Source: Clytia hemisphaerica (taxonomy: Eukaryota; Cnidaria; Hydrozoa; Leptothecata; Clytiidae). From it: a stretch of DNA of 64,000 nucleotides. The stretch lies in the NCBI GenBank assembly GCA_902728285.1, contig CACVBU010000758.1, positions 1,178,001 through 1,242,000 on the forward strand, given 5' to 3'. Numbering within the stretch: position 1 is the stretch's first letter; the number at the start of each line of letters is the position of its first letter. Under the pieces are notes generated by a model. It was given only the letters and a program-made list of their open reading frames with translations, was not told the origin of the DNA and searched no databases. Both the position numbers and the translations under genes were made by a program. This document shows positions 1 to 64,000 of this stretch, one piece after another.

Positions 1-17
1 TTCTGGAGGACGTCAAT

Positions 18-2154
18 TTAAAGGAATAGTGTATTGCTACAGTTGAACTCGACAGCAAAGAAACTCGCTCATGTTTTTCCCGCAAAAAGTAAAACTACCC
101 GAGTGAGTATTTCCCGTCAAGGGCGCGAGAAAACCGAACGAGATTCTAGTCTTGCTCAAAAAACGAGCTAGAAGAAAATGGCGACTGGAAAATCTTTATT
201 GAGAAAAACTGTAATGTTTACGAGATCTTTATTGATCATTTTGTGGCTGAGCAGTGTTAATATTAACTGAAATAGGTCATATTATTATTGAACTATCATT
301 ATGGAAAGTTTCAAAGCATATTTTTCAGTGATGCTCGAGATTCGGCTGGATATGATTTTTAATGTGAAACTTTTAAGTGTCAAGCAAATAGGTAAAGCAC
401 CAAAATCATAAAGTGTTTTTATTCAACTATCTTTGTGCAAAGTTTCAATGTTTATTTTTCTATGATGCTGAAGATACAAGAAGATATTTAATATCAAGAT
501 TGAATTCTTTTGCTAACCAATTTATACAGAACTATCTCTTCTCTTGCTTTCAGTTAAATAACAATGTAGTCAATTTTGAACACTCAAGAGGAGAAAGAGA
601 TTTCTATTTTCTCTCGAAAGTGTGCATATGGATCTGAGAAGTGAAATGAAACTCATCAACAAGACAAGAAAGACTTGTTCATCTCTCGAAAGTGTGCATA
701 ATATATGGATCTGAGAAGTGAATGAAACTCATCAAGACAAGAAAGTCTTGTTCAAAGAAGATTTTCATGGTTCGTACTTCAAAATATGGGACATTTTTGT
801 TCATCCAATGACTTGAAAAATCAACTCTGGAGACTGTAGTCTACATAACTTCAGAATACTTCGATAGAATCATGGAACGCGGATATTATTTTCTCGATAA
901 AAGCACTGTATCATGTCATGAGATTTTGCACGAACCAAATAAAATGAAGCGAAAAGTAACTCTACGATGAACGAAAAACTCTGGTTCTGAGCATCATATT
1001 GTACTGATTTGGAATTTTATGAAATAATGTTGAGGAAGTAGCAGTAGGACACATTGATTTGATTAAATTTAAAATCCTGTAACTATCATTGAAAATTAAG
1101 ATCAAACCATCGATCAAGGGACTTTGTCTTCTTGTGCTTCTGGCATGGTTCGACTCTGAAGCTACATATCTCTGCATCCTTTTTGAAAGTCCTCGTACAT
1201 GCTATGATTTGGGAACAGTTGAACATATTTTTCATGTACCAGTTTGTTTCGTTATGGATGGACATAGCTGCATTTTTTACAGTGGTATGGATATGCTGCT
1301 GTAAGAAGAACTGTTTACATTCTATTTACGTTGTTAACTTGAGTGAATGTGGAATATTGTGACTGGTGTTGTATGAAGTGACGATAAATACATAAAACTC
1401 AATGATAAAATTTTAAGATATTAAAACATTTTCTGCTAAAAAAAGGAAGTATTTTTTCACCAACAGTTTTGATAAAATTTTATTTTCTAGGTAACTTTTT
1501 TCCCTATGAAGTGCTACTGTGTGAAAAACTCTGAGGGTGCTTTAATTGAGAATTTTTTTTTGAAGGGAAAGAAATATTTTGGAAGGCAACTTCAAAGAGG
1601 AGGTCATATTATTATTCAAATACTTTTGCATCACTCTTGATAAAAGTGAAGCCATAAAGAATTTGTAAATACTTATATAGTTTTCAAAATCCAAATGTAT
1701 ATACAGGAATTTTGTAATGTGATGTTATTATTTTCAAAAAATGTTTTATGCATTATTTACTATTTGTTATTTTGTTCATCTGCTCTTGATGAAACACAAA
1801 GAACACAGGAAAACAAAAAAGAACTGTTTATATCTTCTCATCTCACAATCTCTTTGTGTATAGAAAAACTCATGTGTAGTATTTACATTTGTGAATCAAT
1901 TTTGGCATAGCAAAACAAAAAATTTCCTTCATATAAGTATGATACAAGACAGAAGAAATTACACGAAAGATTTTTCATTCCCCTCCCAACTTTTTTATGT
2001 CGCAAAGTATTTTTCGGTTTGTTTACATTACGAAAACGAAAGTGAAATCCCGTTCGACCAATCAAATTGTAAACTTTTATCGCGCTCGACCAATCAAATT
2101 CCAGACACGTGACCATAATATTTTGATTTGCGTAGCAATACACTATTCCTTTAA
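18..2154. mobile_element. Non-autonomous DNA transposon with TTAA target duplications
   Basis: A 19-bp perfect inverted pair, AGGAATAGTGTATTGCTAC at 22-40 and its complement at 2132-2150, is flanked on each side by TTAA (18-21 and 2151-2154). TTAA duplication is the hallmark of piggyBac-type elements, also seen in Kolobok. I see no transposase reading frame inside; the longest frames are short and unlike known proteins. The end sequence is not the canonical CCC start of piggyBac, so the superfamily is an inference. The interior near the right end holds two copies of a CGACCAATCAAATT motif (about 2048-2100). Confidence 0.6.
611..753. repeat. Two-copy tandem duplication, about 72 bp
   Basis: A block starting CTCTCGAAAGTGTGCAT at 611 recurs at 683 with small indels. 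Both copies include the words ATGGATCTGAGAAGTG and GACAAGAAAG. It lies inside the TTAA-flanked element. Confidence 0.75.
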
Positions 2155-2307
2155 ATCTGAAATTTTAAAAAGAGGTCTCAAAAAAGTCATAGAAATGCGA
2201 ATTGAGTTTTAATTGGATAGTATTCCATTTACTTAAGCCTTCAAAGTTAGTAAGAAATTCGAAAAAGGTGATGAATTTCCAAACGATGGAAATTTCACTT
2301 TTGCGGA

Positions 2308-2415
2308 AAATTACAAAATCTAGGAGGGAAATTACAAAAGCTAGGAGGAAAATTGCAAAAGCTAGGAGGGAAATTACAAGTTCACAGGAAATTACAAGTT
2401 CACAGGAAATTACAA
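2308..2415 (+). repeat. Short tandem repeat ahead of the DIRS Gag-like frame
   Basis: Units of 21 bp (AAATTACAAAAGCTAGGAGG type, three or four copies) are followed by 18-bp units (AAATTACAAGTTCACAGG type). In one frame this reads as repeated basic EITKARR-like words. It may belong to the leader of the DIRS element. Confidence 0.7.
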
Positions 2416-2455
2416 ATTAACGTAAGCAAAAACGTCAATCGAATTTCAATCAACC

Positions 2456-4003
2456 ATGAGATTAATGGAGGAACGACGTCGAAGGGGAGAGATAGAGCTT
2501 GACCACATTTTTGAGAGTGTTCAGAGTCGGATCTTGCAAGTAATGGGTCCATTGGCAAAGGTTTGGTTTATCTTGGAAGAAGTTTTTCAAACCAAGTCCT
2601 TTGAAGAAGTGGACATGGCAGAACTCCTGGATTACATTGACAGTACCATCCTGTTAACCGGTCAGGCTTTCAACTCTGTTTCTCATCGGAGAAGATTGAA
2701 TATTCTCAAAGCAGTTGGCACTGAGAACACTAAAGCAAAAGCCACTTTGAAGGAACATTGTGAGTTATTGAATGGTTCAGATAAGGAACTGTTTGGTGAA
2801 ACCTTCAGAAAGCATGCTATCGAAATTGCAAAAGCCAAGAAGAAGTCGAGAGAGGTTTACGAAGATAAAGACCCTCGCAGAGGCTCGAGTCGTGGAAACA
2901 GACGGCCCAATCATGGGGGCCCCTCATTTAGGAAGTTTCAAAATGGGGGGCGAAGCTACGAGGACAACTCCGAGACTTCATCAACATCAAATTCAAGACC
3001 ATCAAGTAGAAGATTTGGTTGGTCAGGACGACGAGGTGCATCCAACTATCAGAATAATAAATTCAAACGATTCAACAAGGCTCCATGTCAAGGAACAAAC
3101 ATCGGTAAGAGCCACTCACTTGTTAAAAAGGAGGGCATCTTTCACCAATATGGCTTCAGAAAATTTTCCAGAAATATTTCCACTAACCCAGCTAAAAAGG
3201 GTACATCCAATGATTCGAAAACTGTTCCCAAAACACCTAGTAGGGAATTTCCCTTTTGCAGGAAGGTTAAAAAAATATGTTGTCACTCAATGGGAAAAAT
3301 TAACAAGCAACCCAGAAATTTTGAATTGGGTCAAAGGTTTAAAATAAAAATAGACTTCTTAGAACAACCTTTTCAAAGAAAACTTCCTCATCAGGCAAAA
3401 ATGTCCAAGGAGGAGAAGGATCTAGTGGATCTAGAGGTGGAAGCCATGTTAAAGAAAGGTGCAATCCGAAAAGTTCAGGATCAGAAGGGTCAACTCTTGA
3501 GCAATATTTTCTTAGTGACCAAGAAAACGGGGGGCAACAAACCTGTCATAAATTTGAAACATCTGAATGCCTTCATCCCCTACCTTCACTTCAAAATGGA
3601 GGGTTTACATTTGCTAAAAGATCTGTTGAAAGAGGGAGATTATTTATGCAAGATCGATTTGAAGGACGCTTATTACAGCGTCCCTCTTCACCACAGTCAG
3701 AGAAAATACATTCAGTTTCGTTGGGAAGGGCAGCTATACGAGTTCTTATGCCTATGCTTTGGCCTGGGACCTGCCCCACGAATTTTTACAAAATTGCTGA
3801 AAATTCCAATAGCTCTTTTGAGGAGGATAAATATCAGGCTCGTCATATATCTAGACGACATCCTTTTGATGGCACAATCCATTTCAGAATTGGAAATGGC
3901 AAGAGATACTCTGATTTTTCTCTTTCAACACCTGGGATTTGTCATAAACTTGAAGAAATCTGTTCTAACCCCATGTCAAAAGACAGAATTTTTGAGAAAT
4001 TAG
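2456..4003 (+). pseudogene. DIRS Gag-like region and reverse transcriptase
   Basis: One 515-residue open frame. The first 160 or so residues are Gag-like with no enzymatic motif, followed by an R/G/N-rich stretch. The last 180 are a DIRS reverse transcriptase with IDLKDAYYSVPLH, FGLGPAP and the catalytic YLDDIL block. The linker normally preceding the RT (FAGRLKKYVVTQWEKL, then ILNWVKGLK) is read in the next frame around 3255-3347, so a frame change occurs near 3340. This is either the normal gag/pol overlap of DIRS elements or an indel. The frame ends just after KTEFLRN, where the family continues into the RNase H connection. About 15 codons appear to be missing there, with a shift of frame. 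Confidence 0.8.
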
Positions 4004-4004
4004 A

Positions 4005-4922
4005 CAATCTCAAACAGAAATGTTACAAGCTGATCGAACATCCTCAAACTACTCTAGGGGAAATGGCCAGTCTCTTGGGCCATCTTTGCTCAACAGCTCA
4101 AGCTGTTCTTCCAGCTTTTCTTCAGATGCGATATCTTCAGCATCAGTACATCCGGATGACCAAACTGAGTCAGGATCCACAGTTTTCATATGCTCTGAAC
4201 GAAAACAGTGTGCAGGAGCTGGAATGGTGGATGAACAATCTACAACTTTACAATGGGAGGTCCCTGTTGAAACCCTCCAGAAAAATAGTAATCTTCAGCA
4301 TCAGTACATCCGGATGACCAAACTGAGTCAGGATCCACAGTTTTCATATGCTCTGAACGAAAACAGTGTGCAGGAGCTGGAATGGTGGATGAACAATCTA
4401 CAACTTTACAATGGGAGGTCCCTGTTGAAACCCTCCAGAAAAATAGTAATCCAGACGGATGCCTCAAAGAAGGGTTGGGGCGCTTTTTTTCAGAACCAGA
4501 GGACAGGGGGGCACTGGACTCTTCTAGAGAGTGGGAGACACATAAATGTGCTCGAACTGAAGGCCATTCACCTCGCCTCGTTAACTTATCACAAAATGTT
4601 CACATTGAAGAATGCACACTTTCAAACGGACAACATGTCAGCCCTAGCATACCTTGTGAAGATGGGGGGGACAAGGAACCAGGAGATGGTTTCATTGTCC
4701 AAAGAGATATGGGAGTTAGCACTGAACCAAGGGTTCACGATTACAGCAAAATACCTCCCGGGGATTTACAACTTTGTATCAGACTGGGAATCCAGAAATT
4801 TCCACGATTCCAGCGAATGGCAACTAGACAAGAGAGTTTTTCAAAAAATTTGTCAGGGTCTAGGGATCCCAGCATTAGATCTTTTTGCATCAAGGGCCTG
4901 CACCAGCTTCAGCTCTACGTAG
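4005..4922 (+). pseudogene. DIRS RNase H domain, frame-broken
   Basis: The connection segment (EKLDNLKQKCYKLIEHPQTT) is in frame 1 from about 4000, but after a 158-bp tandem duplication the RNase H continues in frame 3. The blocks IQTDASKKGWGAFF, LELKAI, QTDNMSALAYL and DWESRNF give the acidic active-site residues of a DIRS RNase H. It ends LDLFASRA, the usual DIRS pol junction, then hits a stop after another frame change near 4900. It is not translatable as one protein. Confidence 0.8.
4133..4448 (+). repeat. 158-bp tandem duplication inside the RNase H region
   Basis: The segment 4133-4290 is repeated at 4291-4448 almost without change, so the event looks recent. Since 158 is not a multiple of three, it shifts the frame and creates a stop (FSISTSG*). 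Confidence 0.9.
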
Positions 4923-5376
4923 CTTGGAAACCAGATCCAATGAGTCAGGCAGTAGATGCATTCCAATTGAATTGGAAAGACCGAGGGCTAACATATGCAT
5001 TCCAACCGTTTTGTCTCATAGGGAGAACACTGACAAAGCTGAAGTCAGAACAGGCAACTCAAATTTTGGTGACCCCACATTGGCCAGCAAACGTAGCGTA
5101 GTTTGCGTAGCAAACCCTATTCTAATAAGCCCAAGGCCGTTTTTGTTGGCAAACCCTCAGGGGCAAGAACATCCTTTGGTAGAGAACCAAACGTTGAGTC
5201 TAGTGGCATGGAAAGTGTCAGGAAAGGCCTTCTTGCAGAGGGCATATCAACAAGGGCTTCAGACCTTATCATCAAGACCAGGCGAGATGGTACTGGAGCT
5301 AATTATGAATCGGCCTGAGGCAAATGGGTTCGCTGGTGTGGTGAAAGAAAGGCTAATCCCAATGAATGTGATCTAA
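4860..5376 (+). pseudogene. DIRS pol C-terminal region
   Basis: The frame reading VAWKPDPMSQAVDAFQLNW and then LIGRTLTKLKSE matches the region DIRS elements carry after LDLFASR. It is followed in another frame by HPLVENQTLSLVAWKVSGKA, the usual pol end. Frame changes occur near 4900 and 5100. A short repetitive word (GCGTAGTTTGCGTAGC) at 5094-5110 marks the second break. Confidence 0.65.
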
Positions 5377-6192
5377 ACTTAGTGTTGGATTATTTAGCAA
5401 GCTTGCATGAGAAGGGTATGAATATAGAACGATAAACTGTCATAGATCCGCTATTTCTGCCTATCATGGGAAGGTTGATGGTTTTGATGTTGGAAAACAT
5501 CCTAAGGTTTGTTCCCTCTTGACAGGAGTTTTCAATCAGAGGCCCCCTAAGCCTAGGTATCTTTTTGTCTGGGATGTGGACCAAATGTTAGGTTATCTGG
5601 AAAGTCTACCTGAGAATGAGACTTTGTCAGACCAGCTATTGAACCTGAAGTTAACAGCACTCTTGTTTTTGACTTCATCTGGACGGTGTCATGAAATTTG
5701 TTATTTGGACATTAGATATAAGGTGAAGACATCAAACTCATTCAAGTTTTACTTCAGTAAAGTCACTAAGTCTTGGATACAGGGAAAACCTCCTCCTGTC
5801 TTAGAGTTTAAGGCATTTTCTAGCATGAAAAGGATGTGTGTGGTTTCTTGCTTATCAGATTATCTGGAGAGGACTAAGGAATGGAGAGGAGATGGACAGA
5901 AAAACCAACTTCTACTCAGTCATTTGAAATCAAATCTTCCACCATTTCAAATTGGGTGAAGAAAGTGCTGAGCCTCTCTGGGATTGATGTCTCTAAATAT
6001 AAAGCCCACTCTTGCATGTCTGCATCAACTTCAAAAGCCAAAGTTTTGGGCTTGTCAATGAAAGATATTTTAAAACGAGGACAGTGGTCAAATAAGTCAA
6101 CTTGGCAAAGATTCTATAATAAGGAGATAGAGGAGGAACCCCGACTGGATATCATTTTTGAAGGGAGGTATAAGGCTTTGAACCAAGGCTGA
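5310..6192 (+). pseudogene. DIRS tyrosine recombinase, inactivated
   Basis: The N-terminal part is spread over frames (KWVRWCGERKANPNECDLN, then LDYLASLHEKGMNIER), with a TGA in place of TGG near 5318 and a break near 5430. It continues as GVFNQRPPKPRY and DVDQMLGYLESLP. The first catalytic Arg is present (SSGRCHEICYLDIRY). After a one-base break near 5930 the C-terminal part follows (WVKKVLSLSGIDVSKY, KRGQWSNKSTWQRFY). The HxxR motif, normally HSTR in DIRS, reads HSCM here, so the second catalytic Arg is Met. The catalytic Tyr in WQRFYNK is kept. In life this enzyme joins the circular cDNA to the target. Confidence 0.82.
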
Positions 6193-6202
6193 TGGAGGTC
6201 TG

Positions 6203-6712
6203 GGTTCCAAGGTTATAGAGATTAGTCTCGATATTCCAATCTTAAATCGACGGAGATTTTATGAAATAAAATTATGTAAGGGCGCGAAGCACCCGAAATA
6301 TAATTAAGATTTTATGAATAAAATCGAAGTACGATTTGAGATTGTCCCACCCTCCAGCCCCAAAAACATGCGTTGATTTTGCATTTTATTTTCATTTTAT
6401 TATTGCTGATTCTTTTTCTTATTCTACAGGAAGCAGATGAAGACGCACTCTCAATTGACATATTGAAGGTTTATTGTCTCAGAAATATATTCCACTGAAT
6501 GTTATTCTTTTTAACCTACATGTCTCTTTATTGTCTCAATATCTAGAGGTTTTGTTTTGATCCTTTTTCTTGTCCGAGTGATTCTCTTTCAGTCTGAAAT
6601 CCAAGGTTACACGCGATTAGTCTCGATTATCCAATCTTAAATCGTACTTCGGTTTCATTTATAAAATCGTAATTATATTTCAGGTGCTTCGCGCCCTTAC
6701 ATAATTAGCTAA
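6203..6712. repeat. DIRS 3' terminal inverted and internal complementary repeats
   Basis: The block 6203-6248 (CCAAGGTTATAGAGATTAG..., ending CCAATCTTAAATCG) recurs directly at 6598-6645. The block 6278-6338 (GGGCGCGAAGCACCCGAAA within it) recurs inverted at about 6641-6702. Mixed direct and inverted blocks after the recombinase are expected where the 3' terminal repeat sits next to the internal complementary region of a DIRS element. Confidence 0.7.
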
Positions 6713-6827
6713 TTATAACTGTTAAACAAAATTTTAGCCATGGTAATTTTCAAAACCCTGCCTTTCCAATTAGGCGTTAATAATTGGCTGGAATCATTTT
6801 TTCTGCATAAATACTTGATTAGTATAT

Positions 6828-6958
6828 GTAATCACATGATAACGAGTGCAATTCAAATATAATTGCACAAGTGATTTTTTTGTTATTAATTTCCCGAAAA
6901 TTCAAAACAAAAAAATCACGAGTGCAATTTTCGAATTGTACAGTTAATATGTGATTAC
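6828..6958. repeat. 131-bp imperfect hairpin (fold-back MITE remnant)
   Basis: GTAATCACAT at 6828 pairs with ATGTGATTAC ending at 6958. The inner arms (GTGCAATT..., then CAAGTGATTTTTTTGTT) also pair across a short loop. No target duplication is evident. Confidence 0.65.
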
Positions 6959-7076
6959 GAGTTAATCGCACAATGGCTTTCACTACTTTTTCCCAGTTAG
7001 GAAAGTAAATTACAGAAATTACACTGAGAGTTTTATATTTTTCTCTTTTCTTTATGTCTTTCTTTTATTGTTGTTT

Positions 7077-7621
7077 CAGGGTGGGGGGGGGGGGTCCGTA
7101 GTAATAGTAAAATCTCAGACATAATGACGTTTACTACGGTGGTGGTGTGACGAAAAATCGAAAAAAACTTTTACTACCCAGGGTAGTTAAACTGGTAAAA
7201 TTAGCAAATTTTAGCTATACTTTTGTAATTTTCTTAATTTTTTGGATGACTTTTCCGAAAAAATCTGAAAATCTTTATAATTTGAAGAAATTTTCTGTTG
7301 GAAAGTTGTTTGCTGCAAACAAAAAATTCTCAAAACTTTTTGTCAATATAAAAAAGACTTTAATTCTAAGGGCAAAACATTAATCTTTGCACTAAGTGAC
7401 AAATGTGTCACAGAAATAATCATTTATTAGCTTTTTTTGTAAAATCAGTCCGAAAAGCAACCAAAAAATAGGTGGTCTCCATGACAAATTGTCCCAAAAA
7501 CTTTTACTACCAGGGTAGTAAAATACCTCTTCCAAGAGTCTGGGTGGTGGTATGTAAAAATTCGTAAAAATCCTTTTACTGCTCATATATGTCTGAGATT
7601 TTACTACCGACCCCCCCCCTG
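7077..7621. mobile_element. hAT-like MITE with poly-G ends
   Basis: The element begins CAGGGTGGGGGG and ends CCCCCCCCCTG. Inside the G/C runs the arms pair again (TAGTAAAATCTCAGACAT near 7103 with ATGTCTGAGATTTTACTA near 7590). GTTGTTT directly abuts both ends (7070-7076 and 7622-7628), a 7-bp direct repeat. CAGGG/CCCTG ends suggest hAT, whose duplications are usually 8 bp. The palindromic word ACTACC(C)AGGGTAGT occurs at both ends of the interior. Confidence 0.65.
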
Positions 7622-7877
7622 GTTGTTTATAGATTTTCTTTCTCACAAAATAAATTTCGAATGCAATTATAACGTTCGATGCAAAAAATGTAAGAAAAAA
7701 CATTAAAATCAATTTTATAAACATTGGCGCGGCATTGGAGAGTGTGATTAACGATTAATTGCTCTCTTTAAGGCGTGCCAAATAAGAAAAAATAACCAAT
7801 CGTGCGATTAGTTGTATAAGTGTAATAAAGATAAAGAGCACTCAGGATGGACAAAACATGTAATTCCACTTTCTTAC

Positions 7878-9042
7878 CTTTAGGCATTTCCAAAGAAGGT
7901 GCATTCTTTCCCCAAGCATACTTGATCATTTGCATTCCACTCTTACAGACTGGAGCCATTTCTCTACATCCCCTGTTTAATATAAACAAAAATAAAAAAT
8001 ATTATGATCTGATATTTCGGAAATCCATTTTAAAAATCAAACCAACGGACGTATGAATGAATAGGGCTTAATTCATAGGACCTCCAGGTATGTCAAAAAA
8101 GGAAGGCTTGTCAGTTCTCTCTTACCAAACTTTGTCTTTTTGAAATGGTTCGTCACAACTGAACAGTAACATATGATGTGCAACTTTCATATCTGCTAAT
8201 GGTTCGAATTTTGCTGAAAGATAATGAAAAGAGTATCAAGAATATCAAGTGTTTTTCATAAAACAGCCTAGATTCTGAGGAGAAAGTCAAAATAAAAAGA
8301 AAGAACTGTATCCCTGTAACACTTTTGAAAGACAAAGATATAATTTGAAGTTTGAAAAAATTGGATAAAGTGGATAATAACATGCCAATATACTAACTGA
8401 TGTACTGGTCATCATCCGACATCTTTTGCGCATAACATAAATAGGTATCAGGCTAAACAAAAAAAACACAAAATACATCGATAAAATAGCTACTGAATTT
8501 TAAATTTTGAGCAATGCGATAATTAAAAAATTTGGCAATACATCACACAAGTTTAAGCAAGAATGACAGTATGAAAAATAAATGATTACACATAGAAATA
8601 TTTTGAATTTTCTTGAAATTAGTAAGAGAAGAGATAGACAACAATTATGTTTACTTACCTTTTGTGGAGAAACCCCTGGCATCAGCAGTTTATGTTTTTC
8701 TACATCTGGCTTTTTAATATTGGACTTTTCTTGAGCTGACGGTATGTGTTGTTGTTCAACAACTGATGCAGCATGGTGTAATCCATTTTCCTCTTTTCGT
8801 GCTTCAAGTATGTCTGACAAAATATTCATAAATTTGTTTCTGGTACTACTGAAGTCGTTTCTTTTTTGTGTGTAGTCATTGTTGTATCGTTGGTAATCAT
8901 AGTCATAGGAATCCTGTCTGCTATCACGAAATCTTTCTTGATTTATAAGATTTGCTAAATAGTCTCTATTACTGTCATCCAAATAGTATCGGCAATTTGT
9001 TGAAACAACAAATAAAAGTAACAGGAGGCAAGAATGCCTCAT
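7878..9042 (-). CDS. PHM: Peptidylglycine alpha-hydroxylating monooxygenase, 5' part (4 exons)
   Basis: This copper- and ascorbate-dependent enzyme of secretory vesicles hydroxylates the alpha carbon of C-terminal glycine, the first step of neuropeptide amidation. Coding exons on the minus strand are 8659-9042, 8398-8452, 8126-8213 and 7878-7972, all with GT-AG borders and agreeing phases. Residues 1-17 form a signal peptide (MRHSCLLLLL start). A D/Y/R/N-rich propeptide-like stretch follows. The catalytic core starts at LLMPGVSPQK (119-128, LDIRMPGV in vertebrates), then PDTYLCYAQKMSDDDQYI. The copper-binding His pair is in AHHMLLFSCDEP (159-160), and the MIKYAWGKNAPSLEMPKG block follows. Exon 4 ends in an open donor. 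The second copper site (HTHHLGK block) is not in the window, so the gene should continue past the left edge. An AG acceptor at 9080-9081 implies a 5' UTR intron. Whether this is PHM alone or bifunctional PAM cannot be told. Confidence 0.9.
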
Positions 9043-9558
9043 TTTTTGTTGTAAACTCTTTCTATTTAATTCTACTTTTCTGAAAGATAATAATGATCAG
9101 TTATGGATGGTTATGGAGTTACATAAAAAGAGAAAATTTGAAATAAATAAGTGAGGTTATTCATAATTTCATTAAAAAAAAAAATCAATATGATTGAAAC
9201 ATTTACTATATCCTGAGTAGGGAATGGATCCAATTCATTACAAATAGGACTGAGCAAGAAAGGAGTTCCAGCTGTTCTTGAATTAGATTTCATAAAGGGT
9301 AAACTAATCAAAGCAATAATGACTGGATTCCCAAAGGTGCTTAGTCTAAGATTTAGATCTTCCAGCCCCTCCCTTATTGTATTTTTTCAAAAGAGCCTAT
9401 TTTTGGGTATTTTCATCACATTGGGCGCATTCCATAAAATTTCCATACATGGGTGGACGAACCTTTTCAAGTCAAAAAGCATTTCTTGGAAATGTGTGGA
9501 TATCTCCTGGAAAATGACAAAATTTGGGAAAAAACCCTCAGAAAATTTTCTTTTCATA

Positions 9559-10110
9559 CCTTAAAGTGACAGTGGACAAGAACTAAAATCGATCTTTACT
9601 CTTTTATCCTTTGGAAATTTGAAAAACACTCTTTTAGACCCTTTGGAAATTCTGTTAAAATACCTCCTTGAAATGTTTGTACGGATATCCTGTATGTTGA
9701 AAGGTGAAAAAGAATGCGGCTATTATATTTTGATTTTTTCTGACATGTTTCGGACATGTTTCGAAAGTTGACCACCCTCTCCCCCCTTGTACGCTCTCGT
9801 ACGCTTTGGCATCACCCCCCTTTCGCGTACGTACGCTTTTGAAATGACCCCCTCCCCTCAAAGTCTATACAAAGGTAAATTAGGAGATTTTGAGAAAAAT
9901 TAAAATAAGTTCAACTTCTGTTTGTCTTTGTTGATGATATACAGTAATCAGAAATTTCGTCATATTGAAAAAATGTCAAAGCGTACGTACCTTTCTACCT
10001 GACCTCTCCCTCCCCCTCGTACGCTTTTGGTAGTACCCTCGTACGCTTTTGGTAGTACCCTCCCCCTCCCCCTCAGAGCGTACGTACTTTTTGAATGGTC
10101 CCCAATCCTT
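9559..10110. repeat. G/C-run repeats with GTACGTACGC words
   Basis: CGTACGTACGCTTTTGAAAT next to CCCCCTCCCC (about 9825-9856), a tandem CTCGTACGCTTTTGGTAGTAC near 10015-10060, and GAGCGTACGTAC running into GGTCCCC near 10075-10105 look like decayed ends of a MITE family. A related, more complete copy is at 44081-44222. No gene is seen here. Confidence 0.5.
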
Positions 10111-11368
10111 TAATAAATAAATAAATTTAAGAATACAGTCTACCTTGTTTACAAAGGAACATTTGGCAAGTTCCTGTATGCAGCCGTAATCAAAATAATC
10201 ATAACAACACTCATTAAAAAATAGCCTTCGTGTCTTTTCTCACTTTTTTTACTAGCCTAGACGATGTAGCAAACAAAGTAAGTATAAGCACACTGTGCTT
10301 TTAATTGGCACAAAGTCTTTTTCACGTCGGAAATTTTTTTTCAAACTTTCAGCAATGATTGACTGTTATAATGAAAATTATCCAGCGCATTATTTATCTT
10401 CTTACCTTCTTCATCTTCATTGAAGCACTCAAGGTTTACTGAAGTTAAGCACATAGAAATTCTTATAATTATTGATATTCACTTTAAAATAACGTTCGTT
10501 TTGCGCTGAGGTGGAGTGCGTGGTGTAACTTGTGCGGCAACTAACTTATGTTGGAGGATCATATTGGGCGTTTTGGCGATGCCACCCTCGAAGCAGCGGG
10601 CGCCGCTGTCTTTCCACAACTTTTTCCACCATTTTAGATGGCCTTAACAATAGATCCAAAAGGGCACCATAATATTGGAAGATAATTTGTTTTGGTCTCC
10701 AGCTTTGGGAAGTAGCAATGTTTTTGGTTGTTTTCAATGGGAAATAGTAAAAAACTTAAGTTTACAAGTGTCATTTAGTGTCGGGCCACGTGATTATTAT
10801 TTTCTTGAGAGCGGTCCGAACATGGCCCGCACAGACCGGAAAGTTTCTAAGATCCTATGTGTAATTTGAGGACTTCATGTTTTATATATTTTAATCTATT
10901 GTTTAGCAATTGATGTTGAAAATCTTCATTGATATCATTACTGTAATTTAACTATTTATTTTTAATGTTCAATGTTTTGAGAGTCTAAATACCCAAAGGT
11001 TTTTTGTTTTCAATGGATAAAAGTGGTAAAATGGCAACTTTCTTTACACTGAAGGTTCAGGCCGATGTGGTTTTATTTTTTTATGGTCCGAACATGGCCT
11101 GAACATGCCTGAACATGTTCGGGCCATGCTGTGGGTTGTGTTATCTGAAATGCTAGTTTGGATTAGAAAATGTTTGCTACCGCAATTTAATTGCGGTATA
11201 AACAGATAATTGACGTTGAATCTACCAGAATTGCGGTAGATAAAAATCCTAAACTTTCTTCAAATTTTTTTTGTGTTACATAGGGTTACAGACTGGCTTA
11301 TAAATAAAAAATGCATAAATAGATTTTTATTTCCGTAGATGAAATTCTCCAAATGAATAAATCATCTT
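10111..11368. other. Non-coding stretch with small palindromes
   Basis: I see no convincing gene. Features are a G/C-richer patch at 10495-10660, a word family around GGTCCGAACATGGCC (10812 and 11086) including the palindromic run CATGGCCTGAACATG...CATGTTCGGGCCATG (11094-11129), and a near-perfect palindrome TACCGCAATTTAATTGCGGT at 11179. The G/C-richer patch lies upstream of the PHM gene and could hold its promoter, which is only a guess. Confidence 0.35.
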
Positions 11369-12276
11369 CAGTTAGTCACACTAGCATCCCGCCTGACTCT
11401 CAAGCAAAAAATGTGCCACAAAACTTCTAAAGAGATTCATGGAAAAATAACCTGGCGCTTTTAAATGAAATTAACCTTCTCAAAAACTATGAGAAATTGC
11501 CTAAAATTTGAGCCATAGATGAAATAATTTGGGCCACGCCAACCTTGAGAACTAATTTTTAGATCAACTTCCCAAGAAAAAGATCTACTACGTAGGAGGC
11601 AGAACCCACCTAGATCCACGCACTGCCAGATAGGCTATTTCCTGGAAATTTTGCCGGACCTCAAACAATGACCCATTTACATGTGCGGAATTATTTTTAC
11701 TTTAGCGTATAAACAAGGCCTTAAAAATCGAAGCGCTGTCTTGGGAATTGAATGACAAATCTTGGTTGGTTGATTTTGGTTGCTGCACGTTTTATTTTGT
11801 TTCAAACTTTCAAATTTTAATAGGACCCTGCCGACGCACCGAACTTAACGAACACCGGACACGCGAAAGTCCGGTGTAAAATGAGAATTTTTTTTACCAC
11901 CGGACTTAAGGAAGTCGGATGTCCGGTGTCGGAGAAGGATTTTTTTCCCACCGGACAATCAAAACACCGTACATGGCCAGTCCGGTGGGTCAGGTGTTTC
12001 TTAATTTTTTGTTTCATAAATGTCCGGCTTCCAAAATTCCCTGTATGCAACACCGGACTGACACCGGACTTATTGCGTCCGGTGTAGCGAAAGGATACTT
12101 TTTGCCACTGGACAAATACACCGGACAGTCCGGTGCGTCGGCAGGGTCCTATTTTAATTAACTGTCTTGTGAACTTGATTCAGGTAACTCTCATCCTTTT
12201 TGTTGCACATATATACATCCTGTAGATTACTGATATTGTTTTTTCTGAAAGCTTAATTTCCTAGTGTGACTAACTG
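11369..12276. mobile_element. DNA transposon family A (CAGTTAGTCACACTAG ends), interrupted copy
   Basis: The ends are CAGTTAGTCACACTAG at 11369 and CTAGTGTGACTAACTG ending 12276. A second copy lies inverted at 61720-62871 and matches along most of the length. The pair shows this copy to be interrupted at 11822-12150 by another element. No transposase frame is seen. Confidence 0.75.
11822..12150. mobile_element. hAT-like MITE (ACCGGAC family) nested in family A
   Basis: The inverted ends are AGGACCCTGCCGACGCACCG and CGGTGCGTCGGCAGGGTCCT. An 8-bp direct repeat ATTTTAAT flanks them (11814-11821 and 12151-12158). The relative at 61720-62871 has the unoccupied site with a single TTTTAATTAA. Eight-base duplications point to hAT. 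The interior repeats CACCGGAC/GTCCGGTG words many times. A second copy starts at 63327. Confidence 0.85.
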
Positions 12277-13245
12277 TTAGGGGCAGAGTTTCATGTTGGA
12301 AATTTTCCTTGGGGGCAACCATGACATGCTCTGAAAACTGGGTCCCATGGAAAACCTGTTCTAAAAATGCTCAAAAGACTAACAAAAAGGATGACTAAAA
12401 AAGAAAAAAAGCAAACAATATAATCTAAAGAAATCATAACCATCACACAATTTTCATATCCAGATAATAAACAAAGCATACTATCAGTTTTACAAATTTG
12501 AGATGATCTCATCATCCTGCATGTTTTGATTTTGATGTTCTTCCTTTTTCGAGTTCCTACACCGCCATTTTGATTTTCGAATTTTTTTTTGTAAACATCT
12601 GCTGATCTGCTCGTCTAATTTAAAGACCGTGGGCGGAATAAGAGGGTGAGCCGCCCTTCCTATAAAACTAACTTTCCCACTTGGCCGCCCCATACACCAT
12701 CAATCGCACGGAAACAAAATTGTGAATAAGCATTTTTGTGTTATCTTTCAGAAATTTTCGCTCTTCCCGCAAAAATGGTGTATTTACTGTGAGTATATTC
12801 TACATAGTAGTAGTTATATTCAACTTTAACTTTATTGCGGAGGTGATGTCCTTCCTCGGGGGATGGAAGTAATGAAAAAGTTTATAAGAACCAATCCGGG
12901 GGGGGGGGGGGGGGGGGGGGTTGGTTACTAGGATTACGAGCTGACCGGGGGGGGGGTGCCGCCCGACTTTCGAACTTTGGACCTATACCGGGACTAAAAA
13001 GAAGAAAACAAAGGAAATTTTTGGGAATTTTATGACCCTTACAGCGGGACAAATTTGACCAAATTTCGATCTTTCATCTTATTTAGCATTTTGAGGTTTA
13101 TTGATTTTACCATATTTTTATGCTTATAGAAAAACTATTTTAGGTATTTTAGGCTTAATACCCTTTAACTAATTTGATCCTTTATTTGCTAAAATGAGGA
13201 CCTCTTGGAATTTTTTAGCCTCATTATTAATGCAATATTAAAAAG
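12277..13245. other. Intergenic; poly-G tract and possible gene start
   Basis: An uninterrupted 23-G run at 12898-12920 sits between AACCAATCC and TTGGTT, and a shorter G run is at 12946-12954. At 12758-12790 an acceptor-like TTATCTTTCAG is followed by a short exon-like stretch, CCCGCAAAAATGGTG, and a GTGAGT donor at 12791. This would fit a plus-strand gene with a very short first coding exon (MVYLL), but no later exon could be recognised. Confidence 0.3.
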
Positions 13246-13571
13246 GGGAGTTTCTAAACATCGATCAGAAATGGCGACCACGACCGGCGTCCAGATAAAG
13301 TTGGATTATCAAGTATTTCCTCTTTCTCCACCGTAGAGTCTTTCTCTTATGATCATTTATTTATCGAGTTGAGAAGTAAAGCTCGCCCCTGTCTCACCTA
13401 CAGTGATTATAAAGCCACGTGCAAAACGTGAAGAGCTGCCATTTCAACGCTCTTGGCAGTCTTGGAGCTTGAATAGAGTGTCAATTTCGAGAAAGAGGAA
13501 AAACTTGATAATCCAACTTTATCTGGTCGCCGGTCATGGTCGCCATTTCTGGTCGATGTTTAGAAACTCCC
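13246..13571. mobile_element. Mutator-like MITE with about 80-bp inverted repeats
   Basis: The left end GGGAGTTTCTAAACATCGA and its complement ending 13571 continue as matching arms for about 80 bp (AATGGCGACCA and AAAGTTGGATTATCAAG in the left arm). The perfect 9-bp repeat ATTAAAAAG flanks it (13237-13245 and 13572-13580). Nine-base duplications with long inverted repeats are characteristic of MULEs. The 160-bp interior has no reading frame. Confidence 0.8.
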
Positions 13572-14636
13572 ATTAAAAAGTCATAATTTGTAATAGTTGT
13601 CAAATTTCTTTTTCTCAAAAAATCAGTATGAAAAAGCATAATTACTATTTGCCATCAAATTTTTAAAAAAAGTAAAAAAACTGAAATAACCTAATGAAAA
13701 GGGAAACGTTATATCGAAGCCCCTTGTGAAAATAATGTAATTTATAATGATTTCCTAACGTACAATATGGGAACAAATTGTGTATATTCAAAAAAAATAA
13801 GTGTTTCATTATTTTTCTTTCTTTTCAAGGTTAAAATTGACGCACATTTTTTTCAGAGGAAGAACAAAAAATAATTTTTAAAAACATCAAATATTCTTAG
13901 AACTATATAAAAGTTAGGGTGAAAAAAAAAATTGATTTTCCTTTATCATCAATTTAATTATTACAACGAATTTTTCAACTGAACATTTGCGTGGAATATG
14001 AGAAAAAAAAAATATTTTTGCGAATATGAACAAAAGAACTTCCTCTTTTTCCACTAACTTACTAACCAGACCACTACTGAAGCATCCATTATTTTCCCTA
14101 TCTCTTGTTAATTTGTAGATTTTCATGAAAAATAGATCTTTTTTGAATTTCTAAATTTAATCTGATTCAACACAGAGTGAAAACAGACATAGGGATATCT
14201 TTTTCATAAGGAAATAGACTCGTCAATTTTACGGCGAAAAATGTCGTCTTTCACGGTGAGAACCTCTTACAAATCTTTAAAAAGTGGTTCAGTTCATTCT
14301 CAAGAATCTAGAAATTCATGAAATTCGAATATCGTAGAATAAAAGTTCGAAGAGATCTGCTCTATTTTTGAACATTTAATATTCTAACAAAAAGCCTGTG
14401 CTTTAGGAGCAACTTCCAATTCTATTTGAAGAAAGAAGGTTGCGTGGGATGTTCGTTGTCAAAAGTCGAGGGTTGAAACGTTCGTATCATTATAATATTG
14501 TTGATGAACCTAATAAATAATTTTACACGAAAAACAAAAAAAATAAACAAAAAGCGCAAAAAAATTATGAAAGAACTGTACATTATTGTGAATAGGAGAA
14601 ACAGAAGAAAAATGTTGAAGAACGAAAACGAAGACG
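13572..14636. other. AT-rich spacer 3' of ACSBG
   Basis: I see no gene, RNA or transposon signature in this AT-rich stretch beyond short A and T runs. It lies just downstream of the ACSBG stop codon. Confidence 0.4.
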
Positions 14637-14642
14637 TTTATT
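14637..14642 (-). terminator. Candidate poly(A) signal AATAAA for ACSBG
   Basis: On the minus strand AATAAA shares one base with the TAA stop (GGATAAATAAACG). If used, the 3' UTR would be only tens of bases long. No other clear AATAAA follows closely. Confidence 0.45.
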
Positions 14643-17600
14643 TATCCACTGTAGAAGGCGTCGATCGTTTCTTTGTACATTTTCATGACGTGAGGTCGAC
14701 GTAACTTTTGTGTGGGTCCTGAAAATATGAATACATAAAACAAAGTTAGAGAGTCAAATCTCTCATATTCGAAAATTTCTTGAGTTTGAAATATAACATC
14801 GGTGGTCCTCTCAGCTTGAAAACTGTATAAAATTCAATCTCTTTTATTCAAATTTTCCTCCAACTCGAAGAAAGTTGATGGTCCCTTGAATATAAATTAA
14901 TATTTCCTCATTTCTTAAGTTCTTATGTCTACTAGCATTAAAAAGAATAGCTTCCTACTTACCTAATTCTCCGCCAGCAGTTGTAAATTCTATTGGTAAT
15001 AATTTCCATTTTTGTACCTGAAGGAAAGAGGGAGGAAAAGGCTTGATAAAACTCGGCTCGGGAGGAAAACGAGAACGGGATATTGTACGTGGATAATTCA
15101 GTATCTAGACCAGCTTTCGATTACATTTTCGGGTTTCTAGACCAGCCGCTCCAGCTATCTATGAACTGAACAGAACATTGAAAGGAGAATTGGTTCGAAC
15201 CACGAATCCGTACTTTTAGGCGCCATCGCTACTCAAAACTGAATGCAATAGAATCCCAAACCCAATCAAACAGATTTTCGCAATTTTTGATGCGCAACTC
15301 AACTCACCCTCTTTGATATGGCCGTTTTGTATGGTTAAGAATAAAGACAAAATAAAACAGACACTACAAAGAAAAAAGTACTGCCGATGCTATATGGAAA
15401 CTCACCCTAGCTGCGTTTGAGACGGCTTTTTTATTCGCGTTATTGATACCAGTTTGTATGGCGGTTTTTAAGACTTCCGGCATATCTGTGGTGAGGTCTT
15501 CTGCTTTGGTTGCTTCCACTCCGATACTCTTCAGGTAATGTACTGCGCTCGCTTGTAAGTTGTCTTTCGCTAAACCTGTGTCTAAGTCAATCTCCACCTA
15601 AAAAAAGATGAAATGATTCATTCATTCATTCATTCTTTCCTTGCATTCATTCATTCCTTGCATTCATTCACAAAGAAGTAGTAGTTTCGGGACGGAGCGT
15701 TAAAGAAACGTACTTGACAAGTTAGAAGACAGGATAAGAACTTCTTTTTATCACCAATGACCATTGCAGTGCCAATGAAGGGTAATTCTGTTTTGATCTC
15801 ATCTTCGATTGGGACTGGGGCGATGTTCTCTCCACCAGCTGTGATGATCAACTCTAAAGAAACAAAAGAAAGGAACTATTGTTGTGTGCTGTTGCAAAAG
15901 AAATACTCTCAACTTGAGAATCTTTATAATTAATATACACGAAAGAATAAAATTTTGATCTGCAAGATCCAGCACTGATGATGGTTATACCGAAAAGCTT
16001 TTCCTTAATAAATAAAATCTAGTTGACTTTTCTTTATTTTAATTCTATGGAATGGCTACTTTTAAATCTAAGACCATGTTCACACGTTACTGTTCCGTTT
16101 CGCTCCGGTATGATTTTCGTTACGAATCGAGTGTGTTCATATTGGTTTAGGAACGTTTCGGAGCAAGTAAACGGAGCAGTTCCGTTCCGATGAAAATAGT
16201 GGAGTGAAACCGTTTCGATCTGTTTTGCTTTGTAACGTTTTCTTTTTGACGTTTCGAATTTTGTTTCGGAACCGTTTCGTTTCGTTTCGTTTCGGAACTG
16301 TAACGTCTGAACATGGTCTAATTTTTGATTTCTTCTCAGTTGAAGAAAAATTATCGACCATTTCAGTTCTTGGTTAACATTTGAAATACGAAAACAAAAT
16401 ATTACTGCTCTTACCCTTTATCCTTCCGGTGATATAAAAGAAACCGTCCTGGATAAAAAAGGAGAAAATATAGATTTATTATGCACGTGATGAAGATATA
16501 ATACCTCATCATTTAAAAGCCTAGCTATTTGTTTTTATGTTAACAATAAATAACAATAAGCAGACAAATAAACAAACAAACAAACAAACAGACAAACAAT
16601 CGTCGCATTATTGAGAAAAAAACTCATCTGACTTTAATTACTTAAAAGGGTTGAAAGTTGGCATCAATTTCGTAAGAAGCTTAACAGAAGGTTTTGGCTA
16701 GAGACAACACTACGCGCACTAAGAAATAACTGAATAACTGATAAGAGAAAATTTCATCCAAACTCGAACCCAACCCCAGCCCCTTAGTTAGCTTTTATAT
16801 AATTCTGATATTGTTGCATTGCATTGCATCACGTCCATCATAGTGAAATTAAAAAATGGTGCAAAAAGTAGCTATACAAGATTGGATTTCTTCCGTTGAT
16901 TTACCATTGTCGCATGATTGAGAAAAAAACTCATCTGACTTTAATTACTTTAAAGGGTCAACAGTTTTGTTAGGCCTCAAGTTCGTCGACTTACTTTATC
17001 AATTTTACCGACGTCTCCGGTGTGTAACCAATTTTCTTCGTCTATCGTTTCCTTCACTTTCTCCAGGTTGTTTAGATATCCCATGAAGTTCATTCGCCCT
17101 CTGAAACATAACTGAAAAGACAAGGGGGAATCAATAATTGAAGTTCATTCGCCCTCTGAAACATAACTGAAAAGACAAGGGGGAATCAATAATTGAAGTT
17201 CATTCGACCTTTGAAACATAACTGAAAAGACAAGGGGGAATCAATAATTGAAGTTCATTCGACCTCTGAAACATAACTGAAAAGACAAGGGGGAATCAAT
17301 AATTGAAGTTCATTCGACCTCTGAAACATAACTGAAAAGACAAGGGGGAATCAATAATTGAAGTTCATTCGACCTCTGAAACATAACTGAAAAGACAAGG
17401 GGGAATCAATAATTGATAACCAGTCATTTTGCAAGTATCACCAACAAGGAACTTTGAAAGATCTCGACAGTGACGATGAAAAATGAAGAAGACATTTTTT
17501 TCCAAAGCCCTGAGCATCGCTAATGTCATTTTATTTTTCATTTCCGATTATTCATATTCTTCTTGGATCAAAAGTTACAGCCCTTAGAAGTTGGTCAATT

Positions 17601-20600
17601 TTGCCCATTTTCAGGCTGATTTGGTTCTGAAAATTCTGAAAAAAGTCCTGGTCCAATAGAAAAATTTTTAATAAGACTTTATAATGTGATTAAAATTTTC
17701 AGAATCTGGAGAGTAATATTGATTAAACTCTAGTTTAGACGGCCGACTTTCTGCCCTGCCTATTCTAATTGTTAGAGTAGGCAGGGCACAAAGTTGGCAG
17801 TTAAAACATTTGCTTAGAAAATATTGAAAGAAGCCATTGCATTGGCGTCAAAAGATGGCAATGCATTGACTTTAGACAGTCCACTTTATGCCAACTTTAA
17901 TTCACAATTAGAATAGGCAGGGCGAAAAGTGGGCCGTCTAAACTAGAGCTAACATACCTCTCCGCTGCCATCTTCATCAGGGTTCGCAATTTTATATTCA
18001 GCTTCGGGCATAATGGTACCAATAGACGTGATGCGACATTTTCCTGGAACTCCCATAGTTAGTGCACCAGCTGTTTCACTCATTCCGTAGATCTCATTTA
18101 GTGGTAGGTTGATGGATTGGAAATATTGGAGGGTGGATTTTGAAATCGGGGCGGCGGCGGTCCAGATGAACTTTGCGCGATCCAAACCTAACGCTTTTGA
18201 GACCTGAAGAAAAAGTTGGTACATTTATACAAGAGCTTGGGTAGGTTCCAAAGAAACTCACTATGCATCTATATATTGCCTGCACAGAGTTGTCCGTAAC
18301 TGGACAGCCAAAACCATTGAGTTTTAAGCCCGAAGGGCTAGAGGCGAAACTTTAACCCTTCTCAGGCAAGAAAAATTGAAGCTACTTACCCCCCATCCAA
18401 AACGCGCATAGAACTCGCCGTAATCATGACGACGGATTGTATCTAGCGGTTCCTTTGTTTTGGAGGACTACATATTGTTAAATCTAACAATAGATTTTAG
18501 TTTCAATCCGGCGTTTGTGTAAAAACTACGCGCGGGCGGGCGTTCTGGATGGGAAATAAATGGTTTCATTTCCCATCCAAGAGTCTCGCCTCTAGCCCTT
18601 CAAGCTTGAAACTCAATGACGAAAACTACTTGGAAAAAGGAAAACCGCTAAACCCGTTCCATAAAAGGGTTGGACTTTTATCATTAAAAAATTTCTCCGA
18701 GGATACTTTTCTCATCTCATTTCTCAACAGGCTATATACAATATACTTGGGCTGAATGATGAACGAAATATAGCATCCATCCATCTGATGTAAGAAAAGG
18801 AAAATGACAAGTTAGGTTGTAGGGAGCCTTACCTTTTTCAAAAACATAGACGCCACGGAATATCCGAAGGGTGTTGAAGCTCTGAAAATATGAAAAGATG
18901 TGCAAGAAAGGAAAATATAGAAATCAGGGAAGGAATTTAGTCAAAATGCTTCCTATAGTCCGTATTAAACCCCTGGTCTGGAATTCTTTTATTGTAACGT
19001 TTTATGAACTTTTTCTTTTGTTCATAACGATTATAAAAATCCCATAGTTCGTATCAAAGACCCTGGTCTGGAATCCTAATATTGTAACGTTTTGTTGACT
19101 TGCTTTGTTCATAACGATTATAAAAATCGATTTGCTCAGTTTTTGATCACGTTACCAAATGCTCCTCTGAGATTGGTTCAAAAGTTATGATCAAAATCAT
19201 AACACGTGATCAAAAAGTGAGCAAAACAAACTATTATCTCAACGCAAGCTCAAGTTAGAAACGATGGAAAGAAACGAAAGGCTTCATGGCCGGGGTTTCT
19301 TATTCGGTCTATGTTTTGTTTTTAAAAGATATTTTTTTGTTGTAATAAAGAAAGGAGGCGCACCTCTGACATATCAGATTAAAATTTTTCAGATTTTTCT
19401 TTTTCTTCAAAAATTCTGTGTAAGATAATGTAAGAAATATGTTAATTAAGATGTTCTCGAAACTTTAAGCGATGGAACGAATCAGTGGAATAAGTTACTT
19501 CGGGCAAAAATACCCTACAAATGTGATCAACAACCTTACCCCCGTTCTTTATTCGTGTTGGCTGTAAGAGAGACGCCTTTCGCCCAATCTGCCAACTTCC
19601 GTTTGACTCCTTTTACATTTGCACCGATACCTTTGATCTTCTCCTCGATCTTCTCGTAAACTCTGGAAGAGTAAGTATATTCATCTGACGGATGTTGACA
19701 GAGCCAGGAGTGAGGGAGTCTAACCCTTATTCTATTTGCGCTAGACCTCGAAAGCGTCAAACCTACTATCAACTACCAGTAACTTTGCGCCCGGATCAGA
19801 TTACCCAATCTAAGCTACTCATTCGCTGAGTTGGCGGTGCGCGGGGATCGAACCTACAGTCATTGTAAGGTAAATGATCTACCGATCGAGCTACCCGGCC
19901 ACTACTCCACAGTGTGTCCCAAAAAAGCGGACAAATTTATAAAGTAAAATCCTCATAATTTATGCGAAATTTTATGACTTGTATACTTAATATTTCAATC
20001 TTCAAAACCTTTTCGATTATGTTGGAAATTGCATGTCTATTGTTTGTATAGAGAATTTCAATCTTATTTCAAAAAACAAGACTTACAAGATTCTTTAGAT
20101 TGCGATGGTGAACATTGACACAGTACATTTTTAGAACCCGATTAAATGGAAAAAATTGATAGGGAACTAAAGAATAAACAACTACCTCGGAACACCGACG
20201 AACAACGTTGGTCTTGCTTGTTGTAGAGTTGTAGAAAGACTTCCCTAGAAAAACAAAACGGACAAATGGTCAACAAACTAAAGATTTATTTATTTCAAAG
20301 TCTCTATTGTAAATCTGCTGTTTTTGTCAGTTGTCCGTCCAAGTCAACTACCAGATTCCGTATATAGTTGGGGCTTCCGAGGTTACAAGATATCAGAAAG
20401 CGGTAGTTTCTTCGTGAACCGACCAAAAAATTTCTCAAATACCGGTCAAAAATGTTTTAACGAATACCGGAATCCCGGAAATTCGGCCTTTTGATAATAC
20501 TAATGTATAATTTTTCATTATTATTATTTTCCCCTTTAAATTTTTTTATTTTTTAGAGCTTAGTTCCCCTGGCGATATCATCTAAGTGCCTAGCGGGGGG

Positions 20601-23600
20601 AGGGGCTATCTATTTCTCTGTCTTCCTTTTGTAAGTAGTATATGTTCGTAAGTAAAATTAGTTTCCTAAATTATAAAGAAAAATAAATAAATACCGTAAT
20701 ACCGGTCAGTTCTCCGTCGAAGACACCGATAAACCAGTTAATAACTGGTTCTCAGAAGCCCCCTAATATGTGTTGTAAGAAAAAATAGACTACACTCAAT
20801 AATAACATTGGTAACGAAATGAAGCTATTCTATTGGTTGATTTTGAAGATGACGTCAATTCTAGCCAATACAATGGCTAGCCTTACCTTGAGAGCATCAG
20901 GTTTAGCAAACCATACGACAGCACCGGCTCGTATAGGGATCCAAACATCTGTCATTTGAGCAGCAATGTGTGAAAGTGGAAGATAACTTATACACGTTTC
21001 TTGAACGTTGGAATTGACGTTGATAGCGGGGTGTAATTGTTCAATCACTCCTTCGGTAGCGATGATAATCTATAATAGATATGCAGAAATTTTTTAGAGT
21101 AAAAAATGAAACAGCCTAATTCGACTTATATCTTTTCTCGATATTTGACTTGAGATTTTATGCCAGTTTTTCTTTAAAGAAATCAAAAATCTTTGGGGAT
21201 ATTGTTAAGAGAGAAGGTTCAAACATACCACAGTAAATTGATAGTGGGTTAGAGGAGCTCCTGGCTGGGATGAACAAATCAGAAGTGATAGACCCTCACA
21301 CTTTAGTACGAAATGATCCATTATGTTGACATTTTTAGACAAGGTGACTGGTCTCAGTGAATGATAAGGAATGAGAAAGACTTTTTAAAATAATGGCTTA
21401 CATTATCGTGGGACATCATGACACCTTTGGGATTTCCTGTAGTTCCAGACTGAAATGGAAAAGTTCAACATCTTGAAAGTTCAGCCTTTTTGTGCAATAA
21501 AGGTTGCAATCAAATAAAGTCTCAAATTGAGTCTTTCTAAATAGTTCTGTCAGAATAAACTCTGGTTTGTAAAGATCCTATTTAAAAGGTAATCATGAAG
21601 AAAACATTTTCGTCTTACTGTTTACTTGAGGCAGGCCCCTCAGCTGGCACACAACGTTGTTTCAACGTTCATCTAACGTTAAATGGACGTTGTGAACGTT
21701 GCACGTTAGATAAACGTTGAAACAATGTTGTGTGTCAGCTGGGGTAGTAACTGTTGGCATCAGGAGATAATCCTTTTTTATCTAAATACAATCTAAAGAC
21801 CCCAAATTGAAAAATTTCCTCCCTCGAACCAAACCACGGTTAGCCAACGTTGTATGCCTACCTGCTCAACTCCAATTTCAATTTCAGAAGGGCCTACAAG
21901 ACTGTATCAAAATATTTGAAACACGTACCGTATAGATGAGTGTACAGCATCTATTTGGTGATTGCATATTGATGCGTTTGTTGAGTTCGTCTTCATTCTC
22001 TTTGCGACCAATCTCCATAAATTCGTTCCACTGGAAGAAGAGAAGAGAAAATTGCATGAATATCACAATAAAAAACAAAATAAACTTTGAAAAACTTTAG
22101 GGAGTTTATGTATTTACATTTCCGAGGAAAGCGATGTGACTGAAGCGATTTGAAATAACCCGCAATATGCTAAAACATCAGTAGATCAAAATACTTGCCC
22201 AAAAATCATTAATTTTAATATAGTAAGTAGTAAGTGTATTCATCTGGTGGCTGTCGGCAAAGCCGGGAGTGAGGAAGCCTATCCCATTTTCTATTTGCGC
22301 TAGACCTGGGTGGAGCGCCACGCCTACTCTCAGTTCCCACCCAGTAGCTCCTAGATCAGATTAAACAATATAATCTACTCACTTCGCTGAGTTTGCAATG
22401 ACCTGGAATCGATTCCTCAACCCTTGGATTGTAAGGCGAATGCTCTACCGACTTTATAAACACCTACCCAAAGAATCTTTAAGTAAAGCAGAATACTGTC
22501 AAAACTCACCGAGTAGATGTTATCTCTCTTTTCGCTGACTTCACCAAGGTATTGAACAACAGCTTTCAATGCCGGCAGTTGGTCCCATACCTACACGAAG
22601 AAAGGGTTAAAAGTGTTATGAAAACACTTCCTTTTAAAGTATACAATCGAAATCATGTCAAAGCAACTGGATCAAGTTAAGTCTCCAGGCTATTTCAGAA
22701 GTATAAAATCAAGAGAAAAAGTGCAGAATATTTTGAAAACCAAAGTCTTTGATTTGAGCACATTTTGAGTCAATTTGAAGTGTAATCATCATAGAGACAA
22801 GGCGATCGTTCGAATACCAACTATAAAACTATCAGGTTTGCTAGGTTTTGGAGGGATATTTACTCACTTGTAGAATTTTTTGTAGTTGGACGTCATTCTC
22901 GACGACAACAATATTACAATTGGCATCACTGCAAACGTATTGACAAGCTTCTGGGTTGTTGGTTGTGTAAACACCTGTCGCTAAACCACTGTGAAGAAGA
23001 ATAATACACTAATTAAAAGAGATATATTTGGTAGAAACCAAAGCCTGCCAGTTTCTGAGCGTAGCTATAAATGAGCTGTATTCTTGAATTTATTACCCAT
23101 TTCTAAATGTTTGCTAGTACATTTTCTTTTCGAATAATCAACGTTATCTTTAACTACACACATACACAAGGATACGCTTGCTACACAGTTTGCCATAAAG
23201 CCCACACAAAGTTTTACTTTGTGACTCTGTTATTGAGAGAGTCATCATTTAAGCGCAAGTTTACAGATTTCTAATTTAGTGAAGAAATTTTAAAAAAAAT
23301 TGAAACTTTAAAATTTTTTCATTGGAAACATCCCTCCAGAACTTCCTTCTGTTTCAAAATTCAAACAATTGGTCACTTGAAATACACTACTACAGTTGGA
23401 CGTTCTTCTATCCGATATGTTCAATTAATCGATAATTTTGAAAAACCGTCACGAAGTAACTCTCATAAACGACGCTCTACTATTCGATACGCTCCATTAT
23501 TCGATAATATTGAGCCACCGTCAACCAGAAACTCTCATAAACGACACTATTCGATACTCTCCCTTATTCGATGAAAATCCAATTCCCCTTGAAATTTGAA

Positions 23601-26600
23601 GAGAGTAATAGTGGATAAATAAACCTCCACTAAACCTTGGAATTCTACGATGGCGATAAAGATAAAGGATCTTACCCTGCGTAGATGGCACCGAGATCGG
23701 AGAAAAGCCATTCAGGAGAATTGAAACCAATGATACCAACTCCGTTATAAGGTTCGAGACCAAGCTGAAAAAAATGAAAAAAAGTTGGGAATAGGCGAGA
23801 CAATATGCAAAGCTAATATCTTTGTTTGAGATGGAAAAATTAGCTTAGCTATTTTGTTGAATTTCGCTAGCTTTTTAATGCCAATAAAAGTCTCAAAAGA
23901 GCCCTGAGCCCAAACCACAGGAAGAACCCAAGAAAGAAGAACCGGAAGACTACTACACCAAAAAGCGGGATGGTAGCATTATGTAGGATGAAATTATTTT
24001 TTATACGATTGTGTCGTTCCTCTGACCGTTTTTTTTTTCATACAGCACTCGAGAAAAATGTCGGAGCAAGAACGAAATATTTTTAATCGGTGAAACAAGA
24101 TTCAAAATTAGGCTAAAAGAAAACAGTTCTGAAATAAGGTATTTTATATTTTACCATATTTATCTTAGTTATAATCGTAATGCAATGGTTGAAATTAGTT
24201 CTAATTGCATGCAACGGCTTTTAAATATGTGGTCGTCCCAATTATTTCAATAATTTTCGAAATATGACAACAAGAAAATCGACTTTCTATTCATCTCTAT
24301 TAAGAGGCAAAAGTAAATTGGAATGCGGATTTTGAAAGTGCAAAAGAATAGGGTATTATAATTAACAACTCTTTATACTTCTAGTAATTTTCTTTAACAA
24401 CGTGCAATTAAAAATATAATAATCTGGATTAAAATTAAATTAATTTCGATTTAGTTGCAGCCCTTGAAACGAAGGGGAAAAAGTCATTTCAAACATGAAA
24501 CCTAAGTAAGCGAGGTAATCTGAAACATCGGTGTAGACCCAGTATACTATCACTTAAATGTCTTCTCAACTCGAACAAGTTTTCCCGTCCCTTCAGTTAA
24601 AAATGCATTATAAATCCCATAACTCGAAATTTCCTTAACTCTAACAATATTTTTAAGCCCATTGTAGAAAGTCAGGATTTAATTTTTTTCATTGACGGCG
24701 ACGGCGGAAGATATTTCCATTCAGTTTTATGGAGACAAGCTCGAGAAATAAAATCTGATAAGTACAACAAAAGAGAAATACCTCTTTAAGTAAAATAAAA
24801 CATTGGAGATGAGGGTTTACTGGAGATTAAAAAAGCGTATTGATATAATACGTGTGCGATAACAGGATAACACACAATATCTGATAAACCTTATTACTGT
24901 ATGAACATTGTTGTCATTTTAATTGATTTCTTTCTTTTGCATTACTCATACTATCATTGGTACGAAGTTCTCTTTGGAGAGAAATTCTCCTTTGAGCGTC
25001 AATAAAGTTGTTAAATCTACGTTAAATCATACACAAATTTTAACTGTGTATAAAATCAATTCTTCTGTGCGAGAAGGTTCCTCGTTGTCGTCTCGACTTA
25101 CCCTTATCAAGAATGCTAACAGAACAATTACCCCCCAAGATAATTGCCCCCGGACAATTGCCCCCGACAATTACCTCCCCAGACAATTGCCCCCAGGACA
25201 ATTACCACTGATAAAAATGTCCCCCTGGACAATTACCCCCAGACAATCCCCCCCTACCCCCCAGACAAATGTCCCCCAGGACAATTACCCCCAGGACATT
25301 GAATTAAAAGAAAATGAAATGGCATACCTTTATGAAACCCTTCGCTGCCGTTTTTATTTCTTCAAAGTATTCTTTATACGTCCATGAAATCCATTTCCCA
25401 TCACGCTCAACCTTCATCGCCACTCGGGTTCCGTAACTTTTGACGGCTTGGTCCATAAATTCTTCAACAGAAATAGCCGGACGGTTAGTGATGTGTCCTT
25501 CTCTACCGGAAAATTGGATTTTGTATGAACCATCCCGCTTTGTGGTATAGTAGTCTTCGGCGTCGGCTAGCGTGCACGCAATACCGTTCGCCTTTGGTGC
25601 AACAACGGCCGGTTCTTCTTTCTTGGGTTCTTCCTGAGGTTCGGGTTCAGGCTCTTTTGAGACTTCGGGCTCAACTGGCACCTCAACCTATAATGCGAGT
25701 AAATGATATGTAAATATACATAATAATTAATACTGCATTATCATGATATCGTAGCAAGCAAAGTCTGTAATCGCAGTCAGAGGTGACCCGGAGGCTCCTC
25801 TTTTAATAGTTATTTACCTGAAGGTATGGGAAGGGGCCACTCTGAGCATTAAGCAGAGAGGCATCAAGTGCCAATATTATACTAAGTACGAAGTTATTTG
25901 GTATTGTGATAATATATCATATGTTTTCATGCGTTTATCGTCATATCTTACTTATGGTCTACAATACCAAAAATGCAGGGAAGCCAACAATAAACTCGAC
26001 GAGACAATAATCTAAACTCAATTTTGGAAAAAGTTGGACAAAAGGAAATATCGTAACTGATAGTTGTTGAATACTTAGAAAAGATTTTAAACTGCACCTT
26101 AACATCCTCGCTGGCGACTGGCTCAGGTTCTGGCGTTTTTTCAGCTTCGGGAGCGGGTGTTTCCGGTTTGGGGGCGGGCGTTTCCGGTTCAGGGGCGGGT
26201 GTTTCCGGTTCAGGGGCGGGTGTTTCTGGTTCAGGTTCAGCGGCTGGTGTACTGTTGTCTCCTCCACCAACTTTGATGACAACCTAGAGAATGGAGGGTT
26301 GGGTTGTGTAAGATCCAATGATCAATGCATTATTAAGCAAAGATAAACTTGTGTTTAAAATTCCGCTTAGTTTTAGAATTCTGATAATCTTTTTTGGGTC
26401 TCGAAGAACAAAACATCTTTCACCAAACAAATGATTTGAGTCTTACTGAGTAGTCTGTAGTACTAAAAGACAGACCTTTTACTAAAATTTGCTTGCTGAA
26501 ATGGTTGCCGTTCGTTATACTACAAAAAGGAACAACCAAATAATACCTCCTCTGTTGACGTAGTAACAGTTTCTTCGGTACCGGCAGCTTGTCCTTCAGC

Positions 26601-26729
26601 ACCTTCCGTTACCACAATAGTTTCTGTGATAACTTCGGTTGTCACGGTAACGGCATTTCCACTTTCGTCGACAGTCTGTTCAGTGCTGATTTCACTGGTA
26701 GTTGATACAACGTTATTTTCGTCAGCCAT
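14642..26729 (-). CDS. ACSBG: Long-chain fatty acyl-CoA ligase, bubblegum family (19 exons)
   Basis: The enzyme activates long and very-long-chain fatty acids to acyl-CoA through an acyl-AMP. Exons (minus): 26547-26729, 26098-26283, 25328-25687, 23676-23764, 22868-22988, 22510-22590, 21929-22030, 21402-21449, 20887-21069, 20186-20244, 19540-19662, 18833-18881, 17958-18203, 16995-17111, 16415-16448, 15714-15853, 15406-15597, 14963-15017, 14642-14718. All have GT-AG borders; the phases agree and give 814 residues. Landmarks are the family start DYYTTKRDGSYKIQF, IGFNSPEWLF, the AMP-binding P-loop SGTTGNPKGVM (375-385, exon 8), YLPLSHIAAQM, YGMSETAG (567-574), TGDVG (641-645), TGRIK (656-660) and ITAGGENIAPVPIE. 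It ends FYSG, close to the vertebrate end. The first 145 or so residues are an extra acidic, Pro/Glu/Thr-rich tail absent from the roughly 670-720-residue vertebrate forms. No signal peptide is seen. Exon 15 is a 34-bp microexon. Confidence 0.96.
15614..15670. repeat. ATTC microsatellite in ACSBG intron 16
   Basis: A run of CATT/ATTC units is interrupted by TTCCTTG. It sits between exons 16 and 17. Confidence 0.8.
16072..16318. mobile_element. Harbinger-like MITE in ACSBG intron 15
   Basis: GACCATGTTCACACGTTAC at the left and GTAACGTCTGAACATGGTC at the right pair, followed by TTCCG/CGGAA. TAA flanks both ends (16069-16071 and 16319-16321). A 3-bp TWA duplication suggests PIF/Harbinger. The interior is rich in CGTTTCG words. 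No coding capacity. Confidence 0.75.
16605..16970. repeat. Direct repeat of about 60 bp in ACSBG intron 14
   Basis: The word string starting TTGAGAAAAAAACTCATCTG near 16611 recurs near 16918, each followed by ACTTTAATTACTT and an AAGGGT. The second copy ends about 25 bp before the exon 14 donor. Confidence 0.7.
17085..17414. repeat. 55-bp x 6 tandem repeat spanning the exon 14 acceptor of ACSBG
   Basis: Six 55-bp units start at 17085, 17140, 17195, 17250, 17305 and 17360. On the minus strand each carries 27 bp identical or nearly so to the start of exon 14 (LCFRGRMNF) plus 28 bp of intron ending CTTGTCTTTTCAG. The array therefore holds six copies of the 3' splice site. Only the unit at 17085 joins the rest of exon 14. 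Use of any upstream copy would read into TGA in the intron part (AAT TAT TGA). Confidence 0.95.
17728..17948. mobile_element. MITE 9 bp from the exon 13 donor of ACSBG
   Basis: CTCTAGTTTAGACGGCC at the left and GGCCGTCTAAACTAGAG at the right pair, with a further matching arm (TGCCCTGCCTATTCTAATTG and complement). The element ends only nine bases inside the intron, just after the GTATG donor. The target duplication is ambiguous, TA at best. Confidence 0.75.
18315..18618. mobile_element. MITE, AAGCCCGAAGGGCTAGA family, in ACSBG intron 12
   Basis: CATTGAGTTT plus AAGCCCGAAGGGCTAGAGGCG at the left pairs with CGCCTCTAGCCCTTCAAGC plus GAAACTCAATG at the right. A second, inner palindrome GGATGGGAAAT...ATTTCCCATCC lies at 18547-18578. 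Relatives occur at 40945-41217 and, as a single end, near 28600-28648. Confidence 0.7.
18968..19133. repeat. Two-copy direct repeat in ACSBG intron 11
   Basis: CCCTGGTCTGGAAT...TTATTGTAACGTTTT...GTTCATAACGATTATAAAAATC occurs at about 18970 and 19062. It is followed by a GATCACGTTA / TAACACGTGATC inverted pair (19140-19215). Confidence 0.7.
19670..19903 (-). mobile_element. tRNA-derived SINE abutting the exon 11 acceptor of ACSBG
   Basis: On the minus strand the 5' end looks like a tRNA. The A box is TAGCTCGATCGG (plus-strand 19882-19893), and the B box GGTTCGATCCC (19844-19854) follows at the normal spacing. The body and a TAAGTA-type 3' tail match the second copy at 22229-22457. The tail ends about eight bases before exon 11, so it supplies most of the pyrimidine tract of that acceptor. 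It is unlikely to be a functional tRNA gene: the head runs straight into a shared non-tRNA body. Confidence 0.85.
20370..20762. mobile_element. Decayed MITE with GGGGCTTC ends in ACSBG intron 9
   Basis: GGGGCTTCCGAGGTT at the left matches the complement of AACTGGTTCTCAGAAGCCCC at the right. ATACCGG/CCGGTAT words recur inside. No clear target duplication. Confidence 0.5.
21636..21744. mobile_element. 109-bp fold-back MITE with AACGTT words, ACSBG intron 7
   Basis: CCCCTCAGCTGGCACACAAC at the left pairs with GTTGTGTGTCAGCTGGGG at the right, and the arms continue through TTGTTTCAACGTT to the centre. This is a near-complete palindrome. Confidence 0.75.
22229..22457 (-). mobile_element. tRNA-derived SINE, second copy, ACSBG intron 6
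   Basis: The body shares CAGATGAATA(C/T)ACTTACT and GGTCTAGCGCAAATAGAA (minus strand) with the copy at 19670-19903. The B box has decayed (GGAATCGATTCC) and the A box region is partly lost, so it is an older copy. Confidence 0.75.
23386..23575. repeat. Degenerate tandem repeat of about 72 bp, ACSBG intron 4 side
   Basis: ACTCTCATAAACGAC occurs at about 23459 and 23530, with TATTCGAT(A) words after each and a weaker first unit at 23386. A distant relative (GTTGACGCTCTTTAATTCGA) lies at 26868 upstream of ACSBG. Confidence 0.6.
23890..23977 (+). pseudogene. Antisense partial copy of ACSBG exon 3 inside intron 3
   Basis: The plus strand reads GTCTCAAAAGAGCC..., matching exon 3 sense sequence through CAGGAAGAACCCAAGAAAGA to the Pro codon of KKEEP. 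It then jumps 51 bp (17 codons, AVVAPKANG to LADA) and resumes GAAGACTACTA...AAGCGGGATGGT (EDYYT-KRDG). Several substitutions and a frameshift are present. It is the opposite way round to the gene and has no splice sites of its own, so I read it as an inverted exon fragment. Confidence 0.85.
25122..25303. repeat. C-rich minisatellite next to the exon 3 donor of ACSBG
   Basis: About ten imperfect units of the type GACAATTGCCCCC or GGACAATTACCCCCA, with spacing near 15 bp. It starts about 25 bp into intron 3 of the gene. Confidence 0.8.
26130..26250 (-). repeat. Coding 21-bp minisatellite in ACSBG exon 2
   Basis: Four to five in-frame 21-bp units encode PEPETPA repeats within the acidic N-terminal extension. 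One unit reads PKPETPA. Confidence 0.9.
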
Positions 26730-28659
26730 TTTGTTTATTTTTTATCAGTATTTCCTACTACTGTAGCTCTATGGAATAAAGGTTAAAATCACTTGAAATG
26801 ATACAGTTTACATATAAAAAAGCCGATTCAAACAAAGTCAGAGAGGAGGCTCATACTAACAACAGTTGACGCTCTTTAATTCGACGTTCTCTAATCGATA
26901 CGCGGTCAGATTTCCATACTAGAGGAATATGAAATATCGTTAATATTTCGATGCTCTCGACCAATCAAAACGTGAGGGTTTGGTCGTTCTTTTTGTCGCT
27001 TTGTAATAGGTATTTGTCATTCATTTTAGATGGTCTGGACACATTACATGAACAGTCTCTTAGGTTCAATCTGAGCTTTCATTCATTATATCTAGTTTAA
27101 TATCTTAGTGTTTCAGTGGGATACAGTAAATCTCCTTTGCTAAGATAAACAAAATCTGGATTAAATAAGAAGGTCTAGACGAGGATTCAAAAACTGAATG
27201 GACCTTGACACAGTGTTAACATGTGCAAAGTACATAAAACAAGAATAAAAAATATCCAGGATTTCTAATACACGTTTTTTATAAGAACATAAGGCTTCGA
27301 TGGCCAAAATGTTAAGAACAAGTTTATGAAACAGTGTTAACATGTGCAAAGTAAACAAGAATAAGAAATAGCCAGGCTTTCTAATAACTCACCTCACTCC
27401 GAACTTTAGCTTAGAAGTTCAACAGAATGGGATATGGTCGTGAAGGCTAGAGACGAATCTCCTATGCACGGTTTAGAAGCCACTAACTAATTTCCTAGTT
27501 GCACAGTTCACGTCTTTTTCACACAAGCGCTTGGTTGAAAGTAAGATTAACCGCAAAAATAAAGAAACGATATCTACAAATATCAAAGCATAAATTTTGT
27601 TTGCCTGAGAAAGGTTGAAAATTCACATCTAGCCTTTGACTTTATTTCATTGCATTGGTATTGAGGCCCGCTATTATCGTCAGCGAGATAGAAAGAAAAG
27701 TTTTTAGAATTCTCTCAGCTACCCCACTCTCACAGAAATCAAATCTCAAAAAGTTTGTAAACGGGTCCCAGTCGCTTACGAGAATTAGTCTGCTAAATAA
27801 GACTAGTAATCCAGAAAACATTTCGCAAATATCCATTTTGAAAAAGCTGCACCTCATGCATCATTATCGTTTTAATAAATGAGGTTTCTCCAGTTGACAG
27901 ATACCATTCATCGCCGTAATAATAAATGGTTGAACGCAAATATCCGCTTATATAAAAACGCGACCAAAACTGCACGCCCACTTTTGGCAACCAAAATTTT
28001 CGTTAAGAAAACACAAGAAAAGAGGATATCAAAAAGTCAAATAAAAACCATTTCTATCATCCAAATGATATTATATATACACGAAAGCTCCAAAGGTTAA
28101 TATGAAAAAAAAGTAAAAAGCAAACATATTGGCAAAGAAGTGATACATTTTCAACAAGTTTCAGATTTCTTCCGTTAAATATTTACCTTGTATTTTCTTT
28201 TCATGTGTTTGTTTTTGAAGAGGGTATCATCACTTGAACAAGTCTCATGTTAATAATTATCAAGAGTGGACCCCTTGAAAAACAATAATCAGTGGAAATT
28301 CTCAGGAGACTGCGTGAGAGAGTAAAGACAGACAGGCAGACAGACAGAGTTTCGAAATCAACTCATGTCTCAAACTCAAACTTCTTTTTTCTCTACTAAT
28401 AATTCAAAAGACCTAATTTATCCAACCAAATTCAATATGTAAAGGAAGAAGAATGTTGACTTGAAAAATTTACACATACCAAAGTAAACAAATTTTATGG
28501 AATGCAACATTGAGCCGCGTTAGAATAAATTAGAAAGCACTAGATTCAATCCATCGTAAGTATGCCGCGCAAATCTTAAAACTTCACTTTTTCTTGCTTG
28601 AGAAGGGTTGAAGATTCCTCTCTAGCCCTTCGGACTTTAAAAACTCGATGATCTAAATA
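26730..28659. other. 5' flank of ACSBG, no further gene seen
   Basis: A CTACAG acceptor-like site about 35 bp before the ATG suggests a 5' UTR intron. A 60-bp direct repeat (27210-27270 and 27331-27387) brackets a fragment of the TA-flanked MITE family described at 28660 (27271-27325), as if the host site was duplicated around it. A GACA/GGCA microsatellite is at 28325-28350. A CGACCAATCAAAACGTG word near 26957 resembles words in the element at 18-2154. Confidence 0.4.
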
Positions 28660-28909
28660 CACGTGTTTTTATAAGAACAAACTATATTATAAGAACATTT
28701 AAAGAACATTTGATGGCAAAAATCTTAAGAACAAGTTAAGAACATTTTAAGGCTGAATCTAAAACACCCAATTTCTTAGGAAAATGGACAAAAATATTCA
28801 AAAGATGGTGAAAATAAGAATATGTTAAGAACATTTTTAGGCTAAAACCCGAAAAGTTAAGAACATCTGAAGGTTTCAAAATATTGGATGTTCTTATAAA
28901 AAAAACGTG
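28660..28909. mobile_element. TA-flanked MITE (CACGTTTTTTATAAGAAC family), copy 1
   Basis: CACGTGTTTTTATAAGAACA at the left and TGTTCTTATAAAAAAAACGTG at the right, with TA on both sides. The interior repeats TTAAGAACAT words. TA duplication suggests a Tc1/mariner-type mobiliser. A full relative is at 36169-36397 and a truncated one at 27272. Confidence 0.7.
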
Positions 28910-31900
28910 TACAACGAAGGAAAGATCAAAGTCGAATTCAATTTCACCGTACTTTGTACTGCGTGGTATTCATTACCATTGAGTTTAATAAATTCTTGTG
29001 CGTCTGCCCGCATCCATTGAACATACCAATAAAGATACCAATAACGACTTCGTATTAAGAAAAAAGAAGCAATAGTTTGACCAATCAAGCAGAAAGAACA
29101 CGCAAAATGGACATAAAAAAAACGAAGGAAAATACAAATACGGTAATAGGAACAGAGCTTATTCAGAGCAGAAAATTGGCATTCAGTCCACTCCAGTACA
29201 AAGTATGTAGTGGTAACAAAACGAACATATTTTTATCTCGAGAATACAAAGTGTAGTTGTAAAGAATGACAAGAATAATACACATCGATCAATCGATACC
29301 TATCTCGTACATTTTATAATTAATTTGTAAGACTTATTTACAGGCCAATTATAACCAACATTTTTGTAATATTTTTTCAGGTAGCTAAAGGTCAAGTAAT
29401 TTTGTGTATGTTATTGTAATTTACATGATCGAAAGCATGACTTACTCGCAAAACATGCCACTAACACAAACCAAAATCAATTTATTTCTCTCCGTTTATC
29501 AAGTCAAACACGAAACACTCCCATCCGAGACAAAGAAAAATTACAAGTCGTTTGCCAAAAGCTAACAGAGTTCAAAACAGCATGAAACCCATGTGAGTTT
29601 TATATCAACATCATTTTCGTGCAATAACCACGTCAAACAACTACAATATAATTGAGAAAGAGAGATGTATATAAGCTATAAAAAGTCTATAATTACTTTT
29701 GACAATCAGCCTTGCAGAGTCATCAAGATACGTATCACAAAATGCTTAATAATTCCGCTTAATTAAAATACTTGCTTGTATATTAGTAAGAATCTTCAAC
29801 AAACTGATGGTAAACGCTTACCAGGGACGCACATGTAGCAAAATATTGTATTAGCTTCAAATTATAAATCAAAATTGTAAACTGTTTTCTGAAACTTGCT
29901 TTTATATGGGATGGCTTGTGTTGGAAGTATTGCTAGAAGATAAATCACACACAATCAATTTTATGTACAGAAAAAACTATTCTCCAAGAACAAGACGATC
30001 ATTTTAGTTCTTATAAAAATGTCATTAGAAGCATCCACGTGCATATAAAACATTCCATCGGACGCAGGATTATGAGATAGATTATGCAAGATTTTCATTA
30101 AGAATAATTGAGAATAATCTTGCAAGTCAATTGTCCACTTAACTAAGTCTGGTCTTGGGGATTAAATAGTTGATTAATTGGGAACTAAATTCGCCATGTT
30201 AGATTCCTCGTGAATTTCGGAACGTATACACATTCAAAAATCATAATATTTTGTCAGTCGATAATGAAAACACTGTGCCATGAAAACATACTGTCTGTAA
30301 AACTTGAGACCAACTGGAAAGAGAAATTTATAAGGAAATAAGAATCATGGATACGAACCAGTTTTCTTCAAGCCTTGGTACAATGTAGACCACCTAACAA
30401 GCCAGCTCAGTGACAAATATATACCAATTTGACGAGTCCGTCATATAACAAGAAAAAGTTTAGTTCTTTCTCGGCTTGTTTCAACGGAGAAGTTGCGTGG
30501 GTCCCAAAGTAAACTTTTTTGCAAAAGTGGTCTCTGTCTCACAAAATTTCGCTTGTTTACTATTTTAACAATAAAGACAGTTTGACGTAAACAATTGTTG
30601 ACAAAATGACATAACCTCTTGAAGCATACATGCCACGAAACCCACAAAAATAACATGAGACATTATTTTGCATCGTCAGCTGATTAGCAAATAAGTTGCT
30701 GCCAAGTAAACGAAATTGTAAAAGCTTCCTCCTTGAGGAGTAAAATCTAGTGATGGGCAAATTATCTCCTGTCTTTAAAAAATGATGAAAATTAATCATA
30801 AAACCAACAACTAGCAAGGAGAAGAACTATAGATAACAAAAACATGGACTTTTTTGCAGACCATGCTATATTGAAACTTATGTACGACAACTTTTAACAG
30901 ACCAAATCAAACCATAAAAACTATTATTCTCCCCAATTAGATAACGGTTTAAGGTGTTTTGAGGGTGTAAAAAGTGGAAAATTTTCTTCGTCGCCAAACC
31001 ATGGTGGGCGACATTTTTTTCCAAAATATAGGGCCCCACTCAAAATGGTTCTCCAGGGCTCATGAAAGAGCAATAACTTCCAAACACACTAGCCAGCTCA
31101 ATTATCATGATATACAAGAACTTAGCAAAAGTAGATTTCTAAAGAGTGAAAACCAAAAGAAAGTGACCATAAAAAATAGTGAACTTTTACAACAATTTGA
31201 AATGGATAATAATCAACTGACACTTTCCATTGATTCCATCAGAAACGTTATCAATTTGCTTTCCCCTGTTTACAGAAATCACATCAAATGGTGTATATAT
31301 CTTTATGTACACGTCACATCAATATTCATCATTAGAAAAGCATAGTAGTTGGCTATCTAAACAAATTCATGAATCTCAAAATTTCAAAATCGTGAAATAT
31401 ACAGAGTCTTTTAGACAAACATAAAAGACAAACGTGTTTTTACTTGTTAGAAACCTTAGCATGGATTGACTTTCCAAATACCGTTTCTCGACATATGAAA
31501 TCCAACCTTGAAATACACACTTTTCTAAAGCATCTAAGACTCGAATCAGCCAAATATTCTCACTGTCTTACAAAAGGAAAATCTTACAAAAGATAACTAT
31601 GGAAAAAGATGGTCCTTTACGATGGATTAATATTAAGTAAGGTTATAGTCCACACAATCTAATTTCTTAAAATCTGAACGCCTCTAGCGCATAATTGACT
31701 GGATAGTCTGTTTAAGGTATGAGCACACGTTAAATTAGAACACTTCCCCTCAAGGAGTTTGTTCGTCTTTTTCGATTCGAGAAATTAAAAACACAGAGTA
31801 TCCGACATGAGAGTGAAATAATTCAACATTACAAAATCAACACAAACGAAAGCAGACGAAGAGAATTTTACTCCACTCCTCAAGTGTAAAGATAAGGATC

Positions 31901-32906
31901 AACATAATCTCAAAATCCGTAAAACCCCAATTTACAATTTTAATGACTCTAGGATTACAAATTACATTACAGAGTAGGATTATAGCTAAAAGAAGATTGA
32001 AGCGATAGATCAAAATATTCAGATATTTCTTTCAATCTTTCAACGACCATTCGATAGTTTAATGAAATGGTGCTGATTTAGCTTTGAATATTAAAATTCA
32101 ATTCTTCTACGACGATAAAATTTGTAGAAACAGAAAAAAACTAAGGAGTTAAAGCACTTTTCATCCATCTAGATTGGCCGTAATTTAAATCGATGTATTT
32201 AAAGATCGACGTACTTAATCTACGTACAAATACTCAAACCTATACGATTATTTCCCAAATCTTTCTGATATTCTTCAACTCTATCGCCTCACCAACGATT
32301 CACACCCACTTTTGTACGAAGTAGAACTACAACTAATTTAAAAAAAAGGAAAAACTAAAATCAGTATATGCCCCATGAAGCAAAGTATGATGGGTTGAAG
32401 AACAGGATAATTTTTGTCTGTTAAAAATTAAAAAGATGAAAAATAGATCCAGAAAAAGATAAAAAAAAATAGAGTAGAAAATACGGGGAGTTAGCAAACA
32501 CAAACGCCCATTCGTTTAGAATAATAAATAAAATTGATCAATAGTTAATCACAGCGTGTACGAAGTGGGAGCCCTTCACGAATATTTCCATCATTTGAAC
32601 TCTGCACGAACTGTTCTAGCATAAAGCTTTTTACAGTAGCGAGAAACTCTCACAATTAAAAGAAAACGTTTTCTTAACCTTGCTTGTGTATTATACACTT
32701 TTTAAGATTATCTATGATATAAAACTATTCAAGACTAAGTCTGATGAAAGGTTTTTTCCCCAAAATACACAATAAAAGTAAGAATAATTAGGTTGGAATT
32801 TGAGGAGAAAAATTAGGGGGGACCAATAAGGTCGAAAAAATCACGAACAAAATATGTAAAGCGATGAAGCAAACTGGAGTAACTGAAGTACTAAAAATAT
32901 TATTAA
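28910..32906. other. AT-rich intergenic stretch
   Basis: I find no gene or convincing transposon. The longest open frame (30974-31345, plus, 123 codons) has no recognisable motif, no upstream splice signal and AT-driven composition. I do not call it a gene. Confidence 0.4.
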
Positions 32907-32909
32907 TAA

Positions 32910-33306
32910 GGCAATTACTTTTTTATTTTCTGGTTTACGGAATCGCCGACGTTTTTTTGCAAAAGTAAAATAAAAATAAAATTGGATTTTACAAATTTTT
33001 TATTTATTTATGCTCTTCCGACCTTGTACTGAACAGCCATAAAAAGGAAACTTTATAGAAAATTACATTTTATAAAAGCAAGAAGGGTCAGTAAAAGGGT
33101 CAGTGTCCAGGTCTTTAATAACTTAAACATAATTTCCCTACTAAAAACGTTCTTTAATGTATCTAAGTTCTATCAAAACATATTTTTTAAATTTTCTCCA
33201 ACATTAAAGTTTGAAAAGAGCAATTTTATTTTTATTTTTTTCCATCCTCCGATCCAAAAGATCATCTTCGAATGTCCGTAAACCAGAAAATAAAAAAGTA
33301 ATTGCC
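32910..33306. mobile_element. Harbinger-like MITE with 32-bp perfect inverted repeats
   Basis: 32910-32941 (GGCAATTACTTTTTTATTTT...) is exactly complementary to 33275-33306. TAA flanks both ends (32907-32909 and 33307-33309). The GG start and TWA duplication fit PIF/Harbinger. Confidence 0.8.
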
Positions 33307-33309
33307 TAA

Positions 33310-36166
33310 GTGAAAGAAAAACAAAAGGCAAAAAAAAATTTAAAACGATACTTGAAACTCGAACCTAAACACGCCTCTTCCAAAGATGTAATACATCTAG
33401 CTTTCTCCCAAATGCAAACAATGTTACAAAGCATTGGATGGTTATGTTAAGGTTATTAAAAAATGAAAAATACCTCTTTTGTGCATCTCTCTTTGTAGCA
33501 AGAAAAGAATATTTTAATAACACAATTTAATTACTAAACCACTCGTCACTGAAAACAGTTGCATCACTTAATAAGGTATTTGAAATCTTTTTGAAGACCC
33601 ACAACAAAAGGTATTAAATAGTAACATAAAATCTGATAGCAAATCTTTTTTTCATTAGTATAAAAATTTCTCATACAAGTTTTCTCTCTCTATAATGAAA
33701 ATAGCAGCAAGTCCAAAAATAGAAAAAAATCCCTGGGGTAAAATATTTCTATATCTGACGTCATCTTGTAATCAATTGAAACAGTGTAGAAAATAGACTA
33801 CAATGAGTACCCGGATGCTAATGCTTCAATCAGAATCAATACTAAAGTAAATAAAGCCAAATATCTGCAGAAAAGACCCCAAAACTATGACCTCTTTTTA
33901 AACACAAAAGAATGTTGGGGACTTAATTTTTCTCCAAGTCTCCCTTTCCCGAAACATAGTATTTTGACCTAAGCCAGGTCCAAAAGGTTGTTTTACCTTG
34001 ATAGGGTCCTGAATTTGTATACACCTCAAACACCTAAAAACACACTAACTAACTATGTTGCAATGAAATAAAAAATACCTCACGTATACCACTAAAACAC
34101 ATAAAACATTTTATTTTTTCTTTCACCCTACATTTCTTTTCTAAGGCTTCTTTATACAAATATTGGTAATCGTGTCAACAAGTTTAATGTTACATCATAT
34201 CTATCATCAAAAATGAAATACCAGGGATTAAATTAATATGGCATCAAATAAAATGTAGATTATCAGTTATCATGTAAGTAAATAAAAAAAATTTAAACCC
34301 TTTCGTGGCCAGTTTTTTTTAAACCTAAGAAAAAAAACTTCTCAACGTTATTCAATTCTCCAGAGTCTCGATTTAACATCTTTTTAGAAACCCCATGCAC
34401 TAGAGTTTTCTTTAATGGGGGTTTAATATAAGTTATAAATCAAACAGCTGAAAAAATGATGATGGAAAATAGAGTCATAAAAACCAGAACTCTCAGACAA
34501 CAAGACGATTATGAGATACTAAGAGGATTACAATCTTTTGTATTTGAGGAATTCCAAACCAATAGAAAATTTTTTTCCAAACAAAGATATCAGTTAACTC
34601 CAATAAAGCATAGAAATCTTTATAAAACTTCAACTAAGAGGTTAGACTATTTCAGGTTAATGGAAATCTATACTATAAGGCTGTTTGTTTACTGACCGTA
34701 AATATGCCAGGAAAAACATCATTTGATTTTACAAGCTAAATAGATGGTCTGCATTATGTAATTTTGGAGAGAAGACATTCCACTGCCAAGAGCTTTTGCA
34801 AACTCTTCTTGCAAACTTGTGACCTCAGCTGAAATTATCTTTAACCTGGCTTTAACTTTAGTAATTTCATTTTGGCTTTAATATTTCTGTTTGACATTAT
34901 TTTTTCCATTTTAAATTAAATATTGAGTTCCAGGAACTTCCCAAAAATTAATCTCTCGCAGCAAAACGAGGAAATATAACCATAATTTGGATCTGATTCA
35001 TGAAATTTTTTCCCAATCTCTGTCTTATCATTAACATGTCACTGAATTAACATTTTAACCAAGTAATGATGTTCAACACCACTCAATCATCTATTTTTCT
35101 ACTGGCAACAATTCTTCATTTTGGGAGCATCATCTTGATGGGTCCAACTATGTCTATAGCTATCGTCTTTACACAAAAAAGCGGAGCTTGAAATTGATGG
35201 ATATGAGCTTCCTTGTATGTAAAGAAATTTTGTCAAACTCAAATATGGCAGAGATAATGAAGGCGTGGCATCTAGACGGCCAAAAATATTCTGCACGCAA
35301 AGCTCTAGAATTCTTAGATCTCAATTCAGGAGTGCAGAATAGTATTTTCATAACATACATCACACCATAAAAAATGACTCTTACACACCACCAATCAGCT
35401 GCAACAAATAGCAGCTGAAAACAACTATGAAAATAATAAAAATTTAATCAGTGTTTTAGAGTGCTTTCCAATATATATTACGATTAAATTATGGGTCAAC
35501 ATTGAGAAAAGCTATATTTTCTTATTTGGTTAAAGGGAATTTCCCCAAAATATGAAAATCCGTTTATTAAGGCGAATAAGAATTTTCCGGGAAAAACCAC
35601 TTCAGCCATTCTTTAGAGAATCTTGCCCTCCATCTTTGTACAAAAAATCAGAAAAAAGTGATGACAGGATTTTGCATTAAGTCCAAGCTTTATATTTACC
35701 TAAAGTCTTTCAATGTGTTATCTAAAAGAATATTTAAATATTTGCATTAAAGTAAATATTTTCTTCGCCCCATATAAGTACAAAGCAAAAGGTCATTATC
35801 TTAGTTTTTTTTCTTTTTCCTGTTCTCTCTCTTAGACTTTGATCTAATTATAAGAAAACATATGTAAATTTTCAAATCAATTATTCTTATACACCCCTGT
35901 CTCCTTTATAAAAATCCAATTGACCAAAACGTTATTTAAACGTTCTTCGAAATTAAATATAGGTCATTAATTGTATCCTTTTGTATTATCTGCATCATAT
36001 CGAGTAGTGTCATAATACTTATTGAGATTGGTTTGTAGAGGGCTTTATATTCAATAACTATAATAATATTTTTGTCAAATAATGTCACTTTGTCAATAAT
36101 AGGCAAAAGTTCAATGAGCACCTCCAAAAATCTCTCTTTTAGCATTTTCTACTAGAAATTTCTATC
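33310..36166. other. AT-rich intergenic stretch
   Basis: I see no gene, RNA or repeat boundary I can support. Only short random frames occur. Confidence 0.4.
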
Positions 36167-36168
36167 TA

Positions 36169-36397
36169 CACGTTTTTTTTTATAAGAACATAAGGCTTCG
36201 AGGCCCAAAAATTTAAGAACATACAAAGGCTTTGGAGACTTAAAAACATGCAATTTCTTAAGAAATTACATCAAAATGCTCAAAAAATGCTCAAAATAAG
36301 AACATTTCAAGAACATTTTTTAGGCTTTAAATCCAAAAAACTAAGAACATCCGAAGGCTTCAAAAATTTTTGACGTTCTTATATAAAAAAAAATGTG
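36169..36397. mobile_element. TA-flanked MITE (CACGTTTTTTATAAGAAC family), copy 2
   Basis: CACGTTTTTTTTTATAAGAA at the left and GTTCTTATATAAAAAAAAAT then GTG at the right, each next to TA. AAGGCTTCGA and AAGAACAT words match the other copies. Confidence 0.75.
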
Positions 36398-37559
36398 TAG
36401 TGAAAGCATCTTATTCAGCACATTAATAATTCTAATTATAATGAAGTTTAAAAAGGCCATATTAAATGACCCTGTCAATATTCTGGCTTGAAAGGGTCAT
36501 TTGTAAATCAGGTTTGTAATAAAATCAAGTCATGTCTAAATATTCTCTGCCATCTACTTCAGTTACGTCTGCTCCAATGAAACAGGGGCATACTTACTTA
36601 TTTTAAATTTTCAGATCGACTGATTCTTATAAATAAAGCTAATTGAGCAAACAAAATATTTTTCTCCTACGAAAGAGTGTGTCTCGACAAAATGTGTGTA
36701 GTCTGTAAACTTTATAGAAAAAGCGGGGGAAAATAAAGTGAAGAGCACCAAAAAAGAGAGAAAATACTTTCATGTCTTCAAAACGCTATAAGACAAGAAG
36801 TTGAAATTTTTTTAACACCAAATTTTCAGATTAGGTCGATTATTTTAAAGGTATTTTCGAGCAATTTTGAGGTATATACATTGAATATTAAGTATTAGGT
36901 AGTAAGTATTAAGTAGTAGGTATTAGGCGTTTTAGACCTGCCCAAAAAAATTCCCCAATATTCTGATTTTTGGAAAATATTTTCCCCAATTTTCCAATTT
37001 TTTGGAAAAATTTCCCGATTTCTGATGCCGGAAAACCGAAAAAACTGGGTTATGAATTTGGAATTTGCCTTGAAATTTTTATCTCATGCAAAATGAACAT
37101 CTCAAGTTGGCAGGTCTTCATTTGAGGGCTATCTATGCATGGTGTTACGTTAGCCTCCACTGATGCAAGTTACCCAACCTCACAGTATACAGTATAAAAT
37201 ATAACGTGAGTGGTCCTAAATCCGACAGCCCTAATTCCGATGGGGTATTTCAAAGATACAAACTAAAATAAAAACAAACCTTTCGCTGTGACGCAACAAA
37301 GATACCAAAGTGTCAACTAAACTGAGAGATTTGATACATTGAACCCATTAAATCAAATAACATTTGTTAAAGTTTTAAACACAAACAACGGATTCAGAAC
37401 AGAAGGTAATTATTTGAAATTACTAATAATTTTTACAACTCACACTTTTTTTATCACATTAATGTTTTGTCAGATAGTCCCAAGTTAGAGCAGTTGACAG
37501 TAGTTTATCGTTCAACTTTGGAGAGGGAATTAATGTTTGTAAACATAGAATTTTTTTAA

Positions 37560-38887
37560 GGGGTCACTCACATATCGATTCTTCCCACGACTAACGTCAA
37601 ATTGATGCTAATTTGAAACCCCCCCCCACCCCCACCTCTTAACGTCAAAGTTCAAAAATTATCAAAAATCGATGAAAATTTTCTCCTTCACTTTCATCGT
37701 TGTTTCGTCAGCCATCTTTAATTTCGCTACGGCTTGCTCAGGCAGTTTACATTTAAAAAATAATGGAGATAATTTCTAAACTTTTTTCAGAAAATTGCCG
37801 GAATTAATTATCTCCATAATCATAATTAACAGAAAAGCCGCATTTCACAAAAAAAAGACCGACTTTCGGCAAAATTCAAGGGCCGTGCGGACCGTCTGAA
37901 CAAAAGGAAACTAGGATAAATGCGAGTATTTAGCCTAAATAGGATAAATTATCCTAGCTAGGATAAAATCTATATCCTAATTAGGATAAAAGGAAGAAAA
38001 ACTTGATTTACTGAATAAACTTTGAGATCCGCGTCGAGATTTGCATGAATTTGAGTAATTTAGAACAAGCAAAGTATGCTTGTGAAGTCTCATCTCCCAG
38101 TCAGCGTGCGTTCAGAAGTTATTCAATTTTCAAGAAGTACTTTACAAACTCCAAATGTTAAGCATCGAACTTTCTTGGTGATAACTTTGCTTATGATGAT
38201 TGTTTTTTAAACAAAATCTTCAAATAGAGACATACATAAACAAAACAAGATATAAAACAGCGAACACTTTTGACACTTTCATTCAATCAAACTTGTTTTA
38301 AAGTTTTTATTATTTTATGACGGGAAAAGCGCGTAACACATAAAATATTATGTTCTATTCCTCCTAATTAAGCTATTCTATCTTAGTTAGGATAAGTGTT
38401 TTATATTTTCTTACTCCGCGCTAATAAGAAGTTCATATATTTGGTTAAAATCAATCTTTTCTGTGTGCATAATTGATTAAAAGAGTAAAGCAGACGCGGA
38501 TCTGTATCATTCTTCCAATATTTCAATTTGAATTTTTCACATAGTTTAACTAGGATAAATCATCCTATCTAGGATAAATATTCTAGCCTATTTAGGATAA
38601 AAGCCTAACTAGGATAATTTATCCTATAGTTTGCAATAGTTCTTGACTGGTAAACATCGGGCCGTTTGTTTTGGTTAAAATTTTTGTAAAATAGCGAAGC
38701 GAACGAATATTTAGGTATGTAAAAGGAGGAAAAGAAATATGGAAAGTAACATTTGTCACGGAATAAATGTATTAAAAATCGATATTTCTGGTGAAATTTC
38801 TTAGCGTCAAAGACTCTAACCCACCCAACCACCCCTTCGCGTCAATTTGACGTAAGTCGTGGGAAGAATCGATATGTGAGTGACCCC
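37560..38887. mobile_element. Middle element of the nest (GGGGTCACTCACATATCG ends)
   Basis: GGGGTCACTCACATATCGAT and a further 27 bp pair with the complement ending 38887. TAA flanks both ends (37557-37559 and 38888-38890). The arms include TCTTCCCACGACT...ACGTCAAATTGA. Confidence 0.8.
37908..38635. mobile_element. Innermost element with TAGGATAAAT-repeat arms
   Basis: Both ends (37908-37993 and 38549-38635) consist of clustered TAGGATAA / TTATCCTA words in roughly mirrored order. About 550 bp of unrelated AT-rich sequence lies between. Fold-back structure; the target duplication was not resolved. Confidence 0.6.
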
Positions 38888-39214
38888 TAATAACAGTTAT
38901 TTGGGGGGGGGTCGGAATTAGGCAGGGGTGTCGGATTTAGGACCACTCACGGTACAGAGATAATCACCATTTGGCTGGACAAACTCTGCCCCAATCAAAT
39001 AGCTACAGCAGCCAAACAAAGAAGTCTTCATTCGAAAACATCACCCCCCTTTGTTGTTGTACAACCAGAAGATACCCTAACTTGGTCCCTCCCCTAAATT
39101 CGACACCCTTTTCTAGAGCTGAAAAATTAAAAAAAGGTCTAAATTATTTTATTTGCTTAGTGGTAAGGGAGGATAGATCTTTTTTCAATCACCGATTCCG
39201 ACTTTCATATTATT

Positions 39215-39895
39215 CCAGACCCGATCAATCGAACTTGTCGAACCAATCGAACAATTGAACTAATCGAACGATTAAAGTTCGATTAAAAAAATTAATCGAA
39301 CTCTAAAATTTTTTAAAAGATTGTGAGTGTTCGATTAAGTTCGATCAACGGGTTTGGGTTCGATCAGTTCGATAAACCAATTTTGTTCGACAAGTTTATG
39401 CTGCTCCGCCACCGTATATTAGCTTCTTTACAAAGCCAAATTCGGAATGTAAATCGGAAAATTACTTCCGATAGCAGATTACACACTTTTCCTGTATCCT
39501 TTTTAGCGCCAGAAGAGGTGGTTTATTGGGGCGGGCACAGTATTCCGCCACTCGGCCGCATGCGAAATCGCAACAGAGGGGCTACGGACTTTTTTCCGGA
39601 TAGTACAAATATCCGAGTACAGTAAACGTCAAGCTGTTAAGTCCGGGAACTGTCGAAATTGGCAATCGCGTGCCAGAAAAAAGTTTTTGCAAGTGAGGGA
39701 AGATATGAGTATTTTTAATATCATCGAACTAATCGAACTTTTTACTGACCGAACTAATCGAACTGCTGTTGCTTCAAAAATTGTGAGTGTTCGATTAGGT
39801 TCGATTAATTTTTTTAATCGAACTTTAATCGTTCGATAGAGTTCAATTAGTTCGATTGTTCGATTGATTCAACAAGTTTGATTGATTGGGTCTGG
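39215..39895. mobile_element. Fold-back element built of ATCGAAC words
   Basis: Arms of about 85 bp, CCAGACCCGATCAATCGAAC... and the complement ending GATTGGGTCTGG, are made largely of (A/T)TCGAAC repeats. ATTATT flanks it on both sides (39209-39214 and 39896-39901). The paralogue at 61452-61457 has a single ATTATT. Confidence 0.8.
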
Positions 39896-39913
39896 ATTAT
39901 TCCTATCTCTAGA

Positions 39914-40399
39914 GGGGTGCATGTCACTAGTCCGACACTTTCTAGTCCGACAGTAAAATAGTTTTTGTCCGAAAACAAAAGATTTTTCACTGATATAATA
40001 TTGATTAAAGTTCAATTTGAGGGCATTTTGACATAATTAGAAATAAAGAACCACAAACTTTAATTCCAGCCCCCTCCCTCTCCAAAAAAAAGAAGAAGGG
40101 TCGTAAAAACAGCTAAATCCAATTTCTTGACTCTTGCAAGCCTATTCTTAATAAGCTTCCCAAGATTTAAGAAAAGTCGGGTTTATGGGTCCAACCTCAA
40201 AATCGGAACTTTGGATTTTTATAAGCACGTGGTTGCTTATAAAAGATGTGCCCTCTTCGGCGATTCATATTTCGTTTTATGTTTTTTTTGACTCGTTGTC
40301 GGACAAAATTGTTGTCGGAATACTGACGCATTCGTCAAATCCAATGTTGGACATTTTTACTGTCGGGCTAGAAAGTGTCGGACTACTGACGACCTCCCC
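39914..40399. mobile_element. Element with GGGGTGCATGTCACTAGTCC ends
   Basis: The 40-bp left arm (containing GTCCGACACTTTCTAGTCC) pairs with the right arm ending CGACCTCCCC. TCTAGA flanks both ends (39908-39913 and 40400-40405). The paralogue has one TCTAAA at 61464-61469. Confidence 0.8.
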
Positions 40400-40944
40400 T
40401 CTAGAGAAGGGTGTCGAAATTAGAAGACGGATGTCGCCGAGATTAGACCAACTTACGGTACGACAGACTTGCTTACAGACAATGAAAACATCAAACTCAA
40501 CTAGTTGGATAGGCTGTGAAGCCACAAAGAGGTAAGACCTTAACAGCCTACCTACCTGACTGAAGTCTCTGAACCTTCTTTTCCTCTATATACCTCTTGT
40601 CTTCTTGTCCTCTGCTCTGGCTGGTCTTGTTTGTCCAAATAAATCCAAAAATGAAAATGCCAAAGTGGAATGCGCTGTAATTGTATAAGTTCACTCTTTA
40701 CTTCATAATATATAAGTATAAATCATAAAAACGTAAGATACCATGCAGATAGTTGAAGAATGATCGACGCTGGGTTTTGTGATTTGTCACCCCTTTCACC
40801 TCTCACCTGTGATTTCTGGCGCTCTAGAGACGACTGCAGCGAATCCGCCATTTATAAATGCTTCTCAACTATAGCAGCGGGCATTCAAATGACCGGAACT
40901 CGATAGGTCCAGTTCAAAATACCGGACAGCCCACAGATATCTGT

Positions 40945-41217
40945 AAAGCCCGAAGGGCTAGATTTGCGGCTTTAATCGAAAAGTGAAGCCTAGGTTTGGA
41001 AGGATTTCCTACCAAAGTCACGTGACTAAAATATGCAATTTCACCGGTTTGAGAGATGTGAAATAGCGTTTGCCACCTACGTTTTTTGATCTCGCGCTCC
41101 GAAAACAATTAAAATACTAGATCCTATCCATCGGCACGAAATTTGAAAAGTCCAAATTTAGCTTCATTTTTTTTTGCTGGAGAAAGCTTAAAGTTGCCTA
41201 TCTAGCCCTTCGGGCTT
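40945..41217. mobile_element. MITE, AAGCCCGAAGGGCTAGA family, with 10-bp flanking repeat
   Basis: AAAGCCCGAAGGGCTAGAT at the left and ATCTAGCCCTTCGGGCTT at the right, flanked by AGATATCTGT on both sides (40935-40944 and 41218-41227). Nine- to ten-base duplications suggest a Mutator-type mobiliser. The related copy at 18315-18618 lies in an ACSBG intron. Confidence 0.75.
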
Positions 41218-41569
41218 AGATATCTGTGGGACAGCCTCATTCCTATGGCGGAAGCCCAAATGTACTAGGTTTGCGCCCCGTAAACCTAGGTTTGTGCTTT
41301 AAAACCTGGGTTTGCGGGTTTAGGGCTTTTTACTTAGGTTTACATGACTAACCAATCAATGCTCACATATATCACCCTCGACCCCATGGCTTATCTAACC
41401 CCCTTACGCTATTGATGATTCTGATGGACGCGTTGACGGGGGATATAAGCCCTGGTGCACTTTAAAAACGAAAGTACATTTAGGCATGTACGCGAAACGT
41501 ATGTCGATTAGCATAATCCCGCCATTTTACAAATTCCGAGAATTTGAAAAAATCAAAACAAGCTAAATA

Positions 41570-41813
41570 ATGGCTGATGTAAATAGTAAATTTAAAAGTC
41601 AAAGACAGATTCTCAAAATGAAGAAGTTGAAGTATGAAGAACTCTTGGCAAACCAATCAATTGACAAAATTGCAAAATGTCATTTAAATGAAACTTGATT
41701 GGCAGAGAAAGATACTACGAGACCTTGATAAGCAGTCTATCCCTGCACTGAGCGAACTGGAACTGCTTGTAAAACGATTTTTTACAGAAAGACAAAAGGA
41801 CTATGGAAAATAG
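41570..41813 (+). pseudogene. Small unrecognised gene, broken by one base
   Basis: ATG at 41570 opens MADVNSKFKSQRQILKMKK and runs to residue 42. One extra base in the A run near 41691 gives TGA. In the next frame LDWQRKILRDLDKQ continues directly to ERQKDYGK and TAG at 41813. The two halves have matching composition (Lys/Glu/Leu-rich, likely helical) and join without a gap, giving about 80 residues. About 300 bp of G/C-richer, non-repetitive sequence precedes the ATG, as a promoter might. I do not recognise the family. It could be a young pseudogene, a sequencing error, or chance. Confidence 0.35.
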
Positions 41814-43638
41814 TTTAAAGATTCACTCGAAAAGACCCTCTGCTGTCCACATATAATTGTTTTGCTTGAACTGATTTCCAACAGCAATCTTGCATGTTTC
41901 TTTATAATCTGATCACTCGTGATGAATGACTGACTGATGTTTATACATTTTGACATCTATCTTGTCCATGACCATGGGCATCAGGAGTATGAAAAAGAAA
42001 AAAGCATACATCTCCAGTGATTGCTTGACTGGTAGTCAAAATGAACTGATCGGTGAAGAAGCTTTTTCAGAAAAACTTGAGATTACGTACAATACAAACT
42101 CACTGCAAAAATGTTCTGGTTATGGTTTATACAATTAAAAGCTTGGCAATTATGTGAACAATTCTAATCAACTGATGAATGTGTAAAAGCAAGAAACTTC
42201 AAGTATTGAAAAAGAAATAAATCTGTTTCTTTAATGTTTACCATGAAACAATTCTTTAAACATATTCTATTACCAGACTGAAAATTTATTTATATTGACC
42301 GTCAAAAAGTATACAAATTAGTATGGTATATACAGTGTGTATATTGGACTAAATTTGACAAAAAATGTTGAAGCTGGAAGTATTTTTTTTATCGGGATAA
42401 AATTTATGCAAACATATAACAAATCTGTCATCTAGATTATCAATTAATGACATTTAGACTTTTTTGGATTTCAGTTGAATTTATTCTGACCTAAAGATTA
42501 TGTTTCACTGTCGTCATCATGTTCTGATTTACTACATAAAAAAATTTTTGGAAAGTTTTCCATAGAGTCTTCAGTTTTTAACCTATTTTGAGGAGTACAG
42601 TCATCTAAAGTAACATTGACAAATTTTTTTTCATAAGCTGTATTAAGTGTCAAATTTTATTATTTTATAGATGAATATTTCTGGATAGTGGTCAGTGGAT
42701 GGATGTATAAAACACTAAATTTGGTCAACTATTTCCGTTATTACGGGATTTTAGGTTTTGCCTGAAAAGGCTTATGATGACGTCATCACAAAACTTTAAA
42801 CCTTCATAACTTTTGATAGGAAGATTTTGAAAGCATGTTTTATACCTCGATTTTCGTCAGCATTTCATGCTCTTTCCGCTGATACCATCAGATTTTAAAT
42901 ATTTTCAAAATAATAAATTTTTGCTAAGCCACCTGATGACGTCATCTGGCAGGTGGCCAGGTGGCAAAATTTGGTGTTACTGTTTAAAATTAAGTTTTAG
43001 ACCCTCTAAGGATCATCTGTGCCAAATTTCATGCTTTAATCACCATCTGAAGTATTTTTGTGCTAACAGACCTCACTAGGACATTGTTTCAAAAGATAGC
43101 AATCAACTACATTTTGGTCAAAATTTCAGAATAGAACTTTAAGATTATATATGTCTTTTCAGTTCAAGTTCTGTTATTTTGATACAAAATGATTGAGAAA
43201 ATTACTACAAAAAATTGAATACATATCTCTGCTTTTTTTTTGTAAATGTCACATTTTCTTTGGAGCAAAGCTGTTTCATTTTAAAGCATCTGATACTTTG
43301 AAGCTGAAAGGACTGATAAAACAAGATTAATTTTTGGAACTTTTTTCAATCAAAAATTACGAACCATTAAAGGCAAAAATAAAATTTGGAATTTGTACTT
43401 TACCTTCACTGTTCTCGAGACTTGACAAAATTGATAATAATACCTTGAAGGAAGAAATTTTGGCAGGAATTTAATTTGGCGGGTGGTTGAAAAAGTTTTT
43501 TCAGAGGAATTTAATTTGGCGGATTGCTAGAAAAAAGAAAGAAAAAGTAAGTACGCAGAAAAAAAAATTCACAGCCCTTTTTTTGCTTGTAAAATTGATT
43601 GAAAGAGAATAAAAAGAGAATTATTATTCGCTTGTTCC
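41814..43638. other. Intergenic stretch with two CRE-like palindromes
   Basis: TGATGACGTCATCA (42775-42788) and GATGACGTCATC (42935-42946) are perfect palindromes containing the CRE core TGACGTCA. The surrounding 42700-43080 reads like a diverged repeat. A direct repeat AGGAATTTAATTTGGCGG occurs near 43463 and 43504. No gene seen. Confidence 0.4.
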
Positions 43639-43641
43639 TTA

Positions 43642-44003
43642 AGGTCGCTACCCACTCAGCATTTTATGGTCGTCGAACAAGGCGCGCGGCTTAATTATTG
43701 CATAAATTACATAAATCAAGCCTTCAAAGGTCGCCTTGAGCGCAACAAGAGTTGAAACTTTTCAACTTTTTTCGCTAGGCTGTGCGGCTTCCCTATTGTT
43801 CTTTTTTAAATAGCCAATCAGAAGAGACATTTAACTCTCTTGTACCGTGTGCAAAAAGATATCAACAATAGAAAAAAGAAAAAATGTGCAGCATATCTCC
43901 CCTTTATTTCGGATCAGTGGAATGGGAAAAGCGTTCTGCGACCAAAGCGCCCGAGCTGTGCGCCTTGTTCGACGACCATAAAATGCTGAGTGGGTAGCGA
44001 CCT
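43642..44003. mobile_element. Harbinger-like MITE with 43-bp perfect inverted repeats
   Basis: 43642-43684 (AGGTCGCTACCCACTCAGCA...) is exactly complementary to 43961-44003. TTA flanks both ends (43639-43641 and 44004-44006). The perfect arms suggest recent activity. The 276-bp interior has no coding capacity. Confidence 0.85.
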
Positions 44004-44080
44004 TTACAAAATATCAGCTGTTTCTCTCTCATGGGAAAAGGGGAAAACCCAAGCCTTTTGAATTTGATTTTTTTTTCAGC

Positions 44081-44222
44081 CAGGGGGGGGGGGGGTGTGA
44101 ATGAAAAAAGTACGTACTCACCAGGGGGTATAGCTATTTGCATCTGCTTGCCTATAGGGGGAGGGGTATATATATACTCAATTTTTGACATTTTAGTGCG
44201 TACGTACTATGTGGATGGCCCC
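44081..44222. mobile_element. Short MITE with poly-G and AGTACGTAC ends
   Basis: The left GGGGGG...GAATGAAAAAAGTACGTAC and right GTGCGTACGTACTATGTGGAT with GGCCCC form imperfect inverted ends. It shares words with the decayed repeats at 9559-10110. Confidence 0.5.
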
Positions 44223-45408
44223 TAAGTAACCCCAAAGTTCTATTTGAAACACTAATTTTTAGCATAAAAGAACCACTTTATATACTGTGCTATTTGCCCA
44301 AATTAGTTTTTGCCAAAATTAAAAATTGCATTTCTCTTCAAAACCACATTTATAAAAAATTCTATTTTATTTAGCTCCTTGCCAAAATAAGTTCTCTCCA
44401 AAGTAATTGTATTCCCCAAATTCTTATTTTTTCGCAATTTTTGCCTCTTGCTGATTTCACCATTTTATCTCCAATTGTCCCTTTTCGTTAAATAATTGTT
44501 TTTCAGTGAAGTGAAAGTAACAAAGATCAAGCATTTTCAATTTTAATTGTTACACAGTGCATAAAGTGTCCATCAATATTTTCTTTCTTATTATTTAAAC
44601 CAGTTAAACATCATAACAGTGGCCAAATGTTTAAAATTAACTTCAACTGACACTGATGACTGAGCAATGCATTTAGTTATTTAGCATCCTGGAAAACCAG
44701 GGCTAACAAATAGTGCAATCTCTCAGAGTTTTTATAGCTCATGCTTATTCCAATCAGCCAATTAGTCACAAAAGCAAGATGCAATGATGATGTTGAGGAC
44801 ATGATACTTTTCATGTTTTTACCTTTACACACAAAAACATTATGTTGTTGTACAAAAATCTGATTGAATTCATCCTACTGCTACTGTCACTGTCGTTCAT
44901 CGTTCCCAGCTGTGGTGACATGATATGGGTGGACAATTGGAGTTTACGTTCTTGAGGCTGGATATAAAAATTATATCGGCTACTTTTTGGATGAGCAGCA
45001 TCAGCAGAGTCAGCAGCAAAGCATTAGAGCTGTTGAAAATGTTTTGTTTATTTTTCACATAATCTAAAAGTGAGAAAGAAAGCAATAATTTCAAGGTTGA
45101 AATTTCTTTAGATTTGCTGAGTGTGTTTACACCAACCCTAAAACTTCACCACAAAAAAATATCCATATCAGAGAGCCAAATTTAAAAAACAGTAATTGGA
45201 AGTTGAGACTTATTGCAAGGGTACTAATTTATTTTGAGCCAGTAAAAAAACATTAAAAGACAGAGGAAAGCCATTCTCTATTCCAAACAGCAAACACAGT
45301 CATTTTCTACTTGCATTTCCCTTCCAAATGTCCAAATCAACTTAGTAAGTGTGCTCGCAGCTCGGCTGTACTTGTCTTCGCAACATATTGCCCACACTCA
45401 AGCTGCCA
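44223..45408. other. Intergenic stretch
   Basis: No gene or repeat boundary that I can support. Confidence 0.4.
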
Positions 45409-45699
45409 GAGTCCTATCAGGGGGGATCGGGTTCAATAATCCGAAATGATAAGCCTTCGTCGAACATAGAGGTCGTCGTCGCCGCGCATAGAGGCCGTGG
45501 TCGGACATAGAGGTCGTCGCCGGACATAGAGGTCGTGGTCGGATATAGAAGTCGTCGTCGTTCATAGAGGTCTCAGCCCAATTTTTTTCGGTCTTTATTT
45601 TATAAGTTCTGGTCTGGAAATTTGACAACACAGTCTTCAAAATAACACCTTATCGTATTTGTGTATAGCAAAGTCACGGCAGAACGTCGTCTTCTTCGA

Positions 45700-45985
45700 T
45701 AACATAGAGGTCTTGGCCGGACATAGAGGTCGTCGTCGAACATAGAGGTCTTGGCTGGACATAGAGGTCGTCGTCGAACATAGAGGTCTTGGCCGGACAT
45801 AGAGGTCTTGGCCGGACATAGAGGTCGTCGTCGAACATAGAGGTCTTGGCCGGACATAGAGGTCTTGGCCGGACATAGAGGTCGTCGTCGAACATAGAGG
45901 TCTTGGCCGGACATAGAGGTCGTCGTCGAACATAGAGGTCTTGGCCGGACATAGGGACATAGAGGTCGTCGTCGAACATAGAATT
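45700..45985. repeat. 19-bp minisatellite, left arm
   Basis: Two unit types, A (ACATAGAGGTCTTGGCCGG) and B (ACATAGAGGTCGTCGTCGA). From the outer side inward the order is A B A' B A A B A A B A B A B, where A' has CTGG for CCGG. Because 19 is not a multiple of 3 and no unit contains a stop, all three minus-strand frames stay open and encode the same 19-residue repeat. The open frames here are therefore artefacts of the repeat. Confidence 0.95.
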
Positions 45986-46684
45986 CGCCGGGGCGGTTCG
46001 CATCAACGAAGGCGGTTTATCTGGCGGGGTGGTTTTTGCGAAGCGAATATACATGAGCGAAGCAGTTTTGCTATCGTGTGCATGTACCTTTAAATTCTAT
46101 ATACCAGGGGAGCACCAAGGTAAACTTGATGTGCGTTTTCTACGGTACCGAAAACATCATTTCGATCCATCAGTTTGCTAATATTGAAAACTGAAAATCA
46201 TTTTTTCCTTTTAAGATTGCGTATATGCCTTAAGGGAAGAAATTTCTTTGTAAATCAACTTATTGGTAAGCCCAGGAAAAACAGCGGATTAATCTCTCTA
46301 GAAAAATACTTGCGGTACACATTTTTTATAAGCAACTGGGTTGCTAAGGGCTCAGGCCTCAAATCCTCAAATCCAAATTAGCAACTTTTTTTCCTCAGCA
46401 ATAAAAAAAACTCGGGCACAATTTTAGAAGAGAGCCTTGCAAACATTCGAAAGATGCCTTTACTGTCCATTTAAATTGAAAAATTGTCGAAAAATTCAAA
46501 ATTGTGCTTTTCAACTATTTTAAGTTTGAAAATCTTTTGCCCTCCTGGATTTCGAAAAATCCTTAGCGAAAAATGGAATTGCTTTTTAAAAAAATTTGTA
46601 GACTAGGAGCTATTGACGCAAACGCCATTTTGACCAAAATTTCAAAATAACAAAAAAACTTTTTAGAGTTGAAAACGAAGTAGC

Positions 46685-46779
46685 CAAGCAAGCTCGACGC
46701 TCGCTTGCTTCTTACTTCGCGCTCGATGGCAATTTCAAGACATCGAGTAAGAAGCATTAGCGAGCGTCGAGCTTGCTTG
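46685..46779. repeat. Hairpin inside the fold-back element
   Basis: CAAGCAAGCTCGACGCTCGC at the left pairs with GCGAGCGTCGAGCTTGCTTG at the right, with further pairing of CTTACT/AGTAAG around a short loop. Confidence 0.8.
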
Positions 46780-47007
46780 ACTAAAAACGAAGCGAAGAAC
46801 CAACAGAAATGCCTACAATGACTTATATTGAGAAAAAAAATCATCACCCCATTCATTGATCATTGATTAATTTCCAAAACATCTGAAATCTTCCAGACGA
46901 CTTTAGAGTCTGGCTGGGCAGAATAAAAATCAGAATGGCCACTTATCTGCGTCATCCAGTCTATCAAAAAGCTCTAAGTGACCTCCAGGCTAATGATCCC
47001 GTTGTTC

Positions 47008-47297
47008 GACGGCGACTTCTATGTCCGGCCAAGACCTCTATGTTCGACGACGACCTCTATGTCCGGCCAAGACCTCTATGTTCGACGACGACCTCTATGT
47101 CCGGCCAAGACCTCTATGTCCGGCCAAGACCTCTATGTTCGACGACGACCTCTATGTCCGGCCAAGACCTCTATGTCCGGCCAAGACCTCTATGTCCGGC
47201 CAAGACCTCTATGTTCGACGACGACCTCTATGTCCAGCCAAGACCTCTATGTTCGACGACGACCTCTATGTCCGGCCAAGACCTCTATGTTATCGAA
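47008..47297. repeat. 19-bp minisatellite, right arm
   Basis: The same A and B units as the left arm, inverted. From the outer side inward: A B A' B A A A B A A B A B A and a diverged B. The variant A' is again third, and the array differs from the left only by one extra A (and the diverged inner unit). A plus-strand open frame starting MATYLRHPVYQKALSDL at 46935 runs into the array. It is probably fortuitous. Confidence 0.95.
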
Positions 47298-47583
47298 GAA
47301 GACGACGTTCTGCCGTGACTTTGCTATACACAAATACGATAAGGTGTTATTTTGAAGACTGTGTTGTCAAATTTCCAGACCAGAACTTATAAAATAAAGA
47401 CCGAAAAAAATTGGGCTGAGACCTCTATGAACGACGACGACTTCTATGTCCGGCCACGACCTCTATGTCCGGCGACGACCTCTATGTCCGACCACGGCCT
47501 CTATGCGCGGCGACGACGACCTCTATGTTCGACGACGGCTTATCATTTCGGATTATTGAACCCGATCCCCCCTGATAGAGTCC

Positions 47584-48830
47584 AAAGGTCGAAAAATATC
47601 AAGATTCTTGATATTTTCTCTTCTAAAGTACCAGGGCCCTAAACGATTCCTCCAATTATACGGTACTGGCCTCTTTAAGTCGTAGAATCGTTTATCGGCC
47701 CTGGGCTCGCGAGGGTGCACATATATTCCAAACAGACATTTCACAGACAAGATTTTGAAACCCAGACTACGGTATTGGTTTGCTACCACCTTAATACCAC
47801 CGCATTAACATTATAAACTCCTCTGGGAATAACCAAATCAGTATTGTGAAAACCAGGTACACGATGCTAATGAGGTAATTTATGAGAAGGTCTATTGAAA
47901 AAAGGGCAAAGATAGTTTACACATAATAGAAAGCCCAGGCTTTTAGAGGCCTTACTCTTAAAAAGTTAAGTAGGAGTTTTACACTCGAAACGAAGGAAGA
48001 TATGGCGTAGCCTAATTAGGGCAAAGATTTCAGACAAATTGTCGCTAGGCTGCTGGTATCCACTAATGGATTCGTGCTTCGAGCTCCTACAGTACAATCA
48101 TGGATAAAATATTCATTGCAGAGGGAATTTCTTTGCAAAGTTTTAATACACCAACGCAAAGTTTTAAAATGAGACTTTGAAGACCTTATTGGGATCTCGG
48201 GATTTATGAATGCTCAAAATTTGTCCAACAAGGCTGTGAATATAGCCTGGAACCACTCCGAAATCGAAATAAAACGAATGAAATAAAAATGAATTTATAC
48301 TAAAATCGCAATTCTGGCGCGAATTTTAGAGTGTACATAAATATCTATATATTTCAACTATTATTGTACCAGCGAATTTTGTAGAGTTCCTGCGATTCGG
48401 ATGAAGCTGAAACAAAATTTAAAAGATAACAAATAGAGTTGTATGTTTTCAATTTTCTTTTCAATTCAAAAACTGATGCCGCATATTTGACGTCGAAATT
48501 GTTTCTGTAAATAATGTTAAGCTACTGATAAAAAACACGAGTTAACCAAAAAAAATACTAATTCAATGAAACTAGATTTTCTACTTTCAAGTACCGAATG
48601 ATCTAGGGAAACATGCCCTTAAATGTTCTTCTCATATATGTTCTGTTGGTAAAAGTCGCACCAAATCCGTCCAAAAACTTGTCAAATTTCTTTATTCAAA
48701 AATTTATTCAAACCTCCGGTAAGCTAAGCCAGAATCGTGAAAATTCAGAACTACTATTGAAACTTATATTTTTGAATTTACGAATTTACGCCTAATTCAA
48801 AATGCCACCGTTAGCAAAAATGGAACAATC
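47584..48830. other. Intergenic stretch 3' of PSMC3
   Basis: A single end of the MITE family at 53080 (GAGGTAATTTATGAGAAGGT then CTATT, 47874-47898) is the only repeat recognised. No gene seen. Confidence 0.4.
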
Positions 48831-48836
48831 TTTATT
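48831..48836 (-). terminator. Poly(A) signal AATAAA of PSMC3
   Basis: AATAAA on the minus strand 21 bp after the PSMC3 stop, implying a very short 3' UTR. Confidence 0.65.
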
Positions 48837-48856
48837 ATAATGAATGGAAAAACGTT

Positions 48857-51800
48857 TTAAGCGTAATATTGAAGATTGTTTTTCTTTTTGGATTGGACCT
48901 CCATGATACCGTCCATATAATCTTCATGTTGAAGTTCTGTAGCTTCCCTTCTCAACGCAATCATACCGGCTTCCACACATACAGCTTTCAGTTGTGCTCC
49001 GTTAAAATCTTCCGTACAACGCGCCAACTCTTCGAAATTGACCTGAAGAGATTAAGAGATTAAGTTAAAGGATATCAATTCACGTATTCTCTACCGTTTG
49101 TCAAGTCTAGATACTCATGTTAAATTAAGGGCTCTGACCATAGTGAATTTTTAATATTTGCCACGTACAAAATATAAATTTCTACTTAATGTAGCATACA
49201 AAACTGTGGCATGTTATACATTTTCTTTTAGGCCAATTTATCCTTGAGTCTGAAAATTTAAGAATCGCAATGAAAAAATTAGACGAAGAAGAAAATGAAG
49301 ACTTTTGCGAAGAAGAGTATTTCAACTATGAAGAGCATTTTCGGCGAAGAAAAAACTTTTTGAATTTTTTTTTGCGGTAGATGGTGTATATTTTTTCATA
49401 GAAAAACAGCCATAACTTCTGATGCATTAATTTAGAAAAATTTTCCGAAAAATTTGAAACAGTTCAATTCTTCGCGGACAGTTTAATAAAACTTCAAAAC
49501 AAAAAGGTTAATTACCCATTAAAACTTTTAGCACTTTTTTATAAAAGAAGGCAATGCAACATATTATTAACGTCTTTTTAAAGTTCACAGCGTCATTTTT
49601 GCAATTAAATTCTTAATTACTCTTAAGGGATTTGATTTAAAAGCAATTTGTAAAGGCAATTCTTTGTTAAAAGTGTTAAAGAACCTAAACATAACTTTTA
49701 TGTTCAAATACTAAAATCAATTTTTCGACTATGGTCAAAGCCCTTAAACAGAAAGATATCAAAACAATGAAATTCTGACGTAAGAACCATGTAAGAACCC
49801 GCTTAAAGAAACCAGATACTCCCGTCATTTAGATTGAACTTTTCGAATGCTAAGCAATCCACGTCCTGCAACTCCAGAATCTCAGGGAAATTCTCTCATT
49901 AAGAAGGTTTTAACGAGAAAAAATTTCCTTGTAAATTCATTACCAGTCCCCTGAAAAGCGGACCGCGTCGATAAAGGTGTATCAGAGTTCAAAAGTACAT
50001 ACGTTAGAGCTGAAATTCATTTTTCTGGAATGGATTTGCAAAATACGAGCACGTGCTTCCTCCGTAGGATTGGGGAATTCGATCTTTCTATCTAAACGTC
50101 CGGATCGAAGTAAAGCTGGATCCAAGATGTCCACACGATTGGTTGCTGCGATAACCTGAAATATTTTTCAAAATTTTTGCCATAAATGCTGATTCAGAAA
50201 AAATAATTTGTATATAAATGTAATTTTCCGTTGCAAACTATGTCATGTCGGCAGCAAAAGAATTCCACAGCTTTTATCTACTACCCATCTTGAGAATTTT
50301 TAGTTTTTTAATGTCAATTTATGGGCCCGAGAATGCTCATTCAAATTCTCACCTGGATTTTGGGATATGTTCTTAGGAATTATAGAAAGCTTCCTATACT
50401 CCTTCTTCATAACTTAATTTCGACGTCTAAGGAGTTAAAGAGAGTTCTATGCAATTTTTGGCAGATTTAGATGAACAATTTTTCATATAGAAGATTAGGC
50501 TACTTCCAAAATGTTTCAGACAACCAAAAACATGTTTTTCTTAAAGAAGAAATACTAACCAACCAAAGTAATCAAAAATCGCCCCATTTCGACTCATCTA
50601 CAGGTTTCAATTGTCATTTGAATCAAACAAAACCTACTATTGGGGGTCCCTTACGTTTGGGGGATATATACCGCAGTGCTTATATCTAAAACACTAATGA
50701 ATGCGAAAAGGTGCAGCGTATTTTACCATTTTATCACCCAAAACTACCCAAACTTGGGTGATTGACACTTTTCCCTTTCTGTCTTATAAATAAAAAAAAA
50801 AACGCAAAAATCATCTTACTTTAATTTGTGATGTAGAGCTGAACCCATCTAATTGATTCAACAGCTCCAACATAGTACGTTGAACTTCACGGTCGCCAGC
50901 TTTCTCGCTGTCGAAACGTTTTGTACCGATAGCATCCAATTCGTCAATAAAGATGATAGCTGGAAGCTTCTCTTTGGCAAGTGCGAATGCATCTCTCACC
51001 AATTTCGCACCATCTCCGATAAACATTTGTACAAGTTGTGGACCAGCCAATTTCAAGAACGTAGCTTTTGTTTGGGCGGCACACGCCCTTGCTAGTAGAG
51101 TTTTTCCGGTACCAGGCGGGCCAAACAGAAGAACACCTTTGGGTGGTGCAACACCTGAATTGAACAGAACATAGACAGATTTTTTTCTAAGATAAATATT
51201 TGATGCAGAAATTAAACAATACATTTTCATTGAACATAATGTTAAGTGTACATAATTTCCCCTGACTAAAATTTCCCTTGTCAATTTGAACCAGATGCGG
51301 ACACAAGTTTTGGTTTTTAAGTTGCTATCCAGACAATAATAAATCTCTACAACAATATACCGGATAAGGTACGATCTCAAAATTTTCTGAGGAGACTTTG
51401 AGAAGATGTGTCCATATTGAACAGGGTGTTCGTATTGAACAGGGTGTTCATATTGAACAGGGTGTTCGTTCAAATTATACAATTTTTTTCAAACAATAAA
51501 AGAATAGTATGATTACCATGAGAACATTTTAAACAGAATAAATACCTAGACGTTCGAATCGTTCTTGATGCGTCATTGGGAGGACGATAGCTTCGATCAG
51601 TTCTTGAATTTGTGTATCTAGCCCACCGATGTCACTGTATTGTTCAGTCGGCCTCTCATCAACCTCCATAGCTGAAAAAGAAAAAATTCGGACGCTGGTA
51701 AAGAGTTTATTTACAAAAAAAGTGTTCTCTGAACAACCAATGATTTACCATATATAAATTTTTAAAAGGTTCAATGACTAAGGGGGTCATTTGTAAGGAA

Positions 51801-52800
51801 AGTGTGTTGGATAGAAAGAAGAGAAGGAGCATATTAAGATAAAGAGATGAATGGATGGAAACTCATAGAATCAGTTCACCTAATATAAACGTCATTTCAC
51901 TGTGGTGTTGAAAAGAATAGGAATTTGAGACTAATAATGATTCTCTAATAAATTAATGGCCAGAGGCCATTTGTAATGCCCTAGTAATCATGATATGATG
52001 CAGTGATTTTTAAATGAGCTGATTCTTTTAGGATTTCTATTACTAAACCACTGGTGCATAGAATGCAGAGGGGTCCAACTCCCAGCATTTTTCAGGAGGG
52101 GGGGGGGGGGGCTAAGGAACATAGCCCCCGGCGAAATTTTAAAAATGTAACCCCCTTCCTCACAAAGCAAAATATCGAAGAAATTTAGCTTGCATTACTG
52201 TTATATCAGCTCTGTCTCCAGTTCCATTACTCGACACTCAACTCCCTAGCCAGCTAGCCCCCAGAAAATAATACAGCGCTCAATCAAGCAAAAATGGTTT
52301 AGCCCCCTAAGCTCAGGGGGAATGCATGCAATGTGTTGACCCACAAAAGAATTTTGATAGTTTTTGACGTCTCGAGGTATAGGGAATATCCTAAATTTTA
52401 TGGAGTTTTTAAAATACATTTTAACTTAAAATATGGGGTGATACTTTTCAAATTTTCCATACAAATAGGATTTTAAGGTTAGATTTTACTTTTCTAAAGA
52501 GTTCTCATGGTGTTGGGTACACAGCTCAAGTTTACACGAGTCAATGCCTCATAACGGGCGATAAAGATTCTTTTAACACGTCCAAAACTGGAAAATAATA
52601 AGAATTGACTATAAGAGAATGAGTGGTTTGCCTACCTTTGACACGAGCATCATATTCTGAGGGTAATGTTTCCAAGATCAAATATGAATCTTTATTAACA
52701 CCAACCAGATCGCCAGGTTTCAGGTTTTCCGCATCAACTAGACCAATAACCGGTAGAAAGTAGGTTTGTCTTGTAGAAGTCTTCACTACTGCACACTTAC
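48857..52800 (-). CDS. PSMC3: 26S proteasome regulatory subunit 6A (Rpt5) AAA+ ATPase, N-terminal exons missing
   Basis: This is one of six ATPases of the proteasome base ring, which unfold and translocate ubiquitinated proteins in cytosol and nucleus. Exons (minus): 52636-52800, 51546-51671, 50820-51154, 50003-50155, 48857-49042. All have GT-AG borders with agreeing phases, giving about 321 residues out of some 420-440. The OB-fold end reads [19 protein letters not shown]. Next come [18 protein letters not shown], Walker [10 protein letters not shown], the pore-loop segment [15 protein letters not shown], Walker [34 protein letters not shown], the Arg-finger segment [14 protein letters not shown], and the C-terminal QYYA (the HbYX motif that docks into the 20S alpha ring). 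The first exon listed starts in phase 2 (G|GT AAG), so at least one exon precedes it. The coiled-coil N terminus was not found between 52.9 and 64 kb. Confidence 0.95.
51409..51474. repeat. 18-bp x 3 tandem repeat in a PSMC3 intron
   Basis: ATTGAACAGGGTGTTCGT-type units, three copies, in the intron between the second and third exons listed. Confidence 0.8.
52085..52335. repeat. G/C-run repeat fragment in a PSMC3 intron
   Basis: A run of about 14 G at 52099, then GGCTAAGGAACATAGCCCCC, and two more AGCCCCC words near 52257 and 52303. It resembles the interior edges of the element at 53956-54553. Boundaries unclear. Confidence 0.4.
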
Positions 52801-52855
52801 CTAGAAAAAAAAATGATGATATTGTCAGAAAATTTTGAAAAATGTTTTGGCATAC

Positions 52856-52917
52856 CTTTAGGTAACTGACGTAATTTTAGTACTGGGTTCAGGATTTTTT
52901 TTATTGAAAGGGAAGTA
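52856..52917 (-). other. Possible upstream PSMC3 exon
   Basis: On the minus strand TTATTTCTAG precedes a 62-bp open stretch ending LRQLPKG with a GTATGC donor. Its phase joins exactly to the next exon to give [14 protein letters not shown] (RKGKCAVIKTSTRQ in vertebrates). The donor, phase and Lys-Gly fit. The rest ([13 protein letters not shown]) does not resemble the conserved DLDSQR region, so the 5' boundary is doubtful. Confidence 0.4.
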
Positions 52918-53079
52918 CTAGAAATAACATGGTGGTATGAAGGTAGATCACCCGAATGTTCATTGAAAATATTTCGAATTGGTCTCAATGTAGTGAGCGA
53001 AGGAAGGGTTATTAATTTTAAAATAACCCAAACAATATGTTATTTTTCCATTATTATCACGGGCCATATTAAGTGTCGG

Positions 53080-53281
53080 AATAGACCTTTTCATATATTA
53101 CATCCCAACCATCACTTGCCTCGTATTCAAACAATTACCATGGTGATTATGTCCCTTGAGACATTAAATGATATTTTTATGAATAGAAAGTAAATAAAAT
53201 CCGCTAGGCGTTAATCACCATGGCAATAATTTCGAAACGAGGCAAGTGATGTTCGTAATGTAATTTATGATAAGGTCTATT
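53080..53281. mobile_element. MITE with about 72-bp imperfect inverted repeats
   Basis: AATAGACCTTTTCATATATT... at the left pairs with the complement of the right end ...TTATGATAAGGTCTATT. The arms include ATCACTTGCCTCGT / ACGAGGCAAGTGAT and ACCATGGTGATTA / TAATCACCATGG. A partial relative is at 47874-47898. Confidence 0.75.
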
Positions 53282-53639
53282 GGTATCTTTCTTCAAAGTA
53301 TGTTTGCTTTATTTCTACTGTTGTTTTTTATTATCAAAGGCTACAACGTTCAAATCAATTCTTTCTTACCCAATCGAAACATTCAATTTTGCTGCAAATA
53401 AGGAATTGTGACTTGGCCGGATTTTTCGAGTATAGCAAGAAAAAATGGAGTGGGGTTCTGGGGGCACTCTAAGGCCCCTGACAGGGGTTTTAGGGAATGA
53501 CCAAAAAGTGTCCGGTAATTACCGATCAACAGTCGTTATTTGCAGCACAGCATTTGTATGGAATTTCTGATAAATTTAGTTTCTACCTGACTCATATACA
53601 GGTCACAGGTTTCAGATGAGATATAAGTTGCTTTCCCAT

Positions 53640-54727
53640 CCAAGAGTTCAACTGTAGGCCCCTTAGGAGCTTTTCAAATCTTTGTGTAAGAGCGGTCTTG
53701 ACCTCAAAGAAAGTCTTGTATTTTATTTTACCAATTGTCATGTATGCCTCCAGTGTTTGAAACCCTACAGGACCCTCAGATGCAGGTCTATACGCTGATC
53801 TGGAAATGGTACAGCGTAAAGCAGCTCGTTTCATCAACAACGAATGGTCCTTCAACAATGATTGAAAGGATTTTAATTGCACAACCTGCATAAAATCTCA
53901 AGCCTTGCCATGCTACATAAATTTCTGCACAAGAAAATTGCTATCCTCTCGGTATCAGGGCCGGCGAAACCGGGGGGGCTAGGGGGGGCTGTAGCCCCCC
54001 CACTTTTTTGCAAAAAAAAAAGAGCGAGAGAGAGAAAGAGAGGGTGAGAAAAAAGACTTGGCTACGTTCAACAATGAAGCCAAAACGGTTTAACAATCTT
54101 TCTTTGCTCCATATCCATATAAAAATCTAACGGATAAACTTGATTTAGATGAAGTTGGTAGAGAGTATGTGCCGACTCGAGAGCATTGCTTTAATTACTT
54201 TGGAAATTTTTAATTTTTATTACTGTATACTTACTGTTAAAGCATACTATCAATCTACTTTTACTTATGAATTTTGAAGATGTAAAAGTCCGCTTTATTT
54301 ACTTAAAGGTTTCATTTTGTTATTATGTAGTAGTATATTCTTATTGGTGATTATTAGTATAAAAAAACGCCAAACTTTTTTAATTTTTTCATACCAATAA
54401 CTGCACAAAAATTAAATTTAGACCACTTCTAGGCCAATGTAGTGTACTATAATTTCAAAAATTTTTCGGCCCGTCAGCCCCAACCATGGTGGGGCCTCCT
54501 TAGTCACTATATCATTTAGCCCCCTCACTTTTAAAACCGATTCGCCGGCCCTGGGTATGCTACCAAGTCATTCCAGAGATAATACTAAATTAAAGCAAAC
54601 ATTTGGCAGAATTTTTGCTTATGCAAACTCACTTATCCGGACAGCCACAAAAAGGTGGAACAAATTACTAACTGATTTGAGAAAGACTACAAAAGAGGAT
54701 CTCTTCAGAACCAAACTTATTGAACAT
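53640..54727 (+). pseudogene. LINE ORF2 C-terminal remnant, split by a transposon
   Basis: The plus strand reads PIVMYASSV*NPTGP, then ADLEMVQRKAARFINNEW, then SLAMLHKFLHKKIAIL. After the inserted element it reads MLPSHSRDNTKLKQTFGRIF, ATKRWNKL and DLFRTKLIEHF*. This is the characteristic end of CR1/Jockey/L2-type non-LTR reverse transcriptases (the post-RT QRRAARF block). Stops and frameshifts are present. The sequence after 54730, with repeated AATCTCAATCTAAGATTTT, may be its 3' UTR. Confidence 0.8.
53956..54553. mobile_element. CAGGGCCGGCG-ended DNA element with 5-bp target duplication
   Basis: CAGGGCCGGCGAAACCG at the left; CGGTTTTAAAAGTGAGGGGG can be read on the minus strand from the right end, which closes CGCCGGCCCTG. 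GGTAT flanks both ends (53951-53955 and 54554-54558). It sits inside a LINE coding remnant, which proves insertion. Interior: an AG-rich microsatellite (54020-54045) and AT-rich sequence. Confidence 0.8.
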
Positions 54728-55120
54728 TTTTAGAACAATTAACTTAAACTATTGTATTGTAAAAAATTGTCACTATATTTATCATTATAATTTAGAATTG
54801 TATTGTATATTCCAAGTTCAACCTTGGCTTTAAAAATCTCAATCTAAGATTTTCAGTCTGAAACCACAACTATAGTCATTTTCGACCTCAACCAATTGGC
54901 TTTAATCTCAATTCTAAGATTTTTAGTCTTACATTTACATAAATTCTCAAAACCATCTCAGACATTCCTTTATTTGTTTTATTAAGAACATAAGGCTGGT
55001 ATCATAAATAACATGGATTTTTATCTAATTCCATCCTTCATTACTTCAAGACACGGATTTCGAATTAGATTTTTTTGTAGCTTTTGCTTTGATTCCGTGT
55101 AATTTGCACAAAAAAATCAA

Positions 55121-55548
55121 GTACCTTAGTTCCCTTAATTTTCGCGCGCCTTTTATTTTCGCGCCTCTAATTTTTGTGCCTTTAATTTTCGCGCAGCTCG
55201 TAAAATAGAATATTTGTGCATCCTTTAATTTTCTCGCATCTTGCAATTTCTGGGATATTTTCTGAGTGTTTTTTACCATTTTAAGTGAGTTTTACTCACT
55301 TTTAGTGTGTATTCAAGCTAGATTTTACATCCCTGAGGCATATTTACCATGAATCGAGATCCCATTTTATTAAAAGAGTCCTAAGATGAGATTTCTACAC
55401 GTTCAGAACGATTACTAGTTCGCGCACCCTTTAATCTTCGCGCGGCCAAGTGGACGAAAATAGGCCTATTTTGTGCCCCTTTTATTTTTGCGCACGTATT
55501 CTGTGCGAAAATAAAAGGGGCGAGAAAATTAATGGAATTAGGTAACCA
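55121..55548. mobile_element. MITE of TTAATTTTCGCGC words
   Basis: GTACCTTAGTTCCCTTAATT at the left matches the complement of AATTAATGGAATTAGGTAAC at the right. Between them CCTTTAATTTTCGCGC-like words recur six or more times. Confidence 0.6.
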
Positions 55549-56371
55549 AAACAGAAAGTTGCTGTGCTACAAGCAATTTTAGCTCATTTTTCCATTTTTG
55601 GCATACTGTATGGGCCCTTTATCAGCCAAAAACATAAAATGATAAGGCCATTGTATAACCTTATTTCTTTTATTGAATTTAAAGATAGAAAAACTTTTTT
55701 TGAATGAAATAAAAAGAGAAATAAAAACATCTATCGACATCTTATAATGTGTTTTTACTTCTTGAGTCTTTTTTGGCATGGGTAGTTTAATTCAAAACCT
55801 ATGTATTATCAATCGCACATTACATTGTTTTACAGAAAAATTTGATTTTAAAATATAACAGAGATCATATTAAACTATTTCCTATTTGGTTTGGGGAATG
55901 TGCTCTAATCTCCCTAGTCATAAAAACAGAGATAATGCATTTGAAAAAAAGAATGGCCATATCGTGAAATCCAAGGACCGCACACAGTGACAGATAGCGT
56001 CAGGGTTGAGGTTGAGGTCGAGAAAGTATAGATTACTGTTCGAACATACATGTTTCTGATTACGAAACATGTAGTCTATACCACTAGGCCACACAGACTG
56101 CTGAGTTTTCCGAAATTCAAGGTTTTATTTAGAGTAACATATGTATTATGTGAACAGACCTTACAAGTTAGGCTAACTGTTGTGATCGCCATTCCTACAT
56201 TTGCAAGGTCAGTACATCATGAAGATTTAGCCAGTTTAGGGAGTTGGAAAGGGTCCACTTATATTTCTTATATATTTGTTCTTTGGCCGGCTTAACAATT
56301 CTAAAAGCTTTTTGGGCTGACTTTTCAGTATACAGCTGTTTTAAATAGATTGTAACTTTGTGTAATATCAG

Positions 56372-56585
56372 TAGGTTAACTTGCATCAGTGGAGGCTAAC
56401 ATGCATAGCCCTCAAATGAATGACCTGGCTGGTCCTTAAAATACAAAGTTAAATCAAGTAGAGTAGAGCTGCGAGCGGAGCTGTGTAGTTCATTTGTTTT
56501 GAAATTTTGATGCTTTGATTGGTCAGTCATTGGAGGGGTATGCATGTTAGCCTCCACTGATGCAAGCTACCTGACTTCACGGTAC
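56372..56585. mobile_element. Fold-back MITE, GCATCAGTGGAGGCTAACAT family
   Basis: Arms 56385-56409 and 56540-56566 (GCATCAGTGGAGGCTAACAT and complement) pair. The right end runs on to CTGACTTCACGGTA. A single related end lies at 37122-37196. Confidence 0.7.
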
Positions 56586-56983
56586 GTTGTCTAATTCCAT
56601 CGTAGCAACTATCTGGTCTTCAAAATGTTTATACATGGACATGTTCATAAATGATGAGTAAATATTGGCCTTTTGGAAACATTTGAAATGACTGTTACAA
56701 TTTTACTTTATGATAAAAATGTAACAAAATTTCAGAGGTCCTCACTGCTGCAGTGGTTAAGCTATGTAGCTATGGAGGTTTGTTTCAGGGTCAGTGAAAT
56801 GATAAAAAAGTAACAAGTAAGAAATAAATAAAATGATAAAAATGGCCATAACTCATGAAATATGTATTTTAAAGATGTGAAAATGTTACACATCACACGG
56901 ACCTACATTAGACCTACATTATAGACCTCTCACGGACCTACATTAGACCTCTACACGGACCTCTTGCGAATGAATGAAAAAGA

Positions 56984-57865
56984 ATGGCAACAATCGATGA
57001 AAAATCCACTGAAAATGCTGAAAAATATGGATCCTGTACCGCCAATAAATGCTTCACAAATGAAATAATAAAGGATAATGACATGTTACAATGTAGGAAA
57101 TGCCAGAGATTCGTTCATTATGCTTGTTCAGAGCTTCCCGCATACCAAATTCAGCTTTGTCTGCAATACAAAAGCCGACGCTTCGAATGTAAAAAATGTG
57201 GTACAGTCACGCCAATACTTTTGGAAAAAAACAAAACAAGTAAGCAAAGAGTCAGAAGTAACCAAATAACGCAAACAATAACGGAAGCAGAATGTCAAGA
57301 TGGAGGTCAGCAAATATTTGAATCTGTTTTCAACACTAGATTGCATAATCTAGAGAAGAAAATGGAGGAACTTATAGCTATGAACAAAGAAGATGTCGCT
57401 AAAGAACCAAAACGGGCAACATATGCAGATATCAGAAAGGAAGAGGTGAAGAAACAGGAGGTTATCATCAAGAAATTCATCAAAAATGAAAAAGAAGAAA
57501 GAGAAGAAGATCGCTGGAAGAACTTAACTAGATGTAACATCATTGTCCATCATTTAGGTGAAAATAAAGATGAAAATAAAGATGAGAACAAAGAGGAACA
57601 GCGGGCCGGTGACAAAGATTACGTGGAGGAAGTTGTAGGAAATCGTATGGGATTAAAGATAAATGTTGTCACTGCAGAACGAATCGGTGCTCGAAAGGAT
57701 GATATGTTCAAGACGAAAAGATGGCGGCCATTGAAAGTAACGTTGGCCAATGAAGAAGACAAGAAAAGAATTATGGCCTCAGTCCATAAACTAAACGAAG
57801 ATAATTTCAGTGTAACAGATGACTTCTCCAAGAAAGAACGTGAAACCATTAAAGAATCAGTGTAG
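56984..57865 (+). CDS. LINE ORF1 protein with PHD-type zinc finger
   Basis: An intact 293-residue frame. Residues 18-75 carry a C4-H-C3 pattern (CTANKC, CRKC, FVHYAC, FECKKC), a PHD finger as found in ORF1 of CR1-like LINEs. A Lys/Glu-rich coiled coil (about 120-190) and a conserved tail (NIIVHHLGE...AERIGARK...RPLKVTL...FSVTDDFSKKERE) follow. Such proteins bind the element RNA. The short repeats just upstream (CACGGACCTACATTAGACCT, 56894-56966) may belong to its 5' leader. No ORF2 start follows directly. The RT part at 59085 may belong to the same copy after a deletion or replacement. Confidence 0.75.
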   Translation: MATIDEKSTENAEKYGSCTANKCFTNEIIKDNDMLQCRKCQRFVHYACSELPAYQIQLCLQYKSRRFECKKCGTVTPILLEKNKTSKQRVRSNQITQTITEAECQDGGQQIFESVFNTRLHNLEKKMEELIAMNKEDVAKEPKRATYADIRKEEVKKQEVIIKKFIKNEKEEREEDRWKNLTRCNIIVHHLGENKDENKDENKEEQRAGDKDYVEEVVGNRMGLKINVVTAERIGARKDDMFKTKRWRPLKVTLANEEDKKRIMASVHKLNEDNFSVTDDFSKKERETIKESV

Positions 57866-59084
57866 CTGGAACCTCGATATTCCAGAATTAGAAAAAGCTA
57901 TACCTGTTATCTTTTTTCTTTAAAGAATCAACAAGCCATCAACATCGATAAATTACACACATTCCCTCAGAAACTTTTAAAATTATCTGCCATTATGACT
58001 TTCTTGAAGCCGTTCCGAAATTAACCAATCGGGTTAGGTATCGGAATTCCTATGGGAGTTCTTTTCCGAGATTTGTAAAATAGTTAAGTCAGCAAAAAAA
58101 CTTTTCCTGGGGGTTTGAGGAATAAACTGTTATCATTCGTTTTTTATTTAACCGTATATTTAAATTTGCACTCAAAAATACTTTAATAAATAAGTTAATA
58201 ATATTCAAATATACTATTTTTATCTCTCAGAAAATAAACACTTACAGAACGACATAGTTTATCATTTAGACTACCCCCGTGTTTGAACCATCGTGGACGC
58301 AAAATAGGACGGAAACTAAGTAGCACCCTCAGTGCAAGATTGCCGCCTCATCTTTATTCGCCCGCACGAAAACGAGCTAGTCATTTTTTTTAGTCATTTT
58401 TTTCTTGCGTGCTCAAGGGGAAAAGGAAAGTGATCGATATTCTTTGAAGAAAAAACGTCAGAAAGAAACCCAAAGACCAAAAGATGTATTTTGTTGTTGA
58501 GAATCGATCCTGTGAAGATGAAAAAATTTCTGCGGAACGCTGAAAAACTCTAATTTCGATCTTCCTTAAGGTAAAGAGGTTGCGAGATTTGGGCTAGCGA
58601 GGCAAAAATCGCTAAAAAACTGGTAAAATCGTAATCCTCAAAAATCAAAGTTCCAGCCTCACTGAGAATGGCATGAAAAAGCTAAAGAGAAAACGAAGAA
58701 TGAGAAGGATGAATGCTGTGTATGGAAAGTGAGAGGTAGCCCTTGGGCTAAGCTCTACTTTAAGAAAATATGTAAAAAGACCGTTATTGATGAACTGTGA
58801 ATTTGAATTAGATTGTTTCATAGAGGTCAATAGACCTGCGAAATATACTCCTATAATAATTATTAGTTTCATGCACCAATGGCTGCTCATTGATAAATAA
58901 GTAACATTTTAAATCCTTGAAATTGATACTTTTAAGAGCCCTTGAACCATACAAAATCCAAGTAAAATCATTTTTCTTTTGTGGTTTATTGAACAAAATA
59001 GGTTGGAATTGTGCTTTTATATATTTTTTTTCATTGAATATACTTCAACCCCAACACGAAATTGCAATAAACAGCTTCTGGACG
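57866..59084. other. Spacer between LINE parts
   Basis: About 1.2 kb where an endonuclease and RT N-terminus would be expected. I can read no endonuclease motif in any frame. The sequence is AT-rich with a G/C-richer patch at 58280-58420. It is either unrelated insertion or host DNA between two separate LINE fragments. Confidence 0.4.
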
Positions 59085-60882
59085 TTTTAAATATTTGAGA
59101 AAATAATCAGAGGGAAATTGCAAACCCACCTTGAAGAAAACAACCTATACAATCCAACACAACACGGTTTCAGACCAGGGCGATCTTGCTTGAGTCAACT
59201 ATTGGCTCATGTAGAAAGACTGATATCTCACCTACAAAACAATGAAAGTGTTGATGTAATCTACAAGCTAAAAATCAATGGAATCAAAGGACAACTATTG
59301 AACTAGATACAATCCTTCCTTACTGAGAGATACCAAAAAATTTCCATAAACACGTTCCTGTCAGATGAAGCGAAAGTTACGAGCGGAGTTCCACAAGGCT
59401 CAGTTCTGGGCCCCCTCTTGTTTCTGGTAATGATTAGTGACATCAACAAAAAGATTAAACATTCCATCCTCTCATCTTTTGCTGAAGACACAAGACTTAT
59501 GAAGGCAATATCTTGCGCTGCAGCTGTGAGTCTGCTTCAAGATGATCTAGACATTGTCTATGACTGGACATCCATCAACAATATGGAGCTCAATGGAAAA
59601 AAGTTTGAACACATTGCATATGGAAATAATGAACAACTGAAAGTACACTCAGTCTACAAATCAGATGTACAGCAGCCAATCGAAATAAAAAGTGCAGTGA
59701 AAGACCTGGGTATCCTACTCTCAAACAACCTGTCATATGAAATGCACATTCAAACGATCACTGACAGAGTCAAGGGTATAAGTGCCTGGATATACAGAAC
59801 CTTCAAGTCCAGAGATAAATCAGTAATGATTACTCTTTGGACATTGTTACTTCAACATCTGGAATACTGCTCCCAGCTATCATAGTGTCCTCCCCCCCCC
59901 TTTATAAAGGGGGGGAAACCAATTTTCCAATTTTGAATGGGTGAGGGGGGGAAATGAAAATTTGAATAGTAAAGAGGGGAAAAAAAGAGGGGGGAAAACA
60001 TCGATAGTTGGCAAATTTGGTGGGGGGAAGTGTGAAGTCACTTCAACTTTATCTCAGCAACCAAGGTTAGTCCACATGATATCATGTGATTAGATCATGA
60101 TTGAAAAATTAACCAATTTTCGTTCTATTTTGTCTCGTATTCCTTTTGTAGCAAAATTTTATGTTTGTGTCAGGTTGAAATTTGAGAAATTTATATCGGT
60201 ATATGGGGGGAACTGATATTTTCAGAATTTTCTGGGGGGAAAGCAAAAAAGAGGGGGGAAACTAAAAAACCGAAAAGTCATAGGGGGAAAAAAAAGAGGG
60301 GGGAGATTAAAAAAAATCAAGAATTTGGTGGGGGGAACAAACCCTGGAGGATACTATGGCTATGGTCTCCTACAAAGCGATCCCTGATGCAAGAACTGGA
60401 GTATCTGCAAAAATCCTTTATAAAAGGGATCCAACTTCCACCCAATTTGAATTATTGGGAGAAGCTCAAACACCTCAATATGTACAGTCTCGAGAGAAGA
60501 CGCGAAAGATACCAAATTATATATACATGGTGTATAATCGAACAACTGGTGCCCAATTTTAACTATGGTGAAAGGGAAGGCGGTATTTATTCATATACAA
60601 ACCAACGCCTGGGAAGAAAATGCGACCTCAAACCAGTGAATAACGAACAAGAACATTTGGAAGAGCTGCCTTTCAGACACCGGTCCAAAATTATTCAATG
60701 TGTTACCAAGAAAAATACGTGACATGACCAAATGTTCCAAAAATTCCTTCAAAAAACAACTTGATCAATTTCTCCAAGATGTTCCCGACCAGCCACTGCT
60801 CCCTGCCTATCTCCCTTACAGGATGGCTGACTCGAATTCAATTGTTGAAATGGTCAAACACCGGACCCCACGGGTTGAGTGA
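59085..60882 (+). pseudogene. LINE reverse transcriptase C-terminal part, split by a transposon
   Basis: It begins EKIIRGKLQTHLEENN, then PTQHGFRPGRSCLSQLLAHV. After breaks it continues TSGVPQGSVLGPLLFLVMI and the catalytic block SSFAEDTRLM, where the usual FADD reads FAED, so one metal-binding Asp is Glu. Then KDLGILLSNNLSYEMHI and LLQHLEYCSQL. After the inserted element it resumes WSPTKRSLMQELEYLQKSF, SLERRRERYQIIYTW and RIRDMTKCSKNSFKKQLDQF, and ends TPRVE*. This is a CR1/L2-like or RTE-like LINE ending. Non-functional. Confidence 0.82.
59881..60358. mobile_element. G/C-run DNA element with CATAGTGTCCTCC ends and 5-bp target duplication
   Basis: CATAGTGTCCTCC at the left and GGAGGATACTATG at the right, with GCTAT flanking both ends (59876-59880 and 60359-60363). 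Removing one GCTAT and the element restores the LINE reading CSQLWSPTKRS, so the boundaries are firm. The interior alternates GGGGGGAAA-type runs with AT-rich sequence. Confidence 0.85.
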
Positions 60883-61298
60883 GCAGAGAATTTGCTGAAA
60901 CACATCAAAGATGAAATCTGAAAACGTATATAGAAGGCCTTTCCTCTTAGGAGAGCTGATTCAAATAGCATCAAAGTCATGGTCCATCGTCGGATTTCTC
61001 AAATTGGATGATTGTTGAGACGAACAAAGAAGCCTTCAAAAAGTATCAAAAAGTAAGTAAAAGAGTCTCAATTTGATTAAAATGTAACAGTAGTTCATGA
61101 GTACAAACAAACATGAGTCTAAACTTGAAGTATAGACCCTGTTTGTTACAGATTTACCATTTTAAAATTGACAAAGGAAGCATGACAATGCAAAAAATAT
61201 GATATTGGTCTTAGGGTTAATTTAGGTTAAAGAAATAGCATTCTTGTCACCATTTAAATTTCTTTAATGGCCTTTTAACAAGTCCGCACCTTGTTCGG

Positions 61299-61521
61299 TA
61301 CCGTAACTTGGTCTAATGTCGACATTACTCTTCTAATTTTGACATCCTTTTTTAGAGATATGAATGATAGAAAGGTCGGAATCGCTGATTGAAACTTATC
61401 TTTTTTGCTAAGCAATCAGTTGAGGAGTCCATCAGTGATTTCGACCTTCCTATTATTCCTATCTCTAAAGAAGGATGTCAAAATTAGAGGAGGGATGTCG
61501 ACATTAGACCAAGTTACAGTA
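61299..61521. mobile_element. Intact 223-bp copy of the TACCGTAACTTGG family
   Basis: TACCGTAACTTGGTCTAATG at the left pairs with CATTAGACCAAGTTACAGTA at the right. The arms continue for about 90 bp each (GTCGACAT, AATTTTGACATCC, AGAGATA...). It is the unoccupied relative of the nested copy at 39073-40460. Confidence 0.8.
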
Positions 61522-61719
61522 CTAAACAAGTTTGTGGTGTTACATTTTTACCCAAATGAAACGTTTTTGGAAATTAAAGACATATTTCTAAAGGTCATTT
61601 AATATTTCCCTTAAACAGGGCCTTTTTTGGTGAGATTGACATGCTATTTGCAATTTGCTAGTTGCTGATACTGTTACTATTTCATCTTTTTCTTAGCCGT
61701 AGACCCTGTTACGCTATGA

Positions 61720-62871
61720 CAGTTAGTCACACTAGGAAATCTAGCTTTCAGAAAAAACAACATCGGGGGGGTCTTGCAGTTACTCCTTGACACTATGTGG
61801 AGTAACTGCAATTTTGGACATTTTCTTCAGACACCACCACCCTTGCAGTTATTCCATAGTGTACTAACTGATTTTACCCTCAAAATTGGTGTATACCACC
61901 CCAAAAATGCCAAATTTGGCAATTTTTTCACTGAATTCCTCATTTTTGATACCATTTTACTGGGTACGTCTTATTAACGACCATTCAAAAGTTAAATATC
62001 TCAACCATTTTCCAAGTTTGTTAAAATATCTTTCATGCCTTGATTGAAGAAAAAATTTTGTGATTTTTTTGACTTTTGAAAAAAATGATTTGAATTTTTT
62101 TGCTTCTGGAATTTTTGAAAACCTAAAATTTTAAGTGAAAAATTGAAAAATGTGCTCACTTAATACACCATATTTTCCCAAAATCGACAATTTTGGGCTT
62201 AGGCACCACCCATGTTGCAGTTAGTCCACTGGTGGAGTAACTGTTTTCCCAAATTTTGGTTTATATACCACCACGGTAGTAATTGTCATAGTGTTTATAT
62301 AATAACTGCATGACCCCCCCTGTTCAACAACAAGGATGAGAGTTACCTGAATCAAGTTCGCAAGACAATATTAATTAAAACTTGAAAGTTGGAAACAAAA
62401 TAAAACGTGCAGCAGCCAAAATCAACCAACCAAAATTTGTCATTCAATTCCCGAGACAGCGCTTCGATTTTTAAGGCCTTGTTTATACGCTAAAGTAAAA
62501 ACAATTACGCACATGTAAATGGGTCATTGTTTGAGGTCCGGCAAAATTTCCGGGAGATAGCATATCCGGCAGTGCGCGGATCTAGGTGGGTTCCGCCTCC
62601 CCCGTAGATCTTTTTCTTGGTAAGTTGATCTTCAAATTAGTTTTCAAGGTTGGCTTGGCTCAAATTTTTTCATCTATGGCTCAAATTTTAGGCAATTTCT
62701 CAAAGTTTTTGAAAATGTTAATTTCATTAAAAAGCGCCGGGTTATTTTTTCATGAATCCCTTTAGAAGTTTTGCGGTGCATTTTTTTGCTTGAGAGTCAA
62801 GTAAACGATATAGCGCTTTCGCAGCATTAATCTTTGATACGCATTTTGGCGGGACGCTAGTGTGGCTAACT
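61720..62871. mobile_element. DNA transposon family A, second copy, inverted
   Basis: CAGTTAGTCACACTAGGA at the left and GCTAGTGTGGCTAACTG at the right. From 62335 to 62871 it matches, inverted, 11369-12206 minus the insertion there. TATGA flanks both ends (61715-61719 and 62872-62876). A further element sits inside (61765-62322). Confidence 0.75.
61765..62322. mobile_element. Poly-G element nested in family A copy 2
   Basis: GGGGGGGTCTTGCAGTTACT at the left and ATAACTGCATGACCCCCCC then TG at the right form inverted ends. The motif AGTAACTGCA / TGCAGTTA recurs four times inside. It interrupts family A where copy 1 has uninterrupted sequence, with a small loss of host bases. Confidence 0.7.
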
Positions 62872-63326
62872 GTATGACCCTTTATTGATTTTTTAATGGA
62901 TAAAACTAAACATTTGAAGAAAATTGAACAATGGAAACAACATTGATTTTTTTTATTGATAAAAAAGTTACAATTGTTACATTTTTATCAATAGCAGACC
63001 TTTGAACACATATTTTTTTCTGAAACCGCTTCTAAGTTCTGCTAAACAATAATTGTCACCCGTTCACAAATTTTGAAATCTCAAATTTGATTTGTTACAA
63101 AATTATCCACTTTTTTGCTGATTTTTGCCATTTTTCAAATGTTTCCATTTTACTCACCATTTATGAACATGTCCACATAAAAACTTTTGAATAAGCTGTT
63201 TAAAAAATCACTTACTACTTTGTAACTATCTTGCAGACCAGATAGTTGCTATGGCAGGATTAGACAACATTTCAACATTACATGAAGATTTGATACATAT
63301 TCCTTGAAAGCTCACTGAATTCTGCT
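62872..63326. other. AT-rich spacer
   Basis: No gene or element boundary seen. Confidence 0.4.
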
Positions 63327-63671
63327 AGGACCCTGCCGACGCACCGGACTTAACGAACACCGGACACGCGAAAGTCCGGTGTAAAATGAGAATTTTTTTT
63401 ACCACCGGACAATCTCTACACCGGACTTAAGAAAGTCGTATGTCCGGTGTTGGAGAAGGATATTTTTTCCACCGGACAATCAAAACACCGGACATGACCA
63501 GTCCGGTGCGTCCGGACTGTTTCTTAATTTTTTGTTTCATAAATGTCCGGTGTCCGAAATTCCCTGTATGCAACACCGGACTGACACCGGACTTATTATG
63601 TCCGGTGTAGCGAAAGGATACTTTTTACCACCGGACAAATACACCGGACAGTCCGGTGCGTCGGCAGGGCC
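63327..63671. mobile_element. hAT-like MITE (ACCGGAC family), second copy
   Basis: It starts AGGACCCTGCCGACGCACCG and ends GGTGCGTCGGCAGGGCC, then an A run in place of the last bases of the end. Close to the copy at 11822-12150, with the same repeated CACCGGAC words. No flanking duplication is visible. Confidence 0.8.
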
Positions 63672-63705
63672 AAAAAAAAAAGTAAGAAAAAAAGTTTCCG
63701 GAAAT

Positions 63706-63756
63706 CGGCCGGGTGAACTTTTTTTTAGAAAAAAATATATCTCACCCGGCCGCAAA
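63706..63756. repeat. Short hairpin with GGCCGGGTGA arms
   Basis: CGGCCGGGTGA and TCACCCGGCCG pair around an A/T-rich loop, with A and T runs outside. It adjoins the MITE at 63327-63671. Confidence 0.65.
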
Positions 63757-64000
63757 TAGAAAAAAACTTTTTTTTTTGTGCAATCGAAGAAAGAAAACTT
63801 TTTTTCAAACTGAATATTTCAGACAAGTAAGCTAAAGAACGCAAAACGTTTTCTCAACATTATTTAGTTCTTCGTAGTAACAATATGTATTAGTTGTGCA
63901 CGATCCATTTAACGATTGTATTCAAAGATTTACGTATGTCACTTGTGTTTTGAAAAAGAAAATCTTCTGTCACAAATGTTTTCTACTTTCCTGTTTTATG

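Follow-up and report, generated by a model that had tools for sequence, protein, structure and literature searches.

The window, by which is meant the whole 64,000-nt stretch of Clytia hemisphaerica DNA analysed here (contig CACVBU010000758.1, positions 1,178,001 to 1,242,000 of the forward strand), contains at 45415-47577 an insertion of 2,163 bp whose minisatellite arms mirror each other, with the hexamer GAGTCC on either side (Table 1). The inverted arms (45414-45954 and 47038-47578) are 541 nt long and 95% complementary. The outer part of the left arm begins with the tip TATCAGGGGGGATCGGGTTCAATAATCC, continues with a block of degenerate 19-bp units (45457-45572) and ends in a non-repeated spacer of 128 bp, and an 8-bp interruption lies near the inner end of the left array, before its last units. 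The inner ends of the two arms are unlike in type and are designated X on the left and Y on the right. All reading frames of at least 110 amino acids that touch the core extend into the arrays, and scans of the window for tRNA genes and Rfam families gave no matches.

Table 1. Features of the foldback element and its target site, in window coordinates
Feature	Position	Strand	Basis or remark
Target-site duplication, left, GAGTCC	45409..45414	.	exact; empty sites elsewhere
Left (X) arm, outer part, 286 bp	45415..45700	+	98-100% in 40 full-length genome matches
Left minisatellite array, 19-bp units A and B	45701..45981	+	tandem-repeat finding and unit decoding
Core	45982..47002	.	similarity to long elements C753 and C371
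Small internal hairpin in core, 25-nt arms, 53-nt loop	46681..46783	.	
Right minisatellite array, 19-bp units	47003..47291	-	
Right (Y) arm, outer part	47292..47577	-	98.95% identity to left outer part
Target-site duplication, right, GAGTCC	47578..47583	.	exact

Elsewhere in the window, 2426-5959 is occupied by a retroelement whose reverse-transcriptase frame matches RVT_1 at 5e-17; by eye it looks DIRS-like, and at 4133-4451 it contains a tandem duplication of 158 bp that is perfect. A 55-bp tandem repeat of 6.1 copies with 98% matches is found at 17084-17416. Approximately 3.2 kb from the foldback element, two exons of a proteasomal AAA ATPase lie on the minus strand at 50811-52873 (AAA, 6e-30; Prot_ATP_ID_OB_C, 2e-12), which we take to be Rpt5/PSMC3.

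Decoding of the minisatellites from the outer side gives the unit order ABaBAABAABABA(8)Bb for the left array and ABaBAAABAABABAb for the right, where the point variant ACATAGAGGTCTTGGCTGG, present at unit 3 of each, is written as lower-case a. The initial description of a fold-back element with A and B units in mirrored order therefore holds, given the 541-nt inverted arms, the 19-bp arrays in both of them and the decoded orders. The third-unit variant is likewise common to both arms as described; it is not private to the window, since it occurs in three further arms and again at unit 3 in one of them (L044). The claim that the arms differ essentially by one A unit needs amending: the extra A is there, and to it must be added the interruption of the left array and the X and Y inner ends. 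After trimming of inner-end units the pair is 0.93 alike, the difference being that extra A, and when the order of the left units was shuffled, 10 of 20,000 trials attained 0.93. In a comparison of all arms with at least five decoded units, out of 47 scanned, the two window arms are mutual best matches and the next arm stands at 0.79. Arms so nearly identical might raise the suspicion that one is an assembly mirror of the other, a reading with next to no probability: the arms differ by substitutions, by one unit and by the 8-bp interruption, they adjoin different inner flanks, and inverted arms recur elsewhere: both ends were read for 18 further distinct insertions that have them, and an exact 6-bp duplication is present in 16.

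The window element is inserted into a dispersed repeat, and other copies of that repeat lack it. A query joining the two flanks through a single GAGTCC matched unbroken over the junction, at 97-99% identity, in 40 places (40 of 191 first-look candidates were scored); these empty copies are other copies of the repeat and not the allelic site. That the element had been mobile as a 2.16-kb unit with a 6-bp duplication, as first proposed, is supported by the exact duplication and by these empty sites. The interrupted repeat lies on both sides of the element (45301-45414 and 47584-47703) and has at least 40 scored near-identical copies.

The genome searched was the assembly that contains the window (417 Mb, 951 contigs); below, L-numbers denote extracted regions and C-numbers contigs. 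The outer 286 bp of the arm gave 40 full-length matches at 98-100% identity (40 of 120 first-look candidates scored), and a 28-base tip pattern with up to three mismatches identified 94 termini, the reversed control pattern identifying none. By position, 35 pairs of tips face each other at distances of 1.36 to 18.9 kb; outer-arm matches, tips and facing pairs alike show many copies in the genome. The ends of the family are TATCAG..CTGATA, with a few tips changed within the first six bases. Some of the 94 tips are of a second, related type (GGTCAAAAATCC), and two of the facing pairs (C375, C912) belong to it. This second type (TATCAGGGGGGGTCGGGGTCAAAAATCC), present at C375:544996-547338, C912:54890-56247 and other places, marks a related family.

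Detailed comparison was based on 25 extracted regions and the window, in which 20 two-armed elements were delimited, two of them (L032 and L035) being one insertion on two contigs; the remaining six extracted regions show either one end alone or two that point the same way. Together with the outer flanks of C371 and C338, the distinct two-armed elements make up 21 insertions, and a perfect 6-bp duplication flanks 19 of these, with five of six base pairs matching in the other two (L027, L031). Perfect duplications of 4, 5, 7, 8 or 9 bp were found in none of the 21. The count includes L042 as a perfect duplication, taking as the end the outermost TATCAGGG of a repeated tip (4367-4386; TATCAGGG followed by TATCAGGGGGGA); since the duplicated GTGGTG flanks the outermost tip, it was apparently this one that served in the insertion.

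A transposase-bearing copy of the kind that the sequence-only reading had suggested looking for is present on C371, where a facing tip pair at 10975-29869 spans 18,895 bp within a GTTGTC duplication; on the left it ends in a family arm and on the right in a family tip, and a gene with an rva_4/rve core lies in between. The extracted region (L048) holds one frame with the motif WHID and one of 212 aa in which RSDKG and QRIERLW occur. For the catalytic exon (L048:2319-2954) the Pfam match to rva_4 has E 3e-67 and that to rve 3e-5, the latter below the curated cut-off, and the NCBIfam matches are weak (IS481, 0.0039; IS3, 0.027). The exon with the first D matches rva_4 at 3.7e-4, below cut-off; the second D aligned weakly to a solved integrase (E 0.033), and D and E were assigned by eye. 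On a second contig with family arms, C753, the region L034 holds an ORF that weakly resembles an HTH, 5.3 kb in from an arm end of X type. This HTH exon has two close copies in the genome, one in C753 and one at C371:26601-27149 (97%), in the same orientation; as regards an HHCC zinc motif before the core, absent from IS3EU/GingerRoot, the Pfam matches of this exon are HTH-like alone and below cut-off, and its NCBIfam matches are weak (IS3, 0.0038; an IS256 variant, 0.0084). The reading of the C371 element covers its sequence outside 17501-22449 and 26611-29865, and the HTH exon of C371 is a search match. The two contigs share stretches at 96.7-99.7% identity. No catalytic frame was found in the pieces of C753 that were read, and C753 is absent from the catalytic-exon matches (150 of 391 candidates scored); the C753 copy therefore looks internally deleted. 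From its sequence, the C371 transposase would be a candidate autonomous source for the family.

An alternative is that the C371 transposase is a passenger, belonging to a separate transposon nested within the foldback element, and that another enzyme moves the family. Among the scored candidates (150 of 391) the catalytic frame has a single genome match at 100% (C371:24768-25346), all others being at 67% or less, so a single copy with the catalytic exon was found; this, and the two stretches of C371 outside the portion read, leave room for a passenger. The closest relatives in the same scored set, at 63-67%, are on C77, C788, C261, C898, C332, C760 and C816, and six of the seven (all except C898) have no family-like tip nearby among the tips listed, which were portions of 160 and of 111 tips; because of this, the odds of the main reading developed below were lowered and those of a passenger raised. 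The passenger reading is nevertheless unlikely. The HTH exon occurs in C371 and C753 in the same orientation, the full list of 94 tips contains none with up to three mismatches inside C371:10975-29869, and two more distant transposase relatives, on C898 and C540, adjoin TATCAGGGGGG-type tips, 2.4 kb and 3.2 kb away, on the expected side and strand.

The core of the window element has three segments: approximately 200 bp like the X side of C753, a stretch of 75 bp, and approximately 770 bp like the Y side of C371, at 90-95% identity. Composed in this way of X-side and Y-side pieces of long elements, the short element looks to have been derived from such an element by internal deletion. Type-2 short copies retain part of a SAP-domain ORF instead (L022:3944-4489).

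Foldback arms with internal repeats are known from several systems. The Drosophila FB4/NOF elements have short-unit tandem arrays in their inverted arms, as here, and differ from the present family in termini, duplication length and transposase class. The FB4 duplication is 8-10 bp long; a duplication of that MULE-like length was not found here, where it is 6 bp. Galileo, of the P superfamily, generates 7-bp duplications and has a P-type transposase; its long, internally repetitive inverted arms, its deletion derivatives and a proposed exchange among its copies all resemble the present family (PMC3573991). By contrast, a perfect 7-bp duplication was seen in none of the 21 insertions, and the catalytic exon read in C371 is rva_4/rve and not P-type. 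For Tetris, a foldback element of Drosophila virilis, the report gives units of approximately 220 bp and duplications of 8-10 bp, a proposed assignment to Mutator and no autonomous copy found by its authors; its arms are made up of three domains, external flanking, tandem-repeat and inner, a likeness to the present family, which differs in having 19-bp units and 6-bp duplications (PMC4079207). That the window element is a classical foldback element of the FB4 (MULE-like) or Galileo (P) type is suggested by shared architecture, namely long inverted arms, internal tandem repeats, variable length and deletion derivatives. It is very improbable in view of the rve/rva_4 core in the long copy and of 6-bp duplications in 19 of 21 insertions, where Galileo has 7 bp (PMC3573991) and Tetris 8-10 bp (PMC4079207).

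The family points instead to IS3EU/GingerRoot, an assignment inferred from termini, duplication length and transposase core. IS3EU elements have TA..TA termini and usually 6-bp duplications, and form one lineage with GingerRoot (PMC10045372); fungal IS3EU elements end in TAYGG..CCRTA and have 6-bp duplications (PMC12730594). The present family shares TA..TA termini (TATCAG..CTGATA), duplications of 6 bp (perfect in 19 of the 21 insertions), an rve-type DDE core with weak IS3/IS481 resemblance in C371 and, as a likeness to IS3EU, an HTH-like N-terminal part. The duplications of IS481EU, of approximately 4, 15 or 25 bp (PMC10045372), were not found here (6 bp). The present family differs from IS3EU, as described in the papers cited, in its long minisatellite foldback arms. 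The literature searched, a scope with most subscription journals and Repbase outside it, yielded no description of foldback arms in IS3EU and no fold-back element with a 6-bp target duplication. Of the resemblance to FB/Galileo elements that was noted at the outset, the foldback architecture stands; the kinship is replaced by the IS3EU/GingerRoot assignment, because duplication length, termini and transposase core differ.

How the arms stay alike was addressed with the decoded arrays, which range across the family from 5 to 21 units. One explanation is that the copies descend recently from a few masters with arms that were already similar, in which case no conversion would be needed; this is a possible reading, although not the favoured one. 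It is consistent with the 98-100% likeness already present among the 40 scored outer arms and with the recurrence of the window's unit-3 variant at unit 3 in L044. It is also consistent with the test on all 18 decodable two-armed elements, in which left and right unit orders were not significantly more alike than between elements (p 0.12-0.13 for 19-mers; p 0.28-0.30 for A/B order), shuffled partners being already 0.49 (19-mers) to 0.70 (A/B) alike. Across 36 arms, moreover, the outer 286 bp holds 90 variant alleles, of which 82 are confined to one arm, and the arm pair of L044 differs at 25 positions there. Against young masters alone stand the window arms as mutual best matches, the comparison of X-type with Y-type arms (n=13, p 0.005-0.022), the first five outer units in that comparison (3.85 identical versus 3.29, p 0.00025, n=13), and L036, where a Y-type inner flank is present at both ends.

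These tests are related and rest on one data set, and the p values are nominal. For the X/Y tests 14 of 20 elements qualified, 13 without L035; L031 and L042, with shortened left arms, were left out of the arm comparisons, L035 (the L032 insertion) was left out of permutations where stated, L026 was left out of the outer-286-bp comparison, and L027 was kept in the 18-element test though its left arm decodes to 5 units. The results given are those of a dynamic-programming decoder, an earlier decoder having broken off at interruptions. They are weaker overall than, and supersede, the earlier 19-mer results (p 0.0096, n=17; p 0.00015, n=11) and A/B results (p 0.23 and 0.0021). Rare unit variants common to both arms did not exceed chance (1 observed against 0.32 expected, p 0.23).

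In the outer 286 bp, own partners differ at 4.00 positions and shuffled partners at 4.33 (p 0.0024, n=16), a small effect, and three of the 90 variants occur in both arms of a given insertion and in no other insertion (L036, L039 and the L032/L035 insertion). In L036 the second copy of the Y flank reaches approximately 165-171 bp into the core, and its sequence shows one arm copied together with that length of neighbouring core. Between the contig copies L032 and L035 the X arrays are the same, and the Y arrays have 10 and 9 units respectively. The array and outer-variant data together imply that arrays drift quickly and that one arm seems occasionally to be rewritten from the other; arm equality is occasional, not constant. 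The earlier idea that gene conversion keeps the arms equal thus survives in part, for the window pair, the three both-arm private variants and L036, and as a general rule is not supported by the 18-element test or the one-arm alleles. The proposed comparison of A/B order within and between copies likewise favours the window pair and is weak across the family (p 0.30 to 0.00025).

Taken together, the evidence makes the window element a likely non-autonomous copy, shortened by internal deletion, within a young family of cut-and-paste DNA transposons of foldback type. A C371-type transposase acting on the tips would move the short copies; the minisatellite arms would drift through unit gain and loss and would now and then be overwritten from the opposite arm, probably via repair within one element or its hairpin; and the window pair would represent a recent overwriting event or a young copy. 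A wider proposal, for and against which we judge the case evenly balanced, is that an IS3EU-type lineage independently evolved foldback anatomy, minisatellite arms being carried by the transposase-bearing copy and the deletion derivatives alike, and that within a single insertion the arms rewrite each other, the unit order being a readable record of conversion inside the element. If the assignment is true, one more superfamily joins those with reported foldback arms, beside P (Galileo) and Mutator (proposed, Tetris), and a foldback family gains a candidate transposase encoded in its own genome, which the Tetris study did not find for its element. Unit order, as in the one-unit difference between L032 and L035, offers a direct way to measure drift and rewriting of inverted arms.

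Several other leads were followed among the copies. The SAP-domain ORF was rejected as a lead to an autonomous copy, as its longer-framed copies, at eight other places (C535, C254, C628, C898:312920, C374, C796, C261:776482 and C129), are, with one exception, without a nearby family tip among the tips listed; for the copy at C898:312920 the family tip C898:333188 is 20 kb off on the same strand. A 196-aa ORF beside the arm of L043 has no Pfam match, and no second arm was found within the 14 kb read there. A suggested HECT likeness of the ORF L038:5792-6280 found no support, there being no Pfam match up to E 1; part of this ORF recurs in C753. In L024, two arm ends in the same direction (1478 and 3123) are located close to a duplicated stretch of coding sequence, and a frame for a secretin-type receptor (7tm_2) follows downstream, an arrangement that is possibly a rearrangement or an assembly join.
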